Shown piece after piece: positions 1 to 64,000 of a stretch of 64,000 nucleotides of DNA. The stretch spans positions 30,888,683-30,952,682 of the forward strand of contig JASXTE010000002.1 of the NCBI GenBank assembly GCA_030280995.1, written 5' to 3'. Numbering within the stretch: position 1 is the first letter of the stretch; each line of letters begins with the position of its first letter. Both the position numbers and the translations under genes were made by a program. The notes under the pieces were generated by a model. It saw only the letters and a list, made by a program, of their open reading frames with translations, had not been told where the DNA came from and did no database searches. Source of the DNA: Hemileia vastatrix. Its lineage: Eukaryota; Basidiomycota; Pucciniomycetes; Pucciniales; Zaghouaniaceae.

Positions 1-1340
1 GGGTTGTACCCTTGGATGTTGTTCTGTTGGATTTTGAAGATGAGACCTGGGGTCAGACTGGGTTTTATTTTATTATGGTTGAATATCTGTTAACCTTGGA
101 GAGGCCAGATATTTGTGATTATGATACATGGGTGACATTTAAGAAGAAGAGTCCTGGCTTCTATGTGTCAGGAAGGAGGTTGGGTAGGAGGAGACATCTG
201 AATCCTCAAGTGGTGGTGACTCAGAAGAAGGGTAAAGAGTTGGTGTTAAAGTCTTTGCATGAAGACCTTGGTCATAGAGGCTTTGTGGGGACTTATAGAA
301 GAGTAGCAGATATATTTTGTAGCCAGGTATGAAGTTGGCTGTGCAGGGTTGGGTTCAATCTTGTGAAGAATTCCAAAGAAGAAGTCACTTGAAACCTAAA
401 GAGGTTGGCTGTGCTACTGGTGAATTAACGGTGTTTGGGAGAGTCAGTCTGGATGCTGTCCATATTAAAGAGTGCAGGTATAAATACTTGATTGTTTCTA
501 AGAATGATTTTTCTGGTTGGGTTTAGGCGGAGCCTCAGGTTATATTGACTGCCAAAAATGTGGCAGAATTTTTGAAGAAGGAATGGGTTTTTAGGTATGG
601 GTGATTGAGTTTGTGACTATTGATGGTGGGCCAGAGTTTGGAGCTGAAATTTAAAGAAGCTTTGGAAAGTATTTTTTCTAAATTCAGAGTGGCTACACCC
701 TGTTATCCTGAAGCTGAGGAATTGTTGAAAGAGGCCATCAATTTATCAAGAATGCTTTGGTGAAAATGTGTGGAGATAGTACTAAAAAGTGGAGGCATTA
801 TTTACCCTTGGTGTTATTTGCTGATAGGGTCACTGTGAAAACAAAAACTGGCTATTCCCTTTATGAATTAATGTTTGGGGAGAAAGCTGTTCTACCAGTG
901 GATTTTGAGGCTTTCTCTTATCTTGGAATTGATTGGAATGATGTGTGCTCAACAGAAGATTTGCTTTGTGCCATGATGCAACAGCTGCAATGTAGAGAGG
1001 AATTTAAAGAGAAAGCCTACTCTAGAATGATGAAGATAAGAAATCAATCAGTCAGATAATGGGACAAGAAGTTGGCTCATAGACTCAGTAATCCCTTGAA
1101 ACCTGTTTGTTTGGCTTTGGTGTATAACAGACTTTTGGAGAGTCAGTGGGGAGATTTGTTTGCTGACAGATGAAATGGAGCTTAATGAGTCAGATCTCAG
1201 GTGTCTGGAGGCTCTTATGTTTTGGAGGAGTTAGATGGTGCAGTCTTAAACAAGAGAGTAACTGCTGATCAGATGAAGAGATTTTACCCAAGAGGCACTA
1301 GAAGTGAAGAAGATTGACTCCACAATGAGGATAAAATATG
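1..1340 (+). pseudogene. Decayed Ty3 integrase
   Basis: Translation in shifting + frames follows the integrase of copy M. Visible pieces are the HHCC start HEDLGH, a CEEF where M has CEEC (second zinc cysteine lost to Phe), SLDAVHIKE with the first catalytic Asp, and VTIDGGPEFG with the second. Stops occur near 329 and 524 and frame changes follow, so no protein can be made. The C-terminal part (from 757) retains the region before the GPY/F module, and the frame ends near 1320 in the first 3' UTR stem-loop (CTC-CACAAT-GAG then GATAAAA). Confidence 0.85.
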
Positions 1341-1388
1341 GACCATTCATTAATTTTGGATTTTGGCGATGCTGTGCATCTTTATTGT

Positions 1389-1832
1389 TAGAAGGTACCC
1401 ATGGGTGGGGCTTCTAGATTTGATCTTAGCAAGTGTAGGGGTAACTGATGAGCTGGCGCCTCTTTAGAACAGTTAACAAAGATTTTTGGTTTCCAACCCC
1501 TTCTCTTAATTTGGTTGAACCCTAGTATTTGTTTCTCTTCACAGGTTTTAGTCTTCTATGACTTTAAACTGGATATTCATTTTGTCTTCAAGTGCTGGAC
1601 TCTTCACACTTTTTGGTTTTGGTTTATTGTGTTTGATGTTGTGTTTTTGTTAGAAGGTACCCAGGGGGAGCTTCAAGATTTTATTTTGGCAAGTGTGGGG
1701 GTAACTGATGAGTTGGCTTCTCTGTAGAACAGTTACCCCATAATGTCTGTTTCAAGTTATTGTTTGCCCTAGTTGAATCCTAGTTCTGTTTTTTTTTATT
1801 CAGGTTTCAAGTCGACTATGACTTTAAACTGG
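1389..1832 (+). repeat. Tandem duplication of a 3' UTR module
   Basis: A unit starting GTTAGAAGGTACCC and ending GACTTTAAACTGG occurs twice, about 1385-1572 and 1645-1832. Each holds a GGGGTAACTG hairpin zone (intact at 1698-1739, decayed in the first copy), a TTGAAYCCTAG stretch and one AGTC-loop-GACT-TTAAACTGG stem-loop (1550-1572 and 1810-1832). P, M and M2 carry the equivalent once (43600-43777, 49750-49920, 61705-61880). A third diverged copy appears at about 6945-7126. Confidence 0.75.
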
Positions 1833-2114
1833 CTTACTGGCTTGGGACGGGTTTCTTTGGTCTATTTGGATTAGTGGTGGATCGCTGAAGGTCTCTCATA
1901 ATTTTTATTCTTGGAGGGAGCCCACCCAGTGATCATTTCCTTGGACTGGACTTTCTATGGAGCTGGAGTTTTTATCTTTCTTTCTCTGTTTTTTGTGTCT
2001 ATGGTTGTGTTAGATAGAAGTTTTAGATTATTTTCTTTTTTCTCTTTTTTTCTTTTAATTTTTTTATTGGAGTTATTAGGATATAAAGAGAGAAAAATCA
2101 CAAAATTATATTAT

Positions 2115-2335
2115 ATGGTGTCACCACATCCAGGTCACCTGGATGTAGGCAAGCATTGGTAGGGAAAGGCTCATCAATTGGCAGGGCAATGCTATTTTCT
2201 TTTTGTCTCTATCTCATTTTCTATTATTTTCTTTAATTTCTATTTATGATTTAAAGGTGTATCCACATCAAGGTGCACTTGGATGTGGGTAAGGTATCAG
2301 CAGATCAGCTCATCAATCGTCTGGGGGACACAATT
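2115..2335 (+). repeat. Duplicated CCACATC stem-loop of the 3' UTR
   Basis: Two copies of a hairpin zone lie here: CACATCCAGGT/CACCTGGATGT near 2120-2150 and CCACATCAAGG/CACTTGGATGTGG near 2264-2292. Each is followed by GCTCATCAAT. The same hairpin is single in P (44036-44062), M (about 49481-49507) and M2 (about 61427-61453). Confidence 0.65.
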
Positions 2336-2458
2336 TGTAATTATTAATTATTTCATCATATTATTATTCATTTCATTTTAATTTCTCATCTCACATATTT
2401 TGTTGGAAAATTTCATTTAATTATTTTAAAGCTTCTTTTAGTATGTTAGTAGTTTAGG

Positions 2459-3811
2459 TAATAAAAATAAAAAATAAAAAATAAAAAATAAAAATAAAAA
2501 TAAAAATAAAAATAAAAATAAAAATAAAAATAAAAATAAAAATAAAAATAAAAATAAAAATAAAAATAAAAATAAAAATAAAAATAAAAATAAAAATAAA
2601 AATAAAAATAAAAATAAAAATAAAAATAAAAATAAAAATAAAAATAAAAATAAAAATAAAAATAAAAATAAAAATAAAAATAAAAATAAAAATAAAAATA
2701 AAAATAAAAATAAAAATAAAAATAAAAATAAAAATAAAAATAAAAATAAAAATAAAAATAAAAATAAAAATAAAAATAAAAATAAAAATAAAAATAAAAA
2801 TAAAAATAAAAATAAAAATAAAAATAAAAATAAAAATAAAAATAAAAATAAAAATAAAAATAAAAATAAAAATAAAAATAAAAATAAAAATAAAAATAAA
2901 AATAAAAATAAAAATAAAAATAAAAATAAAAATAAAAATAAAAATAAAAATAAAAATAAAAATAAAAATAAAAATAAAAATAAAAATAAAAATAAAAATA
3001 AAAATAAAAATAAAAATAAAAATAAAAATAAAAATAAAAATAAAAATAAAAATAAAAATAAAAATAAAAATAAAAATAAAAATAAAAATAAAAATAAAAA
3101 TAAAAATAAAAATAAAAATAAAAATAAAAATAAAAATAAAAATAAAAATAAAAATAAAAATAAAAATAAAAGTAAAAATAAAAATAAAAATAAAAATAAA
3201 AATAAAAATAAAAATAAAAATAAAAATAAAAATAAAAATAAAAATAAAAATAAAAATAAAAATAAAAATAAAAATAAAAATAAAAATAAAAATAAAAATA
3301 AAAATAAAAATAAAAATAAAAATAAAAATAAAAATAAAAATAAAAATAAAAATAAAAATAAAAATAAAAATAAAAATAAAAATAAAAATAAAAATAAAAA
3401 TAAAAATAAAAATAAAAATAAAAATAAAAATAAAAATAAAAATAAAAATAAAAATAAAAATAAAAATAAAAATAAAAATAAAAATAAAAATAAAAATAAA
3501 AATAAAAATAAAAATAAAAATAAAAATAAAAATAAAAATAAAAATAAAAATAAAAATAAAAATAAAAATAAAAATAAAAATAAAAATAAAAATAAAAATA
3601 AAAATAAAAATAAAAATAAAAATAAAAATAAAAATAAAAATAAAAATAAAAATAAAAATAAAAATAAAAATAAAAATAAAAATAAAAATAAAAATAAAAA
3701 TAAAAATAAAAATAAAAATAAAAATAAAAATAAAAATAAAAATAAAAATAAAAATAAAAATAAAAATAAAAATAAAAATAAAAATAAAAATAAAAATAAA
3801 AATAAAAATAA
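2459..3811 (+). repeat. (AAAAAT)n hexanucleotide array, about 1.35 kb
   Basis: After a short irregular start (a few 7-base AAAAAAT units) the sequence is a pure hexamer array of about 220 copies to 3811. The only internal change I see is one A to G near 3172. It occupies the position where P (44245-44465), M (49120-49300) and M2 (61095-61250) carry mixed A/T microsatellites. Such purity in an otherwise decayed element implies recent expansion or gene-conversion-like homogenisation; an assembly artefact is also possible. Confidence 0.95.
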
Positions 3812-5046
3812 GGTTAAAAAAATAAGCTAATAATTATTAATTGTTTTCTTTTCTATAATTTTTTCACTCTAATATTAATTAATATTTTTTTCTGTTTTCA
3901 ATAATTTAATTTCAGAAGGAAGAAGCTTCTGGAGGTTGGTTTGGGACGTGTTGGTGTTTGTCAGCCAGGCTGTTCTAGGAGCCCAGTAAATATACATACA
4001 AATTTATTGAAATTAAAAGAGGACATAATAATTGCATTTTAGGTATTTAGATTAAATTTATATTACATAATATATTATATAAATATTTTATTTTATAAGT
4101 AAAATAAATTTTATATTAAATTTATTATCATTTAAATTAAGTATACATCAATTTAATTATCATATTCCATATAAAGGGATGTATTTTTATGTTTTTAATA
4201 AATAAATAATTGATTACATTTTTATAATATAATTACATCCTTTTAATTATCTTATATTGTAATTACATTAATTATTTCATTTAAATATGTAACTAAACAT
4301 TTTCATATAAACTATTATCCATAATTAGTGGTGTTTTTTGACCCTTAATTGTGTCAATGAAATATGAAATTAATGAAAAAACTTATTTAATAAAATAGTA
4401 TTCAAATTCTCAAGTTAAATTAATTATTTATTTCAGTTAAACTAGTTATTTAATTACATACTTAAAACAATTAATTAATTTTTGCTTTATACTGAATTAA
4501 ATTTGATTACGTATTTTTTGCATGAAAAAATTTCATTTTTTTCACTTAAAAACTCTGAAAACACATTGTGATACCTGTTTTAATTATTCTTTCCCATAGT
4601 TCTTCTGTCACAGGGTTGTTTAGTTACTCATTATATTAATTAACAGGTTTGGGGATTTATGGTGGGAAAATTATTTTCTTAATTGGGAATTAATTATTTG
4701 TTTCATATTTTTCTCTCAATTACTATGTCACAATTCTTTTCTTTTATCTTCTTGTTTTATCTTATTACTATTTTGTATATACTCATTTGTAGCGCTTCAG
4801 AAGTCCCATTGCCTATAAAAAGGCCTTTGGTAAACCCCTTTTTCCGCATCACTTACTTGCTCATCATGATTTAAAAATTACATTATATTTTGTTATTTCT
4901 TGTGGCACTTCAGACTTTTTAAATACTAAATAAAATTATAAGGTTGTTTTAAGATTTTTTAATAATTAGTTTGTTGATAATTGAGCAGAGAGAAATATTA
5001 AAAGTACTTACAAATATAAACAGTTCAATCCTTGTCACTTTTTTGT
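3812..5046. other. Non-coding AT-rich segment inside element A
   Basis: There is no supported gene. 3812-3990 resembles the sequence after the microsatellite in P. From about 3990 to 4880 it is very AT-rich and has no counterpart in M, so it may be an insertion or simply diverged sequence. The short ORFs here are low-complexity. Confidence 0.5.
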
Positions 5047-6678
5047 CTATCCAATTAGTCTCTTCATTGACCCATCATCCTTTCCTTCATTATTCTTTTT
5101 CTTTTCTCCTTTTCTTTTTTCCCCTTTACCCTCTTCTTTCCTTCCTTCTAGAAAAACCAGCCGAAAGTGCTCCTGTTTCTTGCTAGGATTCAAGGATACA
5201 CTGCATTTCTTGTGGTGTAGTCTGCTGGAGAGATTGTAGGTGTTGTAATGGTCTGGGACTGGTTTTGAATGTAGTTTTTGGGAGGAAGAAGAGGGGGCTG
5301 GAATTGAATTTTGAAAGGTGTGCTTAATTATCCTTGACATCTTCAAGTGATTTTCAAAGAGTTTCCCTCTCAGGGTCCTTTCAAACTCATTCAATGGTCC
5401 ATGAAGAGTGAAGGCCTTTAGCATGTTGGAGCACATTATCCTTAGGTACTGCTTCATATAAGCATAATCTAGAGTTAACTTAGTTTCAAGGGGTTGGCCA
5501 ACTTCAATAGTAGTATCAAGAGGAGGGGTGCCATCTAAAAAGGAAGAAATTCAGTCAAAAGTTGCTTTTTTGTTCATGAAATTGGATGAAAAATTATGTT
5601 CCCTACAGATTGGTAGCTCTCCAAAACTATATGCTGAAAGAATTTCAACTCTTGAAGGTTTGGAAAGATGTGTGGTGGAAGGAACTGCCAGAAATAAATA
5701 TAGGTTATCTTGGTATTTTTCTAGTGGGTGCTGAGAAGATGAACTACAATGGGACTCTCCTGGGGCCTAGCTAGAGATGGAGAATTGTTGTTGGAACTGT
5801 TTTTGTTATTGTTATTCTGCTCTGTTGGATTGGTTAATGGTATGGGGGAACCAATGTTGTTGGAGGATGGGGCAGTTGAAGGTGATCTTGGGGCTGACTT
5901 TTGTCTTCTGGAAGAATTACTGGAAGATAAGAAGCTGTCAGAGGAGTAGTTGGCAGGCATAGGGGAGGTGTAGTTTTCCCCCTGGATGGAGAAGGTGACT
6001 TTGGTTGTTGAGAATTTTTGGGAGCTATGATTAGTTCTTTGGGAGCTCTGGTAGGTCTTCTTGAAGCTTGAGAATTTTTGGTGTTGTTGGACTTTGAAAA
6101 TTTTGCTTACATTGCTCTGAAAGCATGAGGAGGTTTATGTGCAGAAGTTTGGTTGTTTTTTGGAGAATTTCGGGGGTTTTCGGGCTGTTTTTGAAGGTTT
6201 TAAGCCTGATTTTTGCTTCAAACTGATGTAGGAGGGCCCCTTGAACGCAGTTTAGCAACCTAGGAGCTGAATTTGAAGCATTTGAATTGGTATTTGAAGA
6301 GATAAAAGCAGATGCTTGGGAAGATAGAGGTGGCCACATAGAGAGAGTTCTGGGGACAGATCTCCTGGATCTTCTAGAAGAACCTGAAGACAAAGGAGAT
6401 GAATGGGGACCTAGTACTGGAGATCTGGTAGAGGACCTGGAGATGTATTTGTGAAAAGGTGAAGGTGGAGGTGAAGGATAATTGGGATCTCTATCATATC
6501 TTTTCTTCTTTTAATTGCAAGAGTCACAAGCCCTGTTTTACATTTTTGCCTCTTGAGTTGGAAGAGTAAATGTGCAGGGCCTGCACATGTGAATGCACTT
6601 TTTGCAAGCACAGTCTTAGGGATAAGTGAAGCAAGGAAGGGTTGAGGGGTAAACAGCAGGTGTTTTAAGGTTTGACAT
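5047..6678 (-). pseudogene. Dead antisense zinc-cluster gene, Z2-like
   Basis: From an ATG at 6678 on the - strand the frame reads into CACKKCIHMCRPC, then a spacer of about 15 residues and NRACDSCN with KKKR, interrupted by stops. This is the CX2CX6C...CX2CX6C layout of the gene at 48020-49033; the shared NRAC and the spacer length (14 in Z2) support homology. Ser/Pro-rich sequence follows, as in Z2, and the 3' part (5047-5457) has a helical stretch containing NMLKAF and RTLRGKLF. Stops at the end of the leader, in the spacer and in the second cluster, plus loss of the last Cys to Tyr, make it dead. It is antisense to element A, as Z2 is to M. Confidence 0.65.
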
Positions 6679-6796
6679 GATCTGTGGTGGAATAAAAATG
6701 ATAAAGAAAGAGATAAGAGAAGTTTTTCATCAGTGATTGGTAGAAGATGAAGTGGATGATGAAGTTCAGCAAGGGGAATGTGGGTGAGTATGCATT

Positions 6797-7156
6797 AGTC
6801 CATCAAGACTTGGTTCATAGTCCCCCAAGACTATAAAGTGAGGATTTTTTAGTCCCCTAAGACTATAAAATGCAGATTGTTTAGTCCCCCAAGACTATAA
6901 ACAGAGGAATGGGTGTTGTTTGGTGTTGGTTTTGAAAATTGGCAGATGGTATCCACAGGGGGAGCCTCTGAATTTAGCAAAATGAAAGTTTGGGTGTAAT
7001 TGATAGGCTGGCAGCTCTATTCACAATAACCCCAGAGTTTTAGTTTTTTCTCTGTGTCTTAATGTGGTTGATCTCTGATTGTGGGTCTATGATTTAGATT
7101 TTTGAGTCCCCCAGGACTATAAACTGAAGGTTCTTGAGTCCCCCAAGACATAAAAC
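6797..7156 (+). repeat. Stem-loop repeats, AGTC-CCCCAA-GACT-ATAAACTG type
   Basis: Six copies occur: 6797, 6819, 6851, 6883, 7105 and 7137. The five after 6797 read AGTC, a six-base loop CCCCAA or close, GAC(T), then ATAAA. They lie between the two dead antisense genes, exactly where M has its largest cluster (47458-47925). A diverged GTAATTG/CAATAACCCC hairpin sits among them at about 6997-7034. Confidence 0.8.
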
Positions 7157-7232
7157 TGACGGTTGTTTGGTGGCTACATCCTATAGAGGGTGTGGTCATT
7201 TTTTCTTTTCTAAATCAAACTCAAGCAGTGGC

Positions 7233-7640
7233 CTAATTACAGAAAGGTACAAAGAGAGGTGAAAAATGTTCTGAATCAGCCTTGAATTGTTGAATGAAGT
7301 GTCTTATCTTATCAATGTCTAATTGGTCATTGGAAGGAGTGTATTGGAAGTAAGAAAGGAGAAGTTGTTTCTGTTTCTGGGAGTGATGTTGGAATTTTTC
7401 TTTGAAAATGGGTATTGGATTTTGGGGTGGTGGTTATAGGGTCCCTACATTGTCATCATCATCAATGACTGGTGGAGGTAGGGCTGAAGAAAAGGGTCAG
7501 CCTAGTTTGGTATGGAGTAATGAAATCTTACCTTCTGGAAAATCAGGGTGATGAGAGGAAGAAGAGGCTACTGGAGTTACAGGTTCTCTTCAGGGTGAAT
7601 GAAGCTTGTTGATAATTCTTGGGATCACCACACAATATGG
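7233..7640 (-). pseudogene. Dead antisense zinc-cluster gene, Z1-like 3' part
   Basis: On the - strand an intron with GTAAGA donor and CTTCAG acceptor (7531 down to 7484, 48 bases) separates two exon remnants. The downstream exon reads DDDDNVGT, then after a frame change KQLLLSYFQYTPSND and ends with a stop at 7233. It matches the exon-2 protein of the gene at 46181-46873 (DDVGRV, KMLAYFQETPANN) and the intron sits at the equivalent place. The N-terminal zinc cluster is not visible; the copy fades near 7640. The homology is by eye, over about 45 residues. Confidence 0.6.
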
Positions 7641-10600
7641 GGGGTGGACTTTAAAGAAAGTCTGCAACATTGAATATAAACTCACATTTAATTGAGCACA
7701 CATTGGTGCAGTGATGAAACAACTATGAAAAGAAAATCATGTTTCCTTGAAAACAAATTGAAGAAATTTTGAAAATTTATTGAAGCATAGGTGATCAAAA
7801 CTAAAAAAATTATTGAGGCTTGAATTGCTGGAGTTTTTTAAGGAATATGATTATAAGTGAATCCCACAACCTATCCAGGCTATTAGATGTAAAAGATTTT
7901 GAAAGAATATTTTATTCTTTCATTCTTTTAAAAAATTTGACTTCTCATATAAGTTTAGCTTTAATATATTCTAGAAATTTTTAAAAAAATTGCCTATAAA
8001 TATGTTGAAATATAATCCAATATTACAAGATACCATTCATGAAAAAAAATATTGAATTTTGTTGTTCATAAAATCTGTTTTTTTAAATTTGAATAAATAT
8101 ATATATTTTCTTATTGTATTGATTGTAATAATTGAATATAATAAAGCTTTAGAATATTTGTGGAAGTTACACAGAATTCTGAAAAATGACTCTAGCATTA
8201 ATTGAGTTAGTGGTATAATTTAAAAAATTGATTTATATTGTCAAGGGGTCTTTTTGGTCTAGAAGATTTTACGGCAGTCCAAACGGAGGTGAAGGTGGAT
8301 AAATCAAGAATTTAAATCAAGTCACATAAATTTTATCTTTTATAATATATTATTAAAGTTTAAAAGGTAAAGAAGAATTATTATTATTACTTCAAAGGAT
8401 TAGAACTACATAAATGTAAGTACTAAAGCAGTAATAGTAGTTATTGAATTAATTTGGTAGTATATATTAATTGTAAGTGAGTGAAGAATGAGGAAAAAAC
8501 CCCAAAATGGGATGCCTTATATATTCAAAAAAGAGAGAAACTATTGAGTTACAAAATATCTATATACAGGAGAATTAAAGAAAAGAAAATTTAAAAAGAA
8601 GATTTTGCAAATATTAAGATTGTTCTATAAAGAATGTATCAATATAATGTATTTTCTGTATATATCAAATTATTTAATTTATTTTAAAGTTCCTGTAAAT
8701 TCCACTTTTAAATAAAACAATTTGGATTTAATACTTAGTATTAATATATTTTTAGATCACCTCTATACTGTAATGAGGACATGTTCAGTGGATAAAAATA
8801 TGAGGGACATTCAAAATTAAATATTTACTTGACTTTTACTTATTCCAATTAGTTAAATCATTGTAAGTAAGTTATAAAGTAAACATAATTAATAAAATAA
8901 GAAATAAAGGTGTGGCTTAATCCTAGTAAATAATTAATTATTTACTAGGTAAGTCTAGTAGCCTAGCTGACATATATACTGTATTATTAAAAGTAAAAAC
9001 ATTATATGGGTAGTAATTTTTAAAAACTAACTTACCATTATCTACATTAAATTGAAAAATAATTGACAAAAATTTATGAGAATAACACATATGGCCAATA
9101 AACAGTTCACAATATTGATAAGTTTTTTTTTCTATCTTCATACCATTTTTCTTTCCATGTCTTATAATGTATTATATATCTATATATATTTATGTTTTTC
9201 ACAATTCTCCTTCCAAATATCTTCCTCCACATTTTTTTATCCTTTACTCTTCTCCTCTTACATTGGCTCCTGCTCTTACATCTATATTTAACTTTAATAC
9301 TACTTTCCCCTCCTCACCCCTTGTTCCCCCTTTCTCCACTGCTCTCCATCCTACCTCACCCCATATAACTATTTTTGCTCCAAATACAGCCCATTCCAAC
9401 ACCTCTCAAATCCTATCTACCCAATTTCACTCTTAATCACTCTGCTTTCTCTCCTTACCACCCCTTTTGCTCCATAGGGAGAAAAAGTGATGATTAGGAA
9501 AGAAAAAAGGAGAGAGTGAAAAGTAAGAGGGTTTGATTGAGGTTGTGGGGGTAAATGGTTGGGATAGGAATTGAATATTTGGGAGTTAGAAGTGACAGGG
9601 CTGGGATAGTTTAAAAATGAAATGGGGTGGGGTGGAAGGTTGGAGGGATAAATGAAATTGATGGTTGGGTAGGGAGGACTTAGAAAGGGGTGAGGAGGGA
9701 GGAGGGATGAGAAAAGTAAAAGGGGTGAGTTGGAGTGAAAAGGGAAAGAAGAGGGGAGGGGATGGTAGGGGATGGGAGGGGATGGGTGAGGAGGTCTAAA
9801 CCTTAGAACAGTGATGCAGGAGAGTACAGAAAATGTACCATGATGGTGATAAAAGGGGGAGGGGGAGAAATATGGGTGATAGAGGTGAAAAGTCAAAAAA
9901 AGGTGTGTGGAAGAAGACAAGGGGTTTAAAATGGGGTAGAAAAAAATGAAAAGTGAACTCTATCTTTTGGCCAAAGAATAGAGTCCCCCATGTCTGTTTT
10001 AAGGGCTCATTTTCCACTATCAAAAACAACATCTAAAAGGGGTTTATTTCTACTTTTACCCCTGAATCCATAGAATATAATCTTTTATTTGATGTTTGGA
10101 ATAAGTACTGAACATTAAGATTGAATATAAACAGGAATGTAAAAATTAGCCTTTAAATACCACTTTTATTTTTTACAAATTCTTTTACAGAACTCTTCTT
10201 AAAATTATAAATCATATAGAAAATCAATAAAAATACGTAATTTTTTGAAAGAAGTAGGGAGAAGGAAAAAAACCTATATTAAAATTTTGAACTAAAACTA
10301 TTTTTTAATTTTATTAAATGAATTTACTTAGCTTTTAATTTAGTTCTGAATGATTTTAGTGAGATTTATAATAGCTTTAAATTAAATTATAGAGTCCAAA
10401 TAAATGTTTACCATTAAACACATTTATATACTTTAACTTTTTGCTTTATTTCATGTTCTATTATTACTATACATACCAGAGAAATTACCTATAATATCTA
10501 AAAATTTAATAAAATGAAACATTTTAGCTTACTCAATATCTTTCCTATAATATATTAAGTAAAAGATCAAGATTTTTGAGTCCTTTATTTTACTATATTT

Positions 10601-11148
10601 TCTTCATTTCCATGATTATATACATTTTTAAAAAATTATATATCTTGATTTTGTTTGAGCTTAGATTAAACTCACAATGAGATCCTGTTTCTAGTTGTGG
10701 TTCAAGATAAGTTAAACTGTGAGAAAATTTATAAATTTTTAAAAGTTTTATTAAATATTTTCAAATGTGGAAAAATTATATTTTTATATTAAAAAGATTT
10801 AAATTAAATACTTTGAATTTCTGGAAATAAGTACAAATGATGAATAATTTTGAGAGAATATTTTATTGAAAATAGTTGTTTGTTGATTTTTTAATATTAT
10901 GAAATGACTATTTTCTCTATGTAAAATATTAAAAAACTAACCTAAAATTAATGTTGTAAAACTATTCTATATAAAAAAGGTATCTGATATTCTGATTAGA
11001 TTCAAAATACTTCAAAAAAATTTTTATTTTGAGTACAAATTATATAGCTCCTTCAGAGCCTCACATTATTTTTTCTTTGATTCATATGTGTATTTTAAAT
11101 GGAACCCTCATAGGATAAAAATGGTTATTTTTTTAAAATTTAAGAAAT
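7641..11148. other. Non-coding AT-rich region
   Basis: No gene is supported. Most is over 70 percent A+T. The only contrast is a pyrimidine-rich stretch (9190-9440) followed by a purine-rich tract (9470-9950) that ends in an imperfect palindrome at 9955-9986. ORFs on either strand here are compositional (runs of Ser, Pro, Phe and His) and were not called. Confidence 0.6.
9955..9986. repeat. Imperfect palindrome ending a purine-rich tract
   Basis: The arms GAACTCTATCTTTTGG and CCAAAGAATAGAGTCC pair at 13 of 16 positions. The arrangement (purine-rich tract, then a GAACTCT palindrome) resembles the perfect palindrome at 28389-28422 inside the Harbinger element. Confidence 0.6.
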
Positions 11149-11153
11149 ATATT

Positions 11154-12330
11154 TGTCAGTATAGTCTAGTATATAAGTATGATATAAAAGTGTTTATTTA
11201 TGGTCCTACTACTTATTAATAAATGATTTAGTGATTAAACCTCAGGGGAAGACTAATAAAATAGTTATACTCAAATAAAACTCACAATACTTGGATTTAA
11301 ATGCGTGCTAGTGGTGGAAAATAGATGAATAAAATATAGTTATAGCTTATATAAAGATAATATCAATTTATAATGGCTTTATAATATATTTATAAATGTT
11401 AATAATTGTATAGTAGTGTTTGTTGGAGTTGTAGTAATTGAATGATGATAAATAACCGTCAAAATCCCTTCTTACTTATACCCAAATCCACTGGAGTGCA
11501 CAGACCTTCAATCCAGATGATGTCACTGCTATCCCCGGCAATTATAGCACTGTGAGGGCCCATCACCTCCCCATGGCTTCCACTTCAAGCAGTTTCAACA
11601 CCCAGACCTCCAGTAAGGACCCTCCATCACTATTAATAATAACACAGATCCATACCATAAATAGAAAATCCAGATAAAAGCGGATACTATAAAGAAACAG
11701 GTAAAATAAACAATCAAAAAGAGATTTAATGAAACCAAAAGCATATAAAGGAAACAAATAAAATTTCCAAGCCCCCAATAACATCCCCAAGCATCCACAT
11801 TAACCCAGAAATGTCCTTCCAACCCATAAATCCGTGAATAACCATCCAAGGAAGTAATTTTAGTTGCCCAAACTGAATGTATGCGCTTGATATAGGTGTC
11901 TATGCTTCTATAGGCGTTTTGAGTCCACTGATTTCTTCCATATGACCTAAAATAAGCAGAAAAACAAAGGTTATAGGCTATTAAGGGTCTAAAACCCACT
12001 TATATACCTAAATATACATAATATACTGCATATTTCACTGAATATGAGATTTATGTATACATATAAGCTTATGTATGTCAATAATTACTTCATATCACTT
12101 AAGATAAGTATATTATGACTCCATTACCACCTTAATAAGTATTATTAGGCCATGGATAAGCTATTTAAACCACTATAATTTATATAATAGAATAATAATT
12201 ATATATATATATAATAAAATAATATATATTATTATTTTAACCTTATTTTTAAGATATAAGATTAATTTACTTAAGGTTATCTTATTTTAAGCATAATAAA
12301 TACTCAGTCCTAGGGATATCTAGGCTGACA
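11154..12330 (-). repeat. 3' LTR of element B
   Basis: It starts TGTCAGTATAG and ends CTAGGCTGACA on the + strand, and is a near-identical direct copy of 18822-19996. ORFs inside it (for example 11563-11999) are repeated in both LTRs with disruptions and are not genes. Confidence 0.95.
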
Positions 12331-12342
12331 CTCCCTCACCCC
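12331..12342 (-). other. Polypurine tract of element B
   Basis: Read on the - strand, GGGGTGAGGGAG directly abuts the start of the 3' LTR. This is where the plus-strand primer of an LTR element must lie. Confidence 0.75.
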
Positions 12343-12446
12343 AAAAAAAACAATAAAAAAAAATGTTAAGACATTTTAATTAAAAGTAAGGAGTGAAATA
12401 AAAAAATAAAAATAATTTTTATAATACATATACTGAATAAACAGTA

Positions 12447-13770
12447 TTATTTAGATTTAAATTTTTTCAAGAGATTTTTAAGATCAGAGATTTCATTTTC
12501 TGGAATCCACTGGTCATATTCACTTGATTTATTTTTAAATCTTAATAGATACTCAACTCCCTTTTCTTTAGTAAGGTGTCTCTTTTTAAGTATCTTTTCA
12601 ATTTCTGCCTTTTCAATTATTTCTTCAGGTTGCTGTTTATGCCTTCCTGATCTTCTTGGAAATAGAGCAGTATCATTAGAATGGTATGGTTTTATAAGAG
12701 AAATAGGAAATACTGGAGGTTTTCTATCATATGGTGCATATAGAATAACCTCAACAGCATTATTACCAACCATCTTTTTAACTACAAATGGTCCAATGAA
12801 TGGATCCTTCAATTTAAAATTACCATTTAAATTGAAATGTAGTGTTGAAATAAGGACTTCATCACCCTCTTTGAAGATTTGTTCTTTATGGGCTTTATCC
12901 CATCTTTTCTTTTCATACTCAAACACCTTATTTATACATTCTTGAGCATGTTTTCTGCATAATTCCTGCATCTGAAGAAAAGATTTAGTACCTGTATGTA
13001 TATCCAATCTAGGTAACTTATTAAGAGTTTTAGCAGGGGTATTAGGTACATAACCCAACCATAACTCAAATGGCTTCTTGCCAGTGACAGAATGTACTGT
13101 ACTATTGTATGCAAATTCTAAACCTGGGATAAGGGTTACCCAATCATGTGTGAATTTGTCATTGTCTTTAAAATTAAGACCAAAAGCAAAATATCTTCTT
13201 ATCGTATCTTCTAAAGTTTGTATCATTCTTTCTGCTAGCCCATCAGTCTGTGGATGGTGTGCTGTAGAAAGTTTTAATTGACACCCTGAAACATCCATAA
13301 GTGATGTCCAGAACTCAGAAGTAAATTTAGGATCTCTTTCAGAAACTATTGCTTTGGGGAAACCTGCTATATTTAACATTTGTGTCCACCATAAAAAAGC
13401 TAAGTCCTTTGCAGAAACCTCTTTGTGGGTAAGAATAAATTTACACATCTTTGTAAATCTATCTAAAATTACCCAGCAGGAGTTATAACTCTTATTCCCT
13501 GCTATTGGCAAACCTGTTACAAAATCCATGTTAATTACTTTCCATGGAGCTTTTGGTTTATCAATTTGTTGTAATAAACGAGCTCTTTTGCCTGTTAATC
13601 TTTTAGATGTTTGACAAGAATCACATGTTTCAACATATTTCTGAACATCCTCAGACATGTTAATCCACCAAACTGTGTTTTTTACTCTGGTTAATGTTTT
13701 ATGGTAGTCAAAATGACCTGCTAATATATCATCATGACATATACTTAACATTAACTCTTTATTGAACGGG
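12447..13770 (-). pseudogene. Integrase with C-terminal chromodomain (element B)
   Basis: The frame of 434 residues starts in the HHCC zinc domain (HDDILAGH, then CDSC near residue 43). The catalytic core has the first Asp in INMDFVTGLP, the second in SERDPKF and the Glu in TDGLAERM, so the DDE triad is complete. The C-terminus from about residue 365 reads as a chromodomain (EIEKILKKR, EYLLRF, WIPENEI), which places the element among chromoviruses; in that clade this domain is thought to guide insertion to modified chromatin. Upstream, a one-base loss near 13760 (AAAGAG read as AAGAG) separates it from the RNase H frame, so a fused Pol cannot be made. Confidence 0.9.
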
Positions 13771-14374
13771 GAATTACAATTACATTACTTAATTTTTTCC
13801 TGTAATATATAAAACTATCCTCAATGGAAAATTTTCCTTTTTCTAATGCCTCTTTATACTTATTTGGTAATGTTTTTATTAAAACATTCATTGAAGCATT
13901 AGATGGATCATTTAATATTGTATTAATTTTACTCAAGTCAGGATCTGAATTAGAATTATCAAGAATTGATGGCATAAATTCATCCTCAAGATATACAATA
14001 TAAATGCCATAAATGTTAATAATCTCTGACTCAGGAACATAAGAAGGATTATCATCATTATTAGGCAGAGGTACTCTAGATAACAGATCTACAGTAGAGT
14101 GCAAGGTTCCTGCTCTATGTGTAATAGTAATCCGGCCTCTGTATTCTTGTACAGCTAATTGCCATCTAAACATGTGTCTATTAGGAGTTTTCATGTTTAA
14201 GAGTGACTTAACTGCACTACAGTCAGTTATTAACTCAAATTTTTTGTCTTCAAGGTAATAATGTAGCTTCTCAAGAGCCCATACTACTGCCAAACATTCA
14301 AGTTGAGTAGCACCATATTTCAATTCACTACTTCTCAGAGTACGTGAAATATAGCAGATTACTACTTCTGACAT
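13751..14374 (-). pseudogene. RNase H region of Pol (element B)
   Basis: Typical Ty3 RNase H signatures are visible: ICYISRTL, KYGATQLECLAVVWAL with the catalytic Glu, LITDCSAVKSL with an Asp, and the terminal HRAGTLHSTVDLLSR. The frame is offset by one base from the RT frame ending at 14362, most simply from an extra A in the AAAAA run near 14372. It continues into the integrase linker and stops at 13751 owing to a second frame change. Confidence 0.88.
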
Positions 14375-16890
14375 TTTTCTTCAATAAGTTGTTTTTGATG
14401 CAAAGCAGCACCCAGTCCAATAAAACTTGCATCTGTATATAATACAAAAGGTAATTGGAAATCTGGTAATTCCAAGATAGGAGCTGTCATTAAACATTCT
14501 TTCAACTTATCAAAAGCTTGTTGTCTTTCATTATTCCAAATGAAAGCTTCTGATTTCTTTATCAGTGTGGTCAGTGGTGCAGCAATTGATTGGTAGTTTT
14601 TTATATATTGTCTATAATAACCAAACATTCCAAGAAAAGATTGTACATCCTTTACATTTTGAGGAATGCCAATATTCTTTATTGCAGCCACTTTATTTTG
14701 GTCTACACATATTTGTAAGCCAGATACAATATGACCAAGCACTTTTAAAGATTCAAACCCAAATTTACATTTTTTCAATGCAAGGGTCATTTTTATTTCA
14801 TCCATTTTTTGAAATACTTTCCTTAATTGGATTAAGTGTTCATCATAAGTTTTTGAGAACACTATTATGTCATCAATGTATACCATTAACCATCCCTCAA
14901 TCATTTCATTATGGAATGTTATATCCATTAACTTCTGAAATACTGATGGAGCATTTTTTGGTCCAAATGGCATTCTGACATACTTATAAATTCCCATATG
15001 TGTTGTTATCAACAAAAAGTTCTGTGAATTCTTTTCAACAGGAATTTGATGGTACCCTTTATTTCCATCTAGGCAACTTATATATTTAGCACCTTTAAGG
15101 GTAGCATGTATAGAGGCAATCCTTGGCAAGGGATAAATATCATCTACTGTAAATGTATTTAATGCTCTATAATCACCGCACAGTCTTGCTTTATCTTGTT
15201 CATAAGAAATTAGCACTGGTGATATTACACAATATTTTGGTGTAGTTTCATCCTTCTCAAGAATGTTCATTTTTAATAACATCTTAATATTATCCTCTAT
15301 GTCTTTTCTCTTCATTGGTGAAGCAGGGTATAGTTTCTTTTTAAGACTAGCAGGAATATTATCCATATCACAGGTTAAACTAATCTTCATTTCATGATTT
15401 TTTACAAGGCAAAGTTCATTTTTACCATGCGCAAAAGCCATTGGAAATTCTTTAATTAATTCCAAAATATTATTTTTCTCAGCTTTACTTATCTGAGTGC
15501 CAAATGATGCTTTTGAAATTTCTGTTTCCAGAAGTTCCATCTCATTGGATTCTCTTCCTTTACACAGGGAATTTGTGACTGACTCAATATGTAAGACTGT
15601 GTTAAAAGAATTTATTTTAAATTTCCTTTTACCATTCATGCCAATTGTAAAATTGTTATTAGCAGGGTCTAATTTCACACCAAATTTAGTCAGAATATCA
15701 TTTCCAATGATAAAACAGTTACTACAGTTAGTATTTTCCATTACTACAAAGTCACAAGTTACCCTTACATAACCATGTTGGTGTTTAAAGAAAACAGCAG
15801 CTTTGTATTTACCAATGGGGTGTAGCACTGATCCAAAACCTCTCCAATTTTTACTTTGAAGTGGCTCAAGCTTAGACTTATATTCACTATCAATTTTGTG
15901 TAATGTATTAGTGGAAACAACAGAACCAGCAGCTCCTGTATCCAGTACTATATTAACATTTTCACCAGAAATGATAGCTGGAACGGTGATAGGTGTCATT
16001 CTAAAGTTATCAGCTTGTATATCCTTAATGATTTCAGCATCCTCGAAATTCATTAAAGTTTCATTTGAGTCTATATTTAATATTGGATTTTCAAAGATTG
16101 ACAAATCATCTTCCAACATACAGACTTCATTTTCATCACTATATGAGATATTGCTGTCATAATCACTTGATTCTTTACTTTTTTCAGTTTCAGTTTCAGA
16201 TTCACGTTGATTTTCAACAATATTTATGTTTTTCTCACATTTGTGACCTTTGACCCAAGGTTTGTTACACTTATAAAAAGTATTTGTTTCATACTTTTTA
16301 GGTACTACAGGTGCAGTAGGTTTTTTCTGCTTCTCCTGAAGTGTTTTTGAATTCTGAGTTTTTACAGGTTCAACATTTTGTTTATAAGTGGAATACCTTG
16401 ATTCATACTTATGGTTTAATAATATTTCATTGCAAATATTAATAAAGTCAGAATATTCAGTAACATTTAATTTTCTAGCTACAACAATGTCTCTGACAGA
16501 TATAGGTAATTTATATATTATCTTATCTTTCCATAAGTTAAAATCCATATGAGGCTCAATGGCTTTTAATATTTTGTTTAAATTCATTAAAAATACCATA
16601 GGTTTGTCACCATTCAACGGATTATACCTAGTCTTCTCATAAAGTCTCTGCTGAGTAAGCCTGAATTTAGAACCTCCAAATTGTTTTTCAATAAGTTGTT
16701 TCCATTCAGCCCAAGAGTAATCTTTACCCTCACTCAAGACAGCTTCAAACCATAATAAAGCAACATCCTTAAATAAAGAAATTAATTTTGATGTTATTTC
16801 TTCATCTGGTAACTTATATGAGAATTTTAAATTGTCAATTCTTTGGATAAAATGTTGCCAATAAGAGCTGGCTTCCCCATCATAAGTTGT
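14362..16890 (-). pseudogene. Gag C-terminus, protease and reverse transcriptase (element B)
   Basis: Directly after the TAA at 16891 the same frame continues TTYDGEASSYWQHF, the conserved Gag domain, through KQLIEKQFGG. A zinc knuckle near 16270 reads FYKCNKPWVKGHKC; family members usually have Cys where the first Phe is, so the knuckle looks damaged. The protease motif is VLDTGAAGS. RT has RLCGDYRALN, LPFGPKNAPSVFQ-like MPFGPKNAPS, and the catalytic YIDDIIVFS. The frame stops at 14362 after QLIEEK through a one-base frame change. The stop at 16891 and this change make it non-functional. Confidence 0.9.
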
Positions 16891-18313
16891 TTACTGATCT
16901 ATCTTAGGCCAGTTCTTCTGATTGGATTTTATTTCACTAATTTTAGGTAAATTCAACAACTCATTTACTCTTGATAAATATTCTTGTATTTCCTCCTGCA
17001 CGGATTTGTGACTTACATTTTCAGATTTGACACTACCACCAGATGGATTTAGTTGTGGTGGTATAGGGAAGGAATGAGATTCACTTTTTCCAATGAAAGG
17101 ATTATTATTATACTGAGTATACTTATGATTATCCTGGTTCATTTGTAGATTGGAAGTTTCAATCTCATGTTTAGTTAATCTTTGTAGCAGCTCAGAGACA
17201 CTTTGATTTGTCTCAGCAAAAGATAACTTAGTTCTTGATTCAGTTTTCAATAAATGTGTTTCATATAATTTTTCTAACTCACAGAATTTGTTTGAAAGGT
17301 CATTATATTTATTACTCAATGAATCATATTTAAGAGTTAGAGACAAATGTTCTTTCTCTAATTCTTTGTTACGTGTTGCTAATTGAGAAATGTTTAATGT
17401 CAAGGATGAAATTGTATCACTAGTGAGCTTAACTGTCTGTTCCTCACAATCAGTCATTCTATTCCACAATGCTGAAACAATTTTATGGACAGTTGGATTA
17501 TTGTTAAAATATTCCATGTCTTCCTTTTCAATTCTCTCACTCTCCTGTGAACTTCTCATCTCACTAGTAGGTGGTTGCAACTGAGGGTTAACTGTATTAT
17601 CATTATAAATAGTACTGTTATTGTGGACAAAAGACAAGTCAGGTGTATCTACTCTAAAACCTAAATTTCTTAAATCCTCCTCTATTTTTTGCACAGATTT
17701 AAGATCAATAGAATTACCTATATTGTAATTATCAGTATTATGTTCAATCTGAGAGGGTAATCTACTTACCATGGGATGGTTGCCAGTCCTGATTTTTGGC
17801 ACTTTTTTCCTTTGTAAGGGTGAGCTGAGGAAGTCAGATGAGGTGGAGGATCCCTGTTGCAACTGTGGCTTGTCCACTGTTGATGAAAACAGTCCCATTT
17901 CCATTTGTCTACCAGGATTTTTTCCTGGGAGTGAGTTGACCGGTCTTGGGTAGGGGGTTGCTGATTTGACTGACTGGGCTGGCCTCCCTTTAACTCTGCC
18001 AATGCCTGATTCATCTGCTGAAACCCTACCTTGCAATTGTTTTGCAATAGCTCTACCTCTTTGAACATGAGTGATTTGGATTCCTCCAACTTCAGAACCT
18101 GTTTGGCCAGGTGGGACAGTTGATCCTGAGGAGGAGGAGATGTCTTTTTTATAGTTATCTTTTTTAAGAGGGAGTCCTTTTCCTCTATACTCATGCTTTC
18201 TGCCTGGGGGTATTCTTGACCCTCCATGGTGATGTCCTGGAAAGTTTTTGTTAGATTTAGACCTGGTGTTCTAAGCAGGCTTTTCACTTACACTGTCCTG
18301 GGGAGCACTCATA
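16891..18313 (-). pseudogene. Gag N-terminal region (element B)
   Basis: A likely start ATG near 18312 reads MSAPQDSVSEKPA then a stop; the following sequence continues in another frame (KSLLRTPGLNLTK to about 17950), and the C-terminal frame (16891-18036) carries a long helical, Asn/Ser/Glu-rich segment with heptad-like LxxKYxxLSxK near 17290-17400, probably a coiled coil. At least two frame changes and the TAA at 16891 interrupt what was one Gag reading frame. Function by position: capsid assembly. Confidence 0.75.
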
Positions 18314-18547
18314 TTGTTAAAAATGACAATATTTTATGTCTACAGAAGGAAAAAACTCTATGGAATTAGTAGACAAAAGATATTAGAAATTTTATTACTA
18401 ATAACAAAGCAATGGAGCTTACCCTGAATTTATCTCTTTATTTATTTAAATAAATTATAAGAAAAATTCGAAAAAATCTGTTAAAAATATAATAATACGT
18501 TTAACTAGACCTCTATAAGGGTGAATAAGTATCTTACAAAGCTTTAA

Positions 18548-18614
18548 CCAAATACCAATTTAATTGGGTGTTATATTGGTGTCCAAATACCAAGTGAAAT
18601 TGGGTTTATATTGG
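18548..18614 (-). repeat. Tandem 35-base leader repeat of element B
   Basis: CCAAATACCAA...ATTGGGT...TATATTGG occurs twice (18548-18579 and 18583-18614) between the primer-site end and the Gag start. Each unit can fold (ACCAAT with ATTGGGT). Paired leader stem-loops often serve packaging or dimerisation in LTR elements; that role is inference. Confidence 0.6.
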
Positions 18615-18807
18615 ATACAGTTACTACTGTAAATACCTAATTTTTTTGATAAAAAATTAGTACAATTATTTTAAGGGTTCTTTTCCGCAATCACTGAGTT
18701 ATGATGACCAACTAATATTCAGAAGACCCAAATATTTGGTTATTTTGAGCTGTACTAAGGTAAAAATCACGTCCCAAGGCTTATACTAAATAATAAGTAA
18801 AATATAA

Positions 18808-18819
18808 GGAAGACCCCCA
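18808..18819 (-). other. Possible primer binding site of element B
   Basis: On the - strand TGGGGGTCTTCC begins two to three bases after the 5' LTR. The leading TGG is as expected for pairing with a tRNA CCA end, but I cannot assign the tRNA. Confidence 0.4.
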
Positions 18820-18821
18820 AT

Positions 18822-19996
18822 TTTCAGTATAATCTAGTATATAAGTATGATATAATAGTGTTTATTTATGGTCCTACTACTTATTAATAAATGATTTAGT
18901 GATTAAACCTCAGGGGAAGACTAATAAAATAGTTATACTCAAATAAAACTCACAATACTTTGATTTAAATGCGTGCTAGTGGTGGAAAATAGATGAATAA
19001 AATATAGTTATAGCTTATATAAAGATAATATCAATTTATAATGGCTTTATAATATATTTATAAATGTTAATAATTGTATAGTAGTGTTTGTTGGAGCTGT
19101 AGTAATTGAATGATGATAAATAACCGTCAAAATCCCTTCTTACTTATACCCAAATCCACTGGAGTGCACAGACCTTCAATCCAGATGATGTCACTGCTAT
19201 CCCCGGCAATTATAGCACTGTGAGGGCCCATCACCTCCCCATGGCGTCCACTTCAAGCAGTTTCAACACCCAGACCTCCAGTAAGGACCCTCCATCACTA
19301 TTAATAATAACACAGATCCATACCATAATTAAAAAAATCCAGATAAAAGCGGATACCATAAAGAAACAGGTAAAATAAACAATCAAAAGAGATTTAATGA
19401 AACCAAAAGCATACAAAAGAAACAAATAAAATTTCCAAGCCCCCAATAACATCCCCAAGCATCCACATTAACTTAGAAATGTCCTTCCAACCCATAAATC
19501 CGTGAATAACCATCCAAGGAAGTAATTTTAGTTGCCCAAACTGGATGTATGCGCCTGATATAGGTGTCTATGCTTCTATAGGCGTTGTGAGTCCACTGAT
19601 TTCGTCCATATGACTTAAAATAAGCAGAAAAAAAGGTTATAGGCTATTAAGGGTCTAAAACCCACTTATATACCTAAATATACATAATATACTGCATATT
19701 TCACTGAATATGAGATTTATGTATACATATAAGCTTATGTATGTCAATAATTACTTCATATCACTTAAGATAAGTATATTATGACTCCATTAACACCTTA
19801 ATAAGTATTATTAGGCCATGGATAAGCTATTTAAACTACTATAATTTATATAATAGAATAATAATTATATATATATATAATAAAATAATATATATTATTA
19901 TTTTAACCTTATTTTTAAGATATAAGCTTAATTTACTTAAGGTTATCTTATTTTAAGCATAAGAAATACTCAGTCCTAGGGATATCTAGGCTGACA
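18822..19996 (-). repeat. 5' LTR of element B
   Basis: This is a near-identical direct copy of 11154-12330 followed by the target duplication ATATT at 19997-20001. Differences include single-base changes and small indels in A runs. Confidence 0.95.
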
Positions 19997-20001
19997 ATAT
20001 T

Positions 20002-22949
20002 TCAAATAAATTTTCCCTTTTATATCTGTACAGAAGAGTTGAAATATCCTGTACTTCAAATAATTTTCATAAAAATATACTCATTTTAGTATTGTTTTTT
20101 GATAATTCCAATTGAAAGAAAGTATATAAATTCTTATTTTTAAATGAGATACTAATGGGATTGTCTTTGATATAATTTGAAATTGAAAATTAGAGTCATA
20201 TATTTTTTACCTATTGGTGTGAATATCATATTTCTAATAAATAATTGATAAATTCTTAACCCATATGTTTTATTTAAGAACTATATGTAAATATTCAGTT
20301 GTGAATTATTTCTGTCAAAAATAAATTTCTAAAGACTAAAAAAGTGTACCTGCAAATTTTCACTTAACTTTTTTCTAAACAGCATAGAATTGAAATATTT
20401 CTTCTATTCATTTAAAATATGTATTAATGTTTATTTTAATTAAAAAATGATCCCTTTAACCTTAGCTTTTTTATATGAGTATGACTAAAAATAACTATTG
20501 TGACTTTTTTACATAATAATTATCATATAGCAGTTTTTGAATGAGAAACTAATATAATGATGAAAAATAACCCTTCTGCCTATTGAATTCAGATCTTGTA
20601 CAATATTATAGTCCCAAATTCAACATGAAGCACATTTTTTTACATGAGAACACTTTTGAAAATCTATGGTTCTTATTCCCAGGCAGACACATCAATTCTC
20701 CCACCATATAGCATGGAAGCACACTTAAGCATCAAAATTATAGTTTAAAGAAATTTATACTGTTTTGTCATGTTTTATATTGAAAATTTTACATCTCATT
20801 TGAATTTCAATATTTCATATGAAAAATTCACTCATTAGTAATAAGTTCTTTCACCTCATGAGATCACTCTACCAACTTATAATATTTTGAAGGAATGGTG
20901 ATGAACTACATCATGAAGTGTTCCAGAATCTCATATATGTATCACTTTTACTAGATGATTATTACAAAAATTCTTAGTGGTTGAGGAATATCTAGAAAAA
21001 AAAGAGCAAAAATCAACTTTATTTTAATTTAAATCATCTTCTTGCATTTAAAAAGTTCAAAAGCTGGATTAAAATCTACTATTATATGAGTTATACTTCT
21101 TTGCAGATATATAATCAAATTATTTCTCAAATAATAGTGGTTATTATAAAAAATCTTTGAGAATACTTCAATGAGTCAGAGATTAGGAAAACACATTTCT
21201 ATCTTTTTTTTATTTAGCTCTGTGTGTTTTTAATGTATTCTAGAGGAAAAAATTTAAGAATTTTGATGGCTCAGTATGTTTTTTAGATAGATTAATTTAA
21301 GTAAAACTACTCATATGGCATAATCAGAAAATGGAAAACTAAATCAAAGTAAGAATCAGGCCATATGGCTTAAACTTAAAAATTAAAGCTTCAAATTTTG
21401 GTTTAAATGGATTTTTTAATAAAAAGAGTTACTGAATTTATTTGATATTTTTTTCACAAAAAATTAATAAAATCCTCAAACAGTTTAAAAGTAATTGTGA
21501 AATAAATGATATTATTTTCAGTATTTCTAATGATCAAATGCAATTCAAAATTAAAAAAAAAACTGTATTTTATAAAAAAAAATACATTCAATTGATCAGA
21601 TTCTTAATCTCCCCTTGTTTAAATTTAAATTAATTGTTCATTGAGCTTTCAATATTACTTCAGCACCAAATCATTTATCCTTGGTTAAGGGTTCATGATG
21701 AGCTCAAAGTAAAGTTTAATATCAGATCATTTTGAGTTCAGTCTGAGTTTCATCTGAGTTGTATCTGAATTCAAGTTGAGGACTTTCTAGGAGGTCCCCC
21801 CAAAATATTGCATGGTGGATGATGATGGAGGGTCTGGACCTTATGATGAAATAGGATGGGCAAGGCTGAGTGTATGAAGAAGAAGAAGAGGATTATAATG
21901 GTCCAGGTTAGTGGAATTGTTTCTTTCTTTATTGGAAAGCATCACAAGAGGTCCTGTAGATGTGAAGAGGACCAGTCATTGCACAGATGAGTTTGTTGTA
22001 AATGCAGTACTGGAAAGGGCCCAGGTCAGAGGCAAGTCTGGAGAGGCGTTTGAACATGGTTGTTAGTGAATGAAGAATGTGAAAGTTCTTTATAGGAGGG
22101 AGGATGTGGTGTTCAAATGCTGCCTAGGCCTTTGGAGTGCTTATTTGGAGGTATTTGGTTGATAGTCTGCAGTTGGGGTTATGGTGGTTTTATTGGTGTT
22201 TTGTTAGTTTTTAAATGTTTAGTTGTGTTTTTGTAGGCTTAATCTATGTGCACATATTATGTCTCAGCTTAATGTACTTTCTTTTCTCATCATTTTGGTA
22301 TGTTTTATGTGTGATTAACTTTTTTCTACATGTAGTTATTGTTGTATTTGCTGGTTAGAGGGTCTTTTTAGATATTTGAAGGCCTAAAAGCGACTGCCCA
22401 CCTGCATGCGTGGAAGACTCTAGAAGCATTTTTATGCATGTGGAGAGGTGAGAGTTGGATTTGGGTGGTAAAAAGACAGGGTGGTCTGTGTGTGAGATAT
22501 TTAAGCTAGTTTAAGGACATTCAAGTTTATCATTAACCATCTGAAATATCTGGAATATCTGTGCTTCACTCTTTTGTGTGTGTTTGTGGTATCTTTTGGC
22601 TGGGTTTTGAAAAGGTTAGTTCTTACTTGACCTCAACTCTTTCACTGTTTTCTCTTGTATAGTCTGTCAAGCTATATAAATTATTATTGCTGTTTCTGGA
22701 TGTAGTTTTGCAAAATACATCAAGTATCATTTCTTTCTCTGGTGTGGACATTGGTCCACATTTCAGCTCTTTGGTCTGGTAGTCTTTCTGGTGACTACTT
22801 TCTTGGCTGATCAAGCAGTCAAGTTTGTTGGAAACAGTTTTTGGCAAACAAGACTCAATTTACTTTAGCAGGTAAATCTCAATTTTTTTTTTCTAAAGGG
22901 ACAGTGGATTTTTTCTCTGATTTTTCTCCTGCTCCCTTAGTCAAGGCTT
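20002..22949. other. AT-rich filler with no supported gene
   Basis: 20002-21640 is AT-rich with no recognisable element. 21640-22900 is somewhat less AT-rich and may be an old, unrecognised repeat. A - strand ORF at 22623-22847 (74 residues, polar) ends beside a GTAAGA donor-like site and could be an exon remnant, but I see no second exon or family resemblance. Confidence 0.45.
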
Positions 22950-24245
22950 ATAGCTAGAACTATAGGATTTTCTACACTGACTGATCTTATATAACCAGAT
23001 TTATCCATCTTGGACAAGAGAGCTACAGCGGCAATCTGACTTGAGTCAACTGATAAATAAATCCTGCCTTCATCCTTACCATAATCTAATTTTTACAGGA
23101 AAATATCATCCCCAACCTCCTTCTTCAGCTTCACAAACACTGCTTCACATTCTTCATCCGACTCCCGGTCAGCATCCTTTCTAATCAACTGTCTTAATGG
23201 AGCCGTCAATGAAGAAAGGTCCTTTATATACATTCTAACATAAACACATATGACTAAAATCCATGACTTTGGTTATATTCTTGGGGCTTGGCTAGGACTG
23301 AATTTGGTTTAGTTTCTTTTTCAACAAGATCCTACCCTCTCTATATACCACTGACCTTGAATTTTCAAGACTGGAACAAAGAAAGAAAACTTTGATTCAG
23401 AAATAGTAAAGCCAGCCTCTTCAATCCTAAACAAAATTCTCTCTAATAAATTAGCATATTCCAAGATAAATTTTTTTATCCCTAGATTCTCCTTCAAAAC
23501 TCAATTATCATGGTCCATTGAAGGACCTTTAATTCCACCACCATTAATAAATATCCCAGAATATTGTGTCATTTCATAATGAAGAATTCAAGCCATATTA
23601 GACTGATAAACAGCAACCAAATTTGTTGCCCCTTAAGGTAATATTGTCAATTGTAATCATCCAAGTGGATTATCACAAGCTGTGAAAGGTCTAGAGTCAG
23701 GATTTAATTCTCTCTCATCATATTTCCCCCATAATATCACCTAAACCATAACATACTCATCCAGAAAACGCCTCCACAAACTCCTCTGCACTAGGTGTTA
23801 TACCAGAATCTTTTTTGTAGCCCTATTTAGCTCTCAAAGATAATGAACTACCCTGAGCTTGACATTAGGTTTCTTAATACAAAACGCTGGACTTGAATAA
23901 CTTGATGAAGACTTTACATATAATCAAGTTTGAATTTGTTCTCTAATGACTTCAATATAGTTTTATTTTAAGGCTGCAGGTACTGAAATCAATTTATGTT
24001 GCCATGGTTCATGAAAAAACCCGGAATCTTGTAAGGCTCACCTTAAGAATGCTTCAACTCACCCCTCTCCTCTTCTACAAAAGCAACTTCCTTTTCCCTT
24101 TTTACCATCACGTCTAACAAAAACTTCTTTTCTTCACCTGATAACCACTCTTCAGGTCCAAAAATAACAACACCCAATCTCTCAAAAGCAGTTCTTGATG
24201 TTTCAAAGAATTACAGTGAATTCTTGACTAAATGACTGTCATATG
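22950..24245 (-). pseudogene. Decayed reverse transcriptase (element D)
   Basis: Base-level similarity to copy M 52490-53720 runs throughout: the stretch around the palm, the LPxGATN region near 23620, and the N-terminal part near 24080. Several frame changes and stops break it, and the similarity ends abruptly near 22950, inside the start of the RNase H region. Confidence 0.8.
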
Positions 24246-25027
24246 GATCTCTTGATAAAATTGGCCTTTATAAAGGTGGGTTCAATTCAGCTGAAAATGG
24301 TTTTTTGATTTCTCTAACATTATTAGCTACCTTTTTATACTTTGCTTCATTGACATAAACTTTGACTTGAGTGATAAGATCTCTTCTAGATCCACCATTA
24401 AATAATTTCTTATCAGAACTTTCTTCATCATCAAAATAAGTTGAAATATAATTTTTATTTTGAGTATTATCATATCCACCACTTTTCTTTTTCTGATTTT
24501 CCAACACAATGTCAGCCATTTTCCACCATAAAATCTCCAGTATATAATGTTGGAAGTTTAACCTCTTTCTGGAGGTTGGAAATAGAATTTTCACAAATAT
24601 TATTTTTTTGTGAATTAATTATATTATGATTTTTTTGTTTATTTTGATAAGTTAATTGCAGTTTATCCTCTTGCTGGAGTCTATAAAATAATCCACCACA
24701 TATATAACCACTATTATCCTTATTCCCATTCAATTTTTTATCCAACACAATAAATCCCATCTTCCCCTTAGTAAAATTTTTAAAGTTTATAGAAAAATTT
24801 GATAAAGATAATAAACATATGGAAAAGTGCAACACATAATGACATTTAATTGATATATCAACAGAAATTAATCGAGAATCCACTTGAATTATCTCCAAGT
24901 GAGCTGAAATATTGAAATCTGGGATCTCTTGTTGAGGAGAGATTACAACATTAGAAAAATCTTCCCTACCTACCAAAAAAATGGGGGCTTCCAAAATCAT
25001 TATTTTTAACAAATTCACCAGAAGCTG
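24246..25027 (-). pseudogene. Decayed ORF2 linker (element D)
   Basis: The frame 24512-25018 reads SNVVISPQQEIPDFN and follows the start of ORF2 in P (SNVVISPQDEIPDCN). Two stem-loop motifs persist, CTC-CAGCAA-GAG-GATAAACTGC near 24654-24685 and CCTC-CAGAAA-GAGG-TTAAACTT near 24550-24578, showing that these predate the split between D and the younger copies. 24268-24594 continues the frame (KYKKVANNVREI, ELNPPL). Confidence 0.8.
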
Positions 25028-25049
25028 ACATTTTTATCTATCTCTTCTT

Positions 25050-25333
25050 GGTGCATACACAACACTGGCAAATGGTGATAAGACCAGGACTGGTTTCCTA
25101 TCCATCATCTCCTTGAGGTTCCAGTGGCATATGAAGCCTTCTCATATCATCACTAGTAATCTCCAAACTAATACCTATATCAGTCTGGTAACCTATTCTT
25201 GCTTCAAAATCCATCAAAAATGGCCCAAAAAACTGTTTTCACAGCTCCTCTAGCCACATAAAAGTGCAGTATAACAACAGGTCCACCAAAAGATAACTTG
25301 AAATGCTCTGCTGTTCCCGTAAGTTCAGTTTCA
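25050..25333 (-). pseudogene. Protease C-terminal part (element D), beyond the insertion
   Basis: The sequence aligns with M 54600-54835, the end of ORF1 after the protease Asp, including the stretch encoding TGTAEHF. It was contiguous with 29216-29555 before the insertion at 25339. Confidence 0.75.
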
Positions 25334-26715
25334 TGCACTGTAGAAAGACAGTTTTATAATACTAAGCTATAGGCACAATCCGAGATGGATTGGTTCTCCT
25401 TCCTATTTTAAAAAAAGAAGCACCTGCCAATCTAATATTTAAAGACATTTAAATCATGTATTATAAGTATGGTTATTTATTTTGGGGAGATAAAGTAGAA
25501 TGGGTAAGTGGATAATTTTTTTGAAGAAAGAAACAATATAATTCAATATAAGTTATCAATATGTTGGCTAGATCTATTCTCATTAAGTGATAGTGTTCTC
25601 AATCACTCCCTCTTGAAGTGCTCAATCTGATACTATCCTTACTGTAGCAATAAAAAAACTCTACAGCACTACTTCTGGTATGCACACCCAATTTGAACAA
25701 AAAATATATATTTAAAATTCTTTTCTACAAATAATTATTATATTATACTCTCTATTTATTATAATACACTTCAAAACTTTTTATATATATTTTCTAGCTC
25801 TCCCCCCCTTTTATAAAATTGAGTGTCCTTTTTTATATGTTGTATATTAAGAAACTTTTCCCTATGCTTCCTTTCCCTATGGGTTTTCCTACACAAGTTC
25901 AATGCAAATATAAGATTATCAAACAGTATCTAAATATCTCAATAATCTATGTACAGTGGTTAGCATAAGTCCTGGTCCTAATAGTACTTGAAAAATTATT
26001 TTAACTCTAATATTAGCATTCAATACTTTGCCTTTCCATACATACCCTATAATCCTTGAGATTGCTGACTCTATAATAAGTTCTGAACCACCTCTCATAC
26101 CTATTATAGTAACCCACAATTGCCATGTGAGTATCCACTAATTGTGAAACCCATTTCACTAAGTAATTACCCCTTCTTCAAGTCTTACCTTCTATCTTCT
26201 ATTAATTGAGGGCTGACTGCCAACCCACTTGTTCCTCTAGTTCTCCCTTTCCCTATCATGGTTTCTACTTCCATTGTACTTTTATAGTTTACATTCAAAG
26301 TTTTTTCATATCTCTAATTGTGAAAATAATACCCTCACTTATTTCTGCATACTCCTTAATCTATTATATGATTTTAGCACTGCTCCTAGTTTCCTTAAAT
26401 ACATAATAGGGGGTGTCAGTTCTGGCAAATCCGCACTTACAAATCCGCACTTAAATTTGACCAAATCCGCACTTAAATAAGTGCGGATTTCCAAAACACA
26501 CTAGCCCCAATACTGGTGGATTTCAAAATGAAATAAGTCACTTATTTCACTCAAATCCGCACTTTCTCAACCAAAAGTGCTGATTTCACCATCAAGTCCC
26601 ATTTCACTGATTTGTCAGCATCATCCCATTCATACGCAGCACTCCACAGCATAACACTTCATAACCCAAAACATCATACATCATTTACATCTTCATATCA
26701 TATCATATAAGAGTC

Positions 26716-27975
26716 ATGCCTTCCTCACTTTCAAATCGTGATAAATTACATAAAGCAATGACTTTCATGGCGCTTGAACTGCTCTTGGACTCTGATTCCG
26801 ATTCTGATCTAGAAGAAGATTTTGTCGTTTTATCAAAAATGGCCAGGAAACGTTACCTTCTTCCCAGAAAGCCTCAAGTACTTCATACCCCCAAGTACAC
26901 CATCCAAACACTTCTTAAACTATCTACACCCAGTTTTAGATGGCTGTTCAGGACTTCTCAGGAATGTTTCCTTAAATTGCTTGAGCTTATTCAGGATCAT
27001 CCCATATTTCACAATAATTCTCAAAAAGAACAACAACATCCTTCAATTCAATTGGCCATCACACTATGTTGTTTGGGTTCAAATGGTAATGGAGCCGCTT
27101 TGAAACGTTTAGAAAATGTCTTTGATTTAGGGTATGGTTCAGTTAACACTTATACCAAACGATGTATCACTGCCATCAACTCCTTGGAATCTCAACTTCT
27201 CACCTGGCCAACAAAAGAAGAGCGACTTGAATCATCTCAGGTTATGCAAGCAGAGGGCTTTCCAGGATGTATTGGTTTTGTTGATGGTACTACTATTCCT
27301 TTGAGCCAGAAACCTGCTCAAGGTGGAAACAATTACTTTGACCGTAAAAAGAGGTAGATTATTTTTAACTCCTTTCATCCTCCTTGAAACTAACACAAAC
27401 AAATATATCTTCTTTATAGATATTCAATTAACGTTCAGCTTATATGTGACGTAAACAAAAAATTTATATCATTCTTTGCTGGCTATCCTGGCTCATGTCA
27501 TGACTCCTACGTCTTCCAAAGAATGCATATTTCAAATGAACCTGAAAAATTCTTTGATGAAAATCAGTATCTTCTTGCAGATTCTGCTTATGAGAATGGA
27601 AAGTATGTACTTCCTGCTTTTCGGGGAGCAGCTTCAGAAGACAGTCAAAATGCCAAATTCAACAATCATTTGGCAAAGTCAAGAGTCCGTATTGAACATT
27701 CTATTGGAATCTTGAAAGGCCGTTTTTCTAGTTTAAGGGAATTAAGAAGTCCTCTTAGAAATAAATCTGAAATGGAGGCGGTGATCAACTGGATTCTGTG
27801 TTGCACTATACTTCATAACCTACTTGCTGACCTCAAAGATCAATGGTTAGAGCTGTATGAAGATGAACAAGTTGATTCACCTCCGACTATATCCAACACT
27901 TCTATTTCTCAATCAACTAGTATAAGGGCGAAAATCCTTCCAATAACACTCCAACATTTTTCAACGCAATTTTAA
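26716..27975 (+). CDS. PIF/Harbinger transposase (DDE_Tnp_4 family), one intron
   Basis: Cut-and-paste transposase. Exon 1 runs 26716-27353 and exon 2 27420-27975; the 66-base intron has GTAGAT and CTTTATAG borders and restores one frame of 397 codons. The catalytic triad is complete: Asp in GFVDGTTIPL (about residue 190), Asp in LLADSAYENG (about 266) and Glu in RIEHSIGILKGRF (about 303). PGSCHDSYVF and LHNLLAD are further family signatures. A helix-turn-helix-like segment before the core (QLAITLCCLGSNGNG, YGSVNTYTKR) fits the N-terminal domain. The start is the ATG opening MPSSLSNR, about 300 bases inside the left end. No stop or frameshift was found, so the protein may be active. Confidence 0.92.
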
Positions 27976-28388
27976 TTTTTTTCTCTTTCTCTTCAAATTA
28001 TCAATTTGCATGTATTATTCACTGAGAATGGTAAATTTTTTTGCATATTTTTTTGGTTTTTGAATTTGCTGTTAAAGTCTTATTTTTTTTTCTCTCTGTG
28101 TTTTCTTTCATCAACTCAACATGAAATCGCATATTTTCAGCAAACGCATATTTTTTCAGTCACTCAAAGGTTGGGAAAGAGTTGGAAGGGAAGATTAAGG
28201 GTTCCGAGGCATTTTAAATGAAGAAAAGGGTCTGGGAGAGGTTGAGAGGGGTGAAATGGGGATCAAAAGAGGATGGCATACAATGGGGCTGGGAGGATAG
28301 CGAAAGGCATGGGGAGGGAAGACAAGCATGTGTTGATAGAATTGAAAGGGATGGAGATTGGTGCAAACAGAGTGTGAAAATAGGAGGA

Positions 28389-28422
28389 TGAACTCTGTTC
28401 TTCGGGCGAAGAACAGAGTTCA
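28389..28422. repeat. Perfect 34-base palindrome inside Harbinger
   Basis: Arms TGAACTCTGTTCTTCG and CGAAGAACAGAGTTCA flank a 2-base centre GG. It ends a purine-rich tract (28180-28388) between the transposase gene and the right end. It may be a protein-binding site or a transcript hairpin; function unknown. Confidence 0.9.
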
Positions 28423-29215
28423 CTTCCATAAAATATTAGCTGAAACATAGTTTTCAATTCTGTAAAAACAGTTGTAAGTAATAGAAAAAGTCACTGATTT
28501 TTTTTCTATGTAATCCTTGCTTTACGAGGAGACTTTTGTGACGAAGCAGATTTTTGAGTTACCTTTTGAGATTTGGAATGTCTGGGAGGCATTATGAAAC
28601 TGGCACATAACAAGAAAAAAGATTAAAAAGTAGAAGAAATAAGTAAAAAAGAATGTAAACATGCCTGGTCAAAATATTGAAAATGTCAGGAAGGGGTGTG
28701 TGCCGAGGATTGATGGGTAGGTAGCAAGGAAGGTCAGTGTGTCACATGTGACAGGGATGGGGTAAGAAATGAAGGGATGTTTTGTGGCCAAAATGTGGTT
28801 GTGAAAAAAAACGGGAAAAAAGTGCTGATTTGAGGTCATAACTGACACCCTTTTTTGAAATAAGTGACTTTTTTGCAAAATTTAAGTGCTGATTTGTAAG
28901 TGCTGATTTGGTTTGAAATCCGCACTTAATTTAAGTGCGGATTTGCCAGAACTGACACCCCCTAATATAGTCCTGCCTTATAGGCCATTATACACTTCCC
29001 CCTTTTCTATGATTGTTACTGCTCGTATATCCATACTGCCCCTAAAAAAGTGTGTGAAGAGAGTCTATCTTCTCCTTCAATTTTGAAGATCTCTTATTTG
29101 GGCTTCTGTAAACATCCTTCTTGGAAACCCCATTTTTGTGCTTTAGAGAATTGAGCCTTTTTCTGCACTCTTGAGTTTTCTGCTGCGTCTTTGAAAGATT
29201 TGTACCACAGTGCAC

Positions 29216-31409
29216 CCATGCCTCTTAAATTTCCACCAGTACCAGTTTGAATTGGCAAGCCTATTAAAGTAGGTTTCTCTAATGAAGTTAAATTAATTTG
29301 TGATCCAGAATCTACCAGGCCCTTTAACTCTTTACCATTTAAGTTAACTATTAAATATCCCAGAGGAGCAGAAAAATGAGTTTTCACCTCCTCACCAAAC
29401 TTTTCAACATTTTCAAAAATATATTCCACCTCTCCAGCTGCTACCCATCTCCTTTTGGAATTCTTCTTTTTCTTTTCTAAAAGTGCTGGACAAATTGTAA
29501 AAAATTCTCCAAAGTATAAAGGAATATGAAGCTGATTCACTCTACCCAACACCACCTACATAGAATTTTCTTGACCAGATACTACTGGCCTTTCATATTG
29601 AACTTTATTTTTAGTAAAATTGGTCCTATGCACCTCATAAGGACTCACATTTCCTTCTTCACCCGAATAATAACATCTTCATCTTCATTAACCCTAGCTC
29701 CATTGCCTACTGCTTTCTCTAATCCAGATCCATCACTGGTCCTTCCTACCCCTTCCATAGGAGTTAAACCACTAAAACTTGGTCTGGGAAGAGATGCCAA
29801 TGGTAGATCCTCCTCAGAATCCGATTCTTTTTCTACAGGCATATGCTCACCATTTAAGTCTAGCTTATCAAAACTTGGAAGCCTCGTGTCTGCCATCCCC
29901 TTCTGCATCCTATAGATTTTATCCTTAGAGTAAGGTTTATTTTCTATATAATTAATCTCTGCCTTTCTTGTTTTAGCTCTAAATTGGCTCTGAATGCTAC
30001 TACTTTATTTAGCAGCAGCTGCCCTTCTAGAAGCATTCACATCATATTAACCCACCATACAGTTACCATCCACTCCAGCAACTCAACATAAATACAGATA
30101 ACCAAAAGAAGTTGAAAAATTGGCCTTACTGACCTCCTTCTCTTTTCCCTTATCAAGTTTTCTACCTTCATTAACAGCATTCTTTTCATCACCTTTTGTA
30201 TCATTATCATCATCACCATTTAATTCTTCAAACCTAGCTCTTTTTTCAGCTGTAATATTTCTCCAAACCAAATCCAAACAAGCTTTCCCATCACTGGGTT
30301 TTATGAATAATCCATCAGGGAATTCATAAAAATTTCCATAAAATTTTACTCTGCCAGCTTTCAAGTACTTATCCAAATAAAAAGAGTCACCAGCTCTGTT
30401 CCCCCTCCTATTACATTAGGAGCACACCCTGGGTTTGCCATATCCACTTCTAAAACAATTTCTACCATTTCCATTTCCATTCCCAGAAAACAGGTTAAAA
30501 TTTCAATTAAAACCATTGTTCCTCCTCTCATAACCCCTATATTTATAAGAAGAAGATGTTGAAGATGAAGCCACAGGTGTCCTATTGGCTTTCTGAGTTT
30601 CTTGAACAAATATTTTTTGGTGCTTTTTTAAGTCATCCAAGTGATTAAATTTTTTTTCTACATTCCCTTCAACCTTAGCAGCAGCCTGACCCATCTGAGC
30701 CTTCATTGCTTCTTGAGCTTTAACCATAATATTGTTATTTTCAGCCAAACCTTCACTAAACTTGCTGACATATTGAGTACATGGTTCTTGATATTTGTCT
30801 AGAGCTATAAGCTTTAGATATTCCTGGATTTTTTCTTTAATGACCTCTCAAGAAAGAAGCTTCTTCCCCCATTCAGATGATCCTTCATCAATTTTTTCCT
30901 AGACAGAACTTCAACACATCCATCCTAAAATACCTACTAAAAGATTACCAGAACAGATCCTTGGCCTGATTTTCATGGCCTATTTTCTCCGCCAAAATTA
31001 AATATTCCACCTCTTCATCAAACTGCTTACATAATTGTTTAAGTTCCATCATATTAGAGACATGACCTTTATCTTGCCAATCACTGAAAATCTTGTTGAG
31101 GTCCACCATAGTATTTCTAACACCCTCTCTATCAACCATCTCTTTTGAAAATTTTAAGCAGTTGCACTTTTCATATCCATCCATAGCAATGACCTCTTTC
31201 TCCACCTTTTTGTCCACAATAAAAATTGGAGTTGCTTCACAATATCCAAAAAAAGAGGCTCCATCCACAGTAGAAGTAGCTTCATACCTACTTAAGAACC
31301 ACTTAACTTCTTCACCATTGAACTTGGGCCCATCCCAAGATACAATCTTAACTAACGCCATGACAGGAAGTGCAGCACCTGCAACACCAGATTCAGAAAT
31401 GGAAGACAC
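29216..31409 (-). pseudogene. Decayed Gag and protease N-terminal part (element D)
   Basis: Pieces in several frames match ORF1 of P and M. 30945-31409 gives KIVSWDGPKFNGEEVKWFLS, the Gag start; 30503-30748 gives AENNNIMVKAQEA and KIFVQETQKAN; 30083-30376 gives FPDGLFIKPSDGK; 29645-29908 gives LPLASLPRPSFSG; 29094-29555 gives FSAPLGYLIVNLNGKELKGL with the protease VDSGSQINL. The zinc knuckle region (about 30390-30440) is disrupted. Frame changes and stops separate the pieces. Confidence 0.85.
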
Positions 31410-31548
31410 CCCAAAAGTATAAGATTAAACCATTAAAATAAAATAAGTGTTTTTTAGATAAGCCTCTTGCAGGCTAAGCACATCCAGTTACCAATTAAGA
31501 TCAATTAAAAGCTATAGATTTTAAAACCCATGTTGGGTACCACCAATG

Positions 31549-32618
31549 TATAGAGACTCTTACAGTTGCCTTGCTGCCAGCATAATCCAAGGGAATTAGA
31601 TAAAACAAGTAAAATAAGAGTTCTCAATTAACTAAGCTAAAAAGTCTACTTGATAAAGGAAGACCAGTTGAATATTTTATAATGATGGTTTTGTGATGTA
31701 GAATCAATGTTCTTTTATGTTAGGTGAAGAAAATAAAACAGTGAATTTGTACTAGAAGAGTTATTTTAATGATTGAAATATATATATCTTTTTATAAAGT
31801 TTATAATTTTGTGAACATGTGTTATAATTAAGTCATTGAAGTTGAGACCTTTACAATGATACCTTATAAGTATATGTAAATTTGTTGTGGAAGAAAGTTT
31901 ATAAAGTGTTATATTTATAAGGGTATAACAAATAATAATTTATGATATGTGTTATTGGTTGTTAATGGTAAGATAATGATTTTATCTCAAGTTAGTATGA
32001 TATTTAGAGGTCTAATCTAATTTTGAGTCTACAGATTTATATGCATAGTTTGGTCATGTGCCATACTTTCCCTGCCCTGAGCATCCTGTAGCTTGTCCAG
32101 AGTATCCCAGAGCTCATACAGAGCTCATCCGGAGAATTCTGGAGCTTGAAAGGACTTCCAGACTCAATTAGAAAATTAAAACCTTAACAAAAAATCTAGA
32201 AAATTTACATATGATAGAACTAAACTTCTTCTACGCTCTCAACAAATTTTTATAGTCTTCACAGCCCTATTCATCTAATGAAAAATAAACAAAGTTAAGA
32301 AAATTATGAAAAATCAAAAACAATCAAAAATACTTAATAAAATTATTAAAAATAGAAGAAAAATAAAAAAATTCCCAAAGGCTCTTGAGACTCCTGAATT
32401 TCATTTTCATGCACTTTTAAGCCTATACTTTTATTTCTTGGAAAATAAATATTTTTTAAATGATTACTTGTAAAATTAACACTTTTAAACCACTTATAAC
32501 ATCCATTCTTTCAAATAAAATTATATAAAATTAAAATGGACTTTCCAGTCTTTATAACAATCTTTAAATATCCTCCTTAAATAAAACTTAGTGCCATACT
32601 TAACTTTAGGCTACCACA
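31549..32618 (-). repeat. 5' LTR of element D
   Basis: It ends GGCTACCACA at 32618 and begins beside a degenerate primer site (31530-31548, - strand reads TGGTACCCAACATGGGTTT versus TGGCGCCCAACGTGGGGTT in P). Internal similarity to the P and M LTRs includes the GAGCTC-rich minisatellite zone near 32080-32150. Confidence 0.8.
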
Positions 32619-33562
32619 ATGTCTTTGTACTTGAACTAAGCCTGACAGAAGGAAGGTGATGCATAGTTGATTGGGAGGATGTGGGCATTGATGTGCTGAG
32701 TGGTGGTTGAGAAAATTGTTTAAAAGTAAGATGTATTTGACCCCATTTTTGTGACCCAAGTACCAAATCAGCCATGTTTCATGGGATTTTTGTGTGGTTT
32801 TTTTTAAATGAAACACTCTAGCTATATTTCGTAAGGTTTGAGACCCCCTAATATACATCTTCTATCAATGTCAAAATTAAAGAATGAATCATACTTAGAT
32901 GAAGTTTCTCAATTTCCATCTTGGAAATTAGCATTTCAGGAAATAAATTTCTTCATTAAAGAATTAAGATAATAGATAGTATAAAAGTACTCGCATGTGA
33001 TATTTGGAATCTGACATTAATAATGGTGGAAGTCTTATATCCAATAACACCAGAGCTATTGAATGAGAGATTAAAAATATTCCATTTATTTTTCTAATAA
33101 ACCAATTTTCAAGAATAATTGCAGATCCAATAAAAAATAAATCTGTGATTAAACTCAAAATTTTATATGTCACACACCAAATATCCCATTTATTTTTAAA
33201 AAACATGATGGAAAATAGTTTGGGTATCTAATTCTTTATCCACCATTAGTTAAATAGAAGATTAGAGTACTTTAATGATCCCTAATAGGGAGTCTCAAAG
33301 TGCTTTCTTCCACCATTAGTGATCTGTCCTTTTTTTTGCCCAGGTCTGACATTTTTCATGGAAGAAGATTCTACTTCATTATCCCCAGGGCTAGCAGATA
33401 AGAAATATGAAATAAACCAGTTATCTTACTCTAATTCACCAATTTCCTCTTTAAAGGGAAGATCCCAGAATCATCCCATCCATTATGACTCTGGAATAAG
33501 TTTCATGTTTTAAAATAACAGATCCTGATCTTGGGACTCTCTGGCCTTAACATACCTTAATA
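32619..33562. other. Non-coding, with two MITE end remnants
   Basis: No gene is supported. TTTGAGACCCCCTAATA near 32838-32854 and TAATAGGGAGTCTCAAA near 33285-33301 look like a right and a left end of the small inverted-repeat family described at 33563-33759; their partner ends were not found. Confidence 0.5.
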
Positions 33563-33759
33563 GGGGGTATCAAAGTTAGAAATCTTCCATTTACAATACC
33601 TATTTTTTCAACCAAATCAACCATGATTATTTTTTAATATATACCATATTATGTCCCCAAAAAACCTTTCTACTTTGTGTTAATGTCAAGTTTGTGGCTT
33701 TCTTTTTGTGTTGTGAAATACCTTTTAAATAATTACAAATTTATAACTTTGATACCCCC
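33563..33759. mobile_element. 197-base MITE with GGGGGTATCAAAGTTA ends
   Basis: The left end GGGGGTATCAAAGTTA (33563-33578) is exactly inverted at 33744-33759 and pairing continues for a few more bases with one mismatch. TA lies immediately outside both ends. It has no coding capacity. The GGGGGTRTCA start is shared with the Harbinger ends at 26409, so trans-mobilisation by that family is possible. Confidence 0.75.
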
Positions 33760-34146
33760 TATTGGGTATATTTCACTTTGGGTGTAGTGTCTGCTTGCTA
33801 TCGCTCTCAACGCATTATCTATTTTTATGTTTAGTATTTTATAGAGTGAGCTGATCCTTTGGCCCAACCTTTCACAGTTTGATACTATCTTCATGTTATA
33901 GAATTCTCTAGTTGCTTGCCTTAGTTTTTTTTTTTTTTTTTTTTTTGCAGAACTTGAAATATTTTAAAAAAGGATTATATTATTATTCAAACACTATTTT
34001 TTGAGTCTAATGGTCTTTTTGACCTAATATATAAACTATCAGGACAATAAAGTAGCATTTTTGAGTATCGAATTGCGAGTTCGAGCATGCAGTGCCCGGT
34101 GCTGAACATTGAAATTAATGTTCAATTGATTCATATGGTACAGCCA

Positions 34147-34327
34147 ACTCACAAAAGCTTGCGGAATTTTAGACAAAAAAGTCAAAGCTTTACTCGCAAA
34201 AAAATGATTTGCTTATTCAAAAGCAGGTACCCCCGACTCATCCCCGACCCTTTTGAATAGGCAAATCATTTTTTGGTCAGAGCAACTTTGATTCTTACGT
34301 CGAAAATTCCGTAAACTTTCGTAACTT
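34147..34327. repeat. Foldback repeat, about 180 bases
   Basis: Nested inverted pairs are centred near 34238: GATTTGCTTATTCAAAAG with CTTTTGAATAGGCAAATC, and outside them GCTTGCGGAATTTTAGAC with GTCGAAAATTCCGTAAAC. This could be a foldback MITE or a hairpin-RNA source. Only short or no direct flanking duplications are visible. Confidence 0.7.
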
Positions 34328-34718
34328 AGCTGTAGCACGCACTAAAAACTGGTTTAACTTTACTTCAGCTTATCTTTAACGCCTAGTCTATACTTGTAAA
34401 GACTTTTTCTTTTTAGTTAAAGTTTCACATGATGTCTGCTAGTACTGGTTTTGTGCACCAAGCTCGGGTTATTCAATAGATTTCATCAATGAATAAAGAC
34501 TACTTTAGTTATGTTCAATATTACGAGATATCAAAGTTGAATATCCACCATGAAGTAAAATGTTATTTCTTTCCACAAAATACAATCAAATCATATTAAC
34601 TGGATTTATCATAAAAACATGAGTTGTTGGTGCAAGATATGCTATTTATGAAAAAAAAAGTCGTGGATGATTGTGTGGAGAAAAAACATTTTCTTGTAAT
34701 GATAAATTTCTAACTTGG

Positions 34719-35964
34719 ATGCCTCCTATCGTTTCAGATATTGTAAGCGTTAGTCTCAGGTTTTCTTTTCCCCCTTGAAAACTGAAATCCCAGCAGTTTT
34801 TTCTGAAAAAGCGAACTAATCTAGTATATCATTAAGCCAACAAAATATCTTTTCGGAGCAAATGCGTGAACATTAGACTAGTCACTGGCTTATCTATCGT
34901 CAGCTAGAAATTTTTTTCAATATATGTAGCGCCTGTTCTTGTCAACCTCATGTCTTGACCCAGCATATTAAATTATTCATTCATAGCTCCTCAAAAATCA
35001 CTTTCTTAATTTTAAAATTTATGTTTTTCTGGATTTCTTGAAAATATATTTTAATAATGGTTAAACACTTTTTTCAAAAAGCATCCATCGCTTTGTTTTG
35101 GTTACAAATAAATAATCCTATGTGTTGTTCTAGCATTTCTCTTGAACTACAAAAGCGCGCAGAGAAGGATTGGTTGATCGTACGCCCATATGGTGGCACA
35201 GATAGTTTGAAGTTTTCCGGTAAGTTATTCTTCGCTCACCTCGCAGTCTGATGTTAGATAGTTTCAAAGGGAAGAGTAGGGAAATTTGTTTCAACTACTT
35301 TCTTTTTTTCTATTATCAGTAATTAACAAGTAGCTTGATATGTTTGCTTCTGAATACAAATATATATCTGCTAAAAAAATTAAACCAGGTTCATTCCTGT
35401 ACCAGTGTGTTTAAATAGAGTATTTTTTGAGTGAATCGCCGCGTTAATTGAATATTTTTCAATATTGATGCTGAGTGATTATTTCTTTCTCTACTATGGT
35501 GCCCTGTTATGCATCTAGATAAAAAATCAGCGGCAAAAGTGGAGTATTTTACAAGAGCTTATCAGCCCCCACCGAGTGAGCTTTTCGTTGAAAGGCATTT
35601 TTCTAAATCTTGCTCTCGCATGCTAATAAAATTCATTTTCAACTAATCAAAAATGTTTTTTATCAAGAGCCATCACCCCCTTCTACCGATCCACCCGAAG
35701 ATTTATCACATGGTGATAAAGAAGCATCAATAAGCAAAGAAGATTCTTTGAACGATAAGGGAGGTAAGCATTTTTATACCCTGAAGATAAGATTTTAGAT
35801 AGGAAATTCTCAATGAAACTCGTTTTGAACTTTTTACCAAAATTAAAAATTTATCGATGCTTAACCAAAAACCGAAAATCACAGAAGGTTCTGGGAGAAG
35901 ATCATTAAAAAAGATTGAAAAAATTTTGAAAAAATTTAGCAAGAGCACCAGATATGCAAAATAG
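34719..35964 (+). CDS. Predicted six-exon host gene, unknown 127-residue protein
   Basis: I do not recognise the protein. Exons inferred by eye: 34719-34742, 34825-34865, 35134-35219, 35519-35575, 35668-35763, 35885-35964. All introns are GT-AG (donors GTAAGC, GTGAAC, GTAAGT, GTGAGC, GTAAGC), and the phases join into one frame ending TAG. The middle reads LELQKRAEKDWLIVRPYGG, followed by a Pro/Ser-rich acidic stretch (PPSTDPPEDLS) and a strongly basic C-terminus (RRSLKKIEKILKKFSK). No signal peptide or membrane segment is evident. CpGs are retained, unlike the old transposons, which supports a real gene. The first two short exons are the least certain; an upstream start near 34430 (MMSASTGFVH) is an alternative. 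Confidence 0.55.
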
Positions 35965-36516
35965 AAATTTCAGTTAAAAATTTAAGAGTAAAAAAAAATC
36001 ACAACTAACTATACTACTTTTCATAAAGCATTCTATTCAAAGAAAAAAACAAAAAAAATTATTTGAAAAACAGATTGGAGAGAAAGTTACATAATTTTAA
36101 GGGCTGTACTTAAAGATTGAAACAAATGATGGATTTTATGTACAGTGGGAAGTAGGGTATCATTGTCGGTTTTCAACTTTAAATTTTTCATCAAACAATA
36201 TTCTATCAACAGAATATTTTTATTAAAGATCATTAAGAAGCCATAGATTCATAATATCAAGTCAAAAAAAATACAGCATGGTTTTTCAATTATAATTATT
36301 GTTAAAAAAAGTGAATTTTCGAGCTCAAGAACTGATAGCAATATTGTTATGAGACTATCTTTATCAGATAGGGAGAGGGGCTCTTAGTAATATTCAAAAA
36401 AAGAATGGTGAAATAAAAAAAATTGAGTGAAAAAATATAAACATTGTGAAGGGGTAACCAGCATGTAAATCCTCCAGATGCAGCAATGATAGCTTGAATT
36501 TTTGAAGGAATGGTGG
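35965..36516. other. Intergenic sequence before retrotransposon P
   Basis: AT-rich, no gene. The last bases before the LTR read GGTGG (36512-36516), which would be the P target duplication if P's other end, outside the window, is followed by the same bases. Confidence 0.5.
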
Positions 36517-37639
36517 TGTGGTAGCCTAAAGTTTAGTATGGCACCTAAGTACGTAAATGGAGTTATTACGGAATGCAAGATTGGTGTTATTATTTTTATA
36601 TCAAAGGGTTTTATTCAATTTATTTGAGTTTAAAATATGAAGAAATTGGTCACGAGAAAATGCCTACACAAAAACAATTTATTTTACGGAGAAAACTTAT
36701 TTTTATGGTCTGAAAAATTTATAAGTATCAAGTCAAGTCACTCAAGAACCTTGGGAAATTTTCCCAGAATTTTTACTATTTTTCTTATATTTTAAAATGA
36801 ATTTTAAAGTTTTATAGAAATATTTACGTTTTCAGAAATTACTTAACTTTGATGAATTTCCACGGGGTAATTAGAGCTGCGCAGACTACGAAAATGAGTT
36901 TGGTATGTAAAGGGGAAGTAGCTCTATTATGTGTAATGTTTCTAGATTTTTTATTATAGTTTTTAAGGTTCTAATTGAGTCTGGAAGTCCGGACAGACTC
37001 TGTACGGACTCCGCTTTGACTCCGGACAGACTCCGTACGGGCTCCGGATTGACTCTGGGAGAGCTCTGGAGGGGAAAACTTAGGCACGTGACTAGGAATA
37101 CTTAAGCGCCTCTCAAACTCGAAATTGAGAGGGGGGACACAACATACAGCTTAATCATTAACCACCACGGTCTCATTTTTTATTACTCAACAAATTAAAT
37201 AAATTTGTAATACCCTTATAACTTTATATTTTTATATTTAACATTTTAGAAATACTATTCAACAATTTAAATTACACTTCAATCAGGGTATCTTTAGAAA
37301 GGTCTTCGTCGCTGGGACTTGATTATTGCTGTCTCATAAAAATTCAAATTATTATAAAAACATAAAATTCAATCTTTACAGATCTTTCACTGGTACACCT
37401 TAATTGTTGTTATCAGTATTTCTTTCTCAACAGCCACTTTTACTTTAATCTCAATAAGCGTTAAATATTTTAGAGTTTCATTATTTTCATCAATCAGATC
37501 CAAGTAGATTGGTTAGCTTAGTGATTTAGAATTCCCATTTTGTTATTTTTATTGGAAGGACGGGGTTTTCAGCTAAATCCACATATCTCCTCCGGATTCT
37601 GCTTACAGCAAGGCGACTGTAAGAGTTTACCTTACCATA
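36517..37639 (+). repeat. 5' LTR of P
   Basis: It runs from TGTGGTAGCCTAAAG to CTTACCATA and is homologous, inverted, to the LTRs at 44903-46057 and 57243-58430. A GC-rich minisatellite of about 11-base units (GACTCCGTACG type) lies near 36978-37075. Confidence 0.92.
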
Positions 37640-37641
37640 GT

Positions 37642-37659
37642 TGGCGCCCAACGTGGGGT
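37642..37659 (+). other. Primer binding site, lysine tRNA
   Basis: TGGCGCCCAACGTGGGGT starts two bases after the LTR. It complements the 3' end of eukaryotic tRNA-Lys(CUU), the same primer class as the Lys1,2 site of some retroviruses (established knowledge). Confidence 0.88.
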
Positions 37660-37709
37660 TCGATTTCTCTAGCTTTCTTTAAAGACTTACTTGGATCAAG
37701 AACGTTCTT

Positions 37710-37774
37710 AGCCTGCAAGAGGCTTATTTTCTGGAACTCTAATTGGATTTTTGTTATTGGCCTGCAAGAGGCTT
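37710..37774 (+). other. Twin leader stem-loops
   Basis: GCCTGCAAGAGGC occurs at 37711-37723 and 37760-37772; each can form a GCCT/AGGC stem with a GCAAG-containing loop. M has both (57105-57170, one as GCCTGGAAGAGGC) and D has one. Position between primer site and Gag suggests a packaging or dimerisation signal (inference). Confidence 0.65.
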
Positions 37775-37815
37775 GTTATTTTATCGATTGTTAACGCTTT
37801 TCATTACTTATTGGG

Positions 37816-40425
37816 ATGTCTTCTTCTGCTGTTGCTTCTGGATCTTCTAACCCTCTTACTCCCTCAGTTAGAATTGTTTCTTGGGATGGCCCAAAGTTTG
37901 ATGGGGAGGAGGTTAAATGGTTCATTAGCAGGTATGAAGCTGCTGCTGCTGTTGATGATGCTTCTCATGTGGACATGGTGAAGCAAGTTAGATTTTTTAT
38001 TGCTGATAGGGAGGTGGAAAAAGTGGTTATTGCTATGCAGGCATTCAAGGACAAGGATTGGGTTAAGCTTTCTAAAGCTATGGTTGATAGATGGGGTGTT
38101 AGGTTTACTATGATGGACCTCAATAAAACTGTTGGAGACTGGCAAGCAAAAGGTGGTGTTTCTTCTATGGCAGACTTCAAAGAGCTGTGTGTTCAGTTTG
38201 ATGAAGTAGTTGAATATCTTATTATGGTGGACGAGTTAGTGCATGAGAATCAAGCAAAAGATTTGTTTTTGACAGCATGCAGTAGGGATATTCGAATGGA
38301 CGTCTTGAAGGATCTTTCAAGAAAAGATTTGATGAAGGAACTGCCTAATGGTGAGCAGAAACTGCCGGCTCTGGAGGTTATCAAGGACAACATTCAAGCC
38401 CATCTAAAGTTATTGGCGTTGGACAAATATCAAGAGTCATGCACTCAATATGTTAGCAAGGTTAGCGAAGTTTCGGCCGAAAACAACAATATTATGGTCA
38501 AAGCCCAGGAGGCCAAGAAGACTCAAATGGGATTACCTGCTGCTAAAGTTGAGGGCAATGTAGATAATAAGATGGTCGATCATTTGGACGATTTAACAAA
38601 ACAATTAAAAATATTTGTTCAAGAAACTCAGAAGGCTAACAAGGCCCCAATTGCTTCTTCGTCGACGTCGACTTCTTATCAATCCAGAGGTTATGAGCTT
38701 CGAAATTATAATGGCAATAATAATGGTAACCGCTTCCCAGGCAATGGGAGAAATGGTGGTAATGGTGGTAATGGATATAGAGGTGGCTACGATGAGCCAA
38801 AGGTGTGCTCCTATTGTAATAGGAGGGGGCATAGAGCAACAGTTTGTTTTGCTCTTGATAAGGATATGGATGCTGGGCGAGTTTTATTTGATGGTAAAGT
38901 TTATAAATTTCCTGATGGTTCGTTCATCAAGCCCAGTGATGGACAGTCTCCTTCTGATTTGGTCAGAAGAAGTTTAACGGCTGAAAGGAGAGCCAGGTTT
39001 GAAGAGGTGACGGATGAAGATGTTAATGCCAAGAGTGGCAAAAATGGTAATGGTAATGGTGGTAAAGCTGACAAGGGCAAGGAGAAAGAGGTCAGTAAAG
39101 CCACATTTTCTACTTCTTTTGGTGGTTTAGAGCTGGCGACGGTTGCCCAGGTGGAGGGTAGCTGTATGGCTGGCAAATACGATGTTAATGCTGCTAGAAG
39201 AGCAGCCGCTACTAAGGCGAAGAGTAGCATTCAGAGCCAATTGAGGGCTAATCCTGGCAAGGCCAATAACAAAGTGAACCCTTACTCTAAGGACAAGAAT
39301 TCTAGTTCTCAAACTGCCGCCAAGAAATTGAACCCTTACTCTAAGGACGAATTATATAAAATGCAGAAGGGGATTGCTGATATGGGGCCCCCTAGTTATG
39401 GAAAGTTTGATTTAAATGGTGAGCCTATTCCAGATAATGATTCGGATTCTGAGGAGGACGTACCATTGGCGTCTCTACCCAGACCAAGTTTTAGCGGTCC
39501 CATCCCAATGGAGGGTGTAAGAAGGACTAGAGATGGATCAGGATTAGTGCAAGAAGCTGGTGACGGAGTTAGGGTTATAGAAAATGAAGATGTTATTATG
39601 GGAGGTGAAGATGGCTCGGTTGGACCTCAAGAGGTACCCAGGGCCAAGGTTGTTAAATCAAAGGTCCAGTATGAGCGGCCAGTAGTTTCTGGTCAAGCTA
39701 ATGCAATGGACGCAGTTTTGAATAGGGTGAATCAACTGCAGATTCCCTTATCTTTGGGGGAGTTATTTACGATTAGTCCGGCGCTTGCTGAAAAGCAAAA
39801 GAAGCATTTGACGAGGTGTCGGGTTTCCGCTGGAGAGGTGGAATATATTTGTGAAAATTCTGAAAAGTTTGGGGAAGATGTAGATACGCATTTTTCCGCT
39901 CCCCTGGGTTACCTGGTGGTAACTCTTAACGGTAAAGAAGTAAAGGCCTTGGTCGATTCAGGGTCTCAAATTAATTTAATTTCATTGGAGCAAGCGACAA
40001 GTATAGGCTTGCCAATTAAAAGTGGGACTGGGAGGAACCTCAGAGGTATCGGAGGGCATGCAACAGAGCTGATGGGTACAGCTGAGCATTTCAGGTTAGG
40101 CATTGGTGGATCTGTTGGTAAGGTTCACTTTTATGTGGCCAGAGGAGCAGTCAAAACTGTTCTTGGTGGTCCTTTTTTGATGGATTTTGAGGCCAGGATA
40201 GGGTATCAAGCTGGCATGGGGATTATTTTGGAGATCACTGGTGAAGATATGCGGAGGTTACATATGCGGTTAGCGCCTCCTGGAGATGAAGGTTGGGAAA
40301 CACGGCCAGGGATTATTACTCTGTGCCAGTGTTGTGTATGCACCAAGAAGAGGCATATAAAACGGCCGGCTTCTGGTGAATTATGTTTGTTGAAAAAGGA
40401 TGGATGCCCTCATTTTTTGGGGTAG
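37816..40425 (+). CDS. ORF1: Gag-protease polyprotein of P
   Basis: 869 residues. Gag starts MSSSAVASG followed by VRIVSWDGPKFDGEEVKWF. A CCHC zinc knuckle CSYCNRRGHRATVC is near residue 330, after a Gly/Asn-rich stretch. The retropepsin-like active site ALVDSGSQINL is near residue 710, followed by a flap-like GGNLRG region (GRNLRG here). So protease is part of ORF1 rather than of Pol. The frame is open throughout, unlike copy M where two stops break it. It overlaps ORF2 by 43 bases with a slippery TTTTTTG just before the stop. The role is assembly of the particle and cleavage of the polyproteins. Confidence 0.92.
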   Translation: MSSSAVASGSSNPLTPSVRIVSWDGPKFDGEEVKWFISRYEAAAAVDDASHVDMVKQVRFFIADREVEKVVIAMQAFKDKDWVKLSKAMVDRWGVRFTMMDLNKTVGDWQAKGGVSSMADFKELCVQFDEVVEYLIMVDELVHENQAKDLFLTACSRDIRMDVLKDLSRKDLMKELPNGEQKLPALEVIKDNIQAHLKLLALDKYQESCTQYVSKVSEVSAENNNIMVKAQEAKKTQMGLPAAKVEGNVDNKMVDHLDDLTKQLKIFVQETQKANKAPIASSSTSTSYQSRGYELRNYNGNNNGNRFPGNGRNGGNGGNGYRGGYDEPKVCSYCNRRGHRATVCFALDKDMDAGRVLFDGKVYKFPDGSFIKPSDGQSPSDLVRRSLTAERRARFEEVTDEDVNAKSGKNGNGNGGKADKGKEKEVSKATFSTSFGGLELATVAQVEGSCMAGKYDVNAARRAAATKAKSSIQSQLRANPGKANNKVNPYSKDKNSSSQTAAKKLNPYSKDELYKMQKGIADMGPPSYGKFDLNGEPIPDNDSDSEEDVPLASLPRPSFSGPIPMEGVRRTRDGSGLVQEAGDGVRVIENEDVIMGGEDGSVGPQEVPRAKVVKSKVQYERPVVSGQANAMDAVLNRVNQLQIPLSLGELFTISPALAEKQKKHLTRCRVSAGEVEYICENSEKFGEDVDTHFSAPLGYLVVTLNGKEVKALVDSGSQINLISLEQATSIGLPIKSGTGRNLRGIGGHATELMGTAEHFRLGIGGSVGKVHFYVARGAVKTVLGGPFLMDFEARIGYQAGMGIILEITGEDMRRLHMRLAPPGDEGWETRPGIITLCQCCVCTKKRHIKRPASGELCLLKKDGCPHFLG
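40413..40419 (+). promoter_or_regulatory. -1 ribosomal frameshift site TTTTTTG
   Basis: In the Gag frame the codons are CAT TTT TTG GGG TAG, so T TTT TTG fits the X XXY YYZ slippery heptamer, two codons before the ORF1 stop. ORF2 is in the -1 frame. The same arrangement is conserved in M (near 54462-54475). This would fuse Gag-protease to RT-RNase H-integrase at low frequency. Confidence 0.7.
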
Positions 40426-40681
40426 CAGGGGCTGATCACTCTAATGTTGTAATCTCTCCTCAGGATGAGATCCCGGATTGCAATAGGTCAGCTCACTTGG
40501 AGATAATTCAAGTGGATTCTCAATTATTTTCTGTTAATATTACTTTGGAGTGCAAATACGTTTTGGACTTTTCTATATGTTTATTGGATTTACCCTGTTT
40601 TTCTATTAAATTTAAAAATGGTGAAAAAGGCAAAATGGGCCAAATTAGGTTGGATAAAAATTGGAAGGGTATGTTTTTGGA

Positions 40682-41003
40682 CCTCCAGAAAGAGGTTAAA
40701 CTGCAAGTATCTCCTTCTATTTTGGACCTCCAGCAAGAGGGTAAACTGCAAAAATCACATCAAAATCCAATTAAAAATCTCAGTATAATTAAAACACAAA
40801 AAAATAATTTTTGTGAAAATGTTATTCCAGACCTCCAGCAAGAGGTTAAACTGAAATTATCTCCTTCTATTTTGGACCTCCAGCAAGAGGGTAAACTGCA
40901 AATATCACATCAAAATCTGATTAAAAATCTCAGTATAATTAAAACACAAAAAAATAATTTTTGTGAAAATTCAATTCCGGTTCTCCAGCAAGAGGTTAAA
41001 CTT
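40682..41003 (+). repeat. Coding stem-loop repeats, CCTC-CAGCAA-GAGG-TTAAACTG
   Basis: Five copies start at 40682, 40727, 40832, 40877 and 40982. Two sit in a larger duplicated block (40700-40820 and 40850-40970) that includes CTCAGTATAATTAAAACAC. M keeps only two copies (54074 and 54180 regions), so copy number varies between insertions. Confidence 0.88.
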
Positions 41004-42982
41004 CCAACTTTCTTTACAGGCGATTTACTGTTGGATAAGGGAAGCAAAGGTGTTGGAAAATCTGTTTATAAATTAGAAGAGGGAAAGGAGAAAAGGGTAA
41101 AATTTAATAATGAAATAAAATATTTTTCTAATTTTTCTTATTCCAATTCTGGCGATGAAGAAGATTCATTTGATGAAATTTTTAATGGCGATACAAAAGA
41201 AAATGTTTTACCTCAAGTTTATTTAGATGTGGACGCAGCCAAATATAAGAAGGTAGCAAATAAAGTTTGACCTATTAATGAACCGCTACCTGATGAATTA
41301 AATCCACCCTTGAGAAGACCAAGGTTATCAAGAGATCCTTATGAAAGTCCCTTGGTAAAGAATCCGCCTGAATTTTCTGAGACGTCAAGAATCACTTTTG
41401 AGAGACTGGGTGTTGTTAATTTTGGACCTGATTTTTGGTTGTCTGGAGAAGAGAAGAAGTTGCTGTTGGATGTGATGGTCAAGCGAGAGAAGGCCATTGC
41501 TTTTGTAGAAGAGGAGAGGGGTGTGTTGAAGCATTCCTATGGGGAGCCTTACAAGATTCCTGTGGTATTTCATGAACCGTGGCAGCAGAAACTGATTCCT
41601 ATACCAGCTGCATTAAAAGAAGCCTATATTGAAGTTGTCAGAGAACAGATACGCACTGGACTGTATGAGCAATCAACGTCAAGTTATTCTAGTCCGGTAT
41701 TTTGTATCAAGAAACCAAATGGCAAGCTTAGAGTTGTTCATGATCTTAGGGAATTAAATAGGGTTACAATAAAGGATGCTGGGATACCGCCTAGTGCTGA
41801 GGAGTTTGTTGAAGCGTTTTCAGGGAGATTGTGTTATGGATTGGGAGATATTATGGGTGGATATGATGAGAGAGAGTTACATCCGGACTCAAGGCCTCTC
41901 ACTACATTCGATACGCCACTTGGACGTTTACAGTTAACAAGATTACCTCATGGAGCAACAAATTCGGTTGCAGTTTATCAAGCTCAGATGGCTTGGATCC
42001 TTCAAGATGAAATTCCACAATAAGCTGGAATCTTTATAGATGATGGAGGAATTAAGGGACCAACAACCGACTATGATAACCAGGTGTTGGAAGAGAATCC
42101 CGGGATACGCAAATTCATTTGGGAGTTTGCAATTACTTTAGAAAGAATCTTGTTTCGAATTGAAGAGGCTGGTTTAACTATTTCAGGTTCAAAATTTTCA
42201 TGTTGTGTGCCAGCCTTAGAAATATTAGGCCATGTGGTATGTAGAGAGGGTAGGATTATGTCCAAGAAGAAAGTTAACAAAATTCAGTCCTGGCCAAGAC
42301 CCAAGAATACGACCGAAGTTAGAGGGTTTTTAGGCGTTTGCGTATATGTTAGAATGTTTATTAAGGACTTTTCTTCATTGGCAGCTCCATTGAGACAGTT
42401 AACGAGAAAGGATGCAGACTGGGAGTGGGATGAAGAGTGTGAGAAGGCGTTTGTGAAGTTGAAGGAGGTTGTAGGGAAGGATTTAGTCCTGCACAATTTG
42501 GATTATGGAAAAGATGCTGGTAGAATTTATTTAGCAGTTGATTCAAGTCAGGTTGCAGCTGGGGCGGTTTTGTCTCAGATGGATAAAGCTGGTTACATCA
42601 GGCCAGTTAGGTATGAATCTGTAGTATTTACTGAGGTCGAATCAAGATATTCTCAACCAAAATTGGAGTTATGTGGTGTGGCCAAAATACTGAAGAAACT
42701 TCAGCATATTTTGTGGGGGCAACATTTTGAGTTACAAGTGGATGCGAAATCGTTAATCCAGATGATTAATTCCCCAAGTTTACCGAACGCACCAATGAAG
42801 AGATGGGTAGCTTTTATTCAACATTTTTTGTTCGATTTAGTTCATAAGCCTGGCAAAACTTTTACTATTCCAGATGGTTTATCAAGAAGACCACCCACTG
42901 AAGAAGATTCAGACTCAGAAGAGTTCGATGAAGATATACCTATTATCAAAGCCAGCACTAAAGGAGCTGAAGACTTTCCATA

Positions 42983-43062
42983 CCTCCCCCATGAGGTTAA
43001 ACTGGCAGGACTATTGTGTTTAGATTATGGTGATGATGACCTCCACCAAGAGGATAAACTGG
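42983..43062 (+). repeat. Two coding stem-loop copies in Pol
   Basis: CCTC-CCCCAT-GAGG-TTAAACTGG (42983-43005) and CCTC-CACCAA-GAGG-ATAAACTGG (43040-43062). They encode LPHEVKLAG and DLHQEDKLE. M (52025-52106) and M2 (63853-63930) keep both. Confidence 0.85.
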
Positions 43063-43151
43063 AAAATAGTTTTTATGTTAATAAAGGTGTTGGATGGAGC
43101 AGTATTAAAGAAGAGGGTAGCGGCCGATCAAGTGAAGTGGTACTATCCTAG

Positions 43152-44249
43152 AGGCACCAGGAGTGCCGAAGTCTTCCTCCCCAATGAGGATAAACTATGA
43201 CATTTACAAAATTTTATGGATTCCTCCACAATGTGGATAAACTATGATGTTTATAAAAACCTTATCAACCTCCGCAATGAGGATAAACTATGACATTTAT
43301 GAAATTATATGGATACCTCCGCAACGAGGATAAACTATGAAATTTTTTAAATTTTATGGGACCTCCACAATGAGGATAAACTATGATGTTTATAAAAATC
43401 TTATCGACCTCCGCAACGAGGATAAACTATCTTCTTTTTTTTATCAAAATACTTTACTATCGTTACATTGTATATGGTCAACGAAACTATGATGAAACTT
43501 AACGAAATTCAAGAAGAACTTCTTTGAAATTTTCAAAAACTTACAATTCTTTAAATATGGGTGAAGATAGTGTTGGAAAATTTTTAAAATTTATTGGAAG
43601 AAGTGTTTACAGGGGAACCTTCTTAATTTAATATTGGCAAGTGTGGGGGTAATTGATGGGCTGGCTGCTCTATACACAATTACCCCATAATGTTCGTTTC
43701 CAAAATTTTCCCTGTTTCTAGTTGAATCCTGGCTTTGTCTTTTAATTATAGGAAGTCCACTAAGACTATAAACTGGAACAAATCAAGAGACACCGCTCTC
43801 AACGCCGGATTCAAGATTTTTTTTAATTAATTTTGTTTTTGATTTTTTTTATGATAGATTGTGATTTCTTTTCTTTAATATATATTATGAATTATTGTAA
43901 AGGTGATGCTCACTGGTGGTCTCTAATCATTTTTATAAATTGGAGGGAGCCCACCCAGTGATCATCATTATAAAAATTATCTTCTAAAAACTTTCATTTA
44001 TTTTCTTTTCTTTTCAATTTCTCAAAATTGTGTAACCACATCAAGTTGCACTTGGATGTGGGTATGATGTCGAGGGTACGGCTCATAAAATGGCCGGGGG
44101 GCATCTTTTAAAATTTTATTTTAAAAAATTTTTTTATTACTTTTTTATCTTTCTTTTCACATTCGTTACTCTTTCTTTAAAAATTAAATTTTAACTTTTA
44201 TTTCAAACTATCTTTTTTAATAAAAAAATCTTTTATTTTAAATGTTAAA

Positions 44250-44292
<43 letters not shown>

Positions 44293-44875
44293 TAACTAAA
44301 AATATAAAATAAAAAAATAAAAATAAATAAAATAAAATAAAATAATAAAAAAAATAAAAGTAAAAAAAATAAAAAAATAAAAAAATAAAAAATAAATAAA
44401 TAAATAAATAAAAAATTAAATAAAATAATAAAATAAAAAAAAAATAAAAAATTAATTAATTAAATCAAAATTATTATTATATTTCTTAGTTTTATTTTTC
44501 AGTCTTCATTCTTTTTAGTTTATTCATTTAGTTTAGACAGGAAACAGGGTCTAAGGGAGCTCAAAACCTATGGGATTTTACTTCAAGACATCTGTTAGTC
44601 CTCCAAGACTTTAAACTGGCTACCGTTAAAGACGTTCTTTAAGGTTTTTATATGTATTTTGGATCTGTTAGCCCTCCAAGACTTTAAACTGGCTACTGTT
44701 CAAGACTTTCCTTAAGGGTTTTATACAAATTATGGAGCTGTTAGTCCTCCAAGACTTTAAACTGGCTAATTTTCAAGACTGTCATTAAAGATTTTATATT
44801 GGAGCTGTTAGTCCTTCAAGACTTTAAACTGAATTTCAAGGATGATCAAGATTTTATGGATATTTTCGGAGATGG
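43152..44875 (+). other. 3' UTR of P with serial RNA-like stem-loops
   Basis: Six copies of CCTC-CGCAAT-GAGG-ATAAACTATG lie at 43176, 43223, 43269, 43316, 43362 and 43408. They are followed by the GGGGTAATTG/CAATTACCCC hairpin (43646-43686), an AGTC/GACT copy (43755), a TCACTGGTGG/CCACCCAGTGA hairpin (43909-43965), a CCACATC hairpin (44036-44062), an A/T microsatellite (44245-44465) and four AGTC-CTCCAA-GACT-TTAAACTGG copies (44597, 44670, 44743, 44810). No ORF. Confidence 0.8.
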
Positions 44876-44902
44876 TATGGTAAGGTAAACTCTTACAGTC
44901 GC
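44876..44902 (-). repeat. M2 3' LTR, end separated by insertion of M
   Basis: These 27 bases (starting TATGGTAAGGTAAAC) equal the terminus of the family LTR and are repeated at once by the LTR of M. The rest of this LTR resumes at 58431. TCGC at 44899-44902 and 58431-58434 is the target duplicate of M. Confidence 0.8.
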
Positions 44903-46057
44903 TATGGTAAGGTAAACTCTTACAGTCGCCTTGCTGTAAGCAGAATCCGGAGGAGATATGTGGATTTAGCTGAAAACCCCGTCCTTCCAATAAAAATAAC
45001 AAAGTAGGTGTTCTAAATCACTAAGCTAACCAATCTACTTAGATCTGATTGATAAAAATAATGAAAACTCTAAAATAATTAACGCTTATTGAGATTAAAT
45101 GATCGTGGCTGTTGATAAAGAAATACTGATAACAACAATTAAGGTGTACCAGTGAAAGATCTGAAAAGATTGACTTTTATGTTTTTATAATATTTTTAAT
45201 TTTTATGAGACAGCAATAATCAAGTCCCAGCGACGAAGACCTTTCTAAAGATACCCTGTTTGAAGTGTTATTTTAATAGTTGAGTAGTATTTCTAAAATG
45301 TTATATATAAAAATATAAATTTATAAGGGTATTACAATTTATTTAATTTGTTGAGTAATAAAAAAGGAGACCGTGGTGGTTAAAGATTAAGCTGTATGTT
45401 GTGTCCCCCCTCTCAATTTCGAGTTTGAGAGTCGCTTAAGTATTCCTAGTCACGTGCCTAAGTTTTCCCCTCCAGAGCTCTTCCAGAGTCAATCCGGAGC
45501 CCGTACGGAGTCCGTACGGAGTCAAAGCGGAGTCCGTACAGAGTCCGTAAGGAGTCGAAACGGAGTCCGTACGGAGTCCGTCCGGACTTCCGGACTCAAT
45601 TTAGAACCTTAAAACTATAATAAAAAATCTAGAAAAATTACACATAATAGAACTACTTCTCCTTTACATACCAAACTAATTTTCGTAGTCTGCGCAGCTC
45701 TAATTACCCCGTGAAAATTCATCAAAGTTAAGTAATTTTTGAAAACGTAAATATTTCTATAAAACTTTAAAATTCATTTAAAAATATAAGAAAAATAGTA
45801 AAAATTCTGGGAAAATTTCCCAAGGTTCTTGAGTGACTCGACTTAATACTTATAAATTTTTCAGTCCGTAAAAATAAGTTTTCTCCGTAAAATAAATTGT
45901 TTTCGTGTAGGCATTCGCTCGTGACCAATTTCTTCATATTTAAAACTCAAATAAATTAAATAAAACCCCTTTTTAAAAAAATAATAACGCCAATCTTGCA
46001 CGCCGTAATAACTCCATTTACATATTTAGGTGCCGTACTAAACTTTAGGCTACCACA
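44903..46057 (-). repeat. 3' LTR of M
   Basis: 1155 bases, ending CTACCACA on the + strand. The minisatellite near 45500-45590 has three 11-base units fewer than the 5' LTR. Confidence 0.93.
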
Positions 46058-46068
46058 TCCTCCCTCCA
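46058..46068 (-). other. Polypurine tract of M
   Basis: On the - strand GGAGGGAGGA precedes the LTR start TGTGGTAG; it is identical in M2 (59517-59527). Confidence 0.75.
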
Positions 46069-46180
46069 ATCGAGAATGTCCCCATTCTTAAAACTTTGCA
46101 TAAGTGGTCGAACACAATATTCATCTTTAACCTACAACCACCATCTTCTTTAATCAACTATAAAATTCATCTTCATCAAT

Positions 46181-46873
46181 ATGTCTTCCAAAGAACTTGT
46201 CGCTCCATGTGAACTCTGCGCTCGATATCAGGTACCTTGTTTAATGTCCAACCCTAATCTTCCTGGCAGAACAGCTTGCGACTTATGCCGTGTGAAAAAA
46301 GTCAAATGCAACCGGCCAATAGGTCCTTCTAAAACAAACGTATATTTAGGACCAGCAGCTCTCCCTGATCCCTCAACTTCTAAAAAGCAATCCAAAATTC
46401 CTGTCTTCTTAAAACGAATAAGATCAAAAACAGCTTCAAAAGTTCAATCTTCATCAACGGATCCCGGCCTAATTTTGCCTTCACAAGATCCTAATCCCAT
46501 AACGCCAGTACCCCCAACTAACTTTGCTGAGACTATGTTTCCTGGCTCTAAATGTAAGACCCTATTTATCTTACTAAAAAAAACTTTTAATCAAAATTGA
46601 CTAAACCTATGACTTAATAACATATTTGAACTTCTAGCTGTCGAAATAACCAACACTGATGATGTTGGTAGAGTGAAGACGGACTATATCAATCATTACC
46701 CAAATTTTCATCGCTATCTTTTTCTTGACTTTACTAATGAGTTGAAACGAAAAATGCTGGCCTATTTTCAAGAAACTCCAGCTAATAACCATGAAGACCT
46801 CATGAAAAGAAGAATTTTAATGCAAAGCTTTGATAATGATGTTGAACAATTTCAAAGAAATTATCTTTTCTAA
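46181..46873 (+). CDS. Z1: zinc-cluster protein gene, antisense inside M
   Basis: Two exons, 46181-46553 and 46638-46873, with an 84-base GT-AG intron (GTAAGA donor, CTTCTAG acceptor), give about 202 residues. The N-terminus has six Cys in Zn2Cys6 spacing, CX2CX6C-X12-CX2CX6C (residues 10-43), the second half CDLCRVKKVKCNRP being basic as in fungal DNA-binding clusters. A Pro/Ser/Lys-rich linker follows and a C-terminal helical part (DDVGRV, LKRKMLAYFQETPANN, FQRNYLF) shared with Z2. The gene starts 123 bases from the 3' LTR and reads towards pol, opposite to gag-pol. An intron on this strand survives retrotransposition because the genomic RNA carries its complement. Probable nuclear DNA- or RNA-binding protein; function unknown. 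Confidence 0.78.
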
Positions 46874-47457
46874 CAGTATAACTTGATAAAATTTTGTTTT
46901 TGCTTGGTCTTCTTAAACTTTCAACATAAATGATGTTTTCTTTCTTCTCTGGCTTGATATAACATAAAATAAAATAAATCTTGTGATGATTCCACTACTG
47001 AGAGCAAGGTTTGAATCCCTTCAGACTCCCATATACCAGTCTTCCTTCTTGTCACAGCATTGAGAGAGTGGATCTTCCTATGAGCCGAATACTCCTGATT
47101 CCAACCTCATAGGGCCCCCCACTGAGCCGAATTCTATGATTCCAATCTCGCCATAAGGTCCTCCAAGCTTCACACCAAAAAAAGTGGCCTAACTATGAGG
47201 CACTAAAAAAAATCATTCCCTAAAATCCAACTACCATCCTAACTTCTGATTCCTTCATCACAATTTTCAAACTTTGCTATACAGCAAACCCATAAAATAC
47301 TTTTGCCAGGCTTCCAATAATAATTTTAACTTTAGACCATGTCAAAGCGCCACAAATTTCACCTAATTAACCATTATGCTTTCTTTAGCATCATTACCAC
47401 CTAAAATTTTAGCCTCCTAAAGCTATCAGCACCCAATTCCAGAAATAATTGAATAAC
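46874..47457. other. Spacer between Z1 and the stem-loop cluster
   Basis: No gene. It is conserved in M2 (59590-60178). An imperfect repeat around TGAGCCGAATACTCCTGATT and TGAGCCGAATTCTATGATT (47090-47160) can fold. This zone may include the Z1 3' end; no clear polyadenylation signal was chosen. Confidence 0.5.
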
Positions 47458-47925
47458 CAGTTTAGAGTCTTAGTGGACAGTGATAAATTAAAAGATTGAA
47501 TTGAGTTATCCAAACAAGATTGACATTCCAATTTAAAGTCTTGGTAGACCAAACATATAATCGATTGCCAGTTTATGGTCTTGGTGGACCAAAGATCGTT
47601 TAAGTGCATAAATATCTTGATATATTCCTAAGTAAGGCCTAGGCTTGACCAAAGATTGAATAAATTTGATAATCCAGTTTAATGTCATAGTGGACCAAAC
47701 ATTTGATCGACAAATAATCCAGTATAAGGCCATAGTGGTCCAATGAATGTTGAATTATCCTGCAGATATTAATTTTCCAGTTTAAAGTCATAGTGGACTA
47801 AACAATGAATGAACTACCAGTTTAAAGTCATGGTGGACCAAACATTTAATCGATAAGAAATCCAGTTTAAGGTCATGGTGGACCCAACAGCTTGATAATA
47901 GTCCAGTTTAAGGTCTTGGTGGACC
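47458..47925 (-). repeat. Cluster of nine stem-loops between Z1 and Z2
   Basis: On the element sense (-) strand the copies read GGTC-CACCAA-GACC-ATAAACTGG and variants. Stems seen include GGTC/GACC, AGTC/GACT and GTC/GAC, that is, compensated changes. Loops are CACCAA, CACCAT, CACTAA or CACTAT. Copy starts on the + strand are near 47458, 47528, 47570, 47671, 47721, 47776, 47817, 47860 and 47903. Confidence 0.9.
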
Positions 47926-48019
47926 TAACAACTTCTCTATCCTTGAACCCAGATTCTGCCACCAGCTTTCTTCATCCTAGTTTCAAGTTTTCTTCTTCAA
48001 AAAAATATCTCCTAACAAG

Positions 48020-49033
48020 ATGAAACCTTCTGACTTCATTGCTTCAGCTGATCAATCTTGCAAATACTGTGCCTTCACCCATAGGGAATGTATCTTCTCT
48101 TTTAACTGGCAAAAGCACACTTATAACAGGGCCTGTTTAGCCTGCTATGAGAAGAAAAGAAAATGTTCTGGCTTGAACTGTGGTTCTTTCCCCATCACTG
48201 CTACTAGCTTCGCCGCCTTCTGCAAACCTCTTCCTTCTTCTTCACCTTCTACTCCACCACCTATTCCATCAACCTCTAAAGATCCCATACCTTTTTCTCC
48301 ATCAGCCTATTTAAACCTTTCTCCATCACCTAATCCTCTGGGTCCTTCTCTCCAATCTAGACTTGCTGCTACTCCCCCAAGAACTCTTGCTGCTCCCAAG
48401 GCCATGCTTCAACCTTCTAACAATTCTTCTCCTTCTTCCAACATCTTGAAGCACAAAAGGTCCTATAATAGCCAGCAGTCTTCATCTTCTCTTGTATCAT
48501 CCAAAAGGCCCAGAACATCTACTTCAAACACCAAATCCAACACCAGTCCTCCTCATCTATCAAAAATAAAAAATCCTTTCCTAAACATAAAAAATCTCAC
48601 TCCATTACCAAGTAAGCCGTTTATCTATGATCATGATAGTGTTGACACAGGTTAGTTGTCTCTTTTTATTTTCTTAATCTTCAGGTTTTAATTTGCTGAT
48701 ATTTTAATTTGATAAGCGTCCACCGGTTCTCCAATTTCATATTCAGCTTATGAACTACCAGAACCTAATCCAAGCTTCCCTAGAGTTCCCATTCACCTAG
48801 TGTCTGAAAAGCTTTTTGCTAATTTTAATAACCTTATCGCTTATTTCCAACGATACCCGCCCTCTGATAGATCAGAATCTTGGATGAGAGAGCAACTGTT
48901 AAGAGACCTTTTCAAAATAGCCAACTGGCTTCAACACTATCGTGACCGTGAAATAAGATTCGAATCCCAGGAAATCGATCAAGGTCCTTCTAAATTTTCT
49001 AATTTCGATTCTTCAAAAGATAACAACCCTTGA
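48020..49033 (+). CDS. Z2: second zinc-cluster protein gene, antisense inside M
   Basis: Exons 48020-48650 and 48747-49033 with a 96-base GT-AG intron (GTTAGT donor, ATTCAG acceptor) give about 305 residues. The N-terminus has CKYCAFTHREC and CLACYEKKRKC, CX2CX6C-X14-CX2CX6C. A long Ser/Pro-rich, probably disordered linker follows with a basic patch (SSKRPRTS). The C-terminal helical part (SEKLFANFNNLIAYFQRYPP, then LLRDLFKIANWLQHYRDREI) resembles Z1, and the intron lies at the same place between linker and C-terminal part. So Z1 and Z2 are paralogues. The upstream region is pyrimidine-rich, as in many fungal promoters. Both frames are open, whereas gag-pol of M has three stops. Function unknown. 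Confidence 0.78.
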
Positions 49034-50374
49034 TGGTGTTCTTCCTGGTATGTAGCTTTCTTGAATAATGTTTGAAAAATAAAATATAAACATCTAAACT
49101 ACCTAAAACTAAAATACCTTTTATTATTATTTTTTTTTTTTATTATTTTTTTTTTTTTTTTTTATTTTATTTTATTTATTTTTTTTTTATTTTTATTTTT
49201 TATTTTTTATTTTTTATTATTTTTTTATTATTTTTTTTTTTTTTTTTATTTTTTTTTATTTTTTTTTTATTTTTATTTTCTTTTTTTTTTATTTTTATTA
49301 CCATTTAAAATAAAAGATTTTTTTAAAAAAAGATAGTTTTGAAATAAAAGTTAAAATTTAATTTTTAAAGAAAGATAAACGAATGTGAAAAGAAGGATAA
49401 AAAAGTAATAAAAAATTTCAAAATAAAATTTTAAAAGATGCCCCCCGGCCATTTGATGAGCCGTACCCTCGACATCATACCCACATCCAAGTGCAACTTG
49501 ATGTGGTTACACAATTTTGAGAAATTGAAAGAAAAGAAAATAAATGAAAGTTTTTAGAAGATAATTTTTATAATGATGATCACTGGGTGGGCTCCCTCCA
49601 ATTTATAAAAATGATTAGAGACCACCAGTGAGCATCACCTTTACAATAATTCATAATATATATTAAAGAAAAGAAATCACAATCTAAAAAAAATCAGAAA
49701 CAAAATAAGAAAATCTTGAATCCGGCGTTGAGAGCGGTGTCTCTTGATTCGTTCCAGTTTATAGTCTTAGTGGACTTCCTAAAATTAAAAGACAAAGCCA
49801 GGATTCAACTAGAAACAGGGAAAATTTTGGAAACGAACATTATGGGGTAATTGTGTATAGAGCAGCCAGCCCATCAATTACCCCCACACTTGCCAATATT
49901 AAATTAAGAAGGTTCCCCTGTGAACACTTCTTCCAATAAATTTTAAAATTTTTCCAACACTATCTTCACCCATATTTTAAGAATTTTAAATTTTTGAAAA
50001 TTTCAAAGAAGGTCTTCTTGCATTTCGTTATGTTTCATCACAGTTTCGTTGCCCATATGCAGTGTAACGATAGTAAATTATTTTTGATAAAAATAAGAAG
50101 ATAGTTTATACTCGTTGCGGAGGAATCCATAAAATTTCGTGGATATCATAGTTTATCCTCATTGCGGAGGAACCATAAAATTTAAGAAGTTTCATAGTTT
50201 ATCCTCATTGCAGAGGAATTCGTAAAGTTTCATAGTTTATCCTCATTGCGGAGGAATAAATTTAATAAAAAAAATCATTAAAATTGTAGTTTATCCTCAT
50301 TTCGGAGTTGATAAAATTTAAGAAATTTCATAGTTTATCCTCATTGCGGAGGAATCCATAAAGTTTCATTGATA
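49034..50374 (-). other. 3' UTR of M between pol and Z2
   Basis: No gene. It contains a T/A microsatellite (49120-49300), the CCACATC hairpin (49481-49507), the TCACTGG hairpin (near 49585-49640), an AGTC/GACT copy (49754-49776), the GGGGTAATTG hairpin (49844-49884) and seven GAGG-type stem-loops from 50103 to 50401, the last overlapping the pol stop. Confidence 0.75.
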
Positions 50375-53300
50375 TCATAGTTTATCCTCATTGCGGAGGA
50401 AGACTTCGGCACTCCTGGTGCCTCTAGGATAGAACCGTTTCACTTGATCGGCCGCTACCCTCTTCTTCAATACTACTCCATCCAACTCTTCTAGCACATA
50501 TGAACCGCCGGAAACTTGCTCCTTGATTTTATACGGTCCATTCCACCTATCTGCAAACATCTTTCCCCACTGACTTTCAAAACTCCTATTATACACCAGG
50601 ACCATATCACCTGGGTTCAAAGGTTTCCTTAATCGATGTGCCAACCGCTCATCCCAATATCTGACTGATTGATTTCGGATCTTCATCATCCGCGAATATG
50701 CCTTTTCTAAATATTCTTCTTTCTTTTCTAGCTGCATCATTCTTGCACACAATAATTCTTCAGTAGTTTTGACCATGTCCCAGTCAACTCCAAGATATGA
50801 TTCAGCTTCTAAATCAACCGGTAAAACTGCTTTCTGTCCAAAAACAAGTTCATAAGGTGAAAATCCGGTCGTCCTTTTGGCAGTGATTCGATCAGCAAAT
50901 AAAACTAAAGGTAAATAGTGCCTCCATTTTTCGGCACTTGTCCCACACATTTTAACTAAAGCATCCTTGATAACTTGATGCCCTCTTTCAACCATGCCTT
51001 CAGCTTCAGGATAATATAGGGTTGCTACCCTAACCTTTGATCCAACTTTCAATACGGCCTCTTTAAACTCTGTCCCAAATTCAGGACCTCCATCTACCGT
51101 CACCAACTTCATCACCCCATACCTATATACCCAATTATTCAAAAAAAATTCTGCCACATTTTTGGCAGTTAAATTAATAAGAGGCGCTGCCTCTACCCAA
51201 CCAGATAAATCATCTCTGGCCACAATTAAATATTTATACCGTCCCTCTTTTATATGAACGGCATCTAAACTAACTCTCCCAAAGAGCGTATATTCACCGG
51301 TCGCGCGTCCAGGTTCTTTTGGCCTTAAATAACTTCGTCTTTGACATTCTTCGCATGACTGAACCCACTGTTTAACAGCCATCTTCATGCCAGGCCACCA
51401 AAATCGATCAGAAATTCTTCTAAATGTTTCTCCAACGCCTCTATGCCCGAGATCTTCATGCAGTGATTTCAAAACTAATTCTTGCCCCTTCTGTTGAGTT
51501 ATAACTACTTGAGGATTTGGATACCTCCTCCTCATTAAACGTCGACCAGATAGGTAAAACGTAGATGACTTCCTCTTGATAGCCACCCATTCATCGTCTT
51601 CACAATCTTCTGGCCTCTCTAAAGTCAACAAATATTTGACTAACAAAAAATAAAAACCAGTCTGACCCCAGACTTCATCTTGAAAATCGATTAATATAAC
51701 ATCAATAGGGACTTCTCTATCACCAATATCACCTGCACATGAATGAGCCAATAATCGTTGACCCCTAAATAAATCTTTAATCGAGCTATGTCGATGTTTT
51801 TCTTCTGAACCTTTGGATCCTTCGTAAACCGTATTCGAAAATACCTCTTTCTCTTTATCCACCTTTTTATTCTCTAATTCTCCAACATATACACCATTCC
51901 TTAATTTACTACTATCCCACACTACCAATCCATTTTCCTCTACATACACCACATCTTCTTCTACCTCCTCTCTGCCGAATTTATCTACACCTTTATTAAC
52001 ATCTTTTTTAACATAAAAACTATTTTCCCGTTTATCCTCTTGGTGGAGGTCATCAACACCATAATCTAAACACATTAGTCCTGCCAGTTTAACCTCATGG
52101 GGGAGGTATGGAAAGTCTTCGGCTCCTTTAGTGCTGGCTTTGATAATAGGTATATCTTCATCGAACTCTTCTGAGTCTGAATCTTCTTCAGTGGGTGGTC
52201 TCCTTGATAAACCATCTGGCATAGTAAAAGTTTTGCCAGGCTTATGAACTAAATCAAACGAAAAATGTTGAATAAAAGCTACCCATCTCGTCATGGGTGC
52301 ATTCGGTAAACTTGGGGAATTAATCATCTGGATTAACGATTTCACATCCACTTGCAACTCAAAATGTTGCCCCCACAAAATATGCTGAATTTTCTTCAGT
52401 ATTTTCGCCACACCACATAATTCCAATTTTGGTTGAGAATATCTTGATTCGACCTCAGTAAATACTACAGATTCATACCTAACTGGCCTGATGTAACCAG
52501 CTTTATCCATCTGAGACAAGACTGCCCCAGCTGCCACCTGACTTGAATCTACTGCTAAATAAATTCTACCAGCATCTTTTCCATAATCCAACTTGTGCAG
52601 GACTAAATCCTTCCCCACAACCTCCTTCAACTTCACAAACGCCTTCTCACACTCTTCATCCCACTCCCAGTCTGCATCCTTTCTCGTTAACCGTCTCAAT
52701 GGAGCTGCCAATGAAGAAAAGTCCTTGATAAACATTCTAACATATACACAAACGCCTAAAAACCCTCTAACTTCGGTCGTACTCTTGGGTCTTGGCCAGG
52801 ACTGAATTTTGTTAACTTTCTTCTTGGACATAATCCTACCCTCTCTACATACCACATGGCCTAATATTTCTAAGGCTGGCACACAACATGAAAATTTTGA
52901 ACCTGAAATAGTTAAACCAGCCTCTTCAATTCGAAACAAGATTCTTTCTAAAGTAATTGCAAACTCCCAAATGAATTTGCGTATCCCGGGATTCTCTTCC
53001 AACACCTGGTTATCATAGTCGGTTGTTGGTCCCTTAATTCCTCCATCATCTATAAAGATTCCAGCATATTGTGGAATTTCATCTTGAAGGATCCAAGCCA
53101 TCTGAGCTTGATAAACTGCAACCGAATTTGTTGCTCCTTGAGGTAATCTTGTTAACTGTAAACGTCCTAGTGGCGTATCAAATGTAGTGAGTGGCCTTGA
53201 GTCCGGATGTAACTCTCTCTCATCATATCCACCCATAATATCTCCTAAACCATAACACACTCTCCCTGAAAACGCTTCAACAAACTCCTCAGCACTAGGC

Positions 53301-53662
53301 GGTATCCCAGCATCCTTTATTGTAACCCTATTTAATTCCCTAAGATCATGAACAACTCTAAGCTTGCCATTCGGTTTCATGATACAAAATACAGGACTAG
53401 AATAACTTGACGTTGATTGCTCATACAGTCCAGTGCGTATCCGTTCTCTGACAACTTCAATATAGGCTTCTTTTAATGCAGCCGGAATAGGAATCGGTTT
53501 CTGCTGCCACGGTTCATGACATACCACAGGAATCTTGTAAGGCTCCCCATAGGAATGCTTCAACACACCCCTCTCCTCTTCTTCAAAAGCAATGGCCTTC
53601 TCTCGCTTGACCATCACATCCAACAACAACTTCTTCTCTTCTCCAGACAACCAACCATCAGG
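50375..53662 (-). pseudogene. ORF2 main part of M: RT, RNase H, integrase
   Basis: 1091 codons are open. RT: VVHDLRELNRVT, LPQGATNSVAVYQ and the catalytic FIDDGG (about residue 200). RNase H: IYLAVDSSQVAAGAV and DGLSRRPP. Integrase: HEDLGHRG with CEEC, Asp in SLDAVHIKE, Asp in VTVDGGPEFG, Glu in EAEGMVERG, then the GPY/F module NGPYKIKEQ. There is no chromodomain. Upstream a TGA at 53660-53662 (P has GGA) separates this from the ORF2 start, so the normal frameshift product would be cut before RT. The C-terminus FLRNEDKL is itself encoded by a stem-loop copy. Confidence 0.9.
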
Positions 53663-54475
53663 TCAAAAATTAACAACACCCAGTCTCTCAAAAGTGATTC
53701 TTGACGTCTCAGAAAATTCAGGTGGATTCTTTACCAAGGGACTTTCATAAGGATCTCTTGATAACCTTGGTCTTCTCAAAGGTGGATTTAATTCAGCAGG
53801 TAGCGGCTCATTAATAGGTCGAACTTTATTTGCTACTTTCTTATATTTGGCTGCGTCCACATCTAAATTAACTTGAGGTAAAACATCGCCATTAAAACTC
53901 TCATCAAATGAATCTTTTTCATCGTCAGAATCGCAATAAGAAAAATTAGAAAAATATTTTATTTCGTTTTTAAATTTTACCCTTTTCTCCTTTCCCTCGT
54001 CTAATTTATAAACAGATTTTCCAACACCTTTACTTCCCTTATCCAACAGTAAATCACCCGTAAAGAAAGTCGGCAGTTTAACCTCTTGCTGGAGGACCAG
54101 AATTGAATTTTCACAAAAATTATTTTTTTGAGTTTTAATTATACTGAGATTTTTAATTGGATTTTGATGAGATAATTGCAGTTTAACCTCTTGCTGGAGG
54201 TCCATAAACATACCCTTCCAATTTTTATCCAACCTAATTTGGCCCATTTTGCCTTTTTCACCGTTTTTAAATTTAATAGAAAAACCGGGTAAATCCAATA
54301 AACATATAGAAAAGTCCAAAACGTATTTGCACTCCAAAGTAATATTAACAGAAAATAATTGAGAATCCACTTGAATTATCTCCAAGTGAGCTGACCTATT
54401 GCAATCCGGGATCTCATTATGAGGAGAGATTACAACATTAGAGCGATCAGCCCCTGCTACCCCAAAAAATGAGGG
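53663..54475 (-). pseudogene. ORF2 linker of M
   Basis: Same frame as the RT part but ended by the TGA after LGVVNF. It reads MEIIQVDSQLFSVNITLECK and contains two LQQEVKL-type stem-loop copies (54074-54098 and 54178-54202), against five in P. No enzyme motif; role unknown. Confidence 0.8.
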
Positions 54476-57066
54476 CTTTCATCCTTTTCCAACAAACATA
54501 ATTCACCAGAAGCCATCCGTTTTATATGCCGCTTCTTGGTGCAAACACAACACTGGCACAGAGTAGTAATCCCTGGCCGTGTTTCCCAACCTTCATCTCC
54601 AGGAGGCGCTAACCGCATATGTAACCTCCGCATATCTTCACCAGTGATTTCCAAACTAATCCCCATGCCAGCTTGATACCCTATCCTGGCCTCAAAATCC
54701 ATCAAAAAAGGACCCCCAAGAACAGTTTTGACTGCTCCTCTGGCCACATAAAAGTGAACCTTACCAACAGATCCACCAATGCCTAACCTGACATGCTCAG
54801 CTGTACCCATCAGCTCTGTTGCATGCCCTCCAATACCTCTGAGGTTTCCCCCAGTTCCACTTTTAATTGGCAAGCCTATACTCGTCGCTTGCTCCAATGA
54901 AATTAAATTAATTTGAGACCCTGAATCGACCAAGGCCTTTACTTCTTTACCATTTAGAGTTACCACCAGGTAACCCAGGGGAGCGGAAAAATGTGTATCT
55001 ACATCTTCCCCAAACTTTTCAGCGTTTTCACAAATATATTCCACCTCTCCAGTGGAAACCCGACGCCTCGTCAAATGCTTCTTTTGCTTTTCAGCAAGCG
55101 CCGGACTAATCGTAAATAACTCCCCCAAAGATAAGGGAATCTGAAGTTGATTCACCCTATTCAAAACTGCGTCCATCGCATTAGCTTGACCAGAAACTAC
55201 TGGCCGCTCATACTGGACCTTTGATTTAACAACCTTGGCCCTGGGTACCTCTTGAGGTCCAACCGAGCCATCTTCACCCCCCATTATAACATCTTCACTT
55301 TCTATAACCCTAACTCCGTCACCAGCTTCTTGCACTAATCCTGATCCATCGCTAGTCCTTCTTACACCCTCCATTGGGATGGGACCGCTAAAACTTGGTC
55401 TGGGTAGAGACGCCAACGGTACGTCCTCCTCAGAATCCGAATCATCCTCTGGCATAGGCTCACCATTTAAATCAAACTTGCCATAACTAGGGGGCCCCAT
55501 ATCAGCAATCCCCTTCTGCATTTTATATAATTCGTCCTTAGAGTAAGGGTTCAATTTGTTGGCGGCAGTTTGAGCACTAGAAATCTTGTCCTTAGAGTAA
55601 GGGTTCACTTTGTTATTGGCCTTGCCAGGATTAGCCCTCAATTGGCTCTGAATGCTACTTTTCGCCTTAGTAGCAGCTGCTCTTCTAGCAGCATTAACAT
55701 CGTATTCGCCAGCCATACAGCTACCCTCCACCTGGGCAACCGTCGCCAGCTCTAAACCACCAAAAGAAGTAGAAAATGTGGCTTTACTGACCTCTTTCTC
55801 CTTGCCCTTGTCAGCTTTACCACCATTACCATTACCATTTTTGCCACTCTTGGCATTAACATCTTCATCCGTCACCTCTTCAAATCTGGCTCTCCTTTCA
55901 GCCGTTAAACTTCTTCTGACCAAATCAGAAGGAGACTGTCCATCACTGGGCTTGATGAACGAACCATCGGGAAATTTATAAACTTTACCATTAAATAAAA
56001 CTTGCCCAGCATCCATATCCTAATCAAGAGCAAAACAAACTGTTGCTCTGTGCCCTCTCCTATTACAATAGGAGCACACCTTTGGCTCATCATAGCCACC
56101 TCTATAATTACTACCACCATTCCCACCATTTCTCCCATTACCTGGGAAGCGGTTACCATTATTATTGCCATTATAATTTCAACGTTCATAACCTCTAGAC
56201 TGATAAGAAGTCGACGTCGACAAAGAAGCGATTGGGGCCTTATTGGCCTTCTGGGTTTCTTGAACAAATATTTTTAATTGTTTAGTTAAATCGGCCAGGT
56301 GATTGACCATCTTATTGTCTACATTGCCCTCAACTTTAGCAGCCGGTAATCCCATTTGTGCCTTCTTGGCCTCCTGGGCTTTGACCATAATATTGTTATT
56401 TTCGGCCAAAACTTCGCTAACCTTGCTAACATATTGAGTGCATGACTCTTGATATTTGTCCAACGCCAATAACTTGAGATGGGCCTGAATGTTCTCTTTG
56501 ATAACCTCCAGAGCCGGCAGTTTCTGCTCACCATTAGGCAGTTCCTTCATCAAATCTTTTCTTGAAAGATCCTTCAAGACGTCCATACGAATATCCCTGC
56601 TGCATGCTGACCAAAACAAATCTTTTGCTTGGTTCTCATGCACTAACTCGTCCACCAGTATGAGATATTCCACCACTTCATCAAACTGAACACAGAGCTT
56701 TTTGAAGTCAGCCATAGAAGAAACTCCACCTTTTGCTTGCCAGTCTCCAACAATTTTATTGAGGTCCATCATAGTAAACCTAACACCCCATCTATCAACC
56801 ATAGCTTTAGAAAGCTTAACCCAATCCTTGTCCTTGAACGCCTGCATAGCAATAACCTCTTTTTCCACCTCCCTATCGGCAATAAAAAATCTAACTTGCT
56901 TCACCATATCCACATGGGAAGCACCATCAACAGCAGCAGCAGCTTCATACCTGCTAATGAACCATTTAACCTCCTCCCCATCAAACTTTGGGCCATCCCA
57001 AGAAACAATTCTAACTGAGGGAGTAAGAGGGTTAGAAGATCCAGAAGCAACAGCAGAAGAAGACAT
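54457..57066 (-). pseudogene. ORF1 Gag-protease of M with two stops
   Basis: It corresponds codon for codon to ORF1 of P. TGA at 56179-56181 replaces CGA (P reads LRNYNG), a CpG transition, and TAG at 56020-56022 replaces AAG. Both lie around the zinc knuckle, so only the N-terminal half of Gag can be made. The protease motif LVDSGSQINL near 54930 and GTGGNLRG are intact. Confidence 0.9.
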
Positions 57067-57222
57067 CCCAATAAGTAATGAAAAGCGTTAACAATCGATA
57101 AAATAACAAGCCTCTTCCAGGCCAATAACAAAAATCCAATTAGAGTTCCAGAAAATAAGCCTCTTGCAGGCTAATAACGTTCTTGATCCAAGTAAGTCTT
57201 TAAAGAAAGCTAGAGAAATCGA

Positions 57223-57240
57223 ACCCCACGTTGGGCGCCA
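57223..57240 (-). other. Primer binding site of M, lysine tRNA
   Basis: Identical to that of P (TGGCGCCCAACGTGGGGT on the - strand), two bases from the LTR. Confidence 0.88.
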
Positions 57241-57242
57241 AC

Positions 57243-58430
57243 TATGGTAAGGTAAACTCTTACAGTCGCCTTGCTGTAAGCAGAATCCGGAGGAGATATG
57301 TGGATTTAGCTGAAAACCCCGTCCTTCCAATAAAAATAACAAAGTAGGTGTTCTAAATCACTAAGCTAACCAATCTACTTAGATCTGATTGATAAAAATA
57401 ATGAAAACTCTAAAATAATTAACGCTTATTGAGATTAAATGATCGTGGCTGTTGATAAAGAAATACTGATAACAACAATTAAGGTGTACCAGTGAAAGAT
57501 CTGAAAAGATTGACTTTTATGTTTTTATAATATTTTTAATTTTTATGAGACAGCAATAATCAAGTCCCAGCGACGAAGACCTTTCTAAAGATACCCTGTT
57601 TGAAGTGTTATTTTAATAGTTGAGTAGTATTTCTAAAATGTTATATATAAAAATATAAATTTATAAGGGTATTACAATTTATTTAATTTGTTGAGTAATA
57701 AAAAAGGAGACCGTGGTGGTTAAAGATTAAGCTGTATGTTGTGTCCCCCCTCTCAATTTCGAGTTTGAGAGTCGCTTAAGTATTCCTAGTCACGTGCCTA
57801 AGTTTTCCCCTCCAGAGCTCTTCCAGAGTCAATCCGGAGCCCGTACGGAGTCGGTACGGAGCCGGAACGGAGTCCGTACGGAGTCCGTACGGAGTCAAAG
57901 CGGAGTCCGTACAGAGTCCGTACGGAGTCGAAACGGAGTCCGTACGGAGTCCGTCCGGACTTCCGGACTCAATTTAGAACCTTAAAACTATAATAAAAAA
58001 TCTAGAAAAATTACACATAATAGAACTACTTCCCCTTTACATACCAAACTAATTTTAGTAGTCTGCGCAGCTCTAATTACCCCGTGAAAATTCATCAAAG
58101 TTAAGTAATTTTTGAAAACGTAAATATTTCTATAAAACTTTAAAATTCATTTAAAAATATAAAAAAAATAGTAAAAATTCTGGGAAAATTTCCCAAGGTT
58201 CTTGAGTGACTCGACTTAATACTTATAAATTTTTCAGTCCGTAAAAATAAGTTTTCTCCGTAAAATAAATTGTTTTCGTGTAGGCATTCGCTCGTGACCA
58301 ATTTCTTCATATTTAAAACTCAAATAAATTAAATAAAACCCCTTTTTAAAAAAATAATAACGCCAATCTTGCACGCCGTAATAACTCCATTTACATATTT
58401 AGGTGCCGTACTAAACTTTAGGCTACCACA
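57243..58430 (-). repeat. 5' LTR of M
   Basis: 1188 bases. The minisatellite at about 57830-57970 carries three more 11-base CGGAGTCCGTA-type units than the 3' LTR. A + strand ORF across it (57794-57985) is a translation of the repeat, not a gene. Confidence 0.93.
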
Positions 58431-59516
58431 TCGCCTTTCTGTAAGCAGAATCCGGAGGAGATATGTGGATTTAGCTGAAAACCCCGTCCTTCCAATAAAA
58501 ATAACAAAATGGGAATTCTAAATCACTAAGCTAACCAATCTACTTGGATCTGATTGATAAAAATAATGAAACTCTAAAATAATTAACGCTTATTGAGATT
58601 TAAAGAAATTGGCTGTTGAGAAAGAAATACTGATAACAACAATTAAGGTGTACCAGTGAAAGATCTGAAAAGATTGACTTTTATGTTTTTATAATAATTT
58701 GAATTTTTATGAGACAGCAATAATCAAGTCTCAGCGATGAAGACCTTTCTAAAGATACCCTGTATGAAGTGTGATTTAAATTGTTGAGTAGTATTTCTAA
58801 AATGTTATATATAAAATATAAAGTTATAAGGGTATTACAAATTTATTTAATTTGTTGAGTAATAAAAAATGAGACCGTGGTGGTCAATGATTAAGCTGTA
58901 TGATGTATCCCCCTCTCAATTTCGAGTTTGAGAAGCGCTTAAGTATTCCTAGTTACGTGCCTAAGTTTTCCCCTCCAAAGCTCTCCCAGAGTCAATCCGG
59001 AGCCCATACGGAGTCCGTACAGAGCCGGAACAGAGTCCGTCCGGACTTCCGGACTCAATTAGAACCTTAAAACTATAATAAAAAATCTAGAAAAATTACA
59101 CATAATAGAGCTACTTCCCCTTTACATACCAAACTAATTTTCGTAGTCTGCGCAGCTCTAATTACCCCGTGAAAATTCATCAAAGTTAAGTAATTTCTGA
59201 AAACAAAAATATTTCTATAAAACTTTAAAATTCATTTAAAAATATAAGAAAGATTGTAAAAATTCTGGGAAAATTTCCCAAGGTTCTTGAGTGACTTGAC
59301 TTGATACTTATAAATTTTTCAGACCGTAAAAATAAGTTTTCTCCGTAAAATAAATTGTTTTTGTGTAGGCATTCGCTCGTGACCAATTTCTTCATATTTA
59401 AAACTCAAATAAATTAAATAAAACCCTTTTATATAAAAAATAATAACGCCAATCTTGCACGCCATAATAACTCCATGTAAATATTTAGGTGCCGTACTAA
59501 ACTTTAGGCTACCACA
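58431..59516 (-). repeat. 3' LTR of M2, main part
   Basis: It continues the 27 bases at 44876-44902 after the M insertion. The minisatellite is short here, near 58990-59050. Confidence 0.88.
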
Positions 59517-60178
59517 TCCTCCCTCCAATCGAGAATGTCCCCATTCTTATAACTTTGCATAAGTGGTTGAGCAATTCCAAAAGAATTATCTTTTCTAATA
59601 AAATAATTTGATAAATTTGTTTTAGCTGGTCTTCTTTTAAATCTTTTATAATAAAAACGTTCTTTCTTCTTCTCTGGCTTGATATAACATAAAATAATAT
59701 AAATCTTGTGATGATTCCACTACGAGAGCAAGGTTTGAATCCCTTCAGACTCCCATTAACCAGTCTTCCTTCTTGTCACAGCATTGAGAGAGTGGATCTT
59801 CCTATGAGCCGAATACTCCTGATTCCAACCTCATAGGGCCCCCCACTGAGCCGAATTCTATGATTCCAATCTCGCCATAAGGTCCTCCAAGCTTCACACC
59901 AAAAATGGCCTAACACTGAGGCACTAAAAAAAATCATTCCCTAAAATCCAACTACCATCCTAACTTCTGATTCCTTCATCACAATTTTCAAACTTTGCTA
60001 TACAGCAAACCCATAAAATACTTTTGCCAGGCTTCCAATAATAATTTCAACTTTAGACCTTGTTAAAGCGCCACAAATTTCACCTAATTAACCATTATGC
60101 TTTAATTAGCATCATCACCACCTAAAATTTTAACCTCCTAAAGCTTATCAGCACCCAATTCCAGAAATAATTGAAAAA

Positions 60179-60956
60179 CCAGTTTTGAGTCTTAGTGGAC
60201 AGTGATAAATTAAAAGATTGATTTGAGTTATCCAAACAAGATTGACATTCCAGTTTAAAGTCTTGGTGGACCAAACATATAATCAATTTCCAGTTTATGG
60301 TCTTGGTGGACCAAAGATCGTTTAGGTGCATAAATAACTTGATATATTCCTAAGTAAGGCCTAGGCTTGACCAAAGATTGAATAAATTTGATAATCCAGT
60401 TTAATGTCATAGTGGACCAAACATTTGATTGACAAGTAATCCAGTATAAGGCCATAGTGGACCAATGAATGTTGAATTATCCTGCAGATATTAATTTTCC
60501 AGTTTAAAGTCATAGTGGACTAAAACAATGAATGAACTACCAGTTTAAAGTCATGGTGGACCAAACATTTGATTGATAAGAAATCCAGTTTAAGGTCATG
60601 GTGGACCCAACAGCTTGATAACAGTCCAGTTTAAGTTCTTGGTGGACCTAACATTTGATCTATATGAAAAGAAATCCGTCTCCAAAAATATCCATAAAAT
60701 CTTGATTATCTTTGAAATTCAGTTTAAAGTCTTGAAGGACTAACAGCTCCAATATAAAATCTTTAATGACAGTCTTGAAAATTAGCCAGTTTAAAGTCTT
60801 GGAGGACTAACAGCTCCCAAATTTGTATAAAACCCTTAAGGAAAGTCTTGAACAGTAGCCAGTTTAAAGTCTTGGAGGACTAACAGCTCCAAAATACGCA
60901 TAAAAAACCTTAAAGAACGTCTTGAACAGTAGCCAGTTTAAAGTCTTGGAGGACTA
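60179..60956 (-). repeat. Stem-loop clusters of M2
   Basis: 60179-60649 holds nine copies matching 47458-47925 of M one for one. 60720-60956 holds four AGTC-CTCCAA-GACT-TTAAACTGG copies matching P 44597-44831. Both are on the element sense (-) strand. Confidence 0.88.
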
Positions 60957-62204
60957 AAGATGTCTTGAAGTAAAATCCCATAGGTTTTGAGTTCCTTTAG
61001 ACCCTGTTTCCTGTCTAAACTAAATGAATAAAACTAAAAAAATAGAATGAAGACTGAAAAATAAAACTAAGAAATATAAAATATTTTTGATTTAATTAAT
61101 TAATTTTTTTTTTATTTTATTATTTTATTTTTTATTTTTATTTATTATTTTATTTTATTTTTATTTTTATTTTTATTTATTATTTTTTATTTATTTATTT
61201 ATTTTTTATTTTATTTTTTTTTATAATTTAATTTTTTTTTTCTTAAGTTTAAATAAAAGATTTTTAAAAAGATAGGTTTGAAATAAAAGTTAAATTTTAA
61301 TTTTTAAATAAAGATAAATGAATGTGAAAAGAAAGATAAAAAAATTAATAATAATAAAAAAATTTCAAAATAAAATTTTTAAAAGATGCCCCCCGGCCAT
61401 TTGATGAGCCGTACCCTCGACATCATACCCACATCCAAGTGCAACTTGATGTGGTTACACAATTTTTGAGAAATTGAAAAGAAAAGAAAATAAATGAAAG
61501 TTTTTAGATGATAATTTTTATAATGATGATCACTGGGTGGGCTCCCTCCAATTTATAAAAATGATTAGAGACCACCAGTGAGCATCACCTTTACAATAAT
61601 TCATAATATATATTTAAGAAAAGAAATCACAATCTAACATAAAAAAATCAAAAACAAAATAAAATAAAAAAAATCTTGAATCCGGCGTTGAGAGCGGTGT
61701 CTCTTGATTCGTTCCACTTTATAGTCTTAGTGGACTTCCTATAATTAAAAGACAAAGCCAGGATTCAACTAGAAACAGGGAAAATTTTGGAAACGAACAT
61801 TATGGGGTAATTGTGTATAGAGCAGCCAGCCCATCAATTACCCCCACACTTGCCAATATTAAATTAAGAAGGTTCCCCTGTGAACACTTCTTCCAATAAA
61901 TTTTAAAAATTTTCCAACACTATCTTCACCCATATTTTAAGAATTTTAAATTTTGAAAATTTTCATTGAAGGTTTTCTCGCATTTCGTTATGTTTCATCA
62001 CAGTTTCATCGCCCATATGCAGTGTAACGATAGTAAAGTATTTTTTGATAAAAATAAGAAGATAGTTTATACTCGTTGCGGAGGAATCCATAAAATTTTG
62101 TAGATATCATAGTTTATCCTTGTTGCGGAGGTATAAATTTAATAAAAGTCATTAAAATTGTAGTTTATCCTCATTTCAGAGTTATCCATAAAATTTCATA
62201 AATG
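60957..62204 (-). other. Remaining 3' UTR of M2
   Basis: No gene. A T/A microsatellite (61095-61250), the CCACATC hairpin (61427-61453), the TCACTGG hairpin, an AGTC/GACT copy (61709-61731), the GGGGTAATTG hairpin (61804-61844) and four GAGG-type stem-loops (62064-62232). Confidence 0.75.
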
Positions 62205-64000
62205 TCATAGTTTATCCTCATTGCGGAGAAAGACTTCGGCACTCCTGGTGCATCTAGGATAGAACCGTTTCACTTGATTGGCTGCTACCCTCTTCTTTAA
62301 TACTACTCCATCCAACTCTTCTAGCACATATGAACCTCCGGAAACTTGCTCCTTGATTTTATACGGTCCATTCCACCTATCTGCAAACATCTTTCCCCAC
62401 TGACTTTCCAAACTCCTATTATGCACCAGGACCATATCACCTGGGTTCAAAGGTTTCCTTAATCGATGTGCCAACCGCTCATCCCAATATCTGACTGATT
62501 GATTTCGGATCTTCATCATCCGCGAATATGCCTTTTCTAAATATTCTTCTTTCTTTTCTAGCTGCATCATTCTTGCACACAATAATTCTTCAGTAGTTTT
62601 GACCGTGTCCCAGTCAACTCCAAGATATGATTCAGCTTCTAAATCAGCCGGTAAAACTGCTTTCTGTCCAAAAACAAGTTCATAATGTGAAAATCCAGTT
62701 GTCCTTTTGGCAGTGATTCGATCAGCAAATAAAACTAAAGGTAAATAGTTCCTCCACTTTTCGGCACTTGTCCCACACATTTTAACTAAAGCATCCTTAA
62801 TAACTTGATGCCCTCTTTCCACCATGCCTTCAGCTTCAGGATAATATGGGGTTGCTACCCTAACCTTTGATCCAACTTTCAATATGGCCTCTTTAAACTC
62901 TGTCCCAAATTCAGGACCTCCATCTACCGTCACCAATTTCATCACTCCATATCGATACACCCAATTATCCAAAAAAAATTCTGCCACATTTTTGGCAGTT
63001 AAATTAATAAGAGGCACTGCCTCTACCCAACCAGATAAATAATCTCTGGCCACAATTAAATATTTATACCGTCCCTCTTTAATATGAACGGCATCTAAAC
63101 TAACTCTCCCAAGGAGCGTATATTCACCGGTCACGCGTCCAGGTTCTTTTGGCCTTAAATAACTTTGTCTTTGACATTCTTCGCATGACTGAACCCACTG
63201 TTTAACAGCCATCTTCATACCAGGCCACCAAAATCGATCAGAAATTCTTCTAAACGTTTCTCCAACGCCTCTATGCCCGAGATCTTCATGCAGTGATTTC
63301 AAAACTAATTCTTGCCCCTTCTGTTGAGTTATAACTACTTGAGGATTTGGATACCTTCTCCTCATTAAACGTCGACCAGATAGGTAAAACGTAGACAACT
63401 TCCTCTTGATAGCCACCCATTCATCGTCTTCACAATCTTCTGGCCTCTCTAAAGTCAACAAATATTTGACTAACAAAAAAATAAAAACCAGTCTGACCCC
63501 AGACTTCATCTTGAAAATCGATTAATATAACATCAATAGGGACTTCTCTATCACCAATATCACCTGCACATGAATGAGCCAATAATCGTTGACCCCTAAA
63601 TAAACTTTTAATTGAGCTATGTTGACTTTTTTCTTCTAAACCTTTGGATCCTTCGTAAACCGTATTCAAAAATACCTCTTTCTCTTTATCCACCTTTTTA
63701 TTTAAATTCTCTAATTCTCCAACATATACACCATTCCTTAATTTACTACTATCCCACACTACCAATCCATCTTCCTCTACATACACCACATCTTCTTCTA
63801 CCTCCTCTCTGCCGAATTTATCTACACCTTTATTAACATAAAAACTATTTTCCAGTTTATCCTCTTGGTGGAGGTCATCATCACCATAATCTAAACACAA
63901 TAGTCCTGCCAGTTTAACCTCATGGGGGAGGTATGGAAAGTCTTCAGCTCCTTTAGTGCTGGCTTTGATAATAGGTATATCTTCATCGAACTCTTCTGAG
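62205..64000 (-). pseudogene. Pol C-terminal part of M2 (integrase), frameshifted
   Basis: 62205-63509 is a complete integrase matching M: HEDLGHRG, CEEC, SLDAVHIKE, VTVDGGPEFG, EAEGMVERG and NGPYKIKEQ. An extra A in the A run near 63474-63481 (seven, against six in M) shifts the frame between the linker (63430-63900) and the integrase. The linker carries the coding stem-loops at 63853-63930. The N-terminal part lies beyond the window. Confidence 0.9.

What the first reader, a model, noticed from the sequence alone, without database searches (positions are those of the whole stretch)
46181..49033. Two intron-bearing zinc-cluster genes encoded antisense between pol and the 3' LTR of a Ty3 retrotransposon
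Seen: Z1 and Z2 each have an exact double CX2CX6C, a low-complexity linker, one GT-AG intron at the same place and a similar helical C-terminus, all on the strand opposite gag-pol. Both are open although gag-pol of the same copy has three stops. Known: antisense extra ORFs occur in some plant Ty3 elements and retroviruses, but I know of no paired, spliced zinc-cluster genes. Inference: an antisense module of element-borne DNA-binding regulators (of the element or its host) whose introns survive because they are never spliced from genomic RNA.
Basis: partly seen in the sequence, partly recalled or inferred. Interest (0 to 1): 0.92.

Follow-up and report, generated by a model that had tools for sequence, protein, structure and literature searches.

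The report
Retrotransposon with antisense zinc-cluster gene pair
A jumping element in a rust-like fungus carries, backwards at its far end, two small intron-containing genes for DNA-binding-type proteins, and its end repeats hold a dense array of the kind of DNA triplet such proteins usually bind, which suggests that it may carry its own control switch.

The parts
46181..46553 (+). [not shown]
   Evidence: CX2CX6C-X12-CX2CX6C; Pfam Zn_clus E 6.2e-5; Ppr1 is the best PDB sequence match, E 0.0047, halves swapped
46554..46637 (+). [not shown]
   Evidence: intron at the same place and phase in relative D
46638..46873 (+). [not shown]
   Evidence: AlphaFold mean pLDDT 77, helices 6-19, 23-45, 51-75; homologue in D at 7466-7263, 0 of 300 and 0 of 2000 shuffles reach it
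48020..48650 (+). [not shown]
   Evidence: CX2CX6C-X14-CX2CX6C; homologue in D at 6615-6499, 0 of 300 shuffles and 0 of 2000 even with Cys fixed
48651..48746 (+). [not shown]
48747..49033 (+). [not shown]
46874..48019 (-). [not shown]
44877..46059 (-). 3' LTR of copy B (the terminal TG end is at about 46057)
57242..58432 (-). 5' LTR of copy B, next to a primer-binding-site-like sequence at about 57220-57241
   Evidence: PBS reading recalled
50375..57087 (-). gag-pol of copy B (protease, RT, RNase H, integrase); three in-frame stops
45494..45595 (.). [not shown]
   Evidence: 17 triplets in 102 bp; 11-bp unit
57834..57970 (.). CGG/CCG array in the 5' LTR of B; the LTR pair differs by 33 gap positions, equal to three 11-bp units
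   Evidence: 25 triplets in 137 bp
58996..59055 (.). CGG/CCG array in the 3' LTR of copy C (irregular spacing)
   Evidence: 11 triplets in 60 bp
36985..37050 (.). CGG/CCG array in the 5' LTR of copy A (CGG steps 11, 11, 11, 22)
   Evidence: 10 triplets in 66 bp
7263..7583 (-). [not shown]
   Evidence: tblastn E 5e-6; aa identity 0.35 over 68 codons, differences by codon position 0.50/0.34/0.71; intron
5280..6615 (-). [not shown]
   Evidence: tblastn E 5e-5 with the low-complexity filter off; N-terminal piece alone E 3e-4
59566..59595 (+). [not shown]
   Evidence: read by eye
60653..61084 (-). [not shown]

Best explanation
[not shown]
Confidence: 0.6

Rival explanations
1. Real antisense genes, but the proteins do not act on the LTR: they act on the host (for example against silencing) or inside the replication cycle.
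Against: The CGG/CCG arrays are specific to LTRs of this family in the window and match the usual Zn2Cys6 target (target recalled).
Confidence: 0.22
2. Captured host zinc-cluster genes that hitchhike without function.
Confidence: 0.1
3. The antisense RNA is what matters (for example double-stranded RNA against the genomic RNA), and the ORFs are secondary.
For: Proposed for plant antisense ORFs (PMC7264820, passages).
Confidence: 0.05
4. Chance ORFs or a nested foreign insertion.
For: Complex nested fungal elements with extra domains exist (PMC3248453, passages).
Against: (chance); D shares the arrangement and C a remnant of it.
Confidence: 0.03

Closest known systems
Plant Retand Ty3 elements with antisense ORFs, 97% of clusters with a TRP28 domain (PMC11963269: abstract and passages)
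   Same: Long pol-3'LTR region, antisense ORFs there, probable DNA-binding domain, tandem repeats in the same region
   Different: Different domain (TRP28, not zinc cluster); neither 'intron' nor 'zinc' occurs in the main text; plant elements; an LTR target array was not among what I looked up
Boty of Botrytis/Sclerotinia with antisense gene brtn (named in PMC7264820 and PMC8365987, passages; the primary paper was not seen)
   Same: Fungal LTR element with an antisense gene between pol and 3' LTR
   Different: One gene named; I saw no sequence of brtn and could not compare it
Maize Grande gene23 (PMC7264820 passages)
   Same: Antisense gene between pol and 3' LTR, own promoter, nuclear protein
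   Different: The word 'zinc' does not occur in that text; plant
Yeast Tea1/Ibf1, a zinc-cluster protein that binds the Ty1 enhancer (cited in PMC10968565 and PMC4619828, passages)
   Same: Zinc-cluster protein acting on an LTR element
   Different: Host-encoded, not carried by the element
Gal4/Ppr1/Leu3 Zn2Cys6 activators
   Same: Six-cysteine binuclear cluster; CGG triplet targets (recalled)

Membership tests
Fungal Zn2Cys6 (Pfam PF00172) | Six cysteines, CX2CX6C-X5-12-CX2CX6-8C (consensus recalled) | tested here: met
   [not shown]
Fungal Zn2Cys6 (Pfam PF00172) | Score above Pfam's cut-off | tested here: inconclusive
   [not shown]
Fungal Zn2Cys6 (Pfam PF00172) | Basic half first, second half after it | tested here: not met
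   [not shown]
Fungal Zn2Cys6 (Pfam PF00172) | Binuclear cluster fold | tested here: inconclusive
   [not shown]
Fungal Zn2Cys6 (Pfam PF00172) | Binds CGG triplets | not testable with these tools
   Only the arrays were found
Ty3 LTR retrotransposon | Protease, RT, RNase H, then integrase, between LTRs | tested here: met
   integrase core rve scores 25.8 bits, under its cut-off of 32.6, but the H2C2 domain is clear
Ty3 LTR retrotransposon | Target-site duplication around copy B | tested here: inconclusive
   None seen by eye in the flanks; the 5' LTR of B abuts a truncated LTR of copy C and the 3' LTR abuts truncated copy A, so the site looks rearranged
Elements with antisense accessory ORFs (aORF-3R) | ORF between pol and 3' LTR on the opposite strand | tested here: met
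Elements with antisense accessory ORFs (aORF-3R) | Present in most copies of the family | tested here: inconclusive
   [not shown]
Elements with antisense accessory ORFs (aORF-3R) | Antisense transcript | not testable with these tools
   No RNA data
Retand/TRP28 antisense ORFs | TRP28 domain (PF04195) | tested here: not met
   No such match among four Z exon queries at E <= 1

The most novel reading that the evidence does not exclude
Probability: 0.42. Interest if true: 0.88.

Novelty: new variant of a known kind. Interest (0 to 1): 0.72.

Why it matters
Antisense accessory genes of LTR retrotransposons are described in several plant and fungal families without a shown function (PMC7264820, passages). 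Here the putative regulator and a plausible DNA target sit in one element, so the question of what such genes do becomes directly testable. If true, a fungal transposon family carries its own transcription factors, in genomes that such elements have inflated enormously (rust fungi, PMC12210899 abstract). The introns on the antisense strand would also be a clean natural marker of antisense expression.

Tried and rejected

Literature: in the listings of ten searches I saw no report of zinc-cluster genes carried by an LTR element. The library holds open-licence papers only. In one search the 12 listed of 299 papers had no 'circularly permuted'.

Full report
Setting. The window is AT-rich (GC 0.337) and packed with LTR elements. 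The named relatives of pol among the 120 listed of 230 hits are mostly Puccinia striiformis, with P. coronata, Austropuccinia psidii and Phenoliferia (48-73% identity over a best local alignment that covers 32-48% of the query), then more distant Tilletia and Candolleomyces (41-44%); two hits bear a bacterial MAG name (71-72%), presumably contamination; unnamed metagenome proteins reach 77%. So the host is probably a rust fungus or a near relative; the species is not determined. Copies of the family: A (+ strand, 5' LTR 36517-37640, no integrase, truncated at about 44875), B (- strand, 44877-58432), C (- strand, 3' LTR 58431 to about 59518, running off the window). A diverged relative D lies on the + strand from position 1 (pol 65% identical over 246 codons in the best frame). 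E (- strand, about 22977-32374) is decayed, and its match to B stops at 22977 = B 52479, before the integrase.

Mechanism. Shown: anatomy, age, loss, array. Inferred: antisense promoter, splicing, binding, regulation. Yeast Ty1 is bound by the host zinc-cluster protein Tea1 (cited in PMC10968565, passages), so the type of contact has a precedent; an element that carries the factor itself does not appear in the listings of the searches that I made.

Comparison. [quoted passage not shown] Boty in Botrytis has one antisense gene, brtn (PMC7264820 and PMC8365987, passages). So the architecture is of a known kind; the zinc-cluster type, the pair, the introns and the LTR array make it a new variant.

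Noticed in passing
40682-44833 (+); 47567-54200 (-); 60249-63931 (-); 1550-7128 (+): Dispersed covarying hairpin repeats (4-bp stem, 6-nt loop, mostly C-N-N-N-A-N, then WTAAACT) on the genome-sense strand of copies A-D, with one in E, in coding and non-coding parts; stems CCTC/GAGG, AGTC/GACT, GGTC/GACC. Possibly an RNA signal; no Rfam match.
   Followed up: partly
40380-40425 and 54457-54478: gag-protease and RT frames overlap at the same place in copies A and B, which suggests a normal programmed frame change and not damage.
   Followed up: no
11153-19996: A separate Ty3 element (F) with a chromodomain and two LTRs that are 97.8% identical.
   Followed up: no
2450-3830: About 1.35 kb of nearly pure TTTTTA-type repeat between pol and the antisense genes of relative D; B and A have shorter T/A-rich tracts at the same place.
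   Followed up: no
49754-49939, 1382-1832: A conserved non-coding module after pol (about 75% identical between B and D, duplicated in tandem in D).
   Followed up: no
26665-27975: ORFs inside element E that look like a Harbinger-type transposase (recalled); the first part had no Pfam match at E 0.01.
   Followed up: no
58431-58432: The 5' LTR of B abuts the truncated 3' LTR of C, and no target-site duplication is seen; the locus looks rearranged.
   Followed up: partly
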